Assembly: GCF_026343945.1 (NCBI RefSeq)
Contig: NZ_JAPKNJ010000004.1
Location: 248,001 to 312,000, forward strand
Source: Kaistia algarum
GTDB taxonomy: Bacteria; Pseudomonadota; Alphaproteobacteria; Rhizobiales; Kaistiaceae
Direction: 5' to 3'
Length of the DNA: 64,000 nt
Notes under the pieces: model-generated
The model's input: the letters and a program-made list of their open reading frames with translations, nothing else
The model's database searches: none
Told to the model about the DNA's origin: nothing
Translations under genes and position numbers: made by a program
Shown: positions 1-64,000 of the stretch, piece by piece
Layout of the letters: the number at the start of each line of letters is the position of its first letter
How positions within the stretch are numbered: position 1 is the first letter of the stretch

Positions 1-220
1 TCTCCTCGACCAGAAAGGTTCCCGTCCGATCGTCGCCGACCGTGCCGACGAATGTCACTGGGGCCCGAAGCGCCGCGAGCGCCCGAGCCGTGAACACGCC
101 CTGCCCGCCGACCACCTCGCGATAGGCGGAGGCGAACATCTTCTCGTCATGAGCCGGCAAATGATCGATTGTGAAGACGCGATCGAGATCGACTGTGGAG
201 AGGCAGTAGATGCGGCTCAT
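1..220 (-). CDS. PfkB-family carbohydrate/nucleoside kinase, N-terminal part (truncated by window edge)
   Basis: The reverse strand from an ATG at 220 reads open to the window edge for 73 codons. It contains a GGQGVFTARALAAL segment and a FVGTVGDDRTG segment. These match the N-terminal signature of PfkB/ribokinase-family kinases (GGKGAN..ALARLG followed by G.VGDD..G), which phosphorylate sugars or nucleosides with ATP. The C-terminal catalytic part lies outside the window, so the substrate cannot be named. It is downstream of the adenine deaminase on the same strand, separated by about 180 bases of palindromic repeat. A nucleoside or ribose kinase would fit that neighbour, but this is inference. 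Confidence 0.75.
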   Translation of the reverse strand, partial: MSRIYCLSTVDLDRVFTIDHLPAHDEKMFASAYREVVGGQGVFTARALAALRAPVTFVGTVGDDRTGTFLVEE

Positions 221-229
221 GGCGACGGG

Positions 230-400
230 TTCCGATCGCGAGGATCTTTTCTTTCACCTCCCCCAGAGGGAGAGGTCGACGGCGAGGCGGCGTGTGAGCG
301 GTTAGGGAACTCCCCGGATAGCGCCGCAACCCCTCACCCGGACCTGCGGTCCGAGCTCTCCCTTTGGGAGAGGCGAAGAGCACGAACAGCCATCTCACGC
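230..400. repeat. Palindromic GC-rich repeat pair between ade and the PfkB kinase
   Basis: Two short self-complementary elements flank about 90 bases. Near 255-275 a CCTCCCCCAGAGGGAGAGG-like hairpin is seen, and near 355-375 CTCTCCCTTTGGGAGAGG. The two can also pair with each other. The same style of repeat recurs at 25300-25840, 56402-56530 and 60155-60178. Such elements are common in Hyphomicrobiales intergenic regions and may form mRNA hairpins. No gene is seen in this gap. Confidence 0.6.
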
Positions 401-402
401 CC

Positions 403-2136
403 CTAATCCTCGATCAGCGCAAACTTGTCGACATCGAACATGCCGCGGTCGGTGATCTTCAGATGCGGGATGACCGGCAGCGGCAGGAAGGCGATTTGCA
501 GGAAGGGTTCGGGCAGCGTGCAGCCGAGACCATGCGCCGCGTCGCGTAGATGATGCAGCTTGCCGCGCACATGACCGAAGGGCTGATCCGACATCAAGCC
601 GGCAATCGGCAGGTCAAGTTCGGCCACGACCGTGCCGTCCTCGACGACGACGAAACCGCCGCCGGTCTCGCGCAGGCGGTTGACCGCCGCCGCCATGTCC
701 GCGTCCGAGGCGCCGATCACGGTGATGTTGTGGCTGTCGTGGCCGACCGAAGAAGCCATCGCGCCGCGCTTCAGCCCGAAGCCGGTGACGAAGCCGCGGC
801 CAATATTGCCGTTCTTGCCATGCCGCTCGACGACCGACACCTTGACGATGTCCTTCGCCAGGTCGGTTGTCATTTCGCCATCCACGACCGGCAGCACCGC
901 CTTCTCGTGCCGCGTGATGATGAGGCCTGCATCGACGCCGATCACCGGCGTCTCCTGATTGCCGCGTCGGGCGGAGATCGCGAAGCTGGAAGCGGTGACT
1001 TGCGGCGCCTGGACCGAACCGAAGCCGACCGGCGGAACCTCTTCTCGTGCATCGAACAGCGCGTCATCGACGAGGCGGCCGGCACTGACGACGGCCGAGA
1101 CGCGGCATTGCTCCAGATTGTCGAGCAGCACGAAGTCCGCTCGCCAGCCCGGCGCCACGAGACCGCGATCGCGAAGGCCGAAGGCGCGGGCCGCCGACCA
1201 GGAGGCGGCGCGATAGACATGGTGCAGCGGCCGGCCGCGCGCGATCAGCATGCGGATCAGCCCGTCGAGATGACCTTCCTCATGGATGTCGAGCGGATTG
1301 CGGTCATCGGTGCAGAGCGCCATGAAGGACGAAGTGTTCTCGTCCAGAACCTCGGCGAGCGCGGCGAGATCCTTCGAGACGGACCCTTCGCGGATCAGGA
1401 TCACCATGCCCTTGGCAAGCTTCTCGCGCGCTTCCGCCGCGCTGGTCGCCTCATGGTCGGTGCGGATGCCGGCGGCGAGATAGCCGGAGAGCGCCATGCC
1501 GCGCAGCAGCGGCGCGTGGCCGTCGATGTGCCGGTCCTGAAATGCAGCAAGCTTCGCCATCAGGCCGGGATCGCCGGCGATCACGCCCGGAAAGTTCATC
1601 ACCTCGGCAAGGCCGATCACCTTCGGATGGTCGGCGAAAGGCAGCAGGTCATCGATCTCCAACTGCGCCCCGGCCGTCTCGAACGATGTCGCGGGGACGC
1701 AGGAGGAGAGATTGATCCGCAGATCCATCACCGTCCGCTCGGCGCAATCGAGGAAATAGCGGATGCCGGCGGCGCCCAGCACATTGGCGATCTCGTGCGG
1801 ATCGCAGATCGCCGTCGTCACGCCATGCGGCAGCACGCAGCGATCGAACTCGAACGGCGTCACCAGCGAGGATTCGACATGGAGATGCGTGTCGATGAAG
1901 CCCGGCACGCAGAAGCGTCCCGCCCCGTCGATCTCGCGTGTCCCCCGATATTCGTCGTGAGTGCCGACGATCCTGTCGCCGACAATCGCCACGTCGGTCG
2001 TATCGACCGAGCCGGTGATCACGTCGAGCAGACGGACATTCTTGACGACGAGGTCGGCCTTCTCCCGTCCCGCACCCGCGGCGATCATCCGTTTCAGCTC
2101 ACCCGCGCCGGTCATTCGCCACCTTTCCCTGTCCAT
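403..2136 (-). CDS. ade: Adenine deaminase (first copy)
   Basis: The 577-residue protein belongs to the amidohydrolase-superfamily adenine deaminases, which convert adenine to hypoxanthine plus ammonia in purine salvage. Metal-site motifs are in the expected order: [13 protein letters not shown] at residues 78-90, [11 protein letters not shown] at 111-121, a TDHE motif, CTDDRNP, and VGHDSHNI near the C-terminus. Length is normal for the family (about 550-600). An internal ATG at codon 8 is an alternative start. It shares a strand with the downstream PfkB kinase and is divergent from the MarR gene at 2245. A second, different adenine deaminase is encoded at 49465-51267, so the two copies probably differ in regulation or substrate. 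Activity on other aminopurines is possible. Confidence 0.93.
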
Positions 2137-2193
2137 CCGCCAGCTTAGCCGAGCCAGCCGCCTGACGGCTAGGGCCAGCGTAGTGCGTCATAG

Positions 2194-2231
2194 TTGACTA
2201 GGAAACCAATAAGCGATAGTTTCCTAGTCAA
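2194..2231. promoter_or_regulatory. Candidate MarR operator: perfect 13-bp inverted repeat
   Basis: TTGACTAGGAAAC at 2194-2206 and its exact complement GTTTCCTAGTCAA at 2219-2231 flank a 12-base spacer. The site ends 3 bases before the AAGGA ribosome binding site of the MarR gene. It lies between the divergent adenine deaminase and MarR genes, so it could autoregulate marR and affect ade. The repeat is directly visible; the binding protein is inferred. Confidence 0.75.
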
Positions 2232-2244
2232 TCAAGGACACGTC

Positions 2245-2706
2245 ATGGCGGCCTCCCTACCCCCATCGGAGCTCTCATCGCACCTCGGATATTGGCTGCG
2301 ATCCGTCTCCAACCATGTCTCTCAGGCCTTCGCGGCCAAGGTCGCCGTCAAGGGCGTGACCGTGGCCGAATGGGTGATATTGCGATCGCTGCATGGCAAG
2401 GAGCCGATGCCGCCGAGCCGTCTCGCGGACGACATGGGAATGACACGCGGGGCGATCACAAAGCTCGCCGACCGGCTGATCGCCAAGGCGCTCATCGTCC
2501 GCGAGGCCAGCGTCAATGACGGTCGCGCCCAGACGCTCGCGCTCACGCCGCAAGGGACCTCGCTGGTGCCGGAACTGGCAGCTCTTGCCGATCAGAACGA
2601 CGCCGAATTCTTCGATTTCCTGAGCGCGGACGAGCGTCGGTCGCTGGAACGTCTCCTGAAGCGGATCGCCGAGCACCGCCAGATGACGACTATCCCGGTC
2701 GAGTGA
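2245..2706 (+). CDS. MarR-family transcriptional regulator
   Basis: This 153-residue winged-helix regulator has the MarR layout: an N-terminal dimerisation helix (LGYWLRSVSNHVSQAF), then a helix-turn-helix (PSRLADDMGMTRGAITKLADRL) and a wing (REASVNDGRAQTLALT). The start was set at the ATG at 2245, which follows an AAGGA at 2234-2238; an upstream in-frame extension would run through the inverted-repeat operator. The following DUF1398 gene starts 27 bases after the stop and is probably co-transcribed. The ligand is unknown. The inverted repeat at 2194-2231 is the likely autoregulatory site. Confidence 0.88.
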   Translation: MAASLPPSELSSHLGYWLRSVSNHVSQAFAAKVAVKGVTVAEWVILRSLHGKEPMPPSRLADDMGMTRGAITKLADRLIAKALIVREASVNDGRAQTLALTPQGTSLVPELAALADQNDAEFFDFLSADERRSLERLLKRIAEHRQMTTIPVE

Positions 2707-2732
2707 ACCATCCCGACACAAGGCAGAGAGAA

Positions 2733-3137
2733 ATGATGGAAAACGACAGGACATCGATCGCGCAGGTCTGCCTCGACGGCGCGGAGAGCAACGGCATGGG
2801 CTTTCCGCAGATCGTAGGGACCCTCGACGCAGCCGGCTTTGAAAGCTATGCGATCGACTTCCGCCGGTCGACTGCGACCTATTTTACGCCGGACGGCGAC
2901 AGCATCGAATTGCGCACGCACCGGACCGAAACGCCCGTGGCCCCAGCCTTCGACGTCGCGGCCATCCGAGAGGCGATCCGCGAAGCCCAGCAATTGGTGC
3001 CGGGCTACACCTACAAGGGCTTCTGCCGAAAGGCCGCGGCGGCCGGCTGCGCCGGTTATATCGTTTCCTTTTCCGGCCGGCGGGCGCTCTATATCGGACG
3101 AACTGCCGAGACCCATGTGGAGCACTTTCCGAACTGA
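2733..3137 (+). CDS. DUF1398 family protein
   Basis: The 134-residue protein matches the DUF1398 (YbcV-like) pattern: a GFPQIVGTLDAAGFESYAID segment, an aromatic-rich central strand (TATYFTPDGD), and a C-terminal GYTYKGFCRKAAAAGCAGY segment ending in a strand. The biochemical role of this family is not known. The start at 2733 is preferred because AGAGAG lies just upstream; a GTG at 2703 overlapping the marR stop is possible but less likely. It probably forms an operon with the MarR regulator. A perfect hairpin at 3184-3216 follows it. Confidence 0.75.
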   Translation: MMENDRTSIAQVCLDGAESNGMGFPQIVGTLDAAGFESYAIDFRRSTATYFTPDGDSIELRTHRTETPVAPAFDVAAIREAIREAQQLVPGYTYKGFCRKAAAAGCAGYIVSFSGRRALYIGRTAETHVEHFPN

Positions 3138-3183
3138 GGCGGGTCGGCGGCTTGCTGGAAGCACCGACCGCACGACCAACTCC

Positions 3184-3216
3184 GCCCTCATCCCGGACCC
3201 GATCCGGGATGAGGGC
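3184..3216. terminator. Perfect 14-bp hairpin after DUF1398 (terminator or dispersed repeat)
   Basis: GCCCTCATCCCGGA (3184-3197) pairs perfectly with TCCGGGATGAGGGC (3203-3216) around a 5-base loop. There is no T-run after it. The sequence resembles palindromic elements scattered in Hyphomicrobiales genomes. It may act as a transcript 3' end for the MarR-DUF1398 pair. The rest of 3138-3370 holds nothing else recognisable. Confidence 0.55.
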
Positions 3217-3371
3217 GCCTTGTCTTGAGCGGGCTGGCGATCGGCTCCCGATTCCGACACCGCATGGGCCGCCAGCCAACCCTGAACCGATCAGGAGGCC
3301 ATGCGCCTCCACGACGATCGCCCCGCCGGCACGACGCCCAAAACCTCTCCAATCTGCCCAATATTGCCGCG

Positions 3372-3400
3372 TTGACTTTGTCATACAATCGTACGAACCT
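3372..3400 (+). promoter_or_regulatory. Candidate promoter and GntR operator for the hydantoinase operon
   Basis: TTGTCATACAA at 3378-3388 fits the GntR-type consensus TNGTNNNACNA and is nearly symmetrical. It directly follows TTGACT (3372-3377), a -35-like hexamer, and contains TACAAT (3384-3389), a -10-like hexamer. It lies 39 bases before the first gene of an operon that itself encodes a GntR regulator (8591-9274), which makes autoregulation plausible. This assignment is by consensus only. Confidence 0.45.
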
Positions 3401-3426
3401 CGTGTGATCAATGGCGAGGCGAGCTC

Positions 3427-4110
3427 ATGGATCGTGATTTCGAGGCGGCGCTGCAAACCGCCTTCCAGGAATATTCCAAGTTCTACAAGGGCCGCGGCTT
3501 CATGCGCCGGCTCGGCTTCGGCGCCAGGCCGGCGATCATCAATGTCGATCTCGCCAAGGCCTGGACGACGGCGGGCAGTCCCTTTGCCTGCGACGGCATG
3601 GAAACCATCATCCCGTCGACGCAGAAGCTGATCGCCGCCGGCCGGGCGCTCGGACTGCCGATCGTCTTCACCACCTGCGCCTACGATATTGTCGAGGGGC
3701 CGTTCGCCGATACCGGGCTCTGGGGCAAGAAGATCCCGCTCGAACATCTGAAGGCCGGCAGCCCGCTCTGCGAGATCGACGACCGGCTGGAACGGCAGGA
3801 CGACGAACTTCTGATCGTCAAGAAACGAGCCAGCGCCTTCCAGGGCACCGACCTCGCCGGCCACCTGACCAGCCTCGGCATCGACACCGTGATCCTGACC
3901 GGGGTGACGCTCTCCTCCTGCGTCCGCCTCTCCTGCGAGGATGCGCTCTGGGCCGGGTTCCGACCGATCGTGGTGCGCGAATGCGTCGGCGACCGCATCG
4001 CCGGCGCGGTCGAATGGAACCTCTTCGACATCGACGCCAAGTTCGGCGACGTCGAGAGCCTCGATACGGTGCTCACCTATTTCTCGCATCTGCCGACGCG
4101 CAATGTCTGA
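3427..4110 (+). CDS. Isochorismatase-fold cysteine hydrolase, N-carbamoylsarcosine amidase-like
   Basis: The 227-residue protein has the cysteine-hydrolase triad layout of the isochorismatase superfamily: Asp41 in INVDLAKAW, a lysine at 132/133 in VKKRASAFQGT, and Cys165 in GVTLSSCVRLSCEDA. Members include N-carbamoylsarcosine amidohydrolase, which releases ammonia and carbon dioxide from N-carbamoyl compounds. The next two genes encode an ATP-dependent hydantoinase, and in creatinine breakdown N-methylhydantoin is opened by that enzyme to give N-carbamoylsarcosine. That makes an N-carbamoyl hydrolase the best reading. The actual substrate is not proven. Confidence 0.82.
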   Translation: MDRDFEAALQTAFQEYSKFYKGRGFMRRLGFGARPAIINVDLAKAWTTAGSPFACDGMETIIPSTQKLIAAGRALGLPIVFTTCAYDIVEGPFADTGLWGKKIPLEHLKAGSPLCEIDDRLERQDDELLIVKKRASAFQGTDLAGHLTSLGIDTVILTGVTLSSCVRLSCEDALWAGFRPIVVRECVGDRIAGAVEWNLFDIDAKFGDVESLDTVLTYFSHLPTRNV

Positions 4111-4141
4111 GCGGCCCCGCCGCAGCCTTCAAGGAACTTCC

Positions 4142-6235
4142 ATGGTCAAGATCGGCGTCGATGTCGGCGGCACCTTTACCGACCTCGTGCTGGAGAAGGC
4201 GGATGCGGGCCCGGACGGCCGCACCGTCTTCGTGCACAAGGTCCCGTCCACGCCCGCCGACCAGTCGATCGGCGTCGTCGACGGCATCCTCGCCATCTGC
4301 CGCCTCGCCGGCGTCGATCCGAAGGCGGTCGAGCTCGTCGTGCACGGCACGACGGTCGCGACCAACATCACGATCGAGCAGAACGGCGCCGAAGTCGGCA
4401 TGCTGACGACGAAAGGCTTCCGCGACCTGCTGCACATCGCTCGCCACAAGCGGCCGCATAATTTCTCGCTGCATTTCGACGTGCCCTGGCAGACGAGCCC
4501 GCTGGTGAAGCGGCGCAACCGCATGCCTATCACCGAACGCATCCTGCCGCCGGACGGGCGCGTCGAGACGCCGATCGATCTGGACGAAGTCCGCGCCGCA
4601 GTACGCGAGATGAAGGGCCGCGGCGTCGAGGCCGTCATCGTCTGCTTCCTGTTCTCGTTCCTGAACGACGCGCATGAGAAGGCGGCGCTGGCGATCGTGA
4701 AGGAGGAGATGCCGGAAGCCTTCGTCTCGGCCTCCTCGGACGTCGCCAATGTCATTCGCGAGTTCGAGCGCTTCTCGACCACGGCGATGAACGCCTATGT
4801 CGGGCCGCGCACGGCGCGCTATCTGGGCAATCTCGAAAGCCGGCTGAAGAGCCATGGCATGAATGCGGAACTGCGCATCATGCAGTCGAATGGCGGCATC
4901 GGCACGGTAGCAACCTGCTCCGAGCGGCCCGTCACCATCCTGATGTCCGGCCCGGCCGGCGGCGTCATCGGCGGACGCTGGGCCGGAGCCATGTCGGGCG
5001 TCGAAAATGTCATCACCATCGATATTGGCGGCACCTCGGCCGATATCGGCGTCATCGCCGATGGCGCAATCCGCATCATGAACCCACGCGACACCGTCGT
5101 GGCGCATCATCCGGTGCTGGCGCCGATGCTGGATCTCGACACGATCGGCGCCGGCGGCGGCTCGATCGCCTTCCAGGATGCTGGCGGCGCCTTCCGCGTC
5201 GGCCCGCGCTCGGCCGGCGCCTTCCCAGGTCCCGCCTGCTATGGCAAGGGCGGCACGGAGCCGGCGGTTACCGATGCCCATGTCGTACTCGGCCGACTCG
5301 ATCCGGAGCGCTTCCTTGGCGGCGACATGGTCATCGACCCGGCCCTCTCCGAGAAGGCCGTTCGCGAGAAGATCGCCGAGCCCTTCGGCATGAGCCTGAT
5401 CGAGGCCGCGCTCGGCATCGTTACCATCGTCAATTCCAACATGGCGCTCGCCATCCGCTCCAATTCGGTGGCGCGCGGCTTCGATCCGCGCCGCTTCTCG
5501 CTGATGCCCTTCGGCGGCGCTGGCCCGCTGCATGGCGTGGCGCTGGCCGAGGCTGTCTCGGCGAAGGAAGTGATCGTGCCGCCCGCGCCGGGCATCACCG
5601 CCGCCATGGGCCTGCTGGCGACGCGCATGGCCTATGAGTTCACGCGCTCGACGCCGACGCTCCTGAATGGCCCAGAACCGGCCGACTTCACGGCTGTCAA
5701 CGCGACGCTGGCCGACCTCTCGGCGCTCGCCGCTGAACGCCTGACGGCAGACGGGATTGGGCCGGACGAGCACCAGTTCGAGCGTGTTGCCGAGTGCCGC
5801 TACCAGGGCCAGGGCTTCGAACTCCGGACCCCGCTGCCCGATGGACCGATCTCGAATGCGACGGCGGGCGATATCGTTGCCGCCTTCCATGCCGTGCATG
5901 AGCGCGATTATGGCTACCGTTTCGATGACGCCGTGGTCGAGATGGTGACGCTGCGCGTCATCGGCTTCGCCGAAGTGCCGCCGCTCGTCTGGCCGGAACT
6001 CACTGAGGCTTCGTCGCAGAACCTGTCGCCCGCCTTCCTCTATGAGCGACCGACCACGTTCGACGACGGCAAGACCGTGCCGACGCCGCGCTACGATCGC
6101 GACAAGCTGCTGGCCGGCCATGTCGTGCCCGGCCCGGCGATCATCCTGCAGCACAATTCGACGACCCTGGTGCCGCCTGGCTTCACCGCCCGCGTCCACC
6201 GTTCGGGCAATATCCACATCGCACGGGAGGCATGA
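4142..6235 (+). CDS. hyuA: Hydantoinase/oxoprolinase subunit A (ATP-dependent)
   Basis: The 697-residue protein begins VKIGVDVGGTFTDLVLE, the phosphate-binding segment of the HyuA family (ASKHA ATPase fold), and carries MSGPAGGVIGG and TIDIGGTSADIG further in. The family uses ATP to open five-membered lactam or hydantoin rings such as 5-oxoproline or N-methylhydantoin, together with HyuB. The start at 4142 follows an AAGGA at 4131-4135. The last codon overlaps the region of the hyuB start, indicating translational coupling. Length is normal for a stand-alone A subunit. The substrate is inferred only from neighbours. Confidence 0.93.
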   Translation: MVKIGVDVGGTFTDLVLEKADAGPDGRTVFVHKVPSTPADQSIGVVDGILAICRLAGVDPKAVELVVHGTTVATNITIEQNGAEVGMLTTKGFRDLLHIARHKRPHNFSLHFDVPWQTSPLVKRRNRMPITERILPPDGRVETPIDLDEVRAAVREMKGRGVEAVIVCFLFSFLNDAHEKAALAIVKEEMPEAFVSASSDVANVIREFERFSTTAMNAYVGPRTARYLGNLESRLKSHGMNAELRIMQSNGGIGTVATCSERPVTILMSGPAGGVIGGRWAGAMSGVENVITIDIGGTSADIGVIADGAIRIMNPRDTVVAHHPVLAPMLDLDTIGAGGGSIAFQDAGGAFRVGPRSAGAFPGPACYGKGGTEPAVTDAHVVLGRLDPERFLGGDMVIDPALSEKAVREKIAEPFGMSLIEAALGIVTIVNSNMALAIRSNSVARGFDPRRFSLMPFGGAGPLHGVALAEAVSAKEVIVPPAPGITAAMGLLATRMAYEFTRSTPTLLNGPEPADFTAVNATLADLSALAAERLTADGIGPDEHQFERVAECRYQGQGFELRTPLPDGPISNATAGDIVAAFHAVHERDYGYRFDDAVVEMVTLRVIGFAEVPPLVWPELTEASSQNLSPAFLYERPTTFDDGKTVPTPRYDRDKLLAGHVVPGPAIILQHNSTTLVPPGFTARVHRSGNIHIAREA

Positions 6236-6237
6236 GG

Positions 6238-7998
6238 ATGAGCATCGATCCCGTTACGCTCCAGGTCATCGGCGGCGCGCTGCATACCATCGCCAAGGAA
6301 ATGGCCTACGTCCTCTACCGCATGTCGTTCTCGTCGATCATCCGCGAAAGCGAGGATCTCGGCGCAGGGCTGTTCAACCGCGACTTCGCGACCTTGTGCG
6401 AGAGTGACAACACGCCGCTGCATATCGGCTCGATCCCCGGCTATCTGCGCGGCATCGACGCGACCATGACCACGCCCTGGCGCGAGGGCGACGTCGTCAT
6501 CCACAATCATCCCTATTTCGGCGCTAGCCACTCGCCGGACATCGCCGTCGTCGTCCCCGTGTTCTTCGAGGGGAGGCATATCGGCTTTGCGGCCAATACC
6601 GCGCATCATGTCGATATCGGCTCGGCGACGCCGGGCTTGATCGTCGACATCCAGGACATCTTCGGCGAGGGGATGCTGCTGAAGGCCGCCAAGCTCTATG
6701 AGGCGGGGTCGCGCAACGAGACGCTCTGGAATTATCTTCGCGACAATTCCCGCGTCGGCCGGCAATTGCAGGACGATCTCGGCGCGCAGATCGCCTCGGC
6801 CCAGCTCGGCGCGAAACGATTCCAGGAGCTCTACGCCACCTATGGCGCGCAGACCGTCGAGGCGGCCTCGGCGGAGCTGATGAACTACACGGAAAAGATG
6901 CTGCGCCAGGCCATTTCAGCGATTCCGGACGGCGACTACTACGCCGAAAGCTGGCTCGACGATGACGGACGCAACCGCAATGTCCGGCTGCCGATCAAGG
7001 TCTGCGTCCGCATCCGCGGCGACGAGGCCGAGGTCGACCTGACCGGCTCCTCGCCGCAGGTGCCCACCGCCTTCAACGTGCCCTTCGAGGGCTCGACCAA
7101 GGTCGCCTGCTATGTCGCCTTCCGCTCGCTGCTGCTCGACGCCTACACATCGGCGGTGCCGGTACCGGCCAATGAGGGCTCGTTCCGGCCGGTCAAGGTG
7201 ACGGCACCGAAGGGCACGATCTTCAACCCGATCTTCCCGACCGCTGCCTCGGCGCGCTTCTCGCAGTGCAACCGGATGATCGACTGCATCATCCGTGCGC
7301 TCTCGCCGGTCCTGCCCGACAAGGCGATCGCCGGCTCGTCGGCGTCGCTCTCCTTCGTCGCCTATTCGGGCCTCAGGAAGGAAAGCGGCGACTACTGGGT
7401 CTTCATCGAGGTGAACGAGGGCGCCTATGGCGGCCGCCCGCGCTCGGATGGGCCAGATTCGATCGACAATCTCATGGCCAATACCCGCAACAACCCGATC
7501 GAGGATCTCGGCATGCACCTGCCGATGATCTGCGACCGCTATGAGCTGCGCGACGATGTCGAATGCGGCGCCGGCAAGTTCCGCGGCGGCATCGGCGTCG
7601 TCAAGGAACAGCGCCTGCTGGATGGCGGTTGGATGACGCACGAGGCCGAGCGCCACACCGACAAGCCCTGGGGCCTGTTCGGCGGCGAGGATGGCGCCGA
7701 GGGTCGCGTCGACATCTTCAACCATGCCGACCGCACCGGCACGACGGAAGCGCAGCATGCCAAGATCTCGGGCGTCGTCATGAAGGCGGGCGACACCATG
7801 GCGTTCTATTCGCCCTGCGGCGGCGGCTATGGCGATCCACTGGAGCGGCCGGCCGAAACCGTGCTCGACGACGTACTCGACGGTTTCTGCACCCGCGCCT
7901 ACGCCGACCGCGCCTATGGCGTCGTCATCCGCCCGGATCTGACGCTCGATCTTGCCGCAACGACGGCAAGGCGCGCCGAGATGGTAACGACACGATGA
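6238..7998 (+). CDS. hyuB: Hydantoinase/oxoprolinase subunit B
   Basis: The 586-residue protein starts MSIDPVTLQVIGGALHTIAKEM and shows FSSIIRESEDLGAGLF and HIGSIPGY, typical of HyuB. It pairs with HyuA to form the ATP-dependent ring-opening enzyme. ATGs at 6232 and 6238 are both possible; 6238 is preferred because GGAGG at 6226-6230 is then 7 bases upstream, whereas it would be only 1 base from 6232. The gene abuts hyuA and overlaps the next gene by ATGA, so the whole set is one transcript. Confidence 0.92.
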   Translation: MSIDPVTLQVIGGALHTIAKEMAYVLYRMSFSSIIRESEDLGAGLFNRDFATLCESDNTPLHIGSIPGYLRGIDATMTTPWREGDVVIHNHPYFGASHSPDIAVVVPVFFEGRHIGFAANTAHHVDIGSATPGLIVDIQDIFGEGMLLKAAKLYEAGSRNETLWNYLRDNSRVGRQLQDDLGAQIASAQLGAKRFQELYATYGAQTVEAASAELMNYTEKMLRQAISAIPDGDYYAESWLDDDGRNRNVRLPIKVCVRIRGDEAEVDLTGSSPQVPTAFNVPFEGSTKVACYVAFRSLLLDAYTSAVPVPANEGSFRPVKVTAPKGTIFNPIFPTAASARFSQCNRMIDCIIRALSPVLPDKAIAGSSASLSFVAYSGLRKESGDYWVFIEVNEGAYGGRPRSDGPDSIDNLMANTRNNPIEDLGMHLPMICDRYELRDDVECGAGKFRGGIGVVKEQRLLDGGWMTHEAERHTDKPWGLFGGEDGAEGRVDIFNHADRTGTTEAQHAKISGVVMKAGDTMAFYSPCGGGYGDPLERPAETVLDDVLDGFCTRAYADRAYGVVIRPDLTLDLAATTARRAEMVTTR

Positions 7999-8591
7999 TC
8001 ATCGACATTCCCAAGCTCGCGATCCGCCGCCAGATCGTCCTCACCGACATCGCGTCGGCCGAGGCCGGGCTCACCGCCGATCGTCCGCTCGTCAAGATCG
8101 CCGTAGTCGTCATCGTCAAGAACCCCTTCGTCGGCAAACCATTTGTCGAAGACCTGTCGCCGCTGATCGAGCCCAGCGCCGAACTCGGCGCGGCGATCGC
8201 CAAGGCCGCGGTCGCCGCCATGAGCGGCGAGCCGGTCGAGAGCTATGGCAAGGGCGCCGTGATCGGCCTCGCGGGCGAGCAGGAGCACGGCATCGCGCTG
8301 ATCACCACGCCGTTCGGCGACGCCTTGCGCGCAGGCATCGGTGGCGGCGTGGCCTGGATCTCCTCCTTCTCCAAGCGCGCCGCGCCGGGCGCCACCATCG
8401 ACGTGCCGCTGGCGCACAAGGACGCGCTCTATGTCCGCTCGCATTATGACGGCATGAGCGTGCACCTGCCCGATGCGCCGCTGCCGGACGAAATCGCGAT
8501 CCTCGCCTGCTTCGCCAATCGCGGCCGGCTCAACGCCCGGCTCGGCGGCATCGATGCAGCCGAGATCGTCGGCCAGGACGGGCTGCGCTGA
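7995..8591 (+). CDS. Amino acid synthesis (AA_synth/DUF1185) family protein
   Basis: The 198-residue protein matches the AA_synth family (PF06684): VKIAVVVIVKNPFVGKPF near residues 35-52, then GKGAVIGLAGEQEHG, GVAWISSFSKR and PLAHKDALYVRSHYDG. Its biochemical role is poorly defined, and the name of the family should not be taken literally. Members are often beside amidohydrolase-type catabolic genes, as here. ATGA overlap with hyuB and TGATG overlap with the GntR gene show tight coupling. A role in handling a ring-opened or amide intermediate is inference. Confidence 0.78.
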   Translation: MIIDIPKLAIRRQIVLTDIASAEAGLTADRPLVKIAVVVIVKNPFVGKPFVEDLSPLIEPSAELGAAIAKAAVAAMSGEPVESYGKGAVIGLAGEQEHGIALITTPFGDALRAGIGGGVAWISSFSKRAAPGATIDVPLAHKDALYVRSHYDGMSVHLPDAPLPDEIAILACFANRGRLNARLGGIDAAEIVGQDGLR

Positions 8592-9274
8592 TGTCCGGTC
8601 CGCTCGCTCCGCCTCAGCTCCGCTCCGTGCGCCAGCAGGCGAGCGAGCTTCTTCGCGTCGCCATCTATGACGGCGAACTGGCGCCGGGCGAGCGGCTGAC
8701 CGAGCGCGAGATCTGCGAACGCTACGGCGTCTCGCGCACCATCGCCCGCGAGGTGATCCGCGAATTGGAAGCCGAGCGGCTGATCGAGAGCAACCGTCGC
8801 CATGGCTATATCGTCGCCCGCATGTCGGAAGCCGAGATCCAGGATCTCTACGACGTGCGCATCCTGCTGGAAGCCGAGGCCTGCGCGCTCTGCGCCGCCA
8901 ACATGACCACCGAACGCGCCGGGCGCCTCGACGCCTCCATGGCCGCGATCGAGGCCGCCGCCGCATCGGGCGACCGACAGGCGCAGCGTGACAGCAATGG
9001 CCGCCTCTATCACGAGATCTTCGCGGGCGCCGGCAATGTCGTGCTCGGACAGATCCTGAATTCGCTACATGGCCGCGTCTCCTATCTGCGCTCGCTCTCC
9101 ATGTCGCAGCCCGGCCGCCCCGCCGCCAGCCTGACGGAAATGCGCGCGCTCTATGCGGCGCTGAAGACGGGAGACGGCACAGAGGCAGCCCGGCTCAGCA
9201 CCGAGCACATCCGCGCGGCCCGCAATGTCGCGCTCGCGGCGATCCGCGCGCTGGCGGAGCGGTCCTCGTCATGA
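8591..9274 (+). CDS. GntR-family regulator (FadR/FCD subfamily)
   Basis: The 227-residue regulator has an N-terminal winged helix (residues about 10-75: LRVAIYDGELAPGERLTEREICERYGVSR in outline) and an all-helical FCD ligand domain with the metal-type pattern DVRILLEAEACAL, then FYH-like LYHEIF and a late STEHIRAARN. FCD regulators usually sense a carboxylic acid substrate or product of the operon. It overlaps the previous stop by one base. The TTGTCATACAA site at 3378-3388 upstream of the operon is a candidate target. Confidence 0.9.
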   Translation: MSGPLAPPQLRSVRQQASELLRVAIYDGELAPGERLTEREICERYGVSRTIAREVIRELEAERLIESNRRHGYIVARMSEAEIQDLYDVRILLEAEACALCAANMTTERAGRLDASMAAIEAAAASGDRQAQRDSNGRLYHEIFAGAGNVVLGQILNSLHGRVSYLRSLSMSQPGRPAASLTEMRALYAALKTGDGTEAARLSTEHIRAARNVALAAIRALAERSSS

Positions 9275-9299
9275 ACCTTGAGAGAAGGCGGCAATCGGC

Positions 9300-10289
9300 A
9301 TGAGCATTCTCGTTACCGGATCGAGTGGCTTCGTCGGCCTCAACATCGTCGAGGAACTCCTCGCGCGCGGCGAGGTGGTGATCGGTGTATCTGACCGCCC
9401 GATGCCGGCGATCGCCGCCTTCGAGTTCGCCGAACTGTCCGGCCATCTGGTGCAGATCGTCGCTGATGTCCGCAATGAAGTCTGTATGCGTCGCCTCATC
9501 GATGAATATGGCGTCCGCCGCATCGTCCACGCCGCCGCCATCACCTCGAACGCCGAACGCGAGAAGGCGCAGGCGAGCCTGACGATCGGCGTCAACCTCG
9601 GCGGGCTGACGGCCGTCGCCAGCGCGGCGGTCGCGAGTGGCGTCGAGCGTCTCGTCCTCGTCTCGTCCAACGCCATCTTCGGCCCGACGCCCGATTACGT
9701 GCTGCTGGACGAGGGATGGCCGAAGGCGCCGTTCAATCTCTATTCGCTGTCCAAATGGACCGGCGAGATGATCCTCGAGCAATATGGCGCCTCGACCGGT
9801 CTCGATTGGGTCGCCGGCCGCCTCGCCGGTGTGTTCGGCCCGTGGGAATATCGCACCGGCATCCGCGACACGATGAACCCGGTGTTTCAAGCCAACACGC
9901 TGGCGCTCGCCGGCAAGCCCGCCTTTCTGCCGCGCCGGGGGACAAGCAACTGGCATTTCTCGCGCGACGCGGCGAGCGCGCTGATCACGCTGCTGGACGC
10001 GCCGTCGACGCAGCACCGCATCTATAATCTCGGCACGCCCTATGTCTGGTCGATCGCCGACTGGTGCGACCGCCTCGCCGCCCGCTTCCCGGAATTTCAC
10101 ATCCATGTCGGCGAAGGGGAAGGTACGCCGATCAACCTCTATGGCGACCAGGATGGCGGCATTCTTTCCGGCGACCGTTTCACGCAGGAATTCGGCCCGA
10201 CCGGCCGTTTCGATCTCGACGCCGCCTTCGATCATCTGATCGAATGGCAGGAACGGCATGATCATTTTGGATTGAAGAGCGCATCATGA
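9300..10289 (+). CDS. NAD(P)-dependent epimerase/dehydratase (extended SDR)
   Basis: The 329-residue protein has the Rossmann motif TGSSGFVGLNIVEEL at residues 6-20 and the catalytic YxxxK as YSLSKWTGE. It belongs to the extended short-chain dehydrogenases (NAD-dependent epimerase/dehydratase family), which act on sugar nucleotides or hydroxy-ketone substrates. An AGAAGG lies about 11 bases before the ATG. It ends in an ATGA overlap with the alpha/beta hydrolase. Its role in a hydantoinase operon is not obvious; it may process the carbon skeleton released from the ring. Confidence 0.85.
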   Translation: MSILVTGSSGFVGLNIVEELLARGEVVIGVSDRPMPAIAAFEFAELSGHLVQIVADVRNEVCMRRLIDEYGVRRIVHAAAITSNAEREKAQASLTIGVNLGGLTAVASAAVASGVERLVLVSSNAIFGPTPDYVLLDEGWPKAPFNLYSLSKWTGEMILEQYGASTGLDWVAGRLAGVFGPWEYRTGIRDTMNPVFQANTLALAGKPAFLPRRGTSNWHFSRDAASALITLLDAPSTQHRIYNLGTPYVWSIADWCDRLAARFPEFHIHVGEGEGTPINLYGDQDGGILSGDRFTQEFGPTGRFDLDAAFDHLIEWQERHDHFGLKSAS

Positions 10290-11149
10290 CCCTCGTCTAT
10301 CGCGACTACGACCAGGACGGCCTCGACCAGCAATATGAGCGGCTCGTCGCGCCCGATTCCTACGCGATCTTCGATCGCTGGCGCGCGCGCAGCGACGCGA
10401 GCGCCGCGAACCGGCCCTGCATTCTCGACATCGCCTATGGTCCGTTGGAAACGGAGAAGCTCGACGTCTTCCCCTCCGCCGATCCGAACGGCCCGATCCT
10501 GATCTACATCCATGGCGGCTACTGGATCTGGAAGGACAAGGTCGATTTCCGTTTCGTCGCCGAGGGCGTCGTCGATGCCGGCGTCAACCTCGTCGTCATC
10601 AACTATGCGCTGACGCCGCATGCCACCATGGACGAGATCGTCCGCCAGGTCCGCGCGGCGGTCGCGTTCACCTACAAGAATGCCGGCAGCTTCATCCCGG
10701 GAAACCGCGACCGGATCTTTCTTTGCGGCCATTCGGCCGGCGGCCATCTGACGGCGATTGCGGCCTCGACCCATTGGCAGAGCTTCGACGCCGCCCTGCC
10801 ACCCGAAATCGTCGCGGGCGGCGTCGCCATCTCCGGCCTCTACGATCTCGAACCGATCCGCCTCACCTATCTGAACGAGACGGTCGGCCTCGACGAGCCG
10901 ATGGCCTGGCGCAACAGCCCCCTCCATCACGCCAAGCTCGACATGCCGCCGCTGACGCTGGTCTGCGGCGGCGGCGAATCCGATGAATTCAAGCGCCAGC
11001 AGCGGGACTATGCCGCCATCCTCGAACAGGCTGGCGGCTATGTCCCCCTGCACGAGATCGGCGATCTGCACCATTTCGCCGTGATCGAGACGATCGCGGA
11101 CAAGGGCAGCGAATTGAATGCGGCGCTGCTGAAGCGGATGGGTGTCTGA
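10286..11149 (+). CDS. Alpha/beta hydrolase, kynurenine formamidase-like
   Basis: The 287-residue protein has the oxyanion motif HGGYW (in IYIHGGYWIWKDK) and nucleophile elbow GHSAGGH, with a late HHFAVIE providing the likely histidine. HGG(Y)W together with GHSAGG is typical of the N-formylkynurenine formamidase/carbamate esterase branch. It is likely cytoplasmic, with no signal peptide. As last gene of the operon it may cleave an N-formyl, carbamoyl or ester bond in the pathway. The exact substrate is unknown. Confidence 0.82.
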   Translation: MTLVYRDYDQDGLDQQYERLVAPDSYAIFDRWRARSDASAANRPCILDIAYGPLETEKLDVFPSADPNGPILIYIHGGYWIWKDKVDFRFVAEGVVDAGVNLVVINYALTPHATMDEIVRQVRAAVAFTYKNAGSFIPGNRDRIFLCGHSAGGHLTAIAASTHWQSFDAALPPEIVAGGVAISGLYDLEPIRLTYLNETVGLDEPMAWRNSPLHHAKLDMPPLTLVCGGGESDEFKRQQRDYAAILEQAGGYVPLHEIGDLHHFAVIETIADKGSELNAALLKRMGV

Positions 11150-11367
11150 GGCCATCGCGGTGCTCGTCCTCCGGGCGGCAACATCGGACTTTCGCGGAAT
11201 CGGCCGTATTTTGACCCTCTGCATGCTGGGCGTCAGACCGCTCGTCCCGCCAGGGCCTGCCGTGTTGAGAAAAATGTTGATTGGATGGATAATGTTGCCC
11301 ATCAGGGCCGTTAGAGCATCGCGACAGTGATCTGAAGATGCCGGCGTCTTTTGGAGGGGCTGGCTTG

Positions 11368-12801
11368 ATGGCAACAAGACGAATTGCCTCGGCTATTGTC
11401 GCATTGGGACTCTGCGCTTTTCAGACGCCGGACGCGGCGTTCGCCGCCTCCACGCCAGACCCGCTGCTCAGCCTCGCGGCGACGCCGGAGAACCTCGCCA
11501 AGGGCTTGGAGATCGACGGCTATCAGCTCGGCGTATCGGCCTATGTCTGGGGCTATGCTCTCGTCCGCATGGAAGGCGTCGCCCGTGACTACACGGATGT
11601 CCCGGCAAACAAGCCCGCGACCTCCTATCGCGCGCCGCTGAATCAGATTGGCTGGGCGACGGAACTGGCGACGTCAGCGGCAAAGGACATGCCGACGGCG
11701 AACAACGACACGCTCTATATGAGCGCCGTCGTCGATCTCACCGAGCCTTACGTACTTTCCGTGCCGGATACGAACGACCGCTACTATGTCGTCAACGTCT
11801 TCAACATGTGGCAGGAACTCGAGCACTATATTGGCCGCCGCACTACGGGTACGAAGGCCGGCCAATATGTTCTGGTACCGCCGGGCTGGGAGCATGATCT
11901 GCCGGCCGGCCTGACGCGCCTCGACGTCACCACCAGCAAGGTCTGGCTCTGGGGCCGTTTGCGGATCAGCGCCGGGGAGGATCCAACACCGGTCCATGCC
12001 TTGCAGGCGCAATTCGATCTTCGCCCGCTCAGCGCCATCGGCGAGGCGGATTACAGGGTCCCAAGTGCCACCTTGCCGCGACTTCCAGATGTCACGGGGG
12101 ATGAGCTCGGCTTCCTGAACCAGCTCGCCGCGGCGCTTCAATCCAATCCAGTCCGCCCCGCCGACACCGCCTTGTTTGCGCAATTTGCCAGGATCGGCTT
12201 GACGGAGAGAGGCTTCGATCCATCGAAGCTGACGCCGCCGATGAAATCGGGACTCGCGCGCGGCCTCGCCGATGGCCCGTATGCCGTCCTCTCGGCGCTC
12301 GCTACCAGCGCCTCCCGGCGCAATGGCTGGGACTGGGTGACCGGTCTCGACAGCTTCGGCTTCAACTACGCGCTGCGCTCTCTGGTCGCCGGCCCCTATC
12401 TCGGCGGCAATGGCGAGAAGGAGGCGATGTATCCGATCCGCTATACGGACGCGGACGGCCAGGCGCTGACCGGCGACAGCCGCTACACGCTACGGTTCGA
12501 CAGGGAGCCGCCGGTGGACGGGTTCTGGTCGGTTACGATGTATGATGCGGGCGACAAGATGCTCGTTCCAAACGACATCGGCCGGTACAAGATCGGCACC
12601 GACACGCAGGGTCTGGTCCGCGGCGCCGATGGTTCGCTGACGCTGGCCATTTCGGCGGCGAAGCCCGCTGGCCCGGAGGCCGCAAACTGGTTGCCGGCCC
12701 CGAAGGGACCCTTTTATCTCATCTTGCGGCTCTACCAGCCGAGCGTGGAGATACTCAAGGGACAGTACGAGCTGCCGCAAGTCGTCCGAACCAAGCCCTG
12801 A
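11368..12801 (+). CDS. Exported DUF1254/DUF1214 protein
   Basis: The 477-residue protein has a Sec signal peptide (MATRRIASAIVALGLCAF, cleavage after AFA). The mature part holds a DUF1254 domain (TNNDTLYMSAVVDLTEPYV-like region and RYYVVNVFNMWQE) followed by a C-terminal DUF1214 domain (PVDGFWSVTMYDAGDKMLVPN and the aromatic YLILRLYQPS-like end). The start at 11368 follows GGAGGGG; an upstream ATG at 11338 would spoil the signal peptide. The family function is unknown. It converges on the arylsulfatase gene, and such pairs suggest a shared periplasmic substrate, but this is inference. Confidence 0.85.
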   Translation: MATRRIASAIVALGLCAFQTPDAAFAASTPDPLLSLAATPENLAKGLEIDGYQLGVSAYVWGYALVRMEGVARDYTDVPANKPATSYRAPLNQIGWATELATSAAKDMPTANNDTLYMSAVVDLTEPYVLSVPDTNDRYYVVNVFNMWQELEHYIGRRTTGTKAGQYVLVPPGWEHDLPAGLTRLDVTTSKVWLWGRLRISAGEDPTPVHALQAQFDLRPLSAIGEADYRVPSATLPRLPDVTGDELGFLNQLAAALQSNPVRPADTALFAQFARIGLTERGFDPSKLTPPMKSGLARGLADGPYAVLSALATSASRRNGWDWVTGLDSFGFNYALRSLVAGPYLGGNGEKEAMYPIRYTDADGQALTGDSRYTLRFDREPPVDGFWSVTMYDAGDKMLVPNDIGRYKIGTDTQGLVRGADGSLTLAISAAKPAGPEAANWLPAPKGPFYLILRLYQPSVEILKGQYELPQVVRTKP

Positions 12802-12819
12802 GCCCCCAAGCCGAACGCT

Positions 12820-15231
12820 TCACTCGTCCGGATCCGTCGGCGCGCCGCTATCGGTCGCCGCTCCCTTCAAGTCGAGCACAACTTCGGCGATCTTGCCACC
12901 ATAGGCGAACGGCATCCGGTCGGCATAGTCCTCAAGGATCGGTGTGCCACGGTCCTCGCCGACATCGAACGTCTCGTCGACCGAATAGATGAACGGCACG
13001 GTCGCCGCGATCTTCGTCTCGGCCACCTTCGCGCCGTCGACGGAGAGCCTGTAGTTGCCGCCCTTGCCGAACTCGCCCTTCTGGCCGTCATATGCGAAAT
13101 CGAGCGTCACGCTGTGATCGCCGGGCGCAAGCCTGTCGGCACCTTCGATCCTTATGCCGTCCTTCGGCTGCTGTGTATTCCTGTAGGCCCAGACCGGCTT
13201 GCCATCCAGCACGAGCAGGCCCCAGCCGGCGAAGCGTCCGCCCTGCGTGATGATGACGCCATCGGCTCCGTCCGCCGGCACGTTGATCTTCGCTGTGATG
13301 CTGTAGGACGTATTTTTCAAACTCGGCGCGGTGCCTTCCGGGATGCGAACCGTGCCCTGATGATAGACGAACTCGCTCCGGCCGCGCGTCAGGCTCGGAC
13401 GCTGGAAGATGGCCTCGACCGTTGCCTGCGGGCTGAAATTGAGCGGCAGCGCATTGTTGCGGCCCGCCTCCGCCCACCAGAGATCCTGCATTTCGCGCAG
13501 CTTCTCGGGCATGGAGGCCGATAGATCCTTGCCCTGGCTGAAATCCTTGCTGAGGTCATAGAGTTCCCAATGGAAGCTCTCCTGCGTGATACCCTTCGGC
13601 TCCGGCTCCCAGGCAAAGACCAGCGGCGTCGTCGAGGCCATCCAGCCATCATGATAGATGCCGCGATTGCCGAACATCTCGAACATCTGGGTCGTGCGCG
13701 GGCTCGGCGCTTTCGCATCGGCAAAGGCATAGGCCATGGACTTGCCGTCGATCGGGAGCTGCTTGACCCCGTTGATCATGTCCGGCGCCTGCAGGCCGAC
13801 CGCTTCCAGAATGGTCGGCATGATGTCGGTCACATAGTGGAATTGCGGGCGCAGCCCGCCGGCATCCTTGATCCGCTCCGGCCAGCTCATCACCATGCCG
13901 TTGCGCACGCCGCCAAAATGCGAGGCGTAGCGCTTGGTCCATTGAAAGGGCGTGTTGAACGCCCAGGACCAGGCGACCGGCATATGATTGTAATGCAGCG
14001 GCCCGCCCAACTGGTCCTTGATCGAATAGAGATAGTCGAAACTCTCCTTGGCGCCGTTGCCTACCGCGGCGACTTCATTGGCGGTACCCTGCAGCGTGCC
14101 CTCGGCGCTGCCGCCATTGTCGCCCTCGATGAAGATGATGAGCGTATTGTCGAGTTCTCCGGCCTGCCTCACCGCATCGATGACGCGGCCGATATTGTAG
14201 TCGTCATAGGCGAGGAAGGCGGCATAGACCTCCGCCATATGGGCGAAGAGCTCCTTGTGCCGAGCATCGAGACTGTCCCAGGCCGGGAGGTTTGCCGGAC
14301 GCGGCGTCAAAAGGGTATAGGCCGGAATGACGCCGAGCTGCTTCTGGCGCTCGAAGGTCGCCTCGCGCTGTTTGTCCCAGCCCTGGTCGAACTGGCCCTT
14401 GAACTTCGCGATCCAGTCCTTCGGCACATGATGCGGTGCATGTGTCGCGCCCGGCACGTAATAGGCGAAGAATGGCTTGTCGGGCGCGAGCGAGCGTTGC
14501 TCCTGGATCCAGTGGATCGCCTGGTCGGCCAGGTCGGAATCGAGATTATAGTTTTCCCTCGCCGCGCCAGTGAGCTTTTCCTTCGGCTCGATCGGCGTCG
14601 TGTTCTCGAAGAGCGTCGGATCCCACTGGTTTACGTCGCCGCCGATGAAGCCGTAGAAATAATCGAAGCCGAGCCCCGTCGGCCACAGATCGAACGGCCC
14701 GACCGCGCTGCTCTGCCAGGCCGGCACATTGTGGTTCTTGCCGAACCAGGCCGTGCTGTAGCCATTGCCACGCAGGATCTCGGCGATCGTGCCGGCGCTC
14801 TTCGGCATCAGCGAATCATAGCCGGGATAGCCGAGGCTGCGCTCCATGATGATGCCGGTATGGACATTGTGCTGGTCGCGGCCGGTCAGCAGCGCAGCAC
14901 GCGTCGGCGAACACAACGCCGTCGTGTTGAACTGGTTGAACGTGACGCCGCTGGCCGCCAAACCGTCCAAGGTCGGCGTCGGGATCGGTCCGCCGAAGGT
15001 CGTCGACGCGCCGAATCCGACATCGTCGGTCAGGATCAGCAATATGTTCGGCGCACCCTTTGGAGCGGATATGGGCTGAGGAAAATCCGACTTCGAGTCG
15101 GCTGTGGTTCGCCCGATCGTTCCCTTAAAAAGGGGATCCGGCGCCGGGAGCGATGCGGGCGAACCGTCGGCGCGCGCCGCAGGCGGCAGCAGAAACATCG
15201 AAGCAATTGCCAACAGGCAGGTGAGCTTCAT
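12820..15231 (-). CDS. Exported arylsulfatase
   Basis: The 803-residue protein has a signal peptide (MKLTCLLAIASMFLLPPAARA) and a sulfatase domain starting NILLILTDDVGFGASTTFGG, with metal-binding Asp69 and Asp70. The signature CSPTRAALLTGR begins at Cys107, the residue that must be converted to formylglycine. It resembles the large AtsA-type arylsulfatases with an extra C-terminal beta domain, which release sulfate from aryl or alkyl esters. A good GGAGG lies before the ATG. No formylglycine-generating enzyme is seen in the window, so maturation must depend on a distant gene or an anaerobic maturase. Confidence 0.92.
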   Translation of the reverse strand: MKLTCLLAIASMFLLPPAARADGSPASLPAPDPLFKGTIGRTTADSKSDFPQPISAPKGAPNILLILTDDVGFGASTTFGGPIPTPTLDGLAASGVTFNQFNTTALCSPTRAALLTGRDQHNVHTGIIMERSLGYPGYDSLMPKSAGTIAEILRGNGYSTAWFGKNHNVPAWQSSAVGPFDLWPTGLGFDYFYGFIGGDVNQWDPTLFENTTPIEPKEKLTGAARENYNLDSDLADQAIHWIQEQRSLAPDKPFFAYYVPGATHAPHHVPKDWIAKFKGQFDQGWDKQREATFERQKQLGVIPAYTLLTPRPANLPAWDSLDARHKELFAHMAEVYAAFLAYDDYNIGRVIDAVRQAGELDNTLIIFIEGDNGGSAEGTLQGTANEVAAVGNGAKESFDYLYSIKDQLGGPLHYNHMPVAWSWAFNTPFQWTKRYASHFGGVRNGMVMSWPERIKDAGGLRPQFHYVTDIMPTILEAVGLQAPDMINGVKQLPIDGKSMAYAFADAKAPSPRTTQMFEMFGNRGIYHDGWMASTTPLVFAWEPEPKGITQESFHWELYDLSKDFSQGKDLSASMPEKLREMQDLWWAEAGRNNALPLNFSPQATVEAIFQRPSLTRGRSEFVYHQGTVRIPEGTAPSLKNTSYSITAKINVPADGADGVIITQGGRFAGWGLLVLDGKPVWAYRNTQQPKDGIRIEGADRLAPGDHSVTLDFAYDGQKGEFGKGGNYRLSVDGAKVAETKIAATVPFIYSVDETFDVGEDRGTPILEDYADRMPFAYGGKIAEVVLDLKGAATDSGAPTDPDE

Positions 15232-15529
15232 GGGGCCTCCCTCGCAATATCGGCGAAAGCGCCCGAAGCCCGATTGCGGGACGTCATGGCAAATCCGCCC
15301 CCGTCGGTCAACAAGCCTGCAGTATGCAGATCGTCGCCCAAGACCATGGACAATATCTGCGGCCGGCTTAACTGTCGAGCCGAGGACCTTTCCGGAAATA
15401 AATGGGACGGCACCAGAGAGATAAACATAAGGCTAGCTGAATATCCGTGAACGAACAATTTCCGCCCGGATTCCGCTTCAGCCGATCCCCGCGGCTCCGA
15501 TCCAGCCGCACCGGCGAAATAGCTTCCCC

Positions 15530-16078
15530 TCACCGCAACGCCGCCGCGATCTGGGCGACGCGGGCCTCGCGCGAGCCCGAGACCTCCAGCAGGCGCGGGC
15601 CGGTCGCAAGCAGACCCATTTCGTCCTGGCGCAGCATGGCTTTCAGCCGCCGGTCGACGCGCGCGCGCAGCTGCGGATATTCGATTGGGGCCTCGATCTC
15701 GTCGACGGGCAGCAGCGGCACGAACACCAGCCAGTCGAGCGTCGCCAGCGCCCTGCCGATGCGGGTCAGCAGCTTCCCGTCCGGCACCCATTCGAAACCC
15801 TCGCCATGGCTGACGACATCCAGATAGGCGAGGAAATCGAGCGGGCAGCGGTCGAAGATCAAGTTGCCTTCGCCCGCATGGTCGAGGATGAGATTGCAGC
15901 TTTGCCGGAGCTGCTCCTCAAGATCCGCACTGTTCGGCCCATCCGCGAAGGGCACGCCCTCCTGCGCCAGCAGCCAATAGGGCTCGGGCACGCTTTCATA
16001 GTCCGGCCGCGCCGAGACGAAATCATCGATCAGCGTCGTCTTGCCGCTGCCATGCGTGCCGGTGACCGCGATGCGCAT
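15530..16078 (-). CDS. P-loop ATPase/kinase (AAA_28-like)
   Basis: The 182-residue protein starts MRIAVTGTHGSGKTTLIDDF with a clear Walker A at residues 7-15. A central FDRCPLDFLAYL segment is similar to the lid/base region of nucleoside or NadR-type kinases, and LDWLVFVPLLP may hold the Walker B strand. The start at 16078 is preceded by GGGAGG. It could be a small-molecule kinase or regulatory ATPase. It is separate from the sulfatase gene by about 300 bases, in which nothing further is recognised. Confidence 0.8.
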   Translation of the reverse strand: MRIAVTGTHGSGKTTLIDDFVSARPDYESVPEPYWLLAQEGVPFADGPNSADLEEQLRQSCNLILDHAGEGNLIFDRCPLDFLAYLDVVSHGEGFEWVPDGKLLTRIGRALATLDWLVFVPLLPVDEIEAPIEYPQLRARVDRRLKAMLRQDEMGLLATGPRLLEVSGSREARVAQIAAALR

Positions 16079-16642
16079 CAGGCGCTCCCTCCCCATGAAA
16101 CCGCCATAGCGCGCGGGATCACGGGCGGCAAGCGGGCGCTGCCCAACAGCAGACGCTCGATCTCGCCGATGCCAAGGCGCAGGCGAGCCGGACGCTGGGC
16201 TGGCAGCCAGCATGCTTCGGCGGCCAGACCCCGGCTCCCGGGCCTTCGCCAATCGCTCGACCACGGTCGGCATCGACGGCGTCCCGATCACCGAAGACAC
16301 CGCCCTATTCGATATAGGCCTCGCTGTCTCGCTGACGAAGACTCCAGCCACGGCCTCAAATAATCTGGCCAACTCGCGCAAGACAGCGCGCAGAACCTGG
16401 TGATGGCGCAGTGGGCAGCCGTTCGCACCATTCCGGACATTTCACCCTTGATTAGAAGGCCGGACCGAAAGCGGACACAAACACTCTGCCAGCGCAACTC
16501 ATCACGGCCAGACTAAAAATCGGGTCAACGTCGACGGAAATGCAGCTAAGGCTCTATGAACTCGCGCCCGTGCCAAGATGGCGCGGTTGTAGAAAAAATA
16601 TGCTATCGTCATAGGATAGAATCTACAGCCCGCGGGCGAGTT
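16079..16642. other. Intergenic stretch before the caspase-like module
   Basis: No gene with recognisable family, codon bias or ribosome binding site is seen in these 564 bases. Both strands give only short open frames. Base composition falls toward the right end. TTGTAG at 16587-16592 and TAGGAT at 16612-16617 form a weak promoter-like pair just before the module start. This is probably the left boundary of a transferred segment. Confidence 0.4.
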
Positions 16643-18463
16643 ATGACCGATCTCCTTATTGTCATTGGCGTTGCGAAGCCAAAGGGTCTCGCGCCACTGA
16701 ACGGGGTTGCCGAGGCCTGCCAAAGCGTCCTTCGCTGGGGTGAGGACTCGCGCTTTGACGTAGTCCCTCTTCTCGATTCCATCGCAGATGTTGACGCACC
16801 AGCGATACAGGCTGCGCTGCCGGACACCGCCCTAAAGGGACGCAACCGCGTTATCGTCTACTTCTGCGGACACGGATTCAACATCTGGGGCCAGGTGACT
16901 TGGGTGCTGTCTCCCGGCGCAGATGGGTTTTTGGGGTTGCTGGGCGTAGAGGAATTTAAGCGAGCGCTGAAGACCTATGGCGTCCACAATATTTCCATCC
17001 TAGGCGATGCTTGCCAGACGCTAGCTGTCCCGGGACTAGGTGCGACGGCAATTCTTCCACCAGGCCCCGCGCCCGTCTGGCCGCCTTGCCTTGCCGACAC
17101 GTTCTACGCGGCTATCCCTGGTCAAAGCGCTCTAGTTTTGAGGGATGACGTCGGTAGGTGGCGTCCTGTATTTTCTGGCGCGCTTTCCGATGCCTTGACG
17201 AACGTCCCCGTGCCCGCCGGTGTATTCGATCAACAACTAAGCCAAGCCGGGGAGTTGCTGGTTTCGAGCCAAAGCCTAGGGAGTTACCTCGAACGGGAAG
17301 TCGATAGCCGGTCAGCTGCCGGTGGCTTGGTACAGTATGCCTTCACAAATAGCGGCCTTCGCTGGCCGAATAATATTTACCGGAAGTTCGCCGTTTCGGC
17401 CCAGCCGAAATCTGTCGATATCAGCTCAATCGAAATCGCCATTAACTCGCGACCATCCCGTAATATTGAATTTCGAGTCCATCGTTACGATACCGGCAAA
17501 AGCAACATGGACGATTGGCAAGGCCGTCCAACTGAGGCTGCCAAAGAACCTGCGCCAAATTCGGACGTCAAGCGGAGCGAGGCCTACCGAGCCAAGACTA
17601 ACTCGGAATGGCGCATCGACTTTTGGGAGAACTTCCTAAAGCGCGCACAAGACGTCAACTCCCCGGGCTCTATCGAGGTGGTTACGGAGGCTCGCGCGAT
17701 GCCTGCGAACGTGCAGCCCCAGCCGTATAAAGCCTCCGCCCTCGTTGCTATCGACGATCACCTCTGGTCGGTCCTACCCAGCTATCACGAAGCGATTTGC
17801 GGGCTGGCTGCCGTTACTGTGCCGAGCGATATACATCAGCGAGGCATCCACGCAATCGGCTGGCATGATGCCCGTCAGTGGCCTGAGAATATCAAGATCA
17901 ATTCTGACAGTTCCTGGGCGTCATCCGATGATGCCATGCGCGTTCTGAAAGGTTTTATCGGAGGCACTCTCAATCTTTCCGACCTTCAAGCCACAATGGA
18001 AAATTACCGTGTGTTGAAACACGTCAATCCCGTTTTTGGTATTGTGGCTAGCTATTATTACTTTTCGGCTGGCGACATTGACAGCGTGATCAGGACTGCC
18101 GGTTTTTACCAACAGCATTATCAACCCATCCCCATCGATATCGCTCTGATGACCGGCGCCGAGTTGGTTCTGCGAGGGGAGATAGTTACCGTGGATCTCC
18201 CTGCCGTCCCTGAAGCGCCCCACGCCCGAGACGCTCCCAAATACCTTTGGCGCGCGGCGCGCGCCAACGCGGAATCGCCCGTCGCGGGTTTACTGCCGGT
18301 TTTCCGGGCTGGATGGAGCCACCTTGCCAACGCGCGCTCTGAGCTGTCGAGGTTAGGGGCGCTCGAACGGTGGCTGACCAATTCGCCGATCACGGCTTTC
18401 GATTCACCAAACGGCTACCACGATTTCCTTGAGATTCTGACCACCATAGGAGTGGGAAAATGA
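16643..18463 (+). CDS. Caspase-like (peptidase C14) protein with large C-terminal extension
   Basis: The 606-residue protein opens with a caspase-fold strand, LLIVIGVAKPKGLAPLNG, and carries the catalytic dyad of clan CD peptidases: His77 in YFCGHG and Cys124 in ILGDACQT. Residues about 1-230 form the protease domain. The remainder has no domain I can name; near the C-terminus it includes NPVFGIVASYYYFSAGDID and QPIPIDIALMTGAEL. There is no signal peptide. The start at 16643 puts the first beta strand at the N-terminus; an extension to 16556 looks unlike the family. It overlaps the next gene by ATGA. Lower GC and flatter codon use than its neighbours suggest transfer. A role in abortive defence is inferred. 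Confidence 0.83.
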   Translation: MTDLLIVIGVAKPKGLAPLNGVAEACQSVLRWGEDSRFDVVPLLDSIADVDAPAIQAALPDTALKGRNRVIVYFCGHGFNIWGQVTWVLSPGADGFLGLLGVEEFKRALKTYGVHNISILGDACQTLAVPGLGATAILPPGPAPVWPPCLADTFYAAIPGQSALVLRDDVGRWRPVFSGALSDALTNVPVPAGVFDQQLSQAGELLVSSQSLGSYLEREVDSRSAAGGLVQYAFTNSGLRWPNNIYRKFAVSAQPKSVDISSIEIAINSRPSRNIEFRVHRYDTGKSNMDDWQGRPTEAAKEPAPNSDVKRSEAYRAKTNSEWRIDFWENFLKRAQDVNSPGSIEVVTEARAMPANVQPQPYKASALVAIDDHLWSVLPSYHEAICGLAAVTVPSDIHQRGIHAIGWHDARQWPENIKINSDSSWASSDDAMRVLKGFIGGTLNLSDLQATMENYRVLKHVNPVFGIVASYYYFSAGDIDSVIRTAGFYQQHYQPIPIDIALMTGAELVLRGEIVTVDLPAVPEAPHARDAPKYLWRAARANAESPVAGLLPVFRAGWSHLANARSELSRLGALERWLTNSPITAFDSPNGYHDFLEILTTIGVGK

Positions 18464-19338
18464 GAGTAGTTCTTGTTCACGGCATCAACAATCAAGGCCG
18501 GACGGCGGATGAAATCCGAGACGAGTGGTGGGGCGGTGTATTACGCGGCTGGCAAGCGCTTGGCTTGGAGGTAAAGGCCCAGCCCACTATCGACGTCGCG
18601 GTCTACGGTGATATTCTGGCAAACCAGATCACGGCCGACAACCAAAAGATGGGTGACGGTGCTGCGGCCTATACCGGGGTTGGCATAGATTTTCTGCGCA
18701 TCTACCAGGAAGCTGCTGGCGTCACCGACGACGAATTGGCCGCCGAGGCCGATAAGACCTTCGGGCCCCAAGAAGTTCAGCAGATGGGCCCTGCCAGGGC
18801 TGCACTCGTGCGCATGGCGAGTGCTCTTTCCAATATTCTGATTTCCAAGGGTAAGGGGATCGCCGCGCTCTTTCTGAAGCAGGCAACGACCTATATCGAT
18901 AACGAAGGCGTCAGGCGCAAAATCCACATGACGGTGAACAAGCAGATTTTTACCGACAAAGTGGACCCTACGATCGTCATATCCCACTCGTTGGGAACGG
19001 TTGTTGCCTATAACCTGCTCGTGGACCCAAGATACGGCAACACGAACCGCAATGTGCCTCTTTTCCTGACGCTCGGCTCGCCCCTGGCGATCGGTATTAT
19101 GGACAGGGTCACACCGCCTTTGGCCGCCTTTCCAAAGCCCCCCGTAGGCGCTTGGACCAATGGTCTTCGCGACGATGACTTCGTACCCCTCGACACTGAG
19201 ATCACGAAGAAGACCTTTGGCTTCGACAATGTCGTCAACATCCATACCACCATGGTCGATGGCGTCGATCCGCATTCGATCGGGCAGTACCTGGCTGACG
19301 AGAAGATTTCGAAACTGTTGTATTCTGCCTTGCACTAG
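18460..19338 (+). CDS. Lipase-like alpha/beta hydrolase paired with the caspase-like gene
   Basis: The 292-residue protein begins MRVVLVHGINNQGRTADE, the oxyanion HG motif of PGAP1/lipase-type alpha/beta hydrolases, and has the nucleophile elbow SHSLG at 175-179 (Ser177). A conserved-looking histidine sits in HTTMVDGVDPHS near the C-terminus. There is no signal peptide, so it acts in the cytoplasm, perhaps on membrane lipid, acyl chains or a small ester. Translational coupling with the caspase-like gene indicates a functional pair. In known conflict systems, hydrolases of this fold act as effectors or are activated by proteolysis; that role here is inference. Confidence 0.85.
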   Translation: MRVVLVHGINNQGRTADEIRDEWWGGVLRGWQALGLEVKAQPTIDVAVYGDILANQITADNQKMGDGAAAYTGVGIDFLRIYQEAAGVTDDELAAEADKTFGPQEVQQMGPARAALVRMASALSNILISKGKGIAALFLKQATTYIDNEGVRRKIHMTVNKQIFTDKVDPTIVISHSLGTVVAYNLLVDPRYGNTNRNVPLFLTLGSPLAIGIMDRVTPPLAAFPKPPVGAWTNGLRDDDFVPLDTEITKKTFGFDNVVNIHTTMVDGVDPHSIGQYLADEKISKLLYSALH

Positions 19339-19543
19339 GGCGCGCGGCTTCGCTGCACTCGCGTTTGTTGCCCTCGATTTTGGGCAAGCTCGACCGTGGG
19401 GTGTTTGGGTGCGTTGTTCGGAAAGGGCCAAGGGCGGATGTTCAATCCAAAAGTCGCGAACGACCACAATGAGGGCGCTAAGCGGTAGTCCGCAACGACG
19501 TGTGGGTTAATGCCGCTTTGGGCGAAAGCTCGTCACCGCCCCC

Positions 19544-20287
19544 TCACATCACATCCCCGCCATTCACATCCACCGTCGCGCCCACGAAATAACTCCCCTC
19601 GTCCGAGGCCAGCAGTACCGCCGCGCCCGTGATCTCGTCGACACGGCCAAACCGCCCGATGGGAAGTTTCTCGGCGACGCGCGCCTTTACCTCCGGCGGG
19701 ACATTGGCGCTCATCGCCGTTTCGATGATGCCGGGGGCGATGGCGTTGACCGTGATGCCGTCGCGGGCGAGTTCATGGGCGAGCGCCCTGGTGAAGCCGA
19801 TTAGGCCGGCCTTGGAGGCGACGTAATGGGTCAGTTCCGCCGCGCCTTTATGGGCCAATTGCGAGGCGGTGTTGAGGATGCGGCCCCAGCCTTGCGCCTT
19901 CATGGCGGGGACGACCTGGCGGGTGCAGAGGAACGCGCCGCGCAGATTGACGCCCATGACGCGGTCCCATTCGGCGATCGTCATATCCTCGAACGGCACA
20001 TCGCGCAGCACGCCGGCATTGTTGACCAGGATATCGGCCGCGCCGAAGGCCGCGCGCAGTTCGGCGAAAGCGGCCTCGACCGAGGCCTCGTCGGCGACGT
20101 CGCAGGAGAGCGCGATCGCCTCGCCGCCCGCCGCGATGATCTCGGCCGCGACGCGCTCGGCGGCAACGCCATCGCGGTCGAGGACGGCGACGCGGGCTCC
20201 CTCCGCGGCGAAGGCCATGGCGATGCCGCGGCCGATGCCGCTCGCCGCCCCGGTGATGGCGGCGCGGCGCCCTTGAAGTTTCGGCAT
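19544..20287 (-). CDS. Short-chain dehydrogenase/reductase
   Basis: The 247-residue classical SDR has TGAASGIGRG near the N-terminus, NNAG in DILVNNAGVL, a catalytic serine in NTASQLAHKG and YVASK (YxxxK). It ends with PIGRFGRVDEITGAAVLLASD, as in FabG-type enzymes. It is third in a minus-strand operon after bdhA and a patatin gene, with only 11 bases from the patatin stop. A 3-oxoacyl or beta-hydroxy acid substrate fits the context, but specificity cannot be read. GGACGCC precedes the ATG. Confidence 0.88.
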   Translation of the reverse strand: MPKLQGRRAAITGAASGIGRGIAMAFAAEGARVAVLDRDGVAAERVAAEIIAAGGEAIALSCDVADEASVEAAFAELRAAFGAADILVNNAGVLRDVPFEDMTIAEWDRVMGVNLRGAFLCTRQVVPAMKAQGWGRILNTASQLAHKGAAELTHYVASKAGLIGFTRALAHELARDGITVNAIAPGIIETAMSANVPPEVKARVAEKLPIGRFGRVDEITGAAVLLASDEGSYFVGATVDVNGGDVM

Positions 20288-20298
20288 GAGGCGTCCTT

Positions 20299-21363
20299 TC
20301 AGGAGAATTGCGAGCGCAGGTCGACGGTACCGCGGACGCCGACATCGGCGAAATGCGCGTTCAGCCAGTCGCGCGCAGCCTCGCGCCCGGCATCGCGCAA
20401 TTGCTCGAAGAAGGAGAGCGAGGTGTCGAACTTGCTGGAGGCCGAGAAGCGCTCCAGCGCCTGGCCGCCATCGATGCGGTGGACGCGGTTCTTGCGGTAG
20501 CGCTTCGAATCGAGCCTTCCCTCATCCAGCATGCGGTTGACGAAGTCGATGGCGCGGAATTCGCGTAAGAGCGAGGCGTTGAAGGTGATCTCGCTCATCC
20601 GCTCCAGGATCTCCTTGGTGCCCGTCGGCACCGCGTTGCGCTCGATCGGGTTGATCTGCACCAACAGGATGTCTTCCGCCTTCGTCTCGGTGAAGAAGGG
20701 GAAGAGCGCCGGATTGCCCATGAAACCGCCATCCCAATAGGGCTCGCCATCGACGATCACGGTCTGGAACAGATAGGGCAGGCAGGCGGACGCCATAACC
20801 GCGTCGGCCGTGACCTCGCCATCGGTGAAGACCTTGATCTTGCCGTTGCGGACATTCGTCGCCGAGATGAACAGCTTCGGCCGCGCCGCCTTGCGCACGC
20901 GCTCGAAATCGACCAGCCCCTCGACGAGATCGCGCAGCGGATTGATGTTGTGCGGATTGAAACCGTAAGGCGATCCCAGGTTCGACATCATGTCGAACCA
21001 TTGCGACGGGCGGAAGGTCGGCACGCTCCAGAACGACATCCAGCTCTGCACCAGATCGCGCGCGCCGCCGATCGTGCCGGCGCGGCTGACCCCCGTCCAG
21101 AACGCCTCCAGCCGCGCCCGCGCCTCGGCCGACCCGCCGCGACTGAGCCCATCGGCAAGCACGACGGCGTTGAGCGCGCCCGCGCTGGTGCCCGAGACCG
21201 CCTCGAAATCAAGCCGCCCGTCTTCCAGCAGATGGTCGATCACGCCCCAGGTGAAAGCGCCATGCGCGCCGCCGCCCTGCAGCGCGAGATTGACGATTCG
21301 GGGCTTGGAGGCCTTCGCCGGAGCCTTCGCCTTCGGTTCGGCGAAGAGGCGGGGCATCTTCAT
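20299..21363 (-). CDS. Patatin-like phospholipase
   Basis: The 354-residue protein has the patatin oxyanion loop GGGAHG at residues 30-35, the nucleophile motif GTSAG at 58-62 (Ser60), and the Asp of the dyad in YWDGGFMGNPALFP. Patatin-like enzymes hydrolyse acyl esters. It overlaps bdhA by ATGA. In Hyphomicrobiales this gene commonly follows the 3-hydroxybutyrate dehydrogenase gene, which links it to polyhydroxybutyrate or lipid turnover. There is no signal peptide. Confidence 0.92.
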   Translation of the reverse strand: MKMPRLFAEPKAKAPAKASKPRIVNLALQGGGAHGAFTWGVIDHLLEDGRLDFEAVSGTSAGALNAVVLADGLSRGGSAEARARLEAFWTGVSRAGTIGGARDLVQSWMSFWSVPTFRPSQWFDMMSNLGSPYGFNPHNINPLRDLVEGLVDFERVRKAARPKLFISATNVRNGKIKVFTDGEVTADAVMASACLPYLFQTVIVDGEPYWDGGFMGNPALFPFFTETKAEDILLVQINPIERNAVPTGTKEILERMSEITFNASLLREFRAIDFVNRMLDEGRLDSKRYRKNRVHRIDGGQALERFSASSKFDTSLSFFEQLRDAGREAARDWLNAHFADVGVRGTVDLRSQFS

Positions 21364-22157
21364 GCCGCCGTCCAGCCGCCATCGATCACCTGCAGCGCGC
21401 CCGTGATGTTCCTCGCCGCGTCGGTGGTGAGGAAAAGCGCGAGGCCGGCGATCTCCTCCGTCGTGACGAACTCCTTGGTCGGCTGGGCGGCGAGGAGAAC
21501 ATCCTTCTTGACCTGCTCTTCCGTCATGCCGCGCGCCTTCATCGTATCGGGGATCTGCTTCTCGACCAGCGGCGTCCAGACATAGCCCGGGCAGATCGCG
21601 TTCACGGTGATGCCGGCTTGAGCGACCTCCAGCGCCACCGTCTTGGTGAGGCCGGCAATGCCGTGCTTGGCCGCGACATAGGCGACCTTATAGGGCGAGG
21701 CGACGAGCGCATGCGCGGAAGCCGTCGAGATGATCCGGCCCCAGCCCTTCTTCTTCATCGCCGGCAGCGCCAGGCGGATGGCGTGGAACGCGGCCGAGAG
21801 GTTGAGCGCGAGGATCAAATTCCATTTGTCGACCGGGAACTCGTCGATCGGCGCCACATGCTGCACGCCGGCATTGTTGACCAGCACGTCGATCGCGCCG
21901 AACTCGGCCTCGACCGCCGATATCATCGCCGCGATATCGGTCTCCTTCGTCATGTCGGCGCCGAAATAGCGCGCTTCCACGCCGTTTTCGCTGGCGAGCT
22001 TGGCGCGGATCGCCTCGATCTGGCCGGCATCGCCGAAGCCGTTCAAGATCACGTTGGCGCCCGCGCCGGCCAGCGCGGTCGCGATGGCGAGGCCGATGCC
22101 CGAGGTGGAACCGGTGACCAGCGCGGTCTTGCCGGCGAGATGGCCGCTGTTCGACAT
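21360..22157 (-). CDS. bdhA: D-3-hydroxybutyrate dehydrogenase
   Basis: The 265-residue SDR shows TGSTSGIG at residues 15-22, NNAGVQHVAPIDEFP, a serine in STASAHALVASP, and YVAAK. The VQHVAPI..FP and C-terminal CPGYVWTPLVEKQIPD segments are characteristic of BdhA, which interconverts 3-hydroxybutyrate and acetoacetate with NAD. It leads the operon bdhA-patatin-SDR. The enzyme serves use of polyhydroxybutyrate stores. Confidence 0.93.
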   Translation of the reverse strand: MSNSGHLAGKTALVTGSTSGIGLAIATALAGAGANVILNGFGDAGQIEAIRAKLASENGVEARYFGADMTKETDIAAMISAVEAEFGAIDVLVNNAGVQHVAPIDEFPVDKWNLILALNLSAAFHAIRLALPAMKKKGWGRIISTASAHALVASPYKVAYVAAKHGIAGLTKTVALEVAQAGITVNAICPGYVWTPLVEKQIPDTMKARGMTEEQVKKDVLLAAQPTKEFVTTEEIAGLALFLTTDAARNITGALQVIDGGWTAA

Positions 22158-22337
22158 GGGAATTCGTCTCCGATGAACAAGGGTATGAGAAGCGGGGCGC
22201 TATCCCTATATATTGCAGCGCAAGAGGATCGGGAATGAGCAGCGCCCACACGCCGCAGGGTCCAACGCCCGCGCGATCCATGGTAGAAGGCGGCAGCAGG
22301 CGGCCGGCCCGCTGCCCCGCGGCGCGATAACCGGACG

Positions 22338-22883
22338 ATGAAGGCCATGGAACCTCGCATGGAACGGACACAGGACGAAGCGCATCACCACGGCGTCCTC
22401 GAGCATAGCGACCACGACCACGACCATTGCGCCGAGGGCGCGATCGCGCGGGCCGAGGCTGTCTCGGCGGCGGAGGGGCTGCGCTTCACCGACCAGCGCC
22501 GCAAGGTGCTCGCCGCGCTCGCCGAAAGCCATGTGCCCGCCAGCGCCTATGACGTGATCGACCGCCTGGCCGTTTCCGGTCCGCGCCCGGCGCCGATCAG
22601 CGTCTATCGCGCGCTCGAATTCCTCGTCGAGCACGGCTTCGCCCACCGCATCGAGAGCCGCAACGCCTATATCGCCTGCTCGCGCGGCGAGGCGCGGCAC
22701 GAGCGCGCCGGCATCGGCACGGCCACCGTCTTCCTGCTCTGCGAACAATGCGGCGCCGCCGCCGAAGCCTCCTCCGCCGCGCTCGCCGAAGCGCTTGGCG
22801 CCGTCACCACCGCCGCCGGCTTCGCCCCGCGCGCCCCCGTCATCGAAATCCGCGGCCTCTGCGCCCGCTGCCGGGCGGAATGA
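22338..22883 (+). CDS. zur: Fur-family regulator, Zur-type
   Basis: The protein is up to 181 residues. It has a His-rich N-terminus ([16 protein letters not shown]), a Fur-type winged helix ([28 protein letters not shown]), [17 protein letters not shown], and structural zinc cysteines in CEQCG and CARC. These features and its length fit the zinc-uptake regulator Zur. The His-rich leader could bind zinc. Starts at 22338, 22347 or 22359 are all possible; none has a strong Shine-Dalgarno. It is 37 bases upstream of ispG and may be co-transcribed. No znu genes are in the window. Confidence 0.85.
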
Positions 22884-22920
22884 TGCGCCGCTATCCCCGC
22901 CTCTTCCGCATGAGCGCCCC

Positions 22921-24177
22921 ATGAACGAGATGTCCTTGCCCCTCGCCGCCGAATTCCCCGCCGGCCCCCTGCCCCGCCGCCATGCCGTCGCGGTCAAGGT
23001 CGGCAAGGTGCGGGTCGGCGGCGACGCGCCGGTTGTCGTCCAGTCGATGACCAATACCGACACGGCCGATATCGAGTCCACGGTGAAGCAGGTGGCAGCG
23101 CTGGCGCTCGCAGGCTCGGAACTGGTGCGCATCACGGTCGACCGCGATGAGAGCGCCGCCGCCGTGCCGATCATCAAGGAGAAATTGCTGAAGCGCGGCC
23201 TCGACGTGCCGCTGATCGGCGATTTCCACTATATCGGCCACAAGCTGCTGACCGATCACCCGGACTGCGCGCAGGCGCTCGACAAATACCGCATCAATCC
23301 CGGCAATGTCGGCTTCGGCGAGAAGCGCGACCGCCAGTTCGCGACGCTGATCGAACTCGCCATCCGCTACGACAAGCCGGTGCGCATCGGCGTCAACTGG
23401 GGCTCGCTCGATCAGGATTTGCTGACCCGGCTGATGGACGCCAACGCGACAAACGCCGCGCCGCTCACCGCCAATGCCGTTATGCGCGAGGCGATCTGCC
23501 AGTCGGCCCTCCTCTCCGCCGCGCTCGCCGAGAAGATCGGCCTCGCCCGCGAGAAGATCATCCTCTCGGCCAAGGTTTCCGGCGTGCAGGATCTGATCGC
23601 CGTCTATCGCGACCTCTCGCGCCGCTCCAACCACGCGCTGCATCTCGGCCTCACCGAGGCGGGCATGGGCTCGAAGGGCATCGTCGCCTCTTCCGCCGCC
23701 ATGGGCATCCTGCTGCAGGAGGGCATCGGCGACACGATCCGCGTCTCGCTGACGCCCGAGCCGAATGGCGACCGCACGCGCGAGGTCCAGGTGGCGCAGG
23801 AACTGCTGCAGACCATGGGCTTCCGCGCCTTTCTCCCCGTCGTCGCCGCCTGCCCCGGCTGCGGCCGCACCACCTCGACCGTGTTCCAGGAACTGGCCAA
23901 GACGATCGAAAGCGACCTCCGCGACGCCATGCCCGTCTGGCGCGAACGCTACCCCGGCGTCGAAGCGCTGAAAGTCGCGGTCATGGGCTGCATCGTCAAC
24001 GGCCCGGGAGAGTCGAAGCACGCCGATATCGGCATCTCGCTGCCGGGAACGGGCGAGACGCCGTCAGCGCCGGTGTTCATCGATGGCAAGAAGGCAGTGA
24101 CGCTGAAGGGTGCGGGGATCGCGGAGGAGTTCCGGCGGTTGGTCGGGGAGTATGTGGAGAGGCGGTGGGGGGCGTAG
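22921..24177 (+). CDS. ispG: 4-hydroxy-3-methylbut-2-enyl diphosphate synthase
   Basis: The 418-residue enzyme carries out the penultimate step of the MEP isoprenoid pathway using a 4Fe-4S cluster. Typical segments are [43 protein letters not shown] and the cluster cysteines in [10 protein letters not shown] and [10 protein letters not shown]. Length is normal. The ATG at 22921 was chosen because upstream in-frame residues do not resemble the family. Confidence 0.96.
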
Positions 24178-24189
24178 GAGAGGAGGGGG

Positions 24190-25014
24190 CTAAGGATCAT
24201 TTCTGGCTTCGACTTCTGTCGCCCCATGGCTCTCGAAGGCGGCAGTCAAGTTTTTCCTATGGTCCTCCAACTTAGGAGCGAAGCCCGTTTGGAATCGTTC
24301 CTCGAAGGCAAAGGCGGCAGACAAAATCAGCTCAGATGCCGTAAGAACTAGATTTGAAATCTCCTGCAGTTGGGGGGCGTACCTAAGCTCTTTTATTTGA
24401 CCATTTTCGTCAATTTCTACATATTCTTCCAACTCTCTAATTTGGGTGTGCACTGCTTTGCTCAGAAGTGAATACACGCCAACATACCATTCATGCATGC
24501 CGGCAAGACGACTGAGCTCCTCGATATGGAATTTCTTTGGATTCAATCGCTTTATATCGTTTTTGAGTCGCTCAAACGCCTCATCAGTTATCGCATTTTG
24601 GGCATCTCGTAGAAAATCATAGCTGTTGTTTCTTATTTTGTTGGCTATCTCGCGTCGGTATAGCATGTCTTCCAAGATAAATTTCTTATATAGATCCGCA
24701 ACTCCAACGATTGCGCGTAGCCGAAACGTTGTCTCCATCAGCGCGCGAACAGTAACACGTGCTGATGGCACAACTCCATTCTCGAGTAAGATGACGACGC
24801 CTTGGTAGTGCTCTAAAGCCCTGAGAAATAGAGTCACAAGTATGATTGCCTCGTCGTCACGATTCCGGACATCGGCCTTGAAGAGCATATCATGAAGATC
24901 TCGATTTATGCGCCGAGCCAACCCCAACGGAACATGATATATTTCCGCGATTGGCTGTTTCAATACAGGATTGGTAGTCGCTAGGAATCCATCGCTATCG
25001 AATTCTTTGGGCAT
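24190..25014 (-). CDS. DUF5677-like hypothetical protein, low GC
   Basis: The 274-residue, mostly helical protein contains FLRALEHYQGVVILLENGVVPSARVTVRALMET in outline, which resembles DUF5677 proteins. It has no signal peptide or membrane segment. The gene is clearly AT-richer than ispG beside it, and it converges on ispG with a 12-base gap. DUF5677 genes are often found in variable regions, and their helical fold has been compared with HEPN-like proteins. The function here is unknown; recent transfer is the best explanation of its composition. Confidence 0.7.
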   Translation of the reverse strand: MPKEFDSDGFLATTNPVLKQPIAEIYHVPLGLARRINRDLHDMLFKADVRNRDDEAIILVTLFLRALEHYQGVVILLENGVVPSARVTVRALMETTFRLRAIVGVADLYKKFILEDMLYRREIANKIRNNSYDFLRDAQNAITDEAFERLKNDIKRLNPKKFHIEELSRLAGMHEWYVGVYSLLSKAVHTQIRELEEYVEIDENGQIKELRYAPQLQEISNLVLTASELILSAAFAFEERFQTGFAPKLEDHRKNLTAAFESHGATEVEARNDP

Positions 25015-25239
25015 ATGATCCCACTCCCGTCTTGACCGGATTTTGAGGGCGAATGTCTACTCCACGGGATATACCCTGCAAATGGGAATACTAAACGCCA
25101 ACTCGTACAAGATCTTTTTACCTCAGAAATAACATGGAAAGTGCGCTAAGCGCGTCATGGTCGCATTTGTTGCGGCCATTCACGTCTTGCTTTGCAGCGC
25201 CGAGGCGGGCGAAGCACAGCAAGCAATTCGTGGAAGGTG

Positions 25240-25845
25240 GTACGAGACGTTGGGCGAGCCAAAGCCCCCTACTGCGGCATCCTGAGACACAAGGCGCTAA
25301 GCGGGTCCCCTCCCCCTTGCGGGGAGGGCTAGGGAGGGGGTACCGGCTCCGTCCGTCCGGAACGTCACAACCCCAGTCGGCACAACGACCAGCGATTTTG
25401 CGGTACCCCCTCCCCGACCCTCCCCACAAGGGGGAGGGAGAAGAAGGACCGCAGCCTTGGCCGTCCCCTCTCCCGTGAAGCGGGGGAGGGAAAGGGAGGG
25501 GGTTTCCGCCGTGATGTTTCAGGAAATGGCTGCAAACCCGTGCCGGCCAATCCCCGAGGGCACGACGGTTGGCCCCCTCCCCGGCCCTCCCCCGCAGGCG
25601 GGAGAGGGAGAAGAAGGGCGTTGTCTCGCGGAGCAACAAGGGCGGCAGAGATTGGCGTCGTGCCGACCTCCCTTTGAGCCCTCCCCTTGCGGGAGGGCCG
25701 AAAGTGCAAGGCACTTTCGGGGAGGGGCTAGCTTCGGCAAAGCCGAAGCGTGCTTTTCTTCTGGGCGGAGCGACCCCTCCCCAAAACCGCTGCGCGGTTT
25801 TGGCCCTCCCTCAAGGGGCGGGTACGGGGAGCCTGAGCTGCGCGA
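25240..25845. repeat. Cluster of GC-rich palindromic repeats in an 835-base gene-free gap
   Basis: Between 25015 and 25849 no credible gene is present. From about 25240 there are at least six inverted, C/G-run elements. One pair (about 25310-25345 and 25400-25435) can form a long imperfect stem with GGTACCCCCTCCCC against its complement. Others lie near 25465-25505, 25570-25615, 25678-25730 and 25775-25835, including AAAACCGCTGCGCGGTTTT near 25793-25811. Open frames here are products of the repeats. It marks the right edge of the AT-rich DUF5677 insertion. Confidence 0.7.
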
Positions 25846-25849
25846 CGCG

Positions 25850-26554
25850 CTAGCTCGGCAGCATCACCACCTTCGTGCCGACCGGCGTCTTGTCATAGAG
25901 GTCGATCATGTCCTGGCTGAGGAGGCCGGTGCAGCCGCTGGTCACGCCCTTGCCGATCGAGTCCGGGTGGCTCGTCGCGTAGATGGTGTAGAGCGTGTAG
26001 ACGTTGTCCTGGTAGAGATAGAGCGTGCGGGCGCCGAGCGGGTTGTCGAGGCCGCCGGGCATGCCGGCGGCGTATTTGGCCGCCTCGGGCTGGCGCGCGA
26101 TCATCTCCTTGGGCGGCGTCCAGGTCGCCCATTCGCCCTTGCGGCCGACATAGACGTCGCCGTTCCAGCGGAAGCCGTCGCGGCCGACATTGGCGCCATA
26201 GCGGGTCGCCATGCCATTGCCCTCGATCCGGTAGACATAGTGGTTCTTGGGATCGATGATGATCGTTCCAGCCGCTTCCTTGGTCTCGTATTTCACCGTC
26301 CGACGATAATATTTCGCATCGAGCTTGGCGAGATTGACGGCGGGAATCGGGAACTTCGGGTCCGCCACGGGTCCGTAGACCTTCTGCGCCTCGGCATAGC
26401 TCATGCCACCGACGCAGCCGGCGAGGCTGAGCGCACCAAGGCTCGCGCCGGCGCCGATCAGGAAGGCGCGGCGGCTCGGAACTCCGGCCCGGCGGGAGCC
26501 GGGAGCGAGCGGGTCCATCGTGCCGGCATCGGCTTTCCGACCGTTCGTGATCAT
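25850..26554 (-). CDS. Exported L,D-transpeptidase (YkuD/ErfK family)
   Basis: The 234-residue protein has a twin-arginine-like and lipobox-like N-terminus (SRRAFLIGAGASLGALSLAGC). The catalytic domain carries DPKNHYVYRIEGNG and ends with the active-site region SHPDSIGKGVTSGCTGLLSQD, with the nucleophilic cysteine in SGC. Such enzymes make 3-3 cross-links in peptidoglycan or attach proteins to it. The start is uncertain; ATGs at 26554 and slightly downstream are possible. It is a single-gene unit. Confidence 0.9.
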   Translation of the reverse strand: MITNGRKADAGTMDPLAPGSRRAGVPSRRAFLIGAGASLGALSLAGCVGGMSYAEAQKVYGPVADPKFPIPAVNLAKLDAKYYRRTVKYETKEAAGTIIIDPKNHYVYRIEGNGMATRYGANVGRDGFRWNGDVYVGRKGEWATWTPPKEMIARQPEAAKYAAGMPGGLDNPLGARTLYLYQDNVYTLYTIYATSHPDSIGKGVTSGCTGLLSQDMIDLYDKTPVGTKVVMLPS

Positions 26555-26939
26555 GGTGGCGGACTTTCCTCAAGGCTGCGGATCGACAACGAGATATTAC
26601 TGCATATGACCGCAAGGCGCATTTAAGGCAGCAGATAGCCGGCAGAGGGCCCGAATGGCAAGCGCCCGCCCCATCCGCCCGCGCCGGACACAGCGGCATA
26701 TTGCAACGCGGCATGATCGGTGCGGCGCATTTGTCACGAGGGCCCTCCATGTCAGCCGGCCTGCCGAAGCGCGTTGCGCGGTCTTCCGCTGGACTCATAC
26801 TTGGCCATGGCTGCCACGCAGCCGTTGATTCGAACGCGCCAGACAAGCGCGCCGGGATCGGCACCTTCAGCCCCACGGGGGCTTTGGTGCCAACCGGCGG
26901 AGCCAAAAGCGGCATTTTCGCCGGAAATGGGGGGACTCC
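26555..26939. other. Intergenic region between divergent transpeptidase and outer-membrane barrel genes
   Basis: These 385 bases separate divergently transcribed genes and must hold both promoters. I see no RNA gene, no clear inverted-repeat operator and no credible coding frame. A GGGGG-rich ribosome binding segment lies just before 26940. Confidence 0.4.
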
Positions 26940-27854
26940 ATGAAATCGATATCGAGCCCGGCGCTCGCCGGATGGTTTGCCATCGGCGTGCTCGCCAGCG
27001 CGCAAGCGCAGGCGGCGGACATATCGCCGGTCACCGCGCCCGTCGGACCGGTCGTGGCCCCGGCCTCGCTGGTGCCGGACCATGCCTTCTTCGGCGGCCT
27101 CGGCCTCGGCGTCGGCTATTCCGATTTCTCCGACCAGAGCCTCTATGCGCAGGGCGTCTCGGTCATCTCGCAGGGCGGCGTTCCCTATGCCTATGGCTCG
27201 GCCGGCGGGACGACCTATCCCAGCTCCGGCTCGGACACCACGCTGACGCCCATGGCGCAGCTGGGCTATTTCCAGAAGTTCACGGGTACGGATTGGCTCT
27301 GGGGCGGCAAGCTCGCCTATAGCTATCTCGGCGCCGTCTCGACGGCCGATAATGTCGCCGTGCCGCAGGCCGGCTCCTTCACCGGCCCGAGCCCGGCCTC
27401 CTTCACCGGCAATGTCGTCGTCCGCTCCTATGAGACGAAAATCAACCAGCAGATCGCGCTGACCCCCTTCATCGGCCGGTCCTTCGGCTGGGGCTTCCTC
27501 TATGCCGGCGCCGGCCCGTCGATCTCGCAGACCGAGACCAACATGAACGGCGTCTACGGCTTCGCCGACATTAACGGCTCGCATTACGATATCACCGGCC
27601 CGGCAGCGAATTATTCGAGTTCCGACTGGGTTCTCGGCGGGACGCTGACGGTCGGCGGTACCTATTTCATCAATCGCGACTGGTTCCTCGACGCGAGCTA
27701 TGCCGTCAATTTCACGCAGAAGAGCGAGGGCGACTTCTCCAGCCCGTTCTCGACTTCGGCGGCCGGCTTCGACGACGCCGGCATATTGAGCGGCAATTTC
27801 TCGGGCGGCGTCACGACGCAGACCGTGACGATCTCGATCAACCGCTCGCTCTGA
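26940..27854 (+). CDS. Outer-membrane beta-barrel protein
   Basis: The 304-residue protein has a signal peptide (MKSISSPALAGWFAIGVLASAQAQA) and then alternating hydrophobic/polar strands with many Gly, Ser and aromatic residues. Examples are FFGGLGLGVGYSDFS, WGGKLAYSYLGAV and FLDASYAVNFTQKS. It ends in a strand, TVTISINRSL, although a terminal aromatic is absent. It looks like an OmpW/Omp25-type porin-like barrel. The ligand or pore specificity is unknown. Confidence 0.8.
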   Translation: MKSISSPALAGWFAIGVLASAQAQAADISPVTAPVGPVVAPASLVPDHAFFGGLGLGVGYSDFSDQSLYAQGVSVISQGGVPYAYGSAGGTTYPSSGSDTTLTPMAQLGYFQKFTGTDWLWGGKLAYSYLGAVSTADNVAVPQAGSFTGPSPASFTGNVVVRSYETKINQQIALTPFIGRSFGWGFLYAGAGPSISQTETNMNGVYGFADINGSHYDITGPAANYSSSDWVLGGTLTVGGTYFINRDWFLDASYAVNFTQKSEGDFSSPFSTSAAGFDDAGILSGNFSGGVTTQTVTISINRSL

Positions 27855-27933
27855 AACGCGGCTCTTCTCCAGACTGCGACTTGCGCACCGGCGGCGGAGC
27901 GATTACCGCCTGTGCCGGGGCGAAGGAGCGGCG

Positions 27934-28764
27934 ATGGCCGAAGGACGGCATGACGAGACGGCATCCGGCCGCCTGGCATCGGCGGGCTGGAACGCGGCGT
28001 GGCGGGCGGTGAAGGGCGGGCGCGAAACGGTCGCCTGGAACGACCCGGTCGTGCTGGTCATCGTCTATCTCGTCGCCGTCTCGGCGCTGTTCGTAATCTG
28101 GCCCTCGCTCGACCTCGCCATCGCCCGCCTGTTTTTCGCCAATGGCGGCTTCCCGGCGAAAAATGTCGAAAGCCTCATTCGGCTGCGCGCGCTCGGCGAC
28201 CAGCTCATCATCCTGATCCTCGTCGTGCTCGCCGCCAGCATGCTCGGCAAGCTGGTCTGGCCGGAAAGGCCGATCGCGATCCGGCCGCGCTCCGGCGTTT
28301 TCCTGCTGACGAGCCTGGCGCTGGGCCCCGGCCTCGTCGTCAACGGCCTGTTCAAGAGCCTGTCGGGCCGGCCGCGCCCGATCGCCATCGACATCTTCGG
28401 CGGGCCGTCACCCTTCGTTCCAGCCTGGCGATTCTCGGATTATTGCGCGTCCAACTGCTCCTTCGTCTCCGGTGAGGGGTCATCGTCCATGTGGTTGATG
28501 GGATTGGTCTTTCTGCTTCCGAAGCCCTTGAGACTGCCGATCGGGATCCTGATCGGCCTCGTCGCGCTTGCCCTCTCGGTCAACCGCCTGGCCTTCGGCG
28601 GCCATTTCGCCTCCGATGTCCTGGTCGCCTGGGGCCTGACGCTGCTGATTCAATGGGTGCTTTACCGGCTGATCGTGACAAGCCCGCTCGGCGCACGGAT
28701 CGACGCGGCGGTGGAGACATGGCTCGGCGGGGCCGGAAGGCGGCTGCGCGCGCGATTTCGCTGA
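27934..28764 (+). CDS. PAP2-family phosphatase, membrane bound
   Basis: The 276-residue protein has about five or six membrane segments and the three PAP2 motifs: KSLSGRPRP, CSFVSGEGSSS and NRLAFGGHFASD. It should remove phosphate from a lipid or lipid-linked diphosphate at the periplasmic face. Motif 2 has SGE where many family members have SGH; an SGE form is also found in lipid A phosphatases of the LpxE/LpxF kind. Lipid A 4'-phosphatase is therefore possible. It lies 66 bases before argG, on the same strand. Confidence 0.87.
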   Translation: MAEGRHDETASGRLASAGWNAAWRAVKGGRETVAWNDPVVLVIVYLVAVSALFVIWPSLDLAIARLFFANGGFPAKNVESLIRLRALGDQLIILILVVLAASMLGKLVWPERPIAIRPRSGVFLLTSLALGPGLVVNGLFKSLSGRPRPIAIDIFGGPSPFVPAWRFSDYCASNCSFVSGEGSSSMWLMGLVFLLPKPLRLPIGILIGLVALALSVNRLAFGGHFASDVLVAWGLTLLIQWVLYRLIVTSPLGARIDAAVETWLGGAGRRLRARFR

Positions 28765-28830
28765 GTTGCCGGCCGGATGACGGCATATTATAAGCCGGCC
28801 AGCCTGAAACCTCCGAAAGCGGCCCGTTCC

Positions 28831-30048
28831 ATGTCCGACATCAAGAAGATCGTCCTCGCCTATTCCGGCGGGCTCGACACCTCGATCATCCTCAAATGGC
28901 TTCAGCAGCAATATCAGGCGGAGGTCATCACCTTCACGGCCGATCTCGGCCAGGGCGAGGAACTCGAGCCGGCCCGCAAGAAGGCCGAGATGATGGGCGT
29001 CAAGCAGATCTATATCGACGATCTGCGCGAGGAATTCGTACGCGACTTCGTGTTCCCAATGTTCCGCGCCAATACGCTCTATGAAGGCACCTATCTGCTC
29101 GGCACCTCGATTGCCCGGCCGCTGATCGCCAAGCGCCTGATCGAGATCGCCCATGAAGTCGGCGCCGATGCCGTCGCGCATGGCTCGACCGGCAAGGGCA
29201 ACGACCAGGTTCGCTACGAGCTCTCGGCCTATGCGCTCGATCCGAATATCAAGGTGATCGCGCCCTGGCGCATCTGGGACTTCAAGTCGCGCACCGACCT
29301 GATCGATTTCGCCGAGCAGAACCAGATCCCGGTGGCGAAGGATAAGCGCGGCGAGGCGCCATTCTCCGTCGACGCCAACCTGCTGCACTCCTCGTCCGAG
29401 GGGAAGGTGCTGGAAGACCCCTCGCAGGAGCCGCCGCCCTATGTCTTCATGCGCACGATCGCGCCGGAAGACGCTCCCGACAAGGCGACCTATATCGAGA
29501 TCGGTTTCGAGAAGGGTGACCCCGTCTCGGTTGACGGCGTCCATCTCTCTCCGGCTTCCCTGCTGACCAAGCTGAACGAGTTCGGCCACGACAATGGCAT
29601 CGGCCGGCTGGATCTGGTCGAGAACCGCTTCGTCGGCATGAAGTCGCGCGGCATCTACGAGACGCCGGGCGGCACGATCCTTCTGGCGGCGCACCGGGCG
29701 ATGGAAAGCCTGACGCTCGACCGCGAGGCGGCGCATCTGAAGGATTCGATCATGCCCCGCTATGCGGAGCTGATCTATTACGGTTTCTGGTTCTCTCCCG
29801 AGCGCGAGATGCTGCAGGCGCTGATCGACAAGAGCCAGGAGCATGTCGAGGGCACGGTCCGGCTGAAGCTCTACAAGGGCAACGTCATCGTCGTCGGCCG
29901 CGCCTCGCCGAAATCGCTCTATTCCGACGCCCTCGTCACCTTCGAGGATGATCGCGGCGCCTATGACCAGAAGGATGCGGCCGGCTTCATCAAGCTGAAC
30001 GCGCTGCGGCTGCGGACGCTCGCGGCCCGCGACAAGCTCGGCGGCTGA
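28831..30048 (+). CDS. argG: Argininosuccinate synthase
   Basis: The 405-residue enzyme joins citrulline and aspartate with ATP in arginine synthesis. It has the PP-loop [10 protein letters not shown] at residues 11-20, [13 protein letters not shown] and [14 protein letters not shown], and normal length. The start at 28831 (MSDIKKIV) is the conserved one. A hairpin at 30069-30087 follows. Confidence 0.97.
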
Positions 30049-30068
30049 GCCGACTTCATCGAACCGTC

Positions 30069-30087
30069 ACGCGCCCTAAGGGCGCGT
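30069..30087 (+). terminator. Hairpin after argG
   Basis: ACGCGCCC and GGGCGCGT pair perfectly over a TAA loop, 21 bases after the argG stop. No U-tract follows, so it may be a weak or Rho-assisted terminator. Confidence 0.5.
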
Positions 30088-30108
30088 GTCATCCGCGGGG
30101 CCTAGTTT

Positions 30109-30137
30109 GGAGCCATCCTAAATCAACGGATGGCTCC
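30109..30137 (+). promoter_or_regulatory. Perfect 10-bp hairpin directly before the phoD start codon
   Basis: GGAGCCATCC (30109-30118) and GGATGGCTCC (30128-30137) are exact complements with a 9-base loop, ending 2 bases before the ATG at 30140. No separate Shine-Dalgarno is visible, and the only GGAG sits in the left arm. The structure could control translation start. Confidence 0.55.
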
Positions 30138-30139
30138 CC

Positions 30140-31723
30140 ATGGCTCTTCGCCTCACCGAAAATCGCATCTCACGCCGCACCTTCCTGCGCTCCTCCGCCG
30201 CGACCGGCCTTCTGGCCGTTGGCGGCTCGCTCGCGCTGCCCGGCATCAGCCGCGCCGCTGACCGTCCGGTCGTCACACATGGCGTCCAGTCCGGCGACGT
30301 CACGGCCAACCGTGCCGTGCTGTGGTCGCGCACCGACCGCCCGTCCCGCGCTGTGTTCGAATGGTCGACGACCGAAAGCTTCGCCAATCCCACGCGCCTG
30401 CCGACGCTGACTGCGCTGCCCGACAACGATTATGCCGTGAAAATCCTGGCCGAGGGCCTGCCCTCCGACCAGGAGATTTTCTACCGCGTGCTGTTCAGCG
30501 ACCTCGCCGACCCGAATGTCGTCGCCGAACCGATCACGGGGCATCTGCGCACGGCCCCGGCGGGACTGCGCGATGTCTCCTTCGTCTGGTCCGGCGATAC
30601 GGTCGGCCAGGGATGGGGCATCAATCCCGATGCCGGCGGCATGAAGGGCTACGCGACCATGCTGAAGCATGATCCGGACTTCTTCATCCACTCCGGCGAC
30701 AATGTCTATTCGGACGGCGTCATCAAGGCCGAGGTCGACCTTCCCGACGGCACCAAGTGGAAGAACATCACCACGCCGGAGAAGTCGAAGGTCGCCGAGA
30801 CGCTCGACGAATTCCGAGGCCAGTACAAGTACAACTTCATGGATGAGAACGTCCGCGCCATGTATGCGGCCGTGCCCGTGTTCACCCAGTGGGATGATCA
30901 CGAAGTTACGAACAACTGGTCGGACTCCAAGGTTCTCGGTGACGCCTACACCGAGAAGAACATCCATGTTCTGTCCGCGCGTGCCGCCAAGGCCTTCCAC
31001 GAGTGGATGCCGATCGCGACGACACTCGCTGAGCCGCAGCGTGTCTACCGCAAGATCGCCTATGGCCCGCTGCTCGATGTCTTCATGCTGGACATGCGCA
31101 CCTATCGCGGCCCGAACGGTGACAATCTGGAGCCGGTCGAGGGCGGCGTTGCCGCCTTCCTCGGCGCCGAACAACTCGCCTGGCTGAAGCGGGAACTCCT
31201 CGCCTCGAAGGCGACCTGGAAGGTGATCGCCGCCGACATGCCGCTGTCGATCGTCGTCTGGGACAATGCAAAGGACAAGAAGGGCTTCGAGGCCGTCTCG
31301 AACAATAAGGAAGGCAAGCCGCTCGGACGCGAACTGGAATTCGCCGATCTGCTGCGCTTCATCAAGGCGGCCGGCATCCGCAACACGGTCTGGCTGACGG
31401 CCGACGTCCACTATACGGCGGCGCACTATTACAATCCCGACAAGGCGGCATTCCAGGACTTCGATCCCTTCTGGGAATTCGTCTCCGGCCCGATCCATGC
31501 CGGCACCTTTGGCCCTGGCGACCTCGACACGACGTTCGGACCCGAGTTGAAATTCGTGAAGGCGCCCCCGGCGGATGGTCCGCAGAACCTGCCGCCTTCG
31601 GCCGGCCTGCAGTTCTTCGGCCATGTAAAGATCGCCGCCGACACCCGCGTGATGACCGTGACGCTGATGGACACGGCCGATGCGGCCCTGTGGTCGGTCG
31701 ACCTCGAGCCGAAGCGCGCCTAA
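30140..31723 (+). CDS. phoD: Alkaline phosphatase D
   Basis: The 527-residue protein has a twin-arginine signal (ISRRTFLRSSAATGLLAVGG) and the PhoD domains: an N-terminal beta domain (THGVQSGDVTANRAVLWSRTD) and a metallophosphatase core with FIHSGDNVYSDG, TQWDDHEVTNNW and LTADVHYTAAHYY. PhoD is a periplasmic calcium/iron phosphodiesterase-phosphomonoesterase used in phosphate scavenging. The start at 30140 is needed for the signal peptide. A hairpin at the start codon suggests translational control. No clear Pho box was located. Confidence 0.94.
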   Translation: MALRLTENRISRRTFLRSSAATGLLAVGGSLALPGISRAADRPVVTHGVQSGDVTANRAVLWSRTDRPSRAVFEWSTTESFANPTRLPTLTALPDNDYAVKILAEGLPSDQEIFYRVLFSDLADPNVVAEPITGHLRTAPAGLRDVSFVWSGDTVGQGWGINPDAGGMKGYATMLKHDPDFFIHSGDNVYSDGVIKAEVDLPDGTKWKNITTPEKSKVAETLDEFRGQYKYNFMDENVRAMYAAVPVFTQWDDHEVTNNWSDSKVLGDAYTEKNIHVLSARAAKAFHEWMPIATTLAEPQRVYRKIAYGPLLDVFMLDMRTYRGPNGDNLEPVEGGVAAFLGAEQLAWLKRELLASKATWKVIAADMPLSIVVWDNAKDKKGFEAVSNNKEGKPLGRELEFADLLRFIKAAGIRNTVWLTADVHYTAAHYYNPDKAAFQDFDPFWEFVSGPIHAGTFGPGDLDTTFGPELKFVKAPPADGPQNLPPSAGLQFFGHVKIAADTRVMTVTLMDTADAALWSVDLEPKRA

Positions 31724-31753
31724 GTCGCTTCAGCGCCGCTTTGAACGCCGAAG

Positions 31754-31777
31754 GCCGCCGGATTCTCGTCCGGCGGC
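31754..31777 (+). terminator. Hairpin after phoD
   Basis: GCCGCCGGA (31754-31762) pairs with TCCGGCGGC (31769-31777) over a 6-base loop, 31 bases after the phoD stop. There is no long T-run, so termination is probable but not certain. Confidence 0.55.
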
Positions 31778-31909
31778 GCCTCCATTTCGTCCACGTTTCG
31801 CTGGTTGCTAAACCTTCGCAAGAAAGTTAGGTTAGCTGGACGTGCTGCGTTCCAAGAGGGACCAGCGCGGTGGTTGCAACTCGCAATACCAACGACGGAC
31901 GGCTCACGC

Positions 31910-32359
31910 ATGCGTATGGATATGGTCAGAAAGGCAAATCGCGCCGACAAGCGCTCGTCCGAAGTGAGGACGATGCTACGGACTGCCGGCTTGCGCCCGA
32001 CCCGCCAGCGCCTCGCGCTTGCCGAGTTGCTTTTCGCACAGGGCAACCGCCATATCTCGGCCGAAGGCCTGCATGACGAGGCGACCGCTGAGCGCGTTCC
32101 TGTCTCGCTTGCCACGGTTTACAACACGCTGCACCAGTTCACCGAAGCGGGTCTGCTGCGTGAGGTCGCGGTTGACGGATCGAAGACCTATTTCGACACC
32201 AATGTCGAAGACCACCATCATTTCTTCATCGAGGACGAGAACCGCGTCGTCGACATCCCCGTCTCCGGGCTCCGCGTCGAGGAGTTGCCCGAGCCGATCC
32301 CGGGCATGGAGATCGCGCGCGTCGACATCATCGTCCGCCTCCGCCGCATCCCGAGCTGA
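31910..32359 (+). CDS. irr: Fur-family iron response regulator, Irr-type
   Basis: The protein of about 149 residues has LRTAGLRPTRQRLALAELLF, HISAEGLHDEAT, VSLATVYNTLHQFTEAGLL and SKTYFDTNVEDHHHFFIED. The phrase KTYFDTN followed by a run of three histidines marks Irr rather than Fur. Irr is a haem-responsive regulator of iron and haem genes in Alphaproteobacteria. The start is uncertain; ATGs at 31910, 31916 and 31922 are close together and a longer frame upstream lacks family similarity. A hairpin at 32372-32401 follows. Confidence 0.87.
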   Translation: MRMDMVRKANRADKRSSEVRTMLRTAGLRPTRQRLALAELLFAQGNRHISAEGLHDEATAERVPVSLATVYNTLHQFTEAGLLREVAVDGSKTYFDTNVEDHHHFFIEDENRVVDIPVSGLRVEELPEPIPGMEIARVDIIVRLRRIPS

Positions 32360-32371
32360 ACCTGACGCGAT

Positions 32372-32401
32372 CATCCCATCGGGCGTGAGCCAGATGGGAT
32401 G
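32372..32401. terminator. Hairpin between irr and the convergent SH3 protein gene
   Basis: CATCCCATC (32372-32380) pairs exactly with GATGGGATG (32393-32401), loop 12 bases. It lies between convergent genes and may end both transcripts. Confidence 0.5.
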
Positions 32402-32459
32402 CAAAGTGCTGCACAAATGGTGCTTGCGCTACCTGGCCTTCGCGATGGAAGTGGTTCGA

Positions 32460-33050
32460 TCAGTCGATCGTCTCATCCGGATAGACGCCCCAGAGCCGAT
32501 CCTGCTGGATCCAGCCCTTGAAACGCGAATCGGTGAGGCGGCACCAACCCTTCTCGCAGGTAGAGACATTGGCCACTACCTTAGGCTGCAGATAGGCGGT
32601 GATGTCGGCCGTCTCCGCCGGATCGGAGCGAATGGGCAGCGGGTCGCCGGTCTCCCAGGGCGCCACGACAGCCGTGCGCTTGCCGATCAGGAGGCTGTGG
32701 AAAACCCAGCCTTCGGTGCCATCCGAATCGCGGATGCGACGCCAATTGTCGAATTCCTGCACGATCTCGACCGGCAGAGCCGAGCGGGTGAAGACCCAGG
32801 AGACCCGGTAATCCTGACCGGGACCGACGCGCACATTGACGCGGCCCGCCTTCAGCGACACGAATCGCGGCAGCGGCAAGCCGCTCGGGCCGAGTTTCGG
32901 CGCCGCGCCGGCAGCTCCCTGCGCCATGGTACCCGTCGAGGAGAGTACTCCGAACAGCATAGTCGCGGCGGCCGCCAGGATCGTCACGCTGCGAAGCGCC
33001 CGCAGACGCCTCGTCCGCGTGCAACCAAAGGGCATTTCCGCCACGCTCAT
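32460..33050 (-). CDS. Exported SH3-domain protein
   Basis: The 196-residue protein has an N-terminal hydrophobic segment (SVTILAAAATMLFGVLSSTGTMAQ) preceded by arginines, then two bacterial SH3-like units. The first is RFVSLKAGRVNVRVGPGQDYRVSW...GWVFHSLL and the second runs from PKVVANVSTCEKGWC to GWIQQDRLWGV. Such domains bind peptidoglycan or proteins in the periplasm. The start at 33050 gives a proper signal; further upstream codons are overlapped by the divergent dehydrogenase promoter region. Confidence 0.85.
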   Translation of the reverse strand: MSVAEMPFGCTRTRRLRALRSVTILAAAATMLFGVLSSTGTMAQGAAGAAPKLGPSGLPLPRFVSLKAGRVNVRVGPGQDYRVSWVFTRSALPVEIVQEFDNWRRIRDSDGTEGWVFHSLLIGKRTAVVAPWETGDPLPIRSDPAETADITAYLQPKVVANVSTCEKGWCRLTDSRFKGWIQQDRLWGVYPDETID

Positions 33051-33238
33051 CGTCCCCGGTTCCCCTTCCGAATCCGCCGAATGCGGCACCATCTTTCCGA
33101 TCGGCCGCCACACCGGTAGTCTCGAAGGCGCGTGACGGGGACAATGTCCTCGACGCGCCGGGACGGGTGCCGCAGCCTGCGAGACCCAATTTGACGGCGC
33201 CGTAGTTAACGGCGCCTCAACGGAAAGAAGGTCTTTCA

Positions 33239-34234
33239 ATGAAGAAGCGTCCGCATGTGATCGTGACCCGGCGGCTCCCGGATGCGATCGAGACTCGGAT
33301 GCGCGAGTTGTTCGACACCGAGCTCAACATTGACGACCATCCGATGAGCCCGGCCGAACTCGCCGACGCCGTCAGCAAGGCCGATGTTCTGGTGCCGACC
33401 GTGACCGATCGGATCGACGCCGCGCTCGTAGCCGCAGCCGGCCCGCAGCTGAAGCTGGTCGCCAGCTTCTCGAACGGCTTCGACCATATCGATGTGGAAG
33501 CTGCACTAGCGAAGGGGATCGTCGTTACCAACACACCAGGCGTCCTGACCGAGGATACCGCCGATATGACCATGGCGCTGATCCTCGCCGTGCCGCGGCG
33601 TCTGGTCGAGGGCGCGCGCATTCTGTCTCGCGATTCGGACTGGGCGGGATGGACGCCGACCTGGATGCTCGGACGCCGCCTCGGCGGGAAACGGCTCGGC
33701 ATTGTCGGCATGGGCCGTATCGGTCAGGCCGTAGCGCGGCGCGCCAAGGCGTTCGGCCTCTCGATCCACTACCACAACCGCCACCGCGTCGCCCCTGCGG
33801 TCGAGAACCAACTCGAGGCGACCTATTGGGACAGCCTCGACCAGATGCTGGCGCGAATGGACATCATCTCGGTCAACTGCCCACGCACGCCCGGCACCTA
33901 TCATCTCTTGTCGGAGCGGCGGCTGAAGCTGATGCGACCCGAGGCCTATCTCGTCAACACCTCGCGCGGCGAGGTGATCGACGAGAGCGCGCTGATCCGC
34001 CTTCTCGACACGGGCGGGATCGCCGGCGCCGGACTCGACGTGTTCGAACACGAACCGATGATCAATCCGAAGCTCTTCCGCCTCGCCGAGAAGGGAAAGG
34101 TCGTGATCCTGCCGCATATGGGCTCGGCGACGATCGAAGGGCGCATCGAGATGGGCGAGAAGGTGCTGATCAACGTCCGCGCCTTCTTCGACGGCCACCG
34201 GCCGCCGGACCGCGTCCTGCCGTCAATGCTCTGA
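33239..34234 (+). CDS. D-2-hydroxyacid dehydrogenase (glyoxylate/hydroxypyruvate reductase type)
   Basis: The 331-residue enzyme has the NAD-binding motif GIVGMGRIGQAVARRAKAFG, the arginine in NTSRGEVIDE, a glutamate in GLDVFEHEP and a histidine in LPHMGSAT. These are the family's catalytic Arg-Glu-His set. It reduces glyoxylate, hydroxypyruvate or a similar 2-oxoacid. AAAGAAGG precedes the start. Its 3' end overlaps the convergent LacI gene by 12 bases. Confidence 0.92.
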   Translation: MKKRPHVIVTRRLPDAIETRMRELFDTELNIDDHPMSPAELADAVSKADVLVPTVTDRIDAALVAAAGPQLKLVASFSNGFDHIDVEAALAKGIVVTNTPGVLTEDTADMTMALILAVPRRLVEGARILSRDSDWAGWTPTWMLGRRLGGKRLGIVGMGRIGQAVARRAKAFGLSIHYHNRHRVAPAVENQLEATYWDSLDQMLARMDIISVNCPRTPGTYHLLSERRLKLMRPEAYLVNTSRGEVIDESALIRLLDTGGIAGAGLDVFEHEPMINPKLFRLAEKGKVVILPHMGSATIEGRIEMGEKVLINVRAFFDGHRPPDRVLPSML

Positions 34235-35284
34235 CGCGGCGAGGCCGGTTGAGGCGCGCAGCGTCAGTTCCACCGGCAGCATGCGCCGTTGCGGATGCTC
34301 AGGGGCCTCGAAAATCGTGTCGACGGCGAGCCGGCCGATCATCTTTAGCGGCTGCGTGACCGTCGTCAGCGGCGGCTCCGAGTGCTCGCCCTCCGGCACC
34401 CCGTCGAAGCCGGTGACGGAGACATCCTCCGGCACACGAAGACCGCGCCGCCGCAGCCAATCGAGTGCGATCAGCGCCGCGCGGTCGGACATGGCGAGGA
34501 TCGCCGTGGGCCTCGGATCGGCAGCGAAGAAGAAATCGAGCCCCGCCTCGACGCTTCGAACGTCGTTCTCCGTCTCGAAGATCGGGATTGCTCCCGGCTC
34601 GACGCCAAATTCGGCGAGCCCGGCGCGGTAGCCCCGAATGCGGTCGATTGTGCCCCGATAGAGGGCAGTGGCAATACGCGCCTCGTCAACGGGGCCGACA
34701 TGGCCCTCGGCGAGTTGCAGAGAAAGGATCGCAGCGCGGCGATGGCCGAGTTCGCCTATATGGCGGGCGACCAACCGCGCGCCTGCGACATTGTCGATGC
34801 CGATCGCGGAGATCGACTCGTCATTGGTCTCCAGTTCCAGCGCGACGAAAGGGAGCCTGCGCTCGCGCGTCAATTCGACGAGACGCGAGCCACCTTCAAT
34901 ACAGAACAGGATGAAGCCATCGACGATGGCGCTCTGGATGTTCCAGGCGAGCTTCTCGTCGCTGGCGGCCGAGACCAGCGAAATCCCGGCACCCTGCTCG
35001 TCACAGGCGGACGAAATCTCGGCCATCACGGCGCGCGCGTAGGGATCGTCGAAGAAATAGGTCAGCGGATCGGTGGTGGCGACGCCGATGGCGTTGACCT
35101 TGCCCGCCCGAAGGAGGCGGCCCTTCGGATCGGGACCGGCATAGCCTAGCGTTCGCGCCGCGGCTTCCACCCGTTCGCGCACCTCCCGGCGGACGATATC
35201 AGGTCGGTTGAAGGCGTTGGAGGCGGTGCCCTGCGACACGCCGGCGGCCTTCGCCACGTCGGAAAGCTTGATCGTTCGGCTCAC
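34223..35284 (-). CDS. LacI-family transcriptional regulator
   Basis: The 353-residue regulator begins with a LacI DNA-binding domain (IKLSDVAKAAGVSQGTASNAFNRPDIV) and a periplasmic-binding-protein-like ligand domain with GFDGVPEGEHSEPPLTTVTQP. The start is taken as the GTG at 35284, since AGGAGG lies 5 bases upstream; a longer in-frame start at 35332 would run into the operator region. Three operator-like palindromes lie upstream (35319-35411). The ligand is probably a sugar, but the usual transporter or catabolic genes are not beside it. Confidence 0.9.
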   Translation of the reverse strand: MSRTIKLSDVAKAAGVSQGTASNAFNRPDIVRREVRERVEAAARTLGYAGPDPKGRLLRAGKVNAIGVATTDPLTYFFDDPYARAVMAEISSACDEQGAGISLVSAASDEKLAWNIQSAIVDGFILFCIEGGSRLVELTRERRLPFVALELETNDESISAIGIDNVAGARLVARHIGELGHRRAAILSLQLAEGHVGPVDEARIATALYRGTIDRIRGYRAGLAEFGVEPGAIPIFETENDVRSVEAGLDFFFAADPRPTAILAMSDRAALIALDWLRRRGLRVPEDVSVTGFDGVPEGEHSEPPLTTVTQPLKMIGRLAVDTIFEAPEHPQRRMLPVELTLRASTGLAASEH

Positions 35285-35318
35285 CCTCACCTCCTGTCGG
35301 AGCATCTTAGCCGATTGA

Positions 35319-35411
35319 TTGGATCGGTTCAATTAATGCTTGACAACCTTGCGAGGCGGCGTATCTTGAACCGGTTCAAGTTGCGTTGCACTCTTGAAAT
35401 GAATCGATTCA
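35319..35411 (+). promoter_or_regulatory. Promoter with three LacI-type operators
   Basis: CTTGAACCGGTTCAAG at 35365-35380 is a perfect 16-bp palindrome with a central CG, as LacI-family operators have. TGAATCGATTCA at 35400-35411 is a perfect 12-bp relative, and TTGGATCGGTTCAA at 35319-35332 is an imperfect one. TTGACA (35340-35345) and TATCTT (35362-35367), 16 bases apart, form a rightward promoter whose -10 is overlapped by the central operator. Repression by the adjacent LacI protein is the simple reading. Confidence 0.8.
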
Positions 35412-35434
35412 ATATTTCTCATGGGAGATGAGCC

Positions 35435-35647
35435 ATGATCCCCGCAAGCTACCTGTTCCGCGACCTCTATCGTCAGCGCTTCGAGAAGGACCCGGCTGAA
35501 CTTCTGGCCGAAATCGAGTCCCGCAAGGGCCGGCCGATCCGAGGCCCACTGGACGGCATGATCATCGCCATGATCGGCGCCGTATTCGGCTCGCCAACCT
35601 ACGTCGTCGGCGCCAGCACGCCCGAATGCTCCGACCGCCGTCGGTAG
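35435..35647 (+). CDS. Small hypothetical protein under LacI-type control
   Basis: The 70-residue frame starts MIPASYLFRDLYRQRFEKD, with GGGAGA 7-12 bases before the ATG, directly downstream of the operator cluster. It is polar and basic at the start with one hydrophobic stretch (GMIIAMIGAVFG). I do not recognise the family. Its last 49 bases overlap the 3' end of the convergent MoeB-like gene, so the C-terminus may be an accidental read-through of a gene shortened by deletion. Confidence 0.5.
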   Translation: MIPASYLFRDLYRQRFEKDPAELLAEIESRKGRPIRGPLDGMIIAMIGAVFGSPTYVVGASTPECSDRRR

Positions 35648-36375
35648 CGGATGGTCTCGAAGCGCATCGAAAGCGCATCGACGAGCAGAAGGCGGCCGAT
35701 CAGTGGCTCGCCGATGCCGAGAATGAGTTTCAGGACTTCCGTAGCCTGCAGGCTGCCCAGAATGCCGGTAAGCGCACCGAGGATGCCCGCCTCGGCGCAG
35801 CTTGGCAGCAAACCCTCCGGCGGCGGTTCCGGGAAGAGATCGCGGTAGGAAGGGTTTGGCCCGCCCTCCCCCGCCTCATAGGGCTTCAGCGTCGTCAACG
35901 AACCGTCGAAACGCCCGACAGCGGCCGTAACGAGCGGCCGGCCGAGAACCGCGCAGCGATCGGCGACCAAATAGCGCGTCGAAAAATTGTCCGAACCATC
36001 CGCCACGATGTCGAACCCGCTCAGGATCGCATCGGCGTTTTCCGTATCGAGCCGCACCCGAAACTGCTCCGTTTCGACATGCGGGTTGATCCGGCCAACC
36101 GCCATGGCAGCGCTTTCCGTCTTGGCCCGGCCGATCGCCGCCGTATCGTGAATGACCTGGCGCTGCAGGTTCGACAGCGACACGACATCGTCGTCGACGA
36201 TGCCGATCGTGCCGACGCCGGCCGCGGCCAGATACTGGATCACCGGCGCGCCAAGCCCGCCGGCACCGACGACCAGTACCCGCGCCGCCTTCAGCTTCTG
36301 CTGCCCCGCCCCGCCCACTTCGGCAAGCACGATATGGCGGGCATAACGCTCGATTTCATCGGGATAGAAGCTCAT
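35599..36375 (-). CDS. HesA/MoeB/ThiF-family E1-like adenylyltransferase
   Basis: The 258-residue protein starts SFYPDEIERYARHIVL, has the nucleotide motif VLVVGAGGLGAPVIQYLAAAG, the RQVIHDTAAIGRAK segment and DGSDNFSTRYLV. It should adenylate the C-terminus of a ubiquitin-like sulfur carrier (MoaD or ThiS). The zinc CxxC normally found before FPEPPP is replaced by PSYRDLF, and the C-terminal pair is also absent; PSCAEAG remains. The ATG at 36375 matches family starts; a GTG at 36423 is an alternative. Confidence 0.87.
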   Translation of the reverse strand: MSFYPDEIERYARHIVLAEVGGAGQQKLKAARVLVVGAGGLGAPVIQYLAAAGVGTIGIVDDDVVSLSNLQRQVIHDTAAIGRAKTESAAMAVGRINPHVETEQFRVRLDTENADAILSGFDIVADGSDNFSTRYLVADRCAVLGRPLVTAAVGRFDGSLTTLKPYEAGEGGPNPSYRDLFPEPPPEGLLPSCAEAGILGALTGILGSLQATEVLKLILGIGEPLIGRLLLVDALSMRFETIRYRRRSEHSGVLAPTT

Positions 36376-36425
36376 GATCTCGTATGCTTCACGCAAGAAT
36401 TCAAGGTCATTTGGGGAGGTCACAA

Positions 36426-36749
36426 TTGGAGTTCGAGCGAATCCTAATGGACTTGAAGGTGGAGCAGGACTTGATCGGTCTCTGGCAGATCGTAGATCGG
36501 GTCAGAGAGACAAGCCCCGAGCTTGCCGGCGAGAGGCTGGTAAGCGAATCACTCAATCTCGTCCGAGATATGTTGGTGGTAGGATTCAAGGCAGGAAGCT
36601 CCCCCTATGCCCCAAACGGCTTCAAGCTTTGGCCCAACAAAGACACGGACGCGATCGTCGAGAAGATCGGGCAGGACTGGGCTTTGCTCGGGCGGGATCC
36701 CGATCTTGCTGATATCGTCTGGTTCCTGCCTCCCGCACTCAACAACTGA
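36426..36749 (+). CDS. Small hypothetical protein with TTG start
   Basis: The 107-residue protein runs from a TTG that has GGGGAGG six bases upstream (36413-36419), a much better start than the ATG at 36447. It ends GQDWALLGRDPDLADIVWF, a W..LGR.P...DI.WF pattern seen in small stand-alone bacterial proteins, some of them immunity-like. Composition is a little AT-richer than its neighbours. The function is unknown. It is divergent from the MoeB-like gene, 50 bases apart. Confidence 0.6.
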   Translation: MEFERILMDLKVEQDLIGLWQIVDRVRETSPELAGERLVSESLNLVRDMLVVGFKAGSSPYAPNGFKLWPNKDTDAIVEKIGQDWALLGRDPDLADIVWFLPPALNN

Positions 36750-36773
36750 GCCGGAACGTCGGGGTTGCCCACA

Positions 36774-37403
36774 TCACTTCGTCCCGTACATCCGGTCGCC
36801 GGCATCGCCGAGCCCCGGCACGATGTAGCCCTTGTCGTTCAGCTTGCGATCGATCGCTGCGGTGAACACAGGGATGTCCGGATGGGCGCCGTGGAACTTG
36901 TCGAGACCCTCGGGCGCGGTTAGCAGGCAGACGAAGCGTATGTCCTTGGCGCCGCGCTCCTTGAGACGGTCGACGGCTGCGATGGCGGAATTGGCGGTGG
37001 CCAGCATCGGGTCGACGACGATGGTGAGGCGTTCCTCCAGATCCTCGGGCGCCTTGAAGTAATATTCGACCGCCGTCAGGGTCTTGGGGTCGCGATAAAG
37101 ACCGATATGAGCGACGCGGGCCGCCGGGACGAGGTCGAGCATACCCTCGAGCAGGCCGTTGCCGGCGCGCAGCACCGAGGCGAAGACCAGCTTCTTGCCG
37201 GCCAGCGTTGGCGTCTGCATCTCGGTCAGCGGCGTCTCGATCGTCGTCGTCGTCAGTTCGAGATCGCGCGTGACCTCGTAGCAGAGCAGCGTCGCGATCT
37301 CGCGCAGCAGCTGTCGAAAGCCCGCCGTCGAAGTGTGCTTGTCGCGCATGATGGTCAGCTTGTGCTGGACCAGCGGATGATTGATCACGGTTACGCTGTT
37401 CAT
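36774..37403 (-). CDS. upp: Uracil phosphoribosyltransferase
   Basis: The 209-residue enzyme converts uracil and PRPP to UMP. It shows [32 protein letters not shown], the PRPP loop [13 protein letters not shown], and ends [11 protein letters not shown], the conserved C-terminus. The start at 37403 follows AGAGGCG. It is divergent from an adenosine deaminase homologue, a common pairing in Hyphomicrobiales pyrimidine/purine salvage. Confidence 0.96.
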
Positions 37404-37559
37404 CGTCGCCTCTTTTGCTTGTCGCCCTAGCCTAACGCTCCCGCGCCGCCGTGCAAATCGCACACCGTGCGCCGCACGCCTTGTCCCCTGCCGATCGCCC
37501 GGCTTGCTCCCTGCCGGACTCGAGGATTATGGTTCGCGCCCCGACCGGAGCCTCCTTCC

Positions 37560-38537
37560 ATGACGACGACCCTCCCGAAAGTCGAGTTGCACTGCCATAT
37601 CGAGGGCGCCGCACGGCCCGATCTCGTGCGCCGCGTCGCGGCTCGCCATGGCGTCAATCTCACCGGTCTCTTCGATGAGCGCGGCAATTATGTCTGGCAC
37701 GATTTCACTTCGTTCATCCGCGCCTATGACATCGCCTCCAGCGTCTTCCGCACGCCTGAGGATTTCCGCGATCTCGCCTTCGACCATTTCACTGCGATCG
37801 CCGCCGAGGGCGCGATCTATGGCGAGGTGTTCATTTCCGCCGATCACGCCCTCGCCTCGGGCCTTCCCTATGCCGACTATGTCGCGGGGCTCGCTGCCGG
37901 TATCGAGGACGCGGAAGCTGCCAAGGGAATCGTCGGTCGGATGGTCGCGACCGGTGTCCGCCATCTGGGGCCGGACCGGGTGTTCGCCGCCGCGAAAACG
38001 GCCGTCGCCGAGCCGCATCCACTGGTAACCGGCTTCGGCGTGGCGGGTGATGAGCGCATGCACCATCCCCGCGATTTCATCGAAGCCTTCCGGATCGCCG
38101 GCGAAGCCGGGCTCGGCCTCACCGCCCATGCCGGCGAGTTGTGCGGCCCGGAAAGCGTCATCGCCGCGCTCGACAATCTCGATATTTCCCGGATCGGCCA
38201 CGGCGTGCGCGCCATCGAGGATGCGGCGCTGGTCGAGCGCCTTGTGGACGAAGGCATCGTGCTTGAACTCTGCCCAGGCTCGAATGTCGCTCTCGGCCTC
38301 TATCCAAACCTTGACGTTCACCCCTTCCGTACCCTGATGGAGTCGGGCGTTGCCGTCACGGTGAGTTCAGACGATCCGCCTTATTTCGGCTCGTCCATCC
38401 GTGCCGAATATGATTGGTTGAACCGGCATCAGGGTCTCGGCGACGAGGATCTGCTGAAGATTGGCCGCACGGCGCTCGGTGCCGCCTTCGTGGATGACGC
38501 GACGCGTCAGCGCCTACTCGTGCGGCTGGACGCCTGA
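37560..38537 (+). CDS. add: Adenosine deaminase family protein (first copy)
   Basis: The 325-residue protein has the metal ligands HCHIEG at residues 11-16, the catalytic TAHAGE, RIGHGVRAIED and SSDDPPYF, all hallmarks of adenosine/adenine deaminases. GGAG precedes the ATG by 9 bases. The product would be inosine or hypoxanthine. It is followed after 9 bases by a PhnD-like binding protein gene. A second family member is at 54178, so the two may differ in substrate. Confidence 0.9.
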   Translation: MTTTLPKVELHCHIEGAARPDLVRRVAARHGVNLTGLFDERGNYVWHDFTSFIRAYDIASSVFRTPEDFRDLAFDHFTAIAAEGAIYGEVFISADHALASGLPYADYVAGLAAGIEDAEAAKGIVGRMVATGVRHLGPDRVFAAAKTAVAEPHPLVTGFGVAGDERMHHPRDFIEAFRIAGEAGLGLTAHAGELCGPESVIAALDNLDISRIGHGVRAIEDAALVERLVDEGIVLELCPGSNVALGLYPNLDVHPFRTLMESGVAVTVSSDDPPYFGSSIRAEYDWLNRHQGLGDEDLLKIGRTALGAAFVDDATRQRLLVRLDA

Positions 38538-38546
38538 GGAGAAACT

Positions 38547-39449
38547 ATGCGCCGGATCGCCCTCGCCCTCGGTCTCGCTCTCTTGTCGGTTCTGCCGGCC
38601 ATTGCCAGCTGGCGTGACGACATCAAGGTCATCAAGGTCGGGTTCCTCGCCGGAGAAAATCCGGCCTATGAGGTCACGCGGATGGAACCGTTCCGCTCGC
38701 GGCTCCAATACGGGCTCGCCGTGCCAGTCGAATTGTTCCCGGCGCGCTCCTATCAGGCGTTAATCGAGGCCGAGGCCTCGGGCCGCATCCAATATGCGAT
38801 CCTCTCCTCCCTCGCCTATGTCGCGCTGGATCAGGACTGCCACTGCGCCGAACCACTGGTCCAGCCGACTGCGGCCAATGGCGCGCGGGGCTTCCGCACC
38901 ATGCTGATGGTGCGCGCCGACGGACCGATCGCCGATCTCGAAGGGGCGAAGGGTACGAGGCTCGCGATTGGCGCCAAGGATTCGATTTCGGGACGCATCG
39001 CGCCCTATTCGGGCCTGGCTGAACAGGGGATCGAGCCGGAGGGCTATTTCGCGCGCACCTTCGAGACGGAAAACGCGCTCTCAGCGTTGACGGCGCTTGT
39101 CGACGGCGAGGCCGACGTCTCCGTTGCCTGGTCGACGGCGAGCGATCCGGCGAGCGCCGAACCGGGCAGCGGACCGATTGCCGACCTTGCCGAACAGCGC
39201 GGCGGGTCCATGCCTGCGCTGAAGTCGATCTGGACCTCGGGCGTCATCCCCTTCGGCCCGCATGCGATCCGCACCGACCTGCCGCCAGAAGCACGCGCCG
39301 CGATTCTCGATACGCTGCTTTCGATGAAAAGCGCATGGCCGGACGCCTATGACGCGGCCGAACGCCAGTCTGGTGGCTTCGTCGCGGCAGACCCAGACCT
39401 CTACAGGCACTTCTCGAACCTGCTCGCCTCCGTCGCGCAGCCGCAGTGA
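38547..39449 (+). CDS. PhnD-like phosphate/phosphonate periplasmic binding protein
   Basis: The 300-residue protein has a signal peptide (MRRIALALGLALLSVLPAIA) and a type-2 binding-protein fold: VIKVGFLAGENPAYE, a conserved SYQALIEAEASGRIQYAILSS segment and GAKGTRLAIGAKDSISG. This is the PhnD/phosphite-binding family. No ABC permease or ATPase is adjacent, so it may serve a distant transporter. GGAGAAACT before its ATG overlaps the end of the deaminase gene, indicating co-transcription. Confidence 0.85.
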   Translation: MRRIALALGLALLSVLPAIASWRDDIKVIKVGFLAGENPAYEVTRMEPFRSRLQYGLAVPVELFPARSYQALIEAEASGRIQYAILSSLAYVALDQDCHCAEPLVQPTAANGARGFRTMLMVRADGPIADLEGAKGTRLAIGAKDSISGRIAPYSGLAEQGIEPEGYFARTFETENALSALTALVDGEADVSVAWSTASDPASAEPGSGPIADLAEQRGGSMPALKSIWTSGVIPFGPHAIRTDLPPEARAAILDTLLSMKSAWPDAYDAAERQSGGFVAADPDLYRHFSNLLASVAQPQ

Positions 39450-39457
39450 GAGGCGCT

Positions 39458-39910
39458 TTAGGGGACCAGTTCCGGCGCGGTCAGGATATTGTCCTGCATC
39501 CGCAGCAAGGTCAGGCGCATCGTCTCGACCACATCCGGATCGATACCGCGCTCGGCATCTTCGCGTACGGACTTACCGATGGCGCGGATGCGGCGAACCA
39601 TATTCGTCGCCGACGGCGTCAGGCGGATGAGCTTGGCACGCCGATCGGCCGGATCGGGAATGCGTTCCACGAGGCCTGCGTTTTCAAGCCGATCCAGGAA
39701 TCCGACGAGGGTCATCGGCTCGACGCAGAGTTCGTCGGCCAAGGTAGACTGACGAAGGCCAGGGCGTCGGCTTACAAAGGCCAGCGTGCGCGCCTCCGCC
39801 ACGGTGAGGCCAAGCCCGGCGTTCTCCAGCGCTCTTTCGAAGCGCCGACGAAGCAGCCGCGCCACGTCCACGAGCACGAAGCCGAGTGGATCCTCAATCG
39901 TTGCCGGCAA
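39458..39910 (-). CDS. MarR-family transcriptional regulator with TTG start
   Basis: The 150-residue regulator has the MarR winged helix (RQSTLADELCVEPMTLVGFLDRLENAGLVE) and the wing PDPADRRAKLIRLT. The start is set at TTG 39910 because AAGGGG is then 6 bases upstream; extending to 39955 would cross an inverted repeat. It converges on the PhnD-like gene with an 8-base gap. An ATATTAT-N9-ATAATAT repeat upstream is a likely operator. Confidence 0.85.
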   Translation of the reverse strand: MPATIEDPLGFVLVDVARLLRRRFERALENAGLGLTVAEARTLAFVSRRPGLRQSTLADELCVEPMTLVGFLDRLENAGLVERIPDPADRRAKLIRLTPSATNMVRRIRAIGKSVREDAERGIDPDVVETMRLTLLRMQDNILTAPELVP

Positions 39911-39927
39911 AGCTGACCCCTTTGTGC

Positions 39928-39950
39928 ATATTATAAGTTTACCATAATAT
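39928..39950. promoter_or_regulatory. Candidate MarR operator upstream of the regulator gene
   Basis: ATATTAT (39928-39934) and ATAATAT (39944-39950) are exact inverted arms around 9 bases, 18 bases before the TTG start. Its AT-richness stands out in this genome and it may overlap a -10 region. Confidence 0.55.
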
Positions 39951-40161
39951 ATCAAATGGAGGCATTGGTGGTCAAGCTATGCATGCTTGTAATATTGCGG
40001 CAGGAGGCGCCATGCTTGATTGACATACCGCAAATTCCCGGACGCAATATCGAATTGCAGCGATGAAGGTTGCCTTTTCAGGGCGTTTCAAGCATTTTGC
40101 GCCGCAAAATGGATAGGCAGAGCGGCCGTCCCCCCGGACCGTCGCCTTTTTGGATTCAATA

Positions 40162-41985
40162 ATGTCGCTTCGCAACATCGCCATCATCGCGCACGTCGAT
40201 CATGGGAAGACCACGCTGGTAGATAAGCTCCTGCAGCAGTCCGGCTCGTTCCGCGACAACCAGCGCGTCGCCGAACGCGTGATGGACTCGAACGACATCG
40301 AGAAAGAACGCGGCATCACCATTCTGGCCAAGGCGACCTCGATCGTCTGGAAGGATGTGCGCATCAACATCGTCGATACGCCTGGCCACGCCGATTTCGG
40401 CGGCGAGGTGGAGCGCATCCTGAACATGGTCGATGGCGTCATCGTGCTGGTCGACGCCGCGGAAGGCCCGATGCCGCAGACGAAATTCGTCGTCGGCAAG
40501 GCTCTCAAGGTGGGTCTGAAGCCGATCGTCGCGATCAACAAGGTCGACAAGCCCGACGCGCGCATCCAGGAAGTCGTCAACGAGGTGTTTGACCTCTTTG
40601 CCGCGCTCGACGCGACCGACGAGCAGCTCGACTTCCCGATCCTTTACGGCTCGGCCAAGCAGGGCTGGATGGGACGCAGCCCCGACGCCTCGCATGACGC
40701 CGGCATGGCGCCGCTGTTCGATCTCGTGCTGGAACATGTTCCCGAGCCGCCGGTCGAGGATGGTCCGTTCCGCATGCTCGGAACGCTGCTGGAAGCCAAT
40801 CCCTATCTCGGCCGCCTGATCACGGGCCGCATCTCGTCGGGTTCGGTCAAGCCGACCCAGATGCTCAAGGTTCTGGCTGCCGACGGGTCAACCGTCGAGA
40901 ATTTCCGCGTTTCAAAGATCCTCGCGTTCCGCGGCATCGAACGTCAGCCGATCGAGGAAGGCATCCAGGGTGATATCGTCGCGATTGCCGGCATGACCAA
41001 GGGTACGGTCGCCGACACGTTCTGCGATCCCTCCGTGACCGAGGCTATCAAGGCGCAGCCGATCGATCCGCCCACCGTGTCGATGACGTTCCTGGTCAAC
41101 GACAGCCCGCTCGCCGGCACCGAGGGCGACAAGGTGACGAGCCGCATGATCCGCGACCGTCTGATGAAGGAAGCCGAAGGCAACGTCGCGCTCAAGATCG
41201 AGGAATCGGCCGGCAAGGACGCTTTCATCGTTTCGGGCCGCGGCGAATTGCTTCTGGCCATCCTGATCGAGAACATGCGCCGCGAAGGCTATGAACTCGG
41301 CGTCTCGCGTCCGCGCGTCGTCTTCCAGAAGGACGAGGCGGGCCAGATCCTCGAGCCGATCGAAGAAGTCATCATCGACGTCGACGAGGAGCATTCCGGC
41401 ATCGTCGTGCAGAAGATGGCCGAGCGGAAGGCCGAGATGATCGAGATGCGCCCCTCCGGCGGCGATCGCCTGCGCCTGGTCTTCCACGCGCCGACCCGCG
41501 GCCTGATCGGCTACCAGGGCGAGCTGCTGACCGATACGCGCGGCACGGCCATCCTCAACCGTCTGTTCTACAAATATGCTCCCTACAAGGGCGAGATCGT
41601 CGGCCGCCGCAATGGCGTGATGATCGCGAATGAGTCCGGCGAAGCCGTGGCTTTCGCGCTCTGGAACCTCGAGGACCGCGGCCCGATGATGATCGAGCCC
41701 GGCTGGAAGGTCTATGAGGGCATGATCGTCGGCGAGCATACGCGCGATAACGACCTTGAAGTGAACGTCCTGAAGGGCAAGAAGCTCTCCAACGTGCGTT
41801 CGGCGAACAAGGACGAAGCCGTTCGCCTGACACCGCCGATCCGCATGACCCTGGAGCGTTCGCTGGCCTGGATCTCGGATGACGAGCTCGTCGAGGTGAC
41901 GCCAAAGTCGGTGCGTCTGCGCAAGATGATTCTCGATCCGACCGATCGCAAGCGTGCGGATCGTTCGAGCAAGGCCACCGCCTGA
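40162..41985 (+). CDS. typA: Ribosome-associated GTPase TypA/BipA
   Basis: The 607-residue GTPase has HVDHGKTTLVDKLL at residues 11-24, ERGITILAKATS, DTPGHADFGGEVER, NKVDKPDAR and a BipA-specific C-terminal domain (GPMMIEPGWKVYEGMIVGEH, VNVLKGKKLSNVRS). It acts on ribosomes in assembly and stress adaptation. The ATG at 40162 gives the conserved MSLRNIAIIAHVDHGK start; a TTG four codons upstream is less likely. Confidence 0.97.
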   Translation: MSLRNIAIIAHVDHGKTTLVDKLLQQSGSFRDNQRVAERVMDSNDIEKERGITILAKATSIVWKDVRINIVDTPGHADFGGEVERILNMVDGVIVLVDAAEGPMPQTKFVVGKALKVGLKPIVAINKVDKPDARIQEVVNEVFDLFAALDATDEQLDFPILYGSAKQGWMGRSPDASHDAGMAPLFDLVLEHVPEPPVEDGPFRMLGTLLEANPYLGRLITGRISSGSVKPTQMLKVLAADGSTVENFRVSKILAFRGIERQPIEEGIQGDIVAIAGMTKGTVADTFCDPSVTEAIKAQPIDPPTVSMTFLVNDSPLAGTEGDKVTSRMIRDRLMKEAEGNVALKIEESAGKDAFIVSGRGELLLAILIENMRREGYELGVSRPRVVFQKDEAGQILEPIEEVIIDVDEEHSGIVVQKMAERKAEMIEMRPSGGDRLRLVFHAPTRGLIGYQGELLTDTRGTAILNRLFYKYAPYKGEIVGRRNGVMIANESGEAVAFALWNLEDRGPMMIEPGWKVYEGMIVGEHTRDNDLEVNVLKGKKLSNVRSANKDEAVRLTPPIRMTLERSLAWISDDELVEVTPKSVRLRKMILDPTDRKRADRSSKATA

Positions 41986-42106
41986 CAAGTTGGCGCGGCA
42001 GATTTCGATCGTAGTGTGACACGGTTGTCACGCGCCGTGCCGGCTCGTTTGCGACCCTCGACAAAGGCCCTTCCACCCTGTCGAAACCGGTCCTATCTTG
42101 CTCTTC

Positions 42107-42619
42107 ATGAGCACGATGTCGATCGGCGTTCGCCGGGCTGAAATGAGCGATGCGGCCGCGATTACAGCGGTCCATGACGGTGCGTGGCGTCAGGCCTATG
42201 ACGGCCTCATCCCGGCACGCGAGCTCAGCCGCATGATCACGCGGCGCGGCCCCGGATGGTGGGGCCGGGCCATTCGGCGCGGCACTGGCATTCTCGTCCT
42301 CGAAGTCGGCGGGACGATCGCCGGCTATGCCACCTACGGCCCGAACCGCGCGCGCAATCTCGTCCAGCGTGGCGAGGTCTACGAAATTTATCTGCGCCCC
42401 GAATATCAAGGCGTCGGCCTTGGCACGCGGCTGTTCCTCGCCGCGCGGCGCGAATTGCTGCGCCACGGCTTCGATTCGGCCGTCGTCTGGGCGCTTGCCG
42501 ACAATGAGGGCGCCTGCCGCTTCTACAAGAACGCCGGTGGCCGAAAGGTGGCGCGCGGCAGCGAGCGTTTCGGCGACACCACGCTCGCCAAGGTCGCCTT
42601 CGCCTTCACCCGCGGCTGA
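42107..42619 (+). CDS. GNAT-family N-acetyltransferase
   Basis: The 170-residue protein has the GNAT acetyl-CoA motif RPEYQGVGLGTRLFLAARREL and a following DNEGACRFYKNAGG, typical of motif B. It transfers an acetyl group from acetyl-CoA to an unknown amine. Starts at 42107 and 42116 are both possible. It stands alone between typA and ppa. Confidence 0.88.
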   Translation: MSTMSIGVRRAEMSDAAAITAVHDGAWRQAYDGLIPARELSRMITRRGPGWWGRAIRRGTGILVLEVGGTIAGYATYGPNRARNLVQRGEVYEIYLRPEYQGVGLGTRLFLAARRELLRHGFDSAVVWALADNEGACRFYKNAGGRKVARGSERFGDTTLAKVAFAFTRG

Positions 42620-42742
42620 TCGCTGCCTTGCTGCGCTTTTCGCGCGGCGCATGATGCCGTCACGCAGTTCATTCTTGCTGTTGTCTTGGTCCCCGCTTAA
42701 TAGCGTCGGCTAGCTTTCCAAAGCGACACGAAGGACTTTCCC

Positions 42743-43273
42743 ATGCGTATCGACGCTGTACCGATCGGCAAGAACCCGCCCCACGACATCAACGTCATCA
42801 TCGAAGTGCCCGTCGGCGGCGAGCCGATCAAGTACGAGATGGATAAGGAAGCCGGGGCGCTCTACGTCGACCGATTCCTCTACACGCCGATGCGGTATCC
42901 GGGGAATTACGGCTTCGTCCCCCACACGCTCTGCGGCGACGGCGATCCCATCGACGTGCTGATCGCCAGCCAGCGCGCCATCATCCCGGGTGCGATCATG
43001 AATTGCCGTCCGGTTGGCGTTCTGCGCATGCGCGACGAGGGTGGCGAGGACGAGAAGATCCTCGCGGTCCCTTCGACGAAGCTCTCGCGCCGCTACGAGA
43101 AGGTCGAGTCCTACAAGGACCTGCCGGAGATCACGCTGCAGCAGATCGAGCACTTCTTCCAGCACTACAAGGACCTGGAAGCCGGCAAGTGGGTCGAGAT
43201 AGCCGGTTGGGGCGGCCGCGACGAGGCCGAGCAGTTGATCATCGACGCGATCGAGCGCGCCAAGAAGGCCTGA
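42743..43273 (+). CDS. ppa: Inorganic pyrophosphatase
   Basis: The 176-residue soluble family I enzyme hydrolyses pyrophosphate to phosphate. It has [41 protein letters not shown] (the metal site DGDPIDV) and [17 protein letters not shown] lies 8 bases before the ATG. Length is normal. Confidence 0.97.
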
Positions 43274-43280
43274 TGTCATC

Positions 43281-43745
43281 ATGCACCTGTCGCGACGCCG
43301 CTTCCTCGCCGCCACAGCCATTGTGCTGGCGGCGGGCCCGCTCGCCGCGGCAGCGCCCTCGGCCCTGTCCTTCCTGGCCTCGATCTACGATTCTTACGGC
43401 CCGGGAAAATACGGCATTCCCCTCGACGACGAGGCAGCCTTGCGCCGCTGGTTCTCGCCTTCGCTGGCCGACCTGATCCAGAAGGATCGGGCTGCGGCGG
43501 CGGAGGTCGACGAGGTGCCGATGCTGGACGGCGACCCCTTCATCGACGCGCAGGACGGCGACATCACCGACCTGTCGCTCAAGGTCGACGATCTGGGCGA
43601 CGGCAAAGCCATTGGTCACGTCGCCTTCCGCAATTCCGGCGATCCGCGATCGATCGAACTCAAGCTGGTCGAGACGTCTGCAGGCTGGCGCATAGACGAG
43701 ATCAATTGGGGCGACGCGACGCTTCGCGGTCTCTACACGCACTGA
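43281..43745 (+). CDS. Exported DUF3828-like protein
   Basis: The 154-residue protein has a twin-arginine-like signal (SRRRFLAATAIVLAAGPLAAAA). The mature part begins LSFLASIYDSYGPGKYGIPLD and ends with a GWRIDEINWG strand; this resembles DUF3828 proteins, which are small periplasmic domains of unknown role. It starts 7 bases after ppa and is probably co-transcribed. Confidence 0.7.
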   Translation: MHLSRRRFLAATAIVLAAGPLAAAAPSALSFLASIYDSYGPGKYGIPLDDEAALRRWFSPSLADLIQKDRAAAAEVDEVPMLDGDPFIDAQDGDITDLSLKVDDLGDGKAIGHVAFRNSGDPRSIELKLVETSAGWRIDEINWGDATLRGLYTH

Positions 43746-43753
43746 CGAGGGCA

Positions 43754-44074
43754 TCAGCCCGTGCGGGGAAGCCCGGCAACGGCTGCGGATAGGACATCGT
43801 CACCAACCTCGACGGAAAGCGTCTTGATCCGCGCCGTATCGCCGGTGACGATCCGCACCGAAGACCGCGCGACATCCAGCCAATCGGCGATGAGCCTCTC
43901 CAGCGCGCGATTGGCAGCCCCCTTGTCCGGGGGCGCGCTCACCCGCGCCAGCACGACGCAGCGTCCATCCGCCAGCGTTCCAACCCCATCGACACGGTCA
44001 CGCCCACCCTTCGGTGTCAACCGCACATCGAGCCGCAAGGCTCCGCTAACGATCCGGTAGGGATTCGAAGTCAA
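43754..44074 (-). CDS. DUF167 (YggU) family protein
   Basis: The 106-residue protein shows [40 protein letters not shown] and a final [19 protein letters not shown], the DUF167 pattern. The role is unknown. It overlaps the upstream YggT gene by ATGA. The yggT-yggU order is widely conserved. Confidence 0.92.
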
Positions 44075-44361
44075 AGCACGTTGGGGGCGATGTATATGAT
44101 GATGATCTGCTGGATAAGGTAGATTCCGAGCAGCAGGATCATGGGCGATATGTCGATGGCGCCCAAGGACGGCATGATCCGCCGGATCGGCCGCAAAGCC
44201 GGCTCCGTGGTCTGATAGAGAAAGCTGCCGATCGCCGAGACGAGTTGGTTGCGCGGATTGACCACGCCGAAGGCGTACAGCCAGCTAAAGATGGCGCTCG
44301 CGATGACGACGTACCAGTAGATCTGGAGGGCGAGCATGATGACGTTGAGAATCGCGAGCAT
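44071..44361 (-). CDS. YggT family membrane protein
   Basis: The 96-residue protein has two membrane segments, [23 protein letters not shown] and a C-terminal [17 protein letters not shown], separated by [27 protein letters not shown], the YggT signature. YggT proteins are linked to osmotic or cell-division-associated functions. It leads the yggT-yggU pair. Confidence 0.92.
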
Positions 44362-44507
44362 AGGGCTCCTGGCAGCATGCGTTTGCGGTTCGGCGCTTCC
44401 TCATGTAGCGACCGGCCGCCCGCCCCGCAACCCATGCGGCGATGGGTCAGCCCGACGCTTGACAGCCTCTCTCCCCACACCGTAAATGGCGCCCGTCGCA
44501 AGGCGAT

Positions 44508-44583
44508 GGGGCTGTAGCTCAGATGGGAGAGCGCTGCAATCGCACTGCAGAGGTCAGGGGTTCGATTCCCCTCAGCTCCACCA
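44508..44583 (+). tRNA. tRNA-Ala (anticodon CGC)
   Basis: The sequence folds as a standard cloverleaf: acceptor GGGGCTG pairs with CAGCTCC (one G-U), anticodon stem CTGCA/TGCAG with loop ATCGCAC giving CGC, and T arm AGGGG-TTCGATT-CCCCT. The 3' CCA is encoded (44581-44583). It reads GCG alanine codons. Confidence 0.96.
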
Positions 44584-44824
44584 TTGCCTTCGACGACATC
44601 TGATCCTCCTATTTCCAGTGTCCGGACGAGACTGCGCAAGCTGCGTGGCTGAGGCTTGCTCTGATCCTAGCCCCTTCTGAAATCACGCAGCCCGGTTTGG
44701 TTTGCCGGGTGCGTGAGGACGCATAAGCCCGCGTGGCCGACGGATGGGACCTCTTAGCGCTAGAAAGAGCCGAGGCACCGCTGTAGCGGTAGGGACGCAT
44801 CCGGTTGTCCGTCACGGCGATAAA

Positions 44825-45271
44825 ATGGCGCTTCTGCTTTCCGTCCCTTCCGTCTTCGCCGTCCTCGCCTGTCACTGGCTGGGCCTTGTTCTGATCCGAC
44901 CCGCCTTCGCGGCAAGCCTCCGCCGATTTGGCCCACGCGGGACCTGGGGTGAGGATCTGAGTCTTGCCGTCGTCATCGTCCTGCTCGTCGCCTGGCTTTT
45001 CGTGGATGTGGCGCTCTGCGCGGCCATCCTCATGGCGAGGGACGGATCGATCGGCTTCGACCAATCCTTCCTGTTTGCCGTCGCCAATTTCACGACGGTC
45101 GGCGCCAGCGCTCCCGGGGGTTCGGAATTCTGGGGCCTTGCCGGCCCTCTCGTCGCCATGTGTGGCATCTTCATCTTCGGCTGGACCACGAGCTTTCTCG
45201 TCGATTGCTCCCATGCCGTAAGAGAGTTCCGCCAAACCATCGGCCGTGGGCCCACGATCACGAAACGGTGA
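44825..45271 (+). CDS. Small membrane protein with potassium-channel-like pore segment
   Basis: The 148-residue protein has about three membrane segments (residues 5-25, 46-70, 105-125). Between the last two lies FLFAVANFTTVGASAPGG, which looks like the pore helix and filter of two-TM potassium channels (TTVGYG) but with GAS in place of GYG. It may be a channel with altered selectivity or a non-conducting relative. The ribosome binding site is weak and the start could be upstream at 44744. It lies after tRNA-Ala. Confidence 0.6.
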   Translation: MALLLSVPSVFAVLACHWLGLVLIRPAFAASLRRFGPRGTWGEDLSLAVVIVLLVAWLFVDVALCAAILMARDGSIGFDQSFLFAVANFTTVGASAPGGSEFWGLAGPLVAMCGIFIFGWTTSFLVDCSHAVREFRQTIGRGPTITKR

Positions 45272-45645
45272 GGCTGTAACGAAACGCTCCGTCCTTCCGT
45301 AGTTACGATAGAGCCGGAAAAGCGGCCGACAATCGAAACACGGAGGCGGCCGCGTGAGCCCGAAACATGGCGATCTAATTTGCCGGCTTATTAAATTCGA
45401 CACGAGCCCCTCCGCTCATCATGCGGAGCTATGCGCTCTTCGAACTGCCAGCGCCTGCAGGCAGCCGCACCGCAAGCGAGGCCCCGCCGTAACCAGAATC
45501 TGAGACGCGGGCCACCCGGCCCTCGACCGGGCGCTCGGGACGCAATCCGGCCCGAAGCCCCAAGCCTCGCCGCCCTTTCTACCCTTAGGGCGGCAACTGA
45601 AGCGCGGCCATACCGGCGCGCGATCCCCGACCAAGGAACCCAGCC
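45272..45645. other. Gap before the methionine-rich peptide gene
   Basis: These 374 bases contain no credible gene. They presumably hold the promoter of the methionine-repair locus. I could not identify a sure sigma-factor motif. In related systems this promoter is read by an ECF sigma factor, but none is encoded here. Confidence 0.35.
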
Positions 45646-45933
45646 ATGAACACGCTTGTCCGAACCCTCGCTTTGCCCCTGTTCGCCTTCGCAATCGGCT
45701 CCGGCACGCTCCTCGCGCCCGCCTTTGCCGAGGACGCGATGAAGGCCGATCCCATGGCAGCCGATGCGATGAAGGCCGATTGCATGAAGAAGGCTGGCAT
45801 GGAGACCGACGCCATGAAGAAAGATTCGATGATGAAGGCGTGCGACACCGACGCCATGAAGCCCGACGCTATGGCCCCCGATGCGATGGCGCCCGACGCC
45901 ATGAAGCCCGATGCGATGGCGCCGGCCAAGTAG
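45646..45933 (+). CDS. Periplasmic methionine-rich pentapeptide MXKDX repeat protein (MrpX-like)
   Basis: The 95-residue protein has a signal peptide cleaved after AFA (residue 28). The 67-residue mature part holds 13 methionines, mostly in DAMKPDAMAP-type five-residue repeats, plus two cysteines. It matches the MXKDX repeat family. In Azospira suillum a comparable Met-rich peptide (MrpX) soaks up hypochlorite and is re-reduced by a YedY-type methionine sulfoxide reductase. The next genes encode a cytochrome b, a YedY-like enzyme, MsrA and MsrB, so a sacrificial oxidant sink is likely. Confidence 0.85.
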   Translation: MNTLVRTLALPLFAFAIGSGTLLAPAFAEDAMKADPMAADAMKADCMKKAGMETDAMKKDSMMKACDTDAMKPDAMAPDAMAPDAMKPDAMAPAK

Positions 45934-46010
45934 CGGCTGAGCCGCCGCTTGCAAAGGACCCGGCCACCCTCATCGGCCGGGTCCGCTCCCGCCAGGATCG
46001 GAAATCCGCG

Positions 46011-46871
46011 ATGACGCCTTCAGCGACGCAACCTGCCAACGAGATCCCAATCCGCGGACGAACGCTGATCCGCCGGCATTCGCTGGCTGTGCGGATCACC
46101 CATTGGATCAACGTGCTCTGCATCAGCGTCCTGATCATGAGCGGCCTGCAGATCTTCAACGCCCATCCTGAACTCTATTGGGGCCAGTATGGCGCTGACG
46201 CCGACCCGTCCATTATATCGCTCGGCGCCGAGCGCGACGGCGAGACGGTCAAGGGCGTGACGCGGATCGGCGATCTCTCCTTCACCACAACCGGCGTTCT
46301 CGGTGCGTCCATCATCAACGGCGAACTGAGGCCGCGTGGCTTTCCAACCTGGGCCACCCTCCCCAGCTACCGGGACCTCGCAGAAGGCAGGCGCTGGCAC
46401 TTCTTCTTTGCCTGGCTCTTCGTCATCAATGGCGTCGTCTACCTCCTCTATGGCTTCTTCGCCGGCCATTTCCGCCGCGATCTCGCGCCCAGGAAGAGCG
46501 AGCTCTCGCCTGGCCATATCGCCCACGAGGTGATCGAACATGCCCGCCTGCGCTTTCCGAAGGGCGAGGCTGCGCGCAACTATAATGTGCTGCAGAAGCT
46601 CGCTTATCTGGGCGTCATCTTCGTGCTGCTGCCGGCGATGGTCATGACGGGCCTCACGATGTCGCCGGGCATGGATGCGGCGCTGCCTTGGTTGGTCGAT
46701 CTCTTCGGCGGACGTCAATCAGCGCGCACGATCCACTTCATCAGTGCCAGTCTGATCGTCGCCTTCATCCTCGTCCACCTCGCCATGGTCCTGCTCTCGG
46801 GCGTCTTCAACAATCTGCGCTCGATGATCACGGGCCGCTATGCAATTGACTCCGAAGGGAAATCGACATGA
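46011..46871 (+). CDS. Cytochrome b561-type membrane subunit (YedZ-like electron donor)
   Basis: The 286-residue protein has four or more membrane segments and haem-ligand type histidines in RHSLAVRITHWINVLCIS, GRRWHFFFAWLFVINGVVYL and RTIHFISASLIVAFILVHLAM. It belongs to the cytochrome b/b6 (Ni,Fe-hydrogenase/thiosulfate reductase b subunit) group. It overlaps the molybdopterin oxidoreductase gene by ATGA and should pass quinol electrons to it. A larger periplasmic loop (residues about 55-110) is present. It is a functional counterpart of YedZ1 rather than a close relative of E. coli MsrQ. Confidence 0.87.
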   Translation: MTPSATQPANEIPIRGRTLIRRHSLAVRITHWINVLCISVLIMSGLQIFNAHPELYWGQYGADADPSIISLGAERDGETVKGVTRIGDLSFTTTGVLGASIINGELRPRGFPTWATLPSYRDLAEGRRWHFFFAWLFVINGVVYLLYGFFAGHFRRDLAPRKSELSPGHIAHEVIEHARLRFPKGEAARNYNVLQKLAYLGVIFVLLPAMVMTGLTMSPGMDAALPWLVDLFGGRQSARTIHFISASLIVAFILVHLAMVLLSGVFNNLRSMITGRYAIDSEGKST

Positions 46872-47644
46872 GCTCGATCCTCAACCGGCGCCGCTTCCTG
46901 ATCGGCTCCGGCGTCGCCGCGAGCGCGGGGCTTCTTGCGGGCTGCGATATCCTTCCTGGCAACGACACCGTCGCTGATATCCTCGGCCTCGGTGAAAAGC
47001 TCACCATGGCCAGCCAGCGCTTCCTGCTTTCCGACCAGGCGCTCGCCCGCGAATTTACCGAGGCCGACCTCTCGCCGGTATTCAAGTCGAACGGGACCCA
47101 TAAACCGGACAGTGACGAATACGATGCGCTGCTGGCGAATGGCTTCGCGGATTGGCGGCTCGAAGTCAGCGGCCTCGTCACGCAGCCGCTCAGTCTTTCG
47201 CTGGCCGATCTGAAGGCGATGCCCGCGCGCACCCAGATCACGCGGCATGATTGCGTCGAGGGCTGGAGCGCGATCGGCCAATGGACCGGCGTGCCGCTCG
47301 GACTCGTGCTGAAGGCCGCTGGCCTCAAGACGAATGCGCGCTATGTCGTGTTCCACTGTGCCGACGAATATGAGCAGACACTGGACGGCAGCGGCCAATA
47401 TTACGAGAGCATCGACCTCGTCGACGCCTTCCATCCGCAGACGATCCTCGCCTACGGCATGAACGGGAAGGATCTGCCGGTCGAGAACGGCGCGCCGTTG
47501 CGTCTTCGGGTCGAACGCCAGCTTGGCTACAAGCAGGCCAAATATCTGATGAGGCTTGAGATCGTCGAAAGCTTCGCCAACTTCTACCGCGGCAAGGGCG
47601 GCTTCTGGGAAGACCGCGGCTATGAATGGTACGCAGGCGTCTGA
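46868..47644 (+). CDS. Exported YedY/SUOX-fold molybdopterin oxidoreductase
   Basis: The 258-residue protein has a twin-arginine signal (NRRRFLIGSGVAASAGLLAGC) and a sulfite-oxidase-fold domain. The molybdenum-coordinating cysteine is Cys129 in ITRHDCVEGWSAIGQWTG. The end YRGKGGFWEDRGYEWYAGV is typical of YedY-like proteins. By family and context it is a periplasmic methionine sulfoxide reductase supplied by the adjacent cytochrome b. Confidence 0.9.
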   Translation: MSSILNRRRFLIGSGVAASAGLLAGCDILPGNDTVADILGLGEKLTMASQRFLLSDQALAREFTEADLSPVFKSNGTHKPDSDEYDALLANGFADWRLEVSGLVTQPLSLSLADLKAMPARTQITRHDCVEGWSAIGQWTGVPLGLVLKAAGLKTNARYVVFHCADEYEQTLDGSGQYYESIDLVDAFHPQTILAYGMNGKDLPVENGAPLRLRVERQLGYKQAKYLMRLEIVESFANFYRGKGGFWEDRGYEWYAGV

Positions 47645-47672
47645 TCGTCAGAAATCAGAAGAGGATAGATTC

Positions 47673-48398
47673 ATGTCTCTGAAATGGTTGGGCAATTCCG
47701 CGCACCGCATCGTGATGATCATCGGCGGCGTTGCACTTGTCGGCGCCGCCGTGAGCCTCTCCGGCATCGCTTCAGCCGAGGAAGGCGCGTTCGTCATTCC
47801 GCCGCCGAAGCTGGACGAAAACCGGACGACCGCCCGGGAGACGGCTGTACTGGCTGGCGGCTGCTTCTGGGGCGTCCAGGGCGTGTTCCAGCATGTGAAG
47901 GGCGTGGAAAATGCGGTTTCCGGCTATGCCGGCGGCGGCGCCTCGACCGCGAACTATGACACGGTGAGCGGCGGCGACACGGGACATGCCGAATCCGTCC
48001 AGGTGACCTTCGACCCGCGCATCGTGAGCTACGGGCAGATCCTGCAAGTGTATTTTTCGGTCGCTCACAATCCAACGCAGCTGAACTATCAGGGACCGGA
48101 CCACGGCACCCAGTACCGCTCGGCCATTTTCTACGCAAATCCCGAACAGAAGAAGATCGCCGAAGCGTATGTCGCGCAGTTGGATCAGACCGGCATCTAC
48201 AAGAACGCGATCGTAACAAAGATCAGTCCGCTCCAGGCGTTCTATCCGGCAGAGGGTTATCATCAGGATTTCCTGACTCTGAACCCGAACTATCCCTACA
48301 TCGTCTTCAACGACCTGCCAAAGATTGCCAATCTGAAGACCGTCTTTCCGACGCTCTATCGCGAGAAGCCGGCGCTGGTTTCCGAAGCCAAGGGCTGA
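47673..48398 (+). CDS. msrA: Exported peptide methionine (S)-sulfoxide reductase
   Basis: The 241-residue protein has an N-terminal signal or anchor (VMIIGGVALVGAAVSLSGIASA) before the MsrA domain. The catalytic motif GGCFWG has Cys64, followed by GYAGG, GHAESVQVTFDP and HDQYLN-like FYPAEGYHQDF. It reduces Met-S-sulfoxide in proteins. Being exported, it fits the Met-rich peptide and YedY-like enzyme upstream, from which it is 28 bases away. AGAGGAT precedes the start. Confidence 0.93.
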   Translation: MSLKWLGNSAHRIVMIIGGVALVGAAVSLSGIASAEEGAFVIPPPKLDENRTTARETAVLAGGCFWGVQGVFQHVKGVENAVSGYAGGGASTANYDTVSGGDTGHAESVQVTFDPRIVSYGQILQVYFSVAHNPTQLNYQGPDHGTQYRSAIFYANPEQKKIAEAYVAQLDQTGIYKNAIVTKISPLQAFYPAEGYHQDFLTLNPNYPYIVFNDLPKIANLKTVFPTLYREKPALVSEAKG

Positions 48399-48424
48399 GT
48401 AGGCTCGATCGGATCGGGATCGAG

Positions 48425-48453
48425 GAAGGGCCGCCCATGCCGGGCGGCCCTTC
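48425..48453. terminator. Bidirectional terminator between msrA and msrB
   Basis: GAAGGGCCGCCC (48425-48436) pairs perfectly with GGGCGGCCCTTC (48442-48453) over a 5-base loop, between convergent genes. The 12-bp GC stem and short pyrimidine stretch make it a convincing terminator. Confidence 0.8.
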
Positions 48454-48458
48454 GCCTT

Positions 48459-48947
48459 TCAGGCCGTCCCGACGACAAAGGTGAGCGCGACGCCATTCAT
48501 GCAATAGCGCAGCCCCGTCGGCTCCGGTCCGTCATTGAAGACGTGTCCGAGGTGCCCGCCGCAGCGCCGGCAATGCACCTCGGTGCGGCTCATGCCGAAC
48601 GAACGGTCGGTTGTCGTCCCGACAGCCCGATCGAGCGGCGCGTAGAAGCTCGGCCAGCCCGTACCGCTGTCGAACTTGGTTTTCGAGGAGAACAGCGGCA
48701 GATCACAGCCGGCACAATGGAAGGTGCCGGAGCGCTTTTCGTGATTGAGCGGGCTGGAGCCAGGCGACTCCGTCCCTTCCTGCCGCAACACATCATATTG
48801 GTCGGACGTCAGAATCTTCCGCCATTCGGCGTCGGTCTTCGTCACCTCGAAGGTCCCGGTCGCGGCGATGCCGGCGACCGGGTGGCGCAGAAACGCTGCG
48901 ACGCCTAGCACGGCGCCGGAAAGCAGCATGATTCGTCTGGTGAGCAT
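48459..48947 (-). CDS. msrB: Exported peptide methionine (R)-sulfoxide reductase
   Basis: The 162-residue protein has a signal peptide ([18 protein letters not shown]) and an MsrB domain: [11 protein letters not shown] and [11 protein letters not shown] supply the zinc cysteines, and RYCMNGVAL has the catalytic Cys149. It reduces Met-R-sulfoxide and complements the exported MsrA that converges on it. Together they can repair both sulfoxide forms in the periplasm. Confidence 0.94.
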
Positions 48948-49048
48948 GAGGCGGCCCTCCTTCGGCCTTCGCCGGTTCGCGGCGTCAGGACTAGCTACGG
49001 AGGAAAGGACCGCTTCGTTACCGCGATCACCCGATCTTGATCGCCCTG

Positions 49049-49375
49049 CTATTTGACCGCCGAGAACGCCGTCGGCTGCAGCAGCGAATTAACGACGCCC
49101 GCGAGGATCGGACCGTTCTTCTCGCTGTCATGCTTCACGGCAAGCCATTCCGGATCGGCGATGAAGGTGTTCCATTTCGTCTCGCGCTCGGCCAGAGATT
49201 CCCAGGCGAGCATATAGGTGAGCGTCGCGCTCGAATCGCCGACGATCGTGGTCCAGAAGCCGGCCTGGCGGATGCCATGCTTTTCCCAGATCGCAAGCGT
49301 CTTGTTCTGGAAGCGGGCGATAAGATCGGGCAGGCGCCCCGGCAAGGTCGTGTAGACGCGAAGTTCGTAGATCAC
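49049..49375 (-). CDS. NIPSNAP family protein
   Basis: The 108-residue protein begins [22 protein letters not shown] and has [14 protein letters not shown] and [20 protein letters not shown], the NIPSNAP (ferredoxin-like dimeric) pattern. The biochemical role is unknown, and members often sit in catabolic clusters. It is upstream of, and on the same strand as, nothing obvious, standing between msrB and adenine deaminase. Confidence 0.92.
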
Positions 49376-49464
49376 GGCAAATCCGGCTGTTCGAGTTGAA
49401 AGAAAAGTACTGCAAGAGAATGGCGGTAGTACCCCGTATTTGCAACGCCTCCACGCCCTGAAGG

Positions 49465-51267
49465 TCAGGCCGGCTCGAACAGGGTCTGGATCGCCATTTT
49501 GGGGACCAGCACCAGCCCCTTGTCGGTGATGCGGATTTCCGGGATCACCGAGAGTGGGATCAGGTTGAAGCCCATATAGGGAATGGTGCAGCCGGCCTCT
49601 TCCCAGGCCTTCTTCAAGACCTTCGATTCCTCAGCCACCTCGGTGACGCGCTTGTCGGAAAGGAGGCCCGCGATCGGCAGCGCGACTTTCGCCCGGACCT
49701 CGCCATGGGCAACGACGCAGACGCCGCCCTGCGTCGCGGCGATCGTGTCGAGCGCGAGCTGCATGTCGGCCTCATTGGTGCCGGCGATGATGATGTTGTG
49801 CGAATCGTGTCCGACCGAGGAGGCGACGGCGCCCTGCTTCAGGGCAAAGTTCGACAGCACGCCATGGGCGACATTGCCGGCCGACTTGCCATGCCGCTCG
49901 ACGACGGTCACGAAGCAGAGGCCGTGGCGATCGAATAGCGTCTGCCAGTCATTGGCCGGCTGGATCGCGATCCGCTCATGGCCGAGCACGATGCCCGGCA
50001 ATTCGGTGCGGATCGCATGGAGGATGCCGGGCGCCGCCGGCAGGTCCGGCGTCAGCTTGAGCGCCTTCGGCAGCTTGACCGTGTGATAGGCGGCTTCCGG
50101 ATAGCGATAGCGTTCCGACAGCGCGGCATCGAGTAGCGGCGTGATCTTCTTGTTGTCGACGACGAGTTCGCCGCCATACCAGGTCGAGACCGGTTCGAGG
50201 TCGTCGGTCATCAGCACGAGGTCGGCGCGACGGCCGCCGCCCATGCCGCCGATCTCGCCGTCGCGGCCGAAACGCGTAGCGCCATGCAGCGAGCCCATCG
50301 ACCAGGCCTGCTCCCGGCTCATGCCGGCCTTCACCGCCTCGCGTACGACCCAGTCGAGCCCGAACGCCATCAGATCATCGGCGTCGCGATCATCGGTGCA
50401 CACCGCGATCCGCTTATGCGACGCGCCAAGCTCCGTGACGGTCTTGATCGCGAGCGGCAGTGAATGCCACGGCGTCGTGGGCGGACCGCCGCGCAGAAAC
50501 AGCCAGATGCCGGCCTCCAGCATGTCGTCGGCGATCTCGCGGTCGATCGCCTCATGCGTGTCGGTGACGCCGCTCGCGGCATAGGCGGCGACGAATTCGC
50601 GGCCATAGACATGGCCCGAGACCGGACGACCGCGCTCCAGCGCGGCAGCGAGGATCGCATGGCTGCGCTCGTCGCCCATGGTGACCGGCACGAAATCCAT
50701 CTTCTCGCCGAGCGCGACCGCCTCCGGCCATTTGTCGAAGAGCGCGGCGATCTTATCCGCCGTCAGATCGCCGCCAGCCGTCTCCAGTTCGGCCGAGGTC
50801 GCCGGAACCGTGGACGGCACGGTCAGGAAGATCGACAGCGGCGCCTCGCGCGCATCCTCCAGCATCGCCTCGACGCCGGCGACGTCCATGACGTTGCCGA
50901 TCTCGTGGCTGTCGCAGAAGATCGTCGTGGTGCCGTTCAGGAGCGCGGCTTCCGCATAGGCGCAGGCCGTGACCATCGAGGATTCGATGTGGATGTGCGG
51001 ATCGACCAACCCGGGCCCGACGATGCCGCCCTTGGCGTCATAATACGCCTTCGCCCCGCCTTTGTGCGTGCCCGCCGGCTTCACCGCGGCGATGCGCCCG
51101 CCGGCGACCCAGATCTCGCGATCCGTCAGGATGCGCTCGGAATAGGTCGAGAGCACTCGTGCATCGCGGATCACGAGATCGGGCGCGGCCCGACCAGAGG
51201 CCACGTCGGCGAGACGGCGCGTCATGGTGGAAAGCGGTGCGACGGAAAAGCGGGTGAGCTTGGACAT
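49465..51267 (-). CDS. ade: Adenine deaminase (second copy)
   Basis: The 600-residue protein has [13 protein letters not shown] at residues 85-97, [11 protein letters not shown] at 118-128, [12 protein letters not shown] and VGHDSHNI, the adenine deaminase metal and substrate motifs. The start at 51267 follows GGAG 7-8 bases upstream. It differs clearly from the copy at 403-2136 (for example CDSHEIGN against CDPHEIAN). It is on the same strand as, and 83 bases after, the GST gene, so it belongs to the modified-purine locus. It may deaminate a modified adenine. Confidence 0.92.
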
Positions 51268-51350
51268 GGGGACTCCGATAATGACGACGCTTAGGCTGGG
51301 ATCACGACAGCGTTTCGAGAAGCAATATCGCAGCCGCCGTCTCCCTTCGC

Positions 51351-51980
51351 TCAATGATAATCCGGAATTCCCGGCATGGTGACGAAGCCGGGAATCGCCC
51401 GCACCCGGCGCATCCAGCGGCGAAGCGCTGGATATTCGTCATGGTCTATACCGAAATCGCGCGACAGCGCGATCGAGGGAAAGAGGGCGAGGTCGGCGAG
51501 CGTGGGCTCATCGCCGACGAACCATTTCGCCCCGGCCAATTCCCGCTTCGTCAGATGATCCTCCATGATTCGGAAGGCGGCACGCGCTGCCTTGTCGAGC
51601 GCGATCGGATCGCCAGGCGCTTCGAGCATATGATGGAGGCGCGCCGCCGTCGCGGCGGCAAGCTCACGCGCGGCGAAGATCAGCCACTGCGTGACGGCGG
51701 CGAAGGCGGCGGCCTGCTGCGGAAGCCAGGTTTCTACGGGATCATGGCGGAGGGCGACATAGGCGAGGATCGCCTCGGCCTCGTAGAGCACGAGGTCGCC
51801 GTCGACGAGGATCGGCAGCGCGCCGAGCGGATTCAGCCGGCGGTAGGCCGGCGACCGCTGCTCGCGCCCCGGATGGACATTGACGGGCACCTTCTCATAG
51901 GCGACGCCGAGCACGGAGAGCAGCAACCGCACCTTGTAGGCATCGGCGTCGAGTTCGTAGTCGTGCAGGATCAGGCTCAT
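51351..51980 (-). CDS. Glutathione S-transferase homologue
   Basis: The 209-residue protein has a thioredoxin-like N-terminal half ([52 protein letters not shown]) and an all-helical C-terminal half with the conserved [13 protein letters not shown] cap. It overlaps the Rieske gene by ATGA, so the two are made together. In methylxanthine degradation the GST-like NdmE is needed for a Rieske-less N-demethylase to associate with its Rieske-bearing partner. A similar scaffold role is inferred here. Confidence 0.88.
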
Positions 51981-52672
51981 CGCATTGCCCTCGCCAGATG
52001 CGCCTCGGGCGTGAGCTCCGAGAGCGGGACAGACTCCAGTACAGCGCGGAGTTCCTCGGCCCATCCGGCGATTCCGACGGCGTCCGGCTCGCCCTCCGTC
52101 TGCACGACGTGCAGCGCAGTGCGCTCGGCCGTGAAGGGCTGGAGTTCGAGACGGACCGTGGAACCCTCGACTACCGTCGCGAAGCTGGTGGGTGACAGGA
52201 TCTCGAACGGTCCGGCGATCCCCCCGCTAAATAGGGAAGCGATCGTTTCGGGCGAACGTTCGACGTAGAGACTGCGCACCGGCGTTCCCGCGAAATCGGA
52301 CGGCGGCGGCACTGGTGCTTCGGCCGTCATTTCAGACCAGATCCAGAGGAGACCGCCGGCCTCGACGCTCGGATAGGTCGTGACTTTAATCGTGTCCGGC
52401 ACTGCGAGGTCAGGATGGGCCGGGATGTAGCGGCACTGGCCGGCGGTGTCATATTGCCAGCCATGATAGAGGCAGGCGATGTGATCGCCCCGGACGAAGC
52501 CGAAGGAAAGGCGCATGCCGCGATGCGGACAGCGATCCTCCCAGGCGTGCGCGGCGCCGCTTTCGTCCCGCCAGATCACGATTTCCCTGTCGAACAGCCG
52601 CGTTCCCGCCGACGTGCCGGGCTCCAGCCCGTCGGCGATGGCGACCGCATACCAGCCGGCCTCGAAGCTCAT
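51977..52672 (-). CDS. Rieske [2Fe-2S] protein without an oxygenase active site
   Basis: The 231-residue protein has a Rieske domain of the ring-hydroxylating oxygenase type: cluster ligands Cys48 and His50 in CPHRG, and Cys67 and His70 in CLYHGWQYD. The C-terminal 130 residues resemble a shrunken oxygenase C-terminal domain, but no D-x2-H-x4-H iron motif is present. It could deliver electrons to a separate catalytic subunit, the best candidate being the Rieske-less protein at 60229-61113. It overlaps the GST gene and follows the acylphosphatase-like gene by 43 bases. Confidence 0.88.
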   Translation of the reverse strand: MSFEAGWYAVAIADGLEPGTSAGTRLFDREIVIWRDESGAAHAWEDRCPHRGMRLSFGFVRGDHIACLYHGWQYDTAGQCRYIPAHPDLAVPDTIKVTTYPSVEAGGLLWIWSEMTAEAPVPPPSDFAGTPVRSLYVERSPETIASLFSGGIAGPFEILSPTSFATVVEGSTVRLELQPFTAERTALHVVQTEGEPDAVGIAGWAEELRAVLESVPLSELTPEAHLARAMR

Positions 52673-52715
52673 CTCTGTACCGCCTTCTCTTCCAAAACCC
52701 TGCGGCCGACGCCGC

Positions 52716-52958
52716 TCATCCTCTCGAACCGGTCCGCTCGACCTCGAGCACCAGGCAATCGATCGGCCCCAGCGAGCAGGCCATCTCGAACATGTCGACC
52801 AGATCCGGCTCGCCCTCGACCTCGACCTCGATGCGCTCGGGCTCGATGCGCCGCGGCCTGGCCTCGATCGACAGCCTCGCCGCGCGATGGCGCATGAATT
52901 CCGCGAAGCTCTCCGGCACGAATGCGCCGACGAAAACCATGGTCGCCAATGCCCTCAT
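52716..52958 (-). CDS. Small acylphosphatase-like protein
   Basis: The 80-residue protein overlaps the AraC gene by ATGA. It begins with MRALATMVFVGAFVPESFAEF and has EVEVEGEPDLVDMFEMACSLGP, which resembles the beta-alpha-beta layout of acylphosphatases (V.G.V...F, then VEVEG and GP). The catalytic arginine and asparagine are not certain. It could bind a small ligand or subunit. I place it in the same operon as the Rieske protein. Confidence 0.55.
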   Translation of the reverse strand: MRALATMVFVGAFVPESFAEFMRHRAARLSIEARPRRIEPERIEVEVEGEPDLVDMFEMACSLGPIDCLVLEVERTGSRG

Positions 52959-53920
52959 GATGCCCGCGCATCGGCGAAGCCGGCGAGGCTCTGGCGGCGA
53001 TATTCGCGCGGCGCCACGCCGTAGCGCGACTTGAAGGCACGGCGGAAATGCGCGTCGCTGGAAAAGCCGGAACGTAGCCCGATCTCGTTGACGGTGAGCG
53101 CCATGAGCTCGGCGCTTTCCAGCCCCTTGCGGCCTTGGTCCAGGCGTCGCTCGCGGATCCAGTCCGTGACCGACTGTCCGTCGCATTGGAATAGGTGATG
53201 CAAGTAGCGCACGGAGATGCCGTTAGCGCCGGCGATCCGCTCGGGATTGAGGCCGCTATCCGTCAATTCTCCGTCGATGAAGGATTTGACGGCGTTCAGC
53301 CGGCGGCGCTTTACGGCCGAACTGCGATTTTCCTGGCTCTCGGAAAGCAGCGCCACCAAAGCCCCGAGGCTCGCCGCCATCCCCTCGGCAAAGGCCTCCT
53401 TGGCGCGCTCCGACGGGATCGCATGGATATCGGGAACAGCGCGAGCGCTGCCCAGCAAGGCTGCCAGGATGCGATCACCGGATTCGATCCGCACGGCGCA
53501 GACATCCTCCAGGCAGGAGACATAGAGCCCGACGCGGCTCGATGGCACCTGGAGGAGCATGACGGCGCATTCCTCGTCCTGGATATATTCCAGCGGCGCC
53601 GTCGTCATGTGGAATGCGGCCTGTCCGGGCTCCAGCGTCACGCTGCGGCCGAACTGGGAAAATGTGCAGCGCCCGTCGAGTGGCACGGCGAGAACGAGCC
53701 GCCGCCGCTGGGCGCGGTGGATTTCCTGCGGCGTCTGCTCGGCGACGTAGCGCGGAGCCCGGAACAGCCGCATGCCGAGGCTGCCTATGTCCCAGAGCGA
53801 GAGGGACGCGCGAAAGCCGGCCCGATCGGAGGGCCGCACCGTCATCGGACTGCAGCTTTCCCACATGAGCTGCTGCCAGTCGGGATGATCCAGCAGGCGC
53901 TTCGTGCCGGGTGCGAGCAT
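52955..53920 (-). CDS. AraC-family transcriptional regulator
   Basis: The 321-residue protein has an AraC-binding-like N-terminal domain (RLVLAVPLDGRCTFSQFGR, LEPGQAAFHMTT) and a C-terminal double HTH: NPERIAGANGISVRYLHHLFQ and TVNEIGLRSGFSSDAHFRRAFKSRYGVAPREYRR. The start at 53920 has GGAG 9 bases upstream. It heads the minus-strand operon and is divergent from the deaminase/transporter set, so it probably activates both. Confidence 0.9.
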   Translation of the reverse strand: MLAPGTKRLLDHPDWQQLMWESCSPMTVRPSDRAGFRASLSLWDIGSLGMRLFRAPRYVAEQTPQEIHRAQRRRLVLAVPLDGRCTFSQFGRSVTLEPGQAAFHMTTAPLEYIQDEECAVMLLQVPSSRVGLYVSCLEDVCAVRIESGDRILAALLGSARAVPDIHAIPSERAKEAFAEGMAASLGALVALLSESQENRSSAVKRRRLNAVKSFIDGELTDSGLNPERIAGANGISVRYLHHLFQCDGQSVTDWIRERRLDQGRKGLESAELMALTVNEIGLRSGFSSDAHFRRAFKSRYGVAPREYRRQSLAGFADARAS

Positions 53921-54177
53921 TCTGGGCGACTCCTGTGGAGGGATAACACCGCCTAACATTCAGGCATGTCTATCGTGTGAGCAAAGCGACTGCAATGCGG
54001 CGTCCGCGAACTGCGGCACGGCGACCGACCCTGCAGCGCAAGACGAACAGCGGCTGAGCGCAACGCCGCGAAGGAGCTTTGCGCGCCGCCTCATCCCACC
54101 GCTTGATCCGTGCCGATCGAGGGCTATCGACGCGGACGCTGGCCTGAAGATTGCTTCAAATGACGCAGGAGACCACC
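53921..54177. promoter_or_regulatory. Divergent control region between AraC and deaminase operons
   Basis: This 257-base gap must carry the promoters for both halves of the locus. I found no perfect long palindrome, and AraC sites are normally direct repeats that I could not define by eye. Confidence 0.4.
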
Positions 54178-55230
54178 TTGGATATCGAGACCTTTGCCCG
54201 CCGGATCCCAAAGATCGAACTGCACCTTCACCTCGAAGGCGCGGTCCGGCCTGCCACATTCGTTGAACTGGCGCGGAAAAATCACGTCGACATCCCGCCG
54301 CATGGCGAGATTGCCGAGCTGTATCGCTACGACAATCTGCCGGATTTTCTGAAGATCTACGACCTCGTCAGCCGATCGATCCGCGACGCCGACGATTTTC
54401 ACCGCGTCACCTATGAAATGCTGGAAAGCTGCGCCGACAGCGGCGCGCGCTATGTCGAGTTCTTCTTCTCCGCCCATGCGCACCAGGCCCATGGCGTCGC
54501 CTATCCGACGATGCTGACCGGCATTTTGGCGGCCATGCGCGATTTCGAGACGGATAGAGGCGTGCCGTCGCGCCTCATTCCAGCGCATAGCCGAGAACTC
54601 GGGCTGCAACGCGGCCTCGAATTCCTCGACATGGTGCTGGAACACAGAAGCGATGAAATAATAGGCATCGGCCTCGACTATAACGAAGCGCCGTTTCCAC
54701 CGGCCCCGTTCCAGCCGCTCTTCGAGCGCGCCGCCGACGCCGGTCTGCGCCGGACGGCCCATGCGGGCGAGAGCGGCCCGGCCGAGAATGTGCGCGATTC
54801 CCTGGCCGTCCTCGGCGTCGACCGCATCGATCATGGCTATCACATCGTCGACGATGCCGAATTGGTGGCCGCCTGCGTCGAGCAAGGCACGTTCTTCACC
54901 TGCTGCCCGAGCACCACGACCGGGACCACCATCTGGCGCGATCTTTCGGCGCCCGATCACGCCATCAAGCAGATGATCGACGCCGGGCTCAACGTCACGA
55001 TCAATTCCGACGACCCGCCGATGTTTCGGACCGATCTCGCCAACGAGTTTGTGCTTGTCGCGCGCGACATGAAACTCAGCCCGGAACAGCTGAAGACATG
55101 CGCGCTGACGTCGATCGACGCTTCGTGGCTTGACGACAGCGTCAAGCGCGACTGGCGCGCCGCCTGGACGGCGGAGATCGACGCCATGATTGCCGATCTC
55201 GATACGGCGCCGGAAGCGCTATCCGCCTGA
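54178..55230 (+). CDS. Adenosine deaminase family protein (second copy)
   Basis: The 350-residue protein carries HLHLEG at residues 16-21, RTAHAGESG, RIDHGYHIVDD and NSDDPPMF, the adenosine-deaminase metal and catalytic motifs. The start is taken as TTG 54178, with AGGAG 6 bases upstream; ATG 54160 is an alternative. It leads the BMP-transporter operon. With an adenine deaminase in the partner operon and an importer beside it, it likely deaminates an imported purine or nucleoside, possibly a modified one. It is not closely similar to the copy at 37560. Confidence 0.9.
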   Translation: MDIETFARRIPKIELHLHLEGAVRPATFVELARKNHVDIPPHGEIAELYRYDNLPDFLKIYDLVSRSIRDADDFHRVTYEMLESCADSGARYVEFFFSAHAHQAHGVAYPTMLTGILAAMRDFETDRGVPSRLIPAHSRELGLQRGLEFLDMVLEHRSDEIIGIGLDYNEAPFPPAPFQPLFERAADAGLRRTAHAGESGPAENVRDSLAVLGVDRIDHGYHIVDDAELVAACVEQGTFFTCCPSTTTGTTIWRDLSAPDHAIKQMIDAGLNVTINSDDPPMFRTDLANEFVLVARDMKLSPEQLKTCALTSIDASWLDDSVKRDWRAAWTAEIDAMIADLDTAPEALSA

Positions 55231-55260
55231 CAACGACAGAACCACGACAGAGGGACAATA

Positions 55261-56382
55261 ATGATCGATCTGAAGAACCTGAACCGCCGCCATTTCATGG
55301 GGCTTGCCGGCATGACTGCCGCCGCCTCGATGATGCCATGGACGCTTCGCCAGGCCGCCGCCGCCGCGCCGCTGCCCGCCGTCAAGGAGGAGGAGGCGGT
55401 GATCGGCTTCGGCCATGTCGGCCCGATCTCGGACGAGGGCTGGACCTACAGCCATCACCAGGGCCTGCTCGCGGTGAAGGACGCCTTCCCGAAGGCCAAA
55501 TATCTGGAAGTCGAGAACATCCCCTTCTCGGCCGACGTGACGCGCATCTATCGCCAGATGGTGTCCGATGGCGCCAACATGATCTTCTCGACGTCGAACT
55601 ATGGCGACCTGCTCTATGAGGTCTCCGACCGTTCGCCCGATGTCGGCTGGTTCGAATGCGACGGCCGCCGCCCGGCCGACAATCTCTCGGGCTACTATAT
55701 CCAGCACTGGTATCCGACCTATGTCGTCGGCGTCGCCGCCGGCCTGCTGTCCAAGACCGGCAAGCTCGGCTATGTCGCCTCCTTCCCGGTCCCTTCCGTC
55801 TTCTCCGGCACCAATGCCTTCCTGATGGGCGCGCGGTCTGTGAACCCGAACGCGACGCTGCAGGCGGTCGTGATCAATTCCTGGTTCGATCCGCAGGGCG
55901 CCAAGCAGGCCGGCACGGCGCTGATCGACAATGGCGCCGACTTCCTGTTCGGCATCATGGACGAGGCCGCCTATCTGCAGGTGGCCGAGGAGCGCGGCGT
56001 TTGGGCGGCGATGTGGAACACCGACATCCGCCGCTATGGCCCGAAATCCTATGTCTCGTCGATCGTGCTCGATTGGCGTGAATTCTATGTCGAGCAGGTC
56101 AAGAAGCGCCTCGCCGGCGAATGGGCGGGCGGCGAGGAGATCCTGCTGCCGATGGGCAAGGGCATCGACCGCGACGCCTGGGGCGAGAATGTCCCGGCCG
56201 ATGTCGCCGCCAAGGCCGACGCGGTCCGCACCAAGATGCTGACGGAAGGCTGGAGCCCCTTTGTCGGCGAGATCAAGGACGCCGAAGGCACGGTCCGCGT
56301 TCCCGCCGGCCACAAGATGACCGAGCAGGAACTCTACAATTGGGACTGGTCGATCGAGGGCGTTTCGGGGCTCAAGGTCTGA
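55261..56382 (+). CDS. BMP-family nucleoside-type ABC transporter substrate-binding protein
   Basis: The 373-residue protein has a twin-arginine signal (NRRHFMGLAGMTAAASMMPW) and a BMP/PnrA-type binding fold: IGFGHVGPISDEGWTYSHHQG, FSTSNYGDLLYE, GAKQAGTALIDNGADFLFG. The family binds purine nucleosides and related bases in the periplasm. It is followed by a large hairpin and then its ATPase and two permeases. Confidence 0.92.
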   Translation: MIDLKNLNRRHFMGLAGMTAAASMMPWTLRQAAAAAPLPAVKEEEAVIGFGHVGPISDEGWTYSHHQGLLAVKDAFPKAKYLEVENIPFSADVTRIYRQMVSDGANMIFSTSNYGDLLYEVSDRSPDVGWFECDGRRPADNLSGYYIQHWYPTYVVGVAAGLLSKTGKLGYVASFPVPSVFSGTNAFLMGARSVNPNATLQAVVINSWFDPQGAKQAGTALIDNGADFLFGIMDEAAYLQVAEERGVWAAMWNTDIRRYGPKSYVSSIVLDWREFYVEQVKKRLAGEWAGGEEILLPMGKGIDRDAWGENVPADVAAKADAVRTKMLTEGWSPFVGEIKDAEGTVRVPAGHKMTEQELYNWDWSIEGVSGLKV

Positions 56383-56401
56383 TCGGACTTCCAAAAACAA
56401 G

Positions 56402-56530
56402 CAAGGCCCTCACCCCAACCCTCTCCCGCTCGCGGGAGAGGGGGCGCCAACGATGAGCTTCGAGGCGTGTAAGACACGCAGTCGGAACTCCCTCGCCCGC
56501 TCGCGGGAGAGGGCTGGGGTGAGGACCTTG
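56402..56530. repeat. Long inverted repeat between binding protein and ATPase genes
   Basis: The 28-base arms 56402-56429 and 56503-56530 are complementary at 26 positions, and each also contains a smaller CCCGCTCGCGGG hairpin. The element lies in the 174-base gap inside the transporter operon. It could stabilise the upstream mRNA or reduce read-through to give more binding protein than ATPase. Confidence 0.65.
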
Positions 56531-56556
56531 CTAGACACTGCCTCGACGATCGATCG

Positions 56557-58122
56557 ATGAGTAGCCATCCCATGCCTGCTGACCACAAACCCCGCCCGAT
56601 CATCTCCCTTCACGGCATCGGCAAGGTGTTCCCCGGCGTCGTCGCCAATGCCGATGTCGATTTCGACCTGGAGCCGGGCGAAATCCACGCTTTGCTCGGC
56701 GAGAATGGCGCTGGCAAGTCGACGCTTATGAACATTCTGACCGGGATTTACCGGCAGGATTCCGGCGAGATCCGCATGGATGGCACGTCGGTCCATTTCG
56801 CCTCGCCCGTCGAGGCGATCGCGGCGGGCATCGGCATGGTGCACCAGCATTTCAAGCTGGTCCGCGCCTTCACCGTCGCCGAAAACGTGCATCTGGGCTG
56901 GAAGGATACGCCGCGCCTCGCCACGAAATCCGCCCTCGAAGCGCGCACCCGCTCCTTGTCCGAGCGCTACGGACTCGTCGTCCGCCCAGACGCCCGGATC
57001 GACGAACTCTCGGCCGGCGAGCAGCAGCGCGTCGAAATCCTGCGCGTCCTCGCGCGGCAAGCCCGCGTCTTGATCTTGGACGAGCCGACCGCCGTGCTGA
57101 CGCCGTCCGAGGCGCGCACGCTGTTCAGGGCGCTCAGGGCCTTCAAGGCGGCCGGCAACTCCGTCATCTTCATCTCGCACAAGCTCGACGAGGTGCTGGA
57201 GATCTCCGACCGCGTCACCGTGCTGCGCGGCGGCAGGAAGGTGCTGACGGAAAGAACCGAGAACTGCACCACGACCAAGCTGGCGCAATGGATGGTCGGC
57301 CGCGAGATGGTGCTGGGGGGCCTCCGCGAAGCGATCCGTCCGCATGCCGAGCCGGGTCGTATCGTCCTGGCGCTCGAAAAAGTCTCGGCCAGCGACGATC
57401 GCGGCCGCAAGGGACTGATCGAGGTCGACCTGCCAGTGCGCGCCGGCGAGATCCTTGGCATCGCCGGTGTCGCCGGCAACGGCCAGCGCGAGCTCTCGGA
57501 GATCCTGACCGGCATTCGCAAGCCCGATTCCGGCCATGTCCTGATCGAGGGCGTCAGGATCGCCAACCCATCTCCCGATTTCTTTCTCGACATCGGCGTC
57601 GGCCATATTCCCGAGGACCGCATCAAGAGCGGCATCGCGCCGTCACTGTCGATCAGCGACAATGCCGTGCTGCGCGCCTATGCCGAGCCGCCGATCGCGC
57701 ATGGCATCCTCTTCTCGCCATCGGCCGCCGACCGACTGGCGACGGAGATCGCCGACGACGCGGAGGTCGTCATTCCTTCATTGCGCACGCCGATCCGCAA
57801 TCTCTCCGGCGGCAATCAGCAGCGCCTCGTCGCGCGGCGCGAGATGCGCATCGCCAAGCTCGCCATCGTCGCGGCCTATCCGTCGCGCGGGCTCGATGTC
57901 GGCGCGATCTCGACGCTGCTCCACTATCTGATCGACTTGCGCAATTCCGGCGTCGCGGTCGTGCTGATCTCCGAGGAACTCTCCGAATTGTTCGATGTCA
58001 CCGACCGCATCGCCGTCATGTTCAAGGGCCGCGTCATGGGCCTGTTCGAGACCAAGGACGCGGATCTCGAACGCGTCGGCCTCCTGATGGGCGGCCAGAC
58101 CCAGACCGGCGAGGCGGCCTGA
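56557..58122 (+). CDS. Nucleoside-type ABC transporter ATPase (two ABC domains)
   Basis: The 521-residue protein has two ABC domains. The first has Walker A GENGAGKST at residues 48-56, LSAGEQQRVEILR and VLILDEPTAVL. The second has GVAGNGQRELSE and LSGGNQQRLVARREM, where the Walker B region is altered (AIVAAYPSRGLD), as is usual for the second domain of this class. It powers import by the two permeases downstream, the first of which starts 1 base after its stop. Confidence 0.95.
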   Translation: MSSHPMPADHKPRPIISLHGIGKVFPGVVANADVDFDLEPGEIHALLGENGAGKSTLMNILTGIYRQDSGEIRMDGTSVHFASPVEAIAAGIGMVHQHFKLVRAFTVAENVHLGWKDTPRLATKSALEARTRSLSERYGLVVRPDARIDELSAGEQQRVEILRVLARQARVLILDEPTAVLTPSEARTLFRALRAFKAAGNSVIFISHKLDEVLEISDRVTVLRGGRKVLTERTENCTTTKLAQWMVGREMVLGGLREAIRPHAEPGRIVLALEKVSASDDRGRKGLIEVDLPVRAGEILGIAGVAGNGQRELSEILTGIRKPDSGHVLIEGVRIANPSPDFFLDIGVGHIPEDRIKSGIAPSLSISDNAVLRAYAEPPIAHGILFSPSAADRLATEIADDAEVVIPSLRTPIRNLSGGNQQRLVARREMRIAKLAIVAAYPSRGLDVGAISTLLHYLIDLRNSGVAVVLISEELSELFDVTDRIAVMFKGRVMGLFETKDADLERVGLLMGGQTQTGEAA

Positions 58123-58123
58123 C

Positions 58124-59176
58124 ATGGCGATCCGCTTCGTTCGCAGCCCGATCGTCTCGCCCTCGAGGGCGCTTGCCGCCCGTGTCGCCGGCTTCGTGCT
58201 GGCGCTCGGCCTTGGCGCCGTCGTGCTGGGAATTGCCGGGTTCGATCCGCTGCATCTGGGCACCCAGATCATCGTCAAGAGCCTGGGCTCGCGCTTCGGT
58301 CTCGAGGATCTCGGCCTGCTCTTCACGCCGCTGTTGCTCACCGGGCTTGCCGTCACGGTCATGGCACGCATGGGCCTCTGGAATATCGGCGCCGACGGCC
58401 AGTTTTATCTGGGCGCGCTGGTGACGACGGCGATAGGCCTCTTCATCAAGGGCCCCGAGCCGTTCATGCTGGTCCTGTGCTTTTTCGCGGGCGCGGCCGG
58501 CGGCGCGCTCTGGATCCTCGTGCCCACGCTCGCCAAGGCCTATGCCAAGGTCGACGAGATCATCACGACGCTGCTCCTGAATTTTGTCGCCCTGCTGCTC
58601 GTCTATTATGTTGCGACCGGCCCCTGGCGCGACCGCGTCTCGGGCACGACCGCCTCGACCGGCCGTGTGCCCTACAAGATGCCGGATTTCTTCGGTTCGC
58701 TGCATTGGGGCTTCGTCATCGCGCTCGCCGCGCCGATCCTGTTCGCCCTGGCGCTACGCTACACGAAATGGGGCTACGAGGTGCGCCTTTCCGGCGCCAA
58801 TCCCGACGCCGCCCACTATGCCGGCATTCCCGTCCGCCGCCGCTTGATCACGATCATGCTGCTCTCCGGCGCCATCGCCGGCATTGCCGGCATGCTGGAG
58901 GTCACGGGCACGGTGCACCGCCTGCAAGGCGGCATTTCCAACAATTACGGCTATCTCGGCGTCATGGTCGCGGTGCTGGCGCGCGGCTCGGCCATCGGCG
59001 TCATTGCTGGGGCCTTCCTCATGGCGCTGATTCTGAACGCGGGCATCATCCTGCAGACTCAGGGGCTCACGACCAGCGCCGTACTAGCGCTCACCGGCCT
59101 CATCATGCTGTTCACCGCGATCGCCGACCAGTTCGCCCATTACCGCCTCGTCCGCCCGCAAGCGGCGACGGGCTGA
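58124..59176 (+). CDS. Nucleoside-type ABC transporter permease
   Basis: The 350-residue membrane protein belongs to the BPD_transp_2 family with about eight to ten membrane segments. Typical segments are WNIGADGQFYLGAL and RLSGANPDAAHYAGIPVRRR. It is one half of the channel of the BMP-type importer. Confidence 0.93.
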   Translation: MAIRFVRSPIVSPSRALAARVAGFVLALGLGAVVLGIAGFDPLHLGTQIIVKSLGSRFGLEDLGLLFTPLLLTGLAVTVMARMGLWNIGADGQFYLGALVTTAIGLFIKGPEPFMLVLCFFAGAAGGALWILVPTLAKAYAKVDEIITTLLLNFVALLLVYYVATGPWRDRVSGTTASTGRVPYKMPDFFGSLHWGFVIALAAPILFALALRYTKWGYEVRLSGANPDAAHYAGIPVRRRLITIMLLSGAIAGIAGMLEVTGTVHRLQGGISNNYGYLGVMVAVLARGSAIGVIAGAFLMALILNAGIILQTQGLTTSAVLALTGLIMLFTAIADQFAHYRLVRPQAATG

Positions 59177-59187
59177 GGAGAAAAGCG

Positions 59188-60123
59188 ATGGACATCATCA
59201 CCGGAATCCTCGCAACAGCGGTGCTGGCCGGCGGCGTGCTGGCGCTCGCGGCGCTTGGCGAGGTGCTGGCCGAGCGCGTCGGCGTGTTCAATCTCGGCGT
59301 CGAAGGGCTGATGGCGCTCGGCGGTGTCACGGGCATCATCGCTGTCACGATCATCCCGAATCCGTTCTTCGGCTTCGCCATGGCGCTGGTCGTCGGCCTC
59401 GTCTTCGGCGCGATCTTCGCTCTGGCAACCGTCACCTTCCGCGCCAATCAGGTGCTCTGCGGCCTCGCCCTCACGATGCTCGGCTCCGGCCTCGCCGTGA
59501 CGATTGGAAAACCTTATTCCGGCATGCCGGCCAAGGCGCAGTTCGACAAGGTGATCGTGCCCTATCTGTCGGACCTGCCGATCCTCGGCCGCGCCTTCTT
59601 CTCGCAGAACATTCTCGTCTATCTGATCTATCTCATCGTTCCGGCGGTCATCGCCTTCGTGCTGTTCCACACACGCCACGGCATGAATGTGCGTGCTGTC
59701 GGTGAGAATCCTGCCGCCGCCGACTCCGCCGGTATCGCGGTCAGGCGCATCCGCTTCCTCTACGTCACGATCGGGGCGGCTCTCGGCGCCGGCGCGGGCG
59801 CCTATCTGACACTTGCCTTCGTGCCCTCCTGGTCGGACGGCGTCGTCGCCGGTCGCGGCTGGATCGCCGTCGCTTTGGTCATCTTCGCCGGCTACCGGCC
59901 GTTCGGCGCGGTGTTTGGCGCCCTCTTGTTCGGCGTCATCACCGCGCTCGGCTTCGTCGGCCAGGCCCGCAACTGGCCGATCGCGCCGCCCTTCCTCTCC
60001 ATGCTGCCCTATCTTGGCACCATCGCGGCGATGATCCTGCCGGTCTTCGTCTGGAAGCGGCTGCGTCTCTCCTTCACCGCCCCGGCCGGCCTCGGCATTC
60101 CCTATTTCCGCGACGAGAGATGA
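59188..60123 (+). CDS. Nucleoside-type ABC transporter permease, second subunit
   Basis: The 311-residue BPD_transp_2 permease has NLGVEGLMALGGVTG and MNVRAVGENPAAADSAGIAVRR, the second-subunit pattern of BMP-type transporters. GAGGAG precedes the ATG at 59188. It completes the importer. A short hairpin repeat (about 60155-60178) separates it from the oxygenase gene. Confidence 0.93.
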   Translation: MDIITGILATAVLAGGVLALAALGEVLAERVGVFNLGVEGLMALGGVTGIIAVTIIPNPFFGFAMALVVGLVFGAIFALATVTFRANQVLCGLALTMLGSGLAVTIGKPYSGMPAKAQFDKVIVPYLSDLPILGRAFFSQNILVYLIYLIVPAVIAFVLFHTRHGMNVRAVGENPAAADSAGIAVRRIRFLYVTIGAALGAGAGAYLTLAFVPSWSDGVVAGRGWIAVALVIFAGYRPFGAVFGALLFGVITALGFVGQARNWPIAPPFLSMLPYLGTIAAMILPVFVWKRLRLSFTAPAGLGIPYFRDER

Positions 60124-60228
60124 GGGAGGTAGCCGCCGCCTCCTGAAGTGCCGCCATCCTCTCCCTCTGGGAGAGGTAGAAAATTGCAGCTACTGCTACT
60201 CCTGAGCCCGAACTCCAAGGACCATCCC

Positions 60229-61113
60229 ATGGCATCGATCCACGCCCAACGGCCGGCGGAAAAGGCCTCCCTCGACCAGTGGTACGTCATCGACGCGGTC
60301 GCCGACATTCCGGACGAGCCACGCCCCAATCGCCTGCTGGGGCGCGATCTCCAGGTTGAGCGCGAGGCAGACGGCACGGTGATCGTCCGCGAGAAGCTGG
60401 AAGGCGGCGCCCTCGGTGACAAGCTGCCGACAATCGAGCGCTGGGGCTATGTCTGGACCAGCCTCGGAACGCCGGAGCGCGGCCTGTTCGAGCTTCCCGA
60501 GGCCGATGAAGGCGACCGCCGCCATGTCGTCTGCGGCGCCGTCGCCGTGAAGGCATCGGGGCTGCGCATCGTCGAGAACTTCCTCGACATGGCGCATTTT
60601 CCCTTCGTTCATACCGATATCCTCGGCGCCGAGCCGCACACCGAAGTGCGCCACTACACCACCGAGATCCGCCGCGACGTCGACGAGGTCTGGGCGACCA
60701 ATTGCGAGTTCTTCCAGCCGCAAGCCGCCATGTCGGCGCAGGGCGGGATCATGACGCAGTACATGTACCGCGTCATGGCACCCTTCCAGGTGCTGCTCTA
60801 CAAGACCTGCCCGGCCGCCGCGAACCGCTGGGATGTCATCTGCCTGTTCGTGCAGCCCGTCGACCATGACTATTGCCGGGCGCATCCGGTGATGTTCATC
60901 ATCGACGATGAAAGCTCGCTGACGTCGATGGTACATTTCCAGCAACTGATCTTCCTGCAGGACCGTATCATTCTGGAAAACCAGCGCCCGCGCCTCCTCC
61001 CGCTCGAACCCCGCGCGGAGATCCCGACCCGCGCCGACGTCTCCTCCATCGCCTATCGCCGCTGGCTCAAGGAAAAGGGCGTGACGTTCGGAACGGCGGA
61101 GAAGGCGGCCTAG
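60229..61113 (+). CDS. Rieske-less ring-hydroxylating oxygenase catalytic subunit (NdmC-like)
   Basis: The 294-residue protein aligns by eye with Rieske oxygenase alpha subunits: LDQWYVIDAVADIPDEP and NRLLGRDLQVER at the N-terminus, and IVENFLDMAHFPFVH at 115-128 with the iron motif D-x2-H-x4-H (Asp120, His123, His128). LQDRIILENQRP supplies the expected third ligand. The CPHR...YHGW cluster segment is missing: the chain runs from residue 55 straight to WGYVWTSLG. It cannot receive electrons by itself. The separate Rieske protein at 51977 is the likely partner. N-demethylation or hydroxylation of a purine is inferred. The ATG at 60229 follows AAGG. Confidence 0.85.
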   Translation: MASIHAQRPAEKASLDQWYVIDAVADIPDEPRPNRLLGRDLQVEREADGTVIVREKLEGGALGDKLPTIERWGYVWTSLGTPERGLFELPEADEGDRRHVVCGAVAVKASGLRIVENFLDMAHFPFVHTDILGAEPHTEVRHYTTEIRRDVDEVWATNCEFFQPQAAMSAQGGIMTQYMYRVMAPFQVLLYKTCPAAANRWDVICLFVQPVDHDYCRAHPVMFIIDDESSLTSMVHFQQLIFLQDRIILENQRPRLLPLEPRAEIPTRADVSSIAYRRWLKEKGVTFGTAEKAA

Positions 61114-61121
61114 CTGAGATC

Positions 61122-61568
61122 TCAATGCTGGGCGAATATATCAATTGCCGTGAGTTGGCACATGGACACGGCAGCGCCCGCAATGGTCTCCCCTTGCGTG
61201 AGTTGCTTGACGCCATAGAACTTAAGCACACTTGGCTCCGTGACTTGCTCGTGGATGCCAATAAGGCTGCTCTGCAGCAACCTCGTGAGCGAGGAAGGAA
61301 CGCACCAATAGATCGATGCGCCGATCGCCTTAGCGCCACAGAAGCGACCTTGTTTATTCAATGGAATGCTGCGCCAGGCTTGTGCCCGTCCGTCCGCGAA
61401 TTTGAGCACGACCGACACTTGGCGGGACGTATAACCGGTCTTCTTGAGAAACGAAGCCAGCACCTCTCGCTCGCGGGTTGGAGCCAACAATCGACAATCG
61501 CCCGCCACGGCGTGGCCAACAATGAGAACCAAGGCCGCAACGAATGCGGGGACTGAAAGGGCTCTCAT
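61122..61568 (-). CDS. Exported hypothetical protein
   Basis: The 148-residue protein starts with a signal peptide (MRALSVPAFVAALVLIVGHAVA) and then GDCRLLAPTREREVLASFLKK. The mature part has four cysteines and looks like a small alpha/beta secreted domain, with no family I know. Base composition is lower in GC than the neighbouring oxygenase gene, on which it converges with an 8-base gap. Confidence 0.6.
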   Translation of the reverse strand: MRALSVPAFVAALVLIVGHAVAGDCRLLAPTREREVLASFLKKTGYTSRQVSVVLKFADGRAQAWRSIPLNKQGRFCGAKAIGASIYWCVPSSLTRLLQSSLIGIHEQVTEPSVLKFYGVKQLTQGETIAGAAVSMCQLTAIDIFAQH

Positions 61569-61677
61569 TACTGTCCGCAACCCGCTCTTAGCGAGCCGCC
61601 CTAGCGGCCCGCGTTGATGGCCAAAGCCTATCGTCGAGAAACCGGACTCGCAATCTCCCCGATCCTGCACCGCAGCC

Positions 61678-62001
61678 CTAAAGCCCCAGCGAAACCGCCG
61701 TCTTCACCGCATTGCCGATCGCGCCGGGCAGGATCGCCATCGTCTCGTTGGGCGTCATGATCGGGGTCACTTCGGCATTGGTCCCGCCGATCAAATGGAT
61801 CAGATGCGCCGCCTCGCTGAGGAGCGCCATGTCCTCGGTGTTGACGATGACGAACAGCTCGCGCTTGAAGATCGAGACATAGAAGGTCTCCGGCTTCAGC
61901 AGTTCGAGCAGTTTGCCGATGACAGGATCGGCGCCGCCATTTGAGCGGTCGATCTTGCTGCCAGCCTCCATGGATACTTCGAAGCGAACCATGTATCGCA
62001 T
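61678..62001 (-). CDS. Small hypothetical protein (ferredoxin-fold-like)
   Basis: The 107-residue protein begins RYMVRFEVSMEAGSKIDRS and has FYVSIFKRELFVIVNTED. It is predicted as a short alpha/beta protein similar in outline to dimeric ferredoxin-like domains. GGAGG lies 8 bases before the ATG at 62001. The function is unknown. No close link with neighbours. Confidence 0.65.
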   Translation of the reverse strand: MRYMVRFEVSMEAGSKIDRSNGGADPVIGKLLELLKPETFYVSIFKRELFVIVNTEDMALLSEAAHLIHLIGGTNAEVTPIMTPNETMAILPGAIGNAVKTAVSLGL

Positions 62002-62190
62002 GTCGATGTCCTCCCGTGGTGAGCCGGCATCCGCCCCGTGATGGGTCTGCCCGCCGCCGACCGGCTGCGAAGCGGGCACGGTAGAACCAGCTTCGTCACG
62101 CCTCGCATTGCGGCAAGGACCGGCATCGCGGGCGCGACGCGCTTGCGAACGCCATGCGTTCCTTGCCGCTACCGAGGCCGGCCGAAGGTC

Positions 62191-62514
62191 TTAATCGGCG
62201 CCCGGCACGGCCACCGTCCCGCTGGCGATTTCGATCGGCTTGCCATGGACACCGCCTCGCAAGGCGCGCGCATCCAGCAGCATCACCGCGGCGGGTGAGG
62301 AAGTGGTGGCAGGAGCACGGCTCCAGGCCAACGTCTCGCCTGAGACACCGGTCGGCCCGATACCGGCACGTACCAAGGCGCCGGGCGTGCCGCCGAGCGG
62401 CTTCGGGCCGGATGCCGCCATGTCGTCCTCGCAGGCCAATGCGCTCCCCGCCATGATGGTCAGCATACAGGACGCAAGAATGTTCACGCCAACTCGGAAG
62501 ATCCTGGGCTTCAT
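62191..62514 (-). CDS. Small exported hypothetical protein
   Basis: The 107-residue protein has a signal peptide (RVGVNILASCMLTIMAGSALA) followed by a low-complexity Gly/Ala/Pro-rich mature part. GGAGAGG precedes the ATG. It has no recognised domain. It is upstream of the DUF-like gene at 61678 on the same strand, with a gap of about 190 bases in which nothing is seen. Confidence 0.55.
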   Translation of the reverse strand: MKPRIFRVGVNILASCMLTIMAGSALACEDDMAASGPKPLGGTPGALVRAGIGPTGVSGETLAWSRAPATTSSPAAVMLLDARALRGGVHGKPIEIASGTVAVPGAD

Positions 62515-62864
62515 ATTCCTCTCCCTTGCTCCGTCAGCGCCTCCACGCCGACGCCGCCCTGGCCCATCGTCAGGACGGTTGGGCGAGCTTGGATCTAGAC
62601 GGAGCTTCTAAGACGCTAACGGTCTCATCCTCTTTGCGCTTCGCCCGGGCCCCATGACAGAGCCGCCCCCTCGCGGCGATCAGACACATGTCCGATTGTA
62701 TGCAATCTACTCTCATTGCATACAATCTCAAGCGTGCCTTCGGCCATGTCTCTGCCGCACACCTCCCGCACCGCACCCTTTCCGTTGCCCCACTGTCCGG
62801 CCCATGCTCAACTCCGCGCCGCACCCGAATGGGCGGCGATTCATGACAGGCAAGGAGTGACGAC
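62515..62864. other. Gap between the exported protein and the amidase gene
   Basis: No credible gene is in these 350 bases. The centre holds the double operator at 62694-62727, and AAGGAG at 62852-62857 serves the amidase GTG start. Confidence 0.5.
62694..62727. promoter_or_regulatory. Double operator: perfect 13-bp inverted repeat upstream of the amidase
   Basis: GATTGTATGCAAT (62694-62706) and ATTGCATACAATC (62715-62727) are exact complements around 8 bases. Each arm is itself nearly symmetric (ATTGTATGCAAT), as in GntR/FCD-type operators, so two dimers could bind side by side. The regulator is not identified in the window. Confidence 0.75.
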
Positions 62865-64000
62865 GTGCAGGCTGGGTTCGCAGCGCAGGCTTCCGCTTTC
62901 GACGTCACCGAGGCGTCCATCGCCAAGATCGGGGCAGCGCTCGATGAGGGACGGGTCACCAGCGTCGAGCTTGTCGTCCACTATCTGAACCGCATCGCCT
63001 TCTATGACCGGCGCGGGCTGCGGCTGAATGCTGTGCCGGTGCTTAATCCGCAGGCGCTGAACGAGGCGGCGGAGGCCGACCGGCTCCGCGCCGCGGGAAC
63101 CGTTCTCGGCCCGCTGCACGGCATCCCGTTCACGGTGAAGGACAGCTACAAGGTCAAGGGTTTGACCGTCGCCGCCGGATCGCCAGCCTTTGCCGAACTG
63201 ATCGCCAACGAGGACGCGGCGGCGGTGGCGGCTCTGCGCAAGGCAGGTGCCATCTGCCTCGGCAAGACCAACATGCCGCCCATGGCGATCGGCGGCTTGC
63301 AGCGCGGCGTCTATGGCCGGGCAGAGAGCCCGTATAATCCCGACTATCTCGCCGCCGCCTGGCATTCCGGCTCGTCCTCCGGCTCGGGCGTCGCGGTGGC
63401 ATCGAGCCTCTGTGCTTTCGGCCTCGGCGAGGAGACCGTGTCGTCGGGCCGGTCTCCCGCTTCGAATAATGGCCTCGTCGCCTATACGCCCTCGCGCGGC
63501 CTGCTCTCCATTCGCGGCAACTGGCCGCTCTTCGCGCTGCGCGATACGGTCGTGCCGCATACGCGTAGCGTCGAGGACATGCTGGCGCTGCTGGACGCGA
63601 TCCTCGTGCCGGACGAGCAGACGGCCGGTGATCTCTGGCGGGCGCAGACAACGATCCCGCTTCCGTCCGTCGAGAGCATCCGCCCGGCGGACTTCGAGGC
63701 GCTCGCCAAGCCCGGCGCGCTTGCCGGCCTCACCATCGGCGTGCCGCGGATGTATGTCGGCACGGACACGGAAGCCGACGAGCCAATCGAGGTCCGGCCT
63801 TCGATCCTGAGCCTGTGGCGCGAGGCGGCCCTGGTTCTCGATGGGCTCGGCGCCAGGCTGGTGGAAGTCGATTATCCGGCCGTGTCGAACTACGAAAAGG
63901 ACCGGCCGGGCACGCGGAGCCTCGTCGATCGAGGCTGGATGCCGGACTACTGGAACGCCATCGAGATCGGCGACATGGTCGCGGCGAGCTGGGAGGAATT
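62865..64000 (+). CDS. Amidase signature family enzyme, N-terminal part (runs off window)
   Basis: From a GTG with AAGGAG seven bases upstream, 378 codons are open to the window edge. It shows the amidase layout: PLHGIPFTVKDSYKVKG with the catalytic lysine, then HSGSSSGSGVAVAS with the cis-serine. The usual GTDTGGSIR nucleophile region reads GEETVSSGRSPAS, a divergent form with serine in the expected place. It hydrolyses an amide bond in an unknown substrate. The gene follows the double operator at 62694-62727. Confidence 0.9.
   Translation, partial: MQAGFAAQASAFDVTEASIAKIGAALDEGRVTSVELVVHYLNRIAFYDRRGLRLNAVPVLNPQALNEAAEADRLRAAGTVLGPLHGIPFTVKDSYKVKGLTVAAGSPAFAELIANEDAAAVAALRKAGAICLGKTNMPPMAIGGLQRGVYGRAESPYNPDYLAAAWHSGSSSGSGVAVASSLCAFGLGEETVSSGRSPASNNGLVAYTPSRGLLSIRGNWPLFALRDTVVPHTRSVEDMLALLDAILVPDEQTAGDLWRAQTTIPLPSVESIRPADFEALAKPGALAGLTIGVPRMYVGTDTEADEPIEVRPSILSLWREAALVLDGLGARLVEVDYPAVSNYEKDRPGTRSLVDRGWMPDYWNAIEIGDMVAASWEE

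Follow-up and report, generated by a model that had tools for sequence, protein, structure and literature searches.

A putative purine-base uptake and oxidation locus around a split, NdmCDE-like Rieske oxygenase in Kaistia algarum

A stretch of 64,000 nucleotides from Kaistia algarum (hereafter the window) was analyzed, with a focus on the genes between positions 49,465 and 61,113. This region encodes a catalytic Rieske-oxygenase subunit (CAT), a stand-alone Rieske protein (RSK), a GST-like protein, a small acylphosphatase-like protein (APL), two deaminases (ADE and ADA), an AraC-family regulator and a BMP-type ABC transporter (Table 1). The adenine deaminase, the ADA homologue, the regulator and the importer had been named in a first-pass annotation, and all were recovered with domain and family profiles; the APL gene had gone unnoticed. 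ADA scored over the cut-off of TIGR01430 (287 bits), and ADE reached 346 bits against TIGR01178 (cut-off 472.5), with Adenine deaminase 2 as its nearest solved structure (3nqb, E = 2.2e-63). No formaldehyde-handling gene was found among the window proteins scanned with family profiles.

Table 1. Features of the locus, with positions in the window
Feature	Position	Strand	Profile match or length	Remark
ADE, adenine deaminase family	49465..51354	-	PF13382, 168 bits	Listed TTG start; true start probably lies further downstream
GST-like protein (NdmE-like)	51351..51980	-	PF02798/PF00043	Listed frame 51351-52064
RSK, stand-alone Rieske [2Fe-2S] protein	51977..52672	-	PF00355; 231 aa	Shrunken catalytic domain without iron site
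APL, degenerate acylphosphatase-like small protein	52716..52940	-		Immediately upstream of RSK; starts at 52940 or 52958
AraC-family regulator	52955..53959	-	PF12833, PF14525	
ADA, adenosine deaminase family	54151..55230	+	PF00962, 238.7 bits	
BMP-family periplasmic binding protein	55261..56382	+	PF02608, 130.5 bits	Likely for purine bases
ABC transporter ATPase	56557..58122	+	NF047930, 436.5 bits	Below cut-off 670
ABC transporter permease 1	58124..59176	+	NF047929, 158.7 bits	Below cut-off 400
ABC transporter permease 2	59209..60123	+	NF047928, 142.4 bits	Below cut-off 465
CAT, NdmC-like Rieske-oxygenase catalytic subunit	60229..61113	+	PF19112; 294 aa	No [2Fe-2S] subdomain

CAT and RSK have each lost the redox site that the other retains. 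In the domain-profile scan, CAT matched PF19112 (VanA_C, 81.4 bits) and lacked PF00355, and RSK matched PF00355 (84.6 bits) and none of the catalytic-domain models. The iron motif of CAT is intact (D120-x2-H123-x4-H128), its residues D120, H123, H128 and D245 are invariant in 20 aligned homologues, and the C-x-H...C-x2-H Rieske motif is absent; RSK lacks the D-x2-H-x4-H motif. The same pattern extends to their relatives among the matches listed: the 120 closest CAT homologues all carry the iron motif and none the Rieske motif, and the 120 closest RSK homologues all carry the Rieske motif, with the iron motif in a single one. In neither protein do cluster and mononuclear iron share a chain, in contrast to a canonical Rieske oxygenase alpha subunit. 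The earlier description of CAT as a catalytic subunit without a cluster, and of RSK as a Rieske protein without an iron site, was therefore borne out, and the possibility that the CAT family keeps an intact cluster elsewhere in the protein found no example in those 120 homologues. In a tree of 73 rows, which hangs on very long outgroup branches, all 68 cluster-less CATs grouped on the same side of one branch (100/100). For CAT, the AF2 model was poor (mean pLDDT 48.6, confident at about residues 11-90 only), probably owing to an overly uniform alignment, and was left out of the fold searches. Along its full length, the predicted RSK model can be superposed on complete Rieske oxygenases, NdmA included, and its shrunken catalytic domain suggests how the split may have arisen.

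We then examined how these genes are linked in other genomes. With family f210 (full-length-type matches) left out of the count, CAT and RSK occurred in the identical 46 of 297 genomes of the order, and the lack of co-occurrence that would have told against the first-pass reading was not observed; their distance was always within 12 kb (46/46). The RSK-containing frame is shorter than 450 aa in 31 of these genomes (split systems) and has at least 573 aa in the other 15 (fused, NdmD-type systems). GST was present in 45 genomes, comprising all 31 split and 14 of the 15 fused systems. In the window, CAT lies about 7.5 kb from RSK on the opposite strand. Many of the named hosts are rhizobia. Taken together, CAT and RSK very probably constitute the complementary halves of one split oxygenase.

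The GST homologue had been reported to overlap the RSK gene. Its identity stood (Table 1), but the overlap with the RSK stop shrinks from 88 bases, counted from the listed start at 52064, to 4 bases when the internal ATG at 51980 is used, which we preferred by judgement; the median RSK-GST gap was 3 bases in 78 loci. Among 80 close loci of the window's subgroup, an APL family match was found in 79, of which 28 had been used to build the model. APL accompanies 29 of the 31 split systems and none of the 15 NdmD-type systems. The window protein scored 14.9 bits against PF00708 (cut-off 22.5) and, searched alone against the PDB, gave no match at E ≤ 1. Five of 13 family members matched PF00708 at E ≤ 0.05, and the family profile matched acylphosphatase chains (best E = 4.1e-4). 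The Arg and Asn that we take to be the catalytic residues of acylphosphatases are kept in 4 and 2 of 81 members, respectively.

RSK carries neither a reductase nor a plant-type ferredoxin domain, unlike NdmD. With three reference reductases as queries, no linked reductase was detected in any of the 80 close loci, which supports, for this subgroup, the earlier view that a distant reductase would be needed. A linked reductase was present in two of the 31 split systems (G606 and G466), and a stand-alone reductase, of the VanB type, lies beside a split system in Paracoccus too; such cases fit the expectation of a separate electron donor. The reductase candidates of the host genome are unlinked and unspecific.

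Analysis of the gene environment gave clues regarding the substrate. The 80 loci contained linked genes for a BMP transporter (59 loci), the adenine deaminase family (52), guanine deaminase (50), an 8-oxoguanine-deaminase type (32), ADA (8) and the AraC regulator (4). A guanine-deaminase-like gene was located just downstream of CAT in 43 loci, and in 18 loci CAT is directly preceded by an 8-oxoguanine-deaminase-like gene; one of each was checked against NCBIfam. In 18 of the 80 loci, several of them short contigs, neither a deaminase nor a xanthine-dehydrogenase match was linked. In the window itself, CAT has no guanine deaminase gene next to it, and two score over the cut-off elsewhere in the host genome. 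Linked xanthine-dehydrogenase-type genes were found in none of the 80 close loci, in 3/31 split systems and in 3/15 fused systems. The host genome also encodes a paralogue, CAT2, directly before a xanthine-dehydrogenase-type gene (pucD model, 692 bits; cut-off 784). The solved structures nearest to the BMP protein are AtzT (6pi5, E = 1.6e-61), a binder of guanine (0.11 uM) and adenine (2.5 uM), and 3s99 (E = 1.5e-58). Because these closest solved relatives bind the bases guanine and adenine, the label of nucleoside importer given in the first-pass annotation is not supported. The deaminase neighbours and the importer point to purine bases, and the substrate is likely a purine. A methylated adenine, one of the examples offered in the first-pass annotation, has no more support than methylated guanine or xanthine.

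We propose, with a probability of about 0.6, that the locus is a purine-base uptake and oxidation module around a two-polypeptide, NdmCDE-like Rieske monooxygenase that N-demethylates a methylated purine base. The BMP-type ABC transporter would import the base, and the deaminases would turn amino-purines into oxo-purines. Electrons may pass from an unlinked NADH reductase to the Rieske cluster of RSK and on to the mononuclear iron of CAT, where O2 would be activated, with RSK and CAT held together by GST and probably by APL as well. N-demethylation is slightly favored over other oxidations, and the assignment of N7 as the demethylated position is tentative, at a little under even odds. Our best guess at example substrates is 7-methylguanine or 7-methylxanthine: deamination of 7-methylguanine would yield 7-methylxanthine, and demethylation of the latter xanthine, a substrate for xanthine dehydrogenase. 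Several observations weigh against this proposal: no linked reductase turned up in the 80 loci, the window proteins scanned include no formaldehyde-handling gene although the caffeine cluster has frmA and frmB, 18 loci show neither a linked deaminase nor a xanthine-dehydrogenase match, linked xanthine-dehydrogenase-type genes are rare, and CAT has no neighbouring guanine deaminase gene in the window. We know of no activity for any split member. In the literature searched, no paper brought 7-methylguanine, a demethylase and Rieske enzymes together, and the papers listed showed nothing on bacterial 7-methylguanine demethylation.

Alternatively, the split oxygenase could hydroxylate the ring of an unmethylated purine such as hypoxanthine or xanthine, as is reported for HpxDE, with no methyl removal; we consider this unlikely. 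SxtT and SxtDIOX (GxtA; 6wn3, 6wnc) are the best two solved matches of both CAT (6wnc, E = 6.9e-22, chain residues 110-333) and RSK (6wn3, E = 5.9e-26, residues 11-120), ahead of NdmA. Both are full-length single-chain hydroxylases of an unrelated pathway, so hydroxylation without demethylation is conceivable. HpxD is a Rieske oxygenase of purine catabolism, as CAT probably is, and hpxD-annotated genes on Pantoea plasmids match the catalytic part of CAT (residues 70-284) with about 30% identity. However, HpxD is a full-length enzyme partnered with the reductase HpxE, whereas CAT has no cluster and neither the window nor the 80 loci contain a linked reductase, and the close relatives of CAT (44-47% identity) are of the NdmC type. 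Oxidation of hypoxanthine and xanthine is stated for HpxDE of Klebsiella, and a xanthine riboswitch is reported with purine-oxidation gene sets that comprise oxygenases of the Rieske and 2-oxoglutarate types together with guanine/8-hydroxyguanine deaminases (excerpts of PMC7373994). Rfam gave no match at all at E ≤ 0.5 in positions 45000-64000, and no riboswitch in seven related loci, where its only matches were one sRNA and one group II intron; control by the xanthine (NMT1) riboswitch was therefore rejected. Moreover, given the host xanthine-dehydrogenase-type gene beside CAT2, a Rieske enzyme leading to the same product would be superfluous.

An N6-substituted adenine, such as N6-methyladenine or a cytokinin-like base, is a less probable substrate still. 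Dealkylation would yield adenine for subsequent deamination by ADE or ADA, both of which are present in the window; the adenine deaminase family is linked in slightly more loci than guanine deaminase, and rhizobia are common among the named hosts. This reading accounts poorly for the guanine- and 8-oxoguanine-deaminase-like genes that flank CAT elsewhere and for the Rhizobium leguminosarum-type operons, in which ADE was not seen, and NdmCDE targets N7 of 7-methylxanthine (excerpts of PMC4408171). A known Rieske pathway for cytokinin degradation was also sought, and the literature search gave nothing relevant. Finally, it is very improbable that CAT acts as a regulatory subunit or as a pseudo-oxygenase devoid of a cluster, with RSK serving the other full-length Rieske oxygenases matched in the host genome: a Rieske protein could in principle work as a ferredoxin and other Rieske-domain proteins are encoded elsewhere, but the metal site of CAT is invariant in the 20 aligned homologues, neither CAT nor RSK occurs without the other nearby in the 46 genomes, and the characterised cluster-less NdmC is active together with NdmD and NdmE (excerpts of PMC4408171).

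If the demethylase reading holds, the module would offer soil and symbiotic bacteria nitrogen from methylated purine bases. A separate Rieske chain free of a reductase is a smaller, simpler system in which to study interchain electron transfer and the role of GST, and the deaminases and purine-base importer narrow an 'unknown function' to a short substrate list. An earlier description of the reductase-less split form was not found in the literature searched, with most subscription papers outside its reach. A bolder scheme, doubtful but not negligible, is that of an undescribed and widespread class of two-chain Rieske oxygenases, whose chains would derive from two copies of a single ancestral enzyme that lost opposite redox sites. 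A dead acylphosphatase-fold subunit would replace the attached NdmD reductase as a docking adaptor for a general reductase, one Rieske donor chain would serve CAT and CAT2 interchangeably, and rhizobia would salvage methylated bases set free from RNA, 7-methylguanine among them.

Among known systems, NdmA and NdmB, the caffeine N1- and N3-demethylases (6ick, 6icl), share the oxygenase fold, and both CAT and RSK match NdmA; cluster and iron lie on a single chain in NdmA and NdmB (excerpts of PMC4408171) and on two chains here. The NdmCDE system of Pseudomonas putida CBB5 N7-demethylates 7-methylxanthine, requires the GST-like NdmE and is described as a 3:3:3 complex (excerpts of PMC4408171 and PMC10380055, the latter for the stoichiometry), whose structure is stated to be unsolved (excerpts of PMC13237722). 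The caffeine gene cluster includes frmA and frmB; NdmCDE has been termed very unique among Rieske oxygenases, and the function of its Sinorhizobium and Mesorhizobium relatives is stated as unknown (excerpts of PMC4408171). The resemblance to NdmC/D/E first noted for this locus holds. Identities were calculated with plasmid-encoded NdmC-type proteins of ndmC-ndmD-ndmE clusters: CAT is 44-47% identical to those on plasmids from P. putida, K. pneumoniae, Sinorhizobium and Mesorhizobium, reaching 47% with the cluster-less proteins found in ndmC-ndmD-ndmE order on plasmids of P. putida Tik1 and K. pneumoniae, which share one clade with CAT. RSK matches the Rieske part of the NdmD-type proteins of such clusters. 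A C-terminal-only profile matched just two NdmD-type frames (L150 and L137) at E < 1e-3, so the view that NdmD may have retained this shrunken domain is based on the full RSK profile, which runs to residue 210-212 of three NdmD-type proteins. Both systems combine a cluster-less catalytic subunit, a Rieske domain on another polypeptide, a GST-like subunit and a purine context. They differ in that the Rieske domain of NdmD is fused to a flavin/NADH reductase and a plant-type ferredoxin, whereas RSK matches PF00355 only, CAT is encoded apart from RSK, and an acylphosphatase-like gene is added. Of the known systems, NdmCDE is the nearest to this locus, which is a reductase-less variant of it.

The window is part of contig 4 in the 5.26-Mb genome of Kaistia algarum. 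The first-pass annotation had named correctly the genes of a split Rieske oxygenase locus, overlooking one small gene that encodes a degenerate acylphosphatase-like protein (APL). Its partners include a cluster-less, NdmC-like catalytic subunit (CAT), a stand-alone Rieske [2Fe-2S] protein without an iron site (RSK) and an NdmE-like GST homologue (GST). Outside this gene set, inspection by eye placed cytochrome-b-like, sulfite-oxidase-like (46868-47644), MsrA-like and MsrB-like genes consecutively at 45780-48947, a row that looks like a methionine-sulfoxide repair group. An amidase-family gene (PF01425) at 62865-63998, continuing past the window end, had a match in one of 80 related loci.

Genes of the split Rieske oxygenase locus in the window
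Gene	Position	Strand	Remark
Adenine deaminase family	49465-51354	minus	
GST	51351-51980	minus	start at 51980 is our choice
RSK	51977-52672	minus	
APL	52716-52940 or 52958	minus	
AraC regulator	52955-53959	minus	
Adenosine deaminase (ADA) homologue	54151-55230	plus	
BMP binding protein	55261-56382	plus	
ABC ATPase and two permeases	between BMP gene and CAT	plus	
CAT	60229-61113	plus	

Among 297 genomes of the order, CAT matches (E<=1e-40) were found in 49 and RSK matches (E<=1e-30) in 48, with both in 47. The exceptions, two genomes with CAT only (G421, G461) and one with RSK only (G524), belong to family f210, as does G495, in which both matches occur at overlapping places. The f210 CAT matches lie in frames of 338-396 aa and start at model column 51, and the RSK-matching frame of G524 measures 364 aa, both as in full-length oxygenases. 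Once these four genomes were excluded, CAT and RSK were each present in 46 genomes, which were identical, and lay no more than 12 kb apart on one contig in all 46. The RSK frame was shorter than 450 aa in 31 genomes (split systems) and at least 573 aa in 15, all of which had a reductase match, i.e., an NdmD-type fusion (fused systems). A second collection, the best 80 of 556 loci, at least five of them from the same genomes, had both RSK and GST in 78; the other two (L083, L085) are short contigs with CAT close to an end. CAT matches were found in 8 of 385 genomes of the class sample and, at E<=1e-40, in 22 of 398 of the phylum sample. Seven of these 22 are weak (144-167 bits) and resemble full-length enzymes, with frame lengths of 329-400 aa and matches that begin at columns 52-57; three of the remaining 15 come from outside the class.

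In the fetched stretches of the order sample, GST accompanied 31/31 split and 14/15 fused systems. APL was present in 29/31 split systems, being missing from G394 and G606 and about 6 kb from RSK in G466, and in 0/15 fused ones. It was also found in 79 of the best 80 of 556 loci; in L085 the end of the contig truncates it. The family profile matches PDB acylphosphatases (best E 4.1e-4), and the window protein alone scores under the Pfam cut-off. Of 81 family members, 4 keep the catalytic Arg and 2 the catalytic Asn. The close tie of APL to split systems, with none in any of the 15 fused ones, suggests that its role may be structural or in docking.

A separate reductase was found in the fetched stretches of two of the 31 split systems (G466, G606), and three reference reductases revealed no linked reductase in the best 80 of 556 loci. 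The K. algarum genome has three FAD_binding_6 matches. One of them, on contig C8 (570-1580), is 336 aa long, also matches Fer2 and could be the reductase, though nothing connects it with this locus.

This genome also encodes a second CAT, 60% identical, outside the window (C4:16860-17723; L091:10860-11729), with a TRZ/ATZ-type amidohydrolase on one side and a gene of the xanthine-dehydrogenase type (pucD, 692 bits, under the cut-off of 784) on the other; the two CATs share the genome with one RSK match. The same two-to-one ratio was counted in 5/31 split and 6/15 fused genomes (E<=1e-40 and E<=1e-30), scoring only the best first-look candidates, so that a diverged second RSK could escape. In G617, two CATs and a single RSK-GST pair lie inside about 26 kb, a stretch that also has matches to guanine, adenine and adenosine deaminases and to xanthine dehydrogenase. 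Because two CATs accompany a single RSK in several genomes including this one, an electron-transfer chain common to two catalytic chains is suggested. A tandem pair of cluster-less CATs precedes one ndmD-like gene in six of the 15 fused systems (L140, L142, L144, L145, L147, L148).

The gene neighbourhood points to purines. Among the best 80 of 556 loci, a BMP transporter was found in 59, adenine deaminase family genes in 52, guanine deaminase in 50, the 8-oxoguanine-deaminase type in 32, ADA in 8 and the AraC regulator in 4; at least one deaminase matched in 62 and none in 18, cross-matching of related amidohydrolases being possible in these counts. Guanine deaminase directly follows CAT in L035 (411 bits, curated cut-off 375.4), and 8-oxoguanine deaminase directly precedes it in L020 (604 bits, cut-off 532). 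The xanthine-dehydrogenase type was found in none of these 80 loci and in 3/31 split and 3/15 fused systems of the order sample. Genes for 2-oxoglutarate/iron oxygenases also occur with purine deaminases near some split and fused systems (L106 at ~6300, L113, L115, L151, L095).

The transporter had been described as a nucleoside importer; purine-base importer is the better name. Its BMP protein has AtzT (E 1.6e-61) and 3s99 as closest solved relatives. Guanine is reported to have stayed bound to AtzT through purification; the published affinities of AtzT are 0.11 uM for guanine and 2.5 uM for adenine, and 3s99 has been modelled with adenine (PMC6834077). NdmCDE, described as a 3:3:3 complex of 360 kDa (PMC10380055), converts 7-methylxanthine to xanthine and needs NdmE (PMC4408171). 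Combining this chemistry with the deaminase neighbours and the purine-base importer, the best-fitting putative route would run from 7-methylguanine through 7-methylxanthine to xanthine. The leading alternative is that the enzyme hydroxylates a purine bearing no methyl group, in the manner of HpxDE. Comparable genes have been reported together with the xanthine riboswitch (PMC7373994), but no riboswitch was found at 45000-64000 of the window (Rfam, E<=0.5) or in seven related loci.

Homologues of ndmCDE, mostly in Sinorhizobium and Mesorhizobium, have been described as of unknown function (PMC4408171) and the complex structure as unsolved (PMC13237722); a term search of a 2025 Rieske oxygenase review returned no NdmC (PMC12445004). 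Our literature search, with most subscription papers beyond its reach, turned up no paper that describes APL or the form lacking a reductase. In a 73-sequence tree, a 100/100 branch separates all 68 cluster-less CATs from five full-length oxygenases. Groups of 40 of the 41 split CATs (92/95) and of all 41 plus the proteins from P. putida and K. pneumoniae, 43 in total (90/96), both fall below the tool's stricter mark, and with very long outgroup branches the tree gives no direction of change between split and fused.

The window system lacks the NdmD fusion, one of the features by which NdmCDE is defined. Cluster-less proteins encoded on plasmids of P. putida Tik1 and K. pneumoniae MS6671 share 47% identity with CAT; there a 585-aa Rieske-reductase protein and then a GST come next, the ndmC-ndmD-ndmE order. 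The MS6671 cluster (L096, plasmid A, 6728-13382) sits between insertion-sequence transposases on a plasmid typed as conjugative, from a clinical isolate. In the P. putida 1290 plasmid (L097, 9847-11602), the ndmD-like region, a single 585-aa gene in Tik1 (L095), is annotated as three short genes, and this cluster looks to be decaying. Plasmids of Mesorhizobium AR02, in which guaD adjoins GST, and S. medicae combine the ndmC-ndmD-ndmE arrangement with BMP transporters. R. leguminosarum pRlvE carries APL-RSK-CAT-GST-amidohydrolase-BMP transporter on one strand. Paracoccus alcaliphilus, with RSK-CAT-GST-stand-alone VanB-type reductase, a transporter, an acylphosphatase and 8-oxoguanine deaminase, looks like an intermediate between the split and fused forms.
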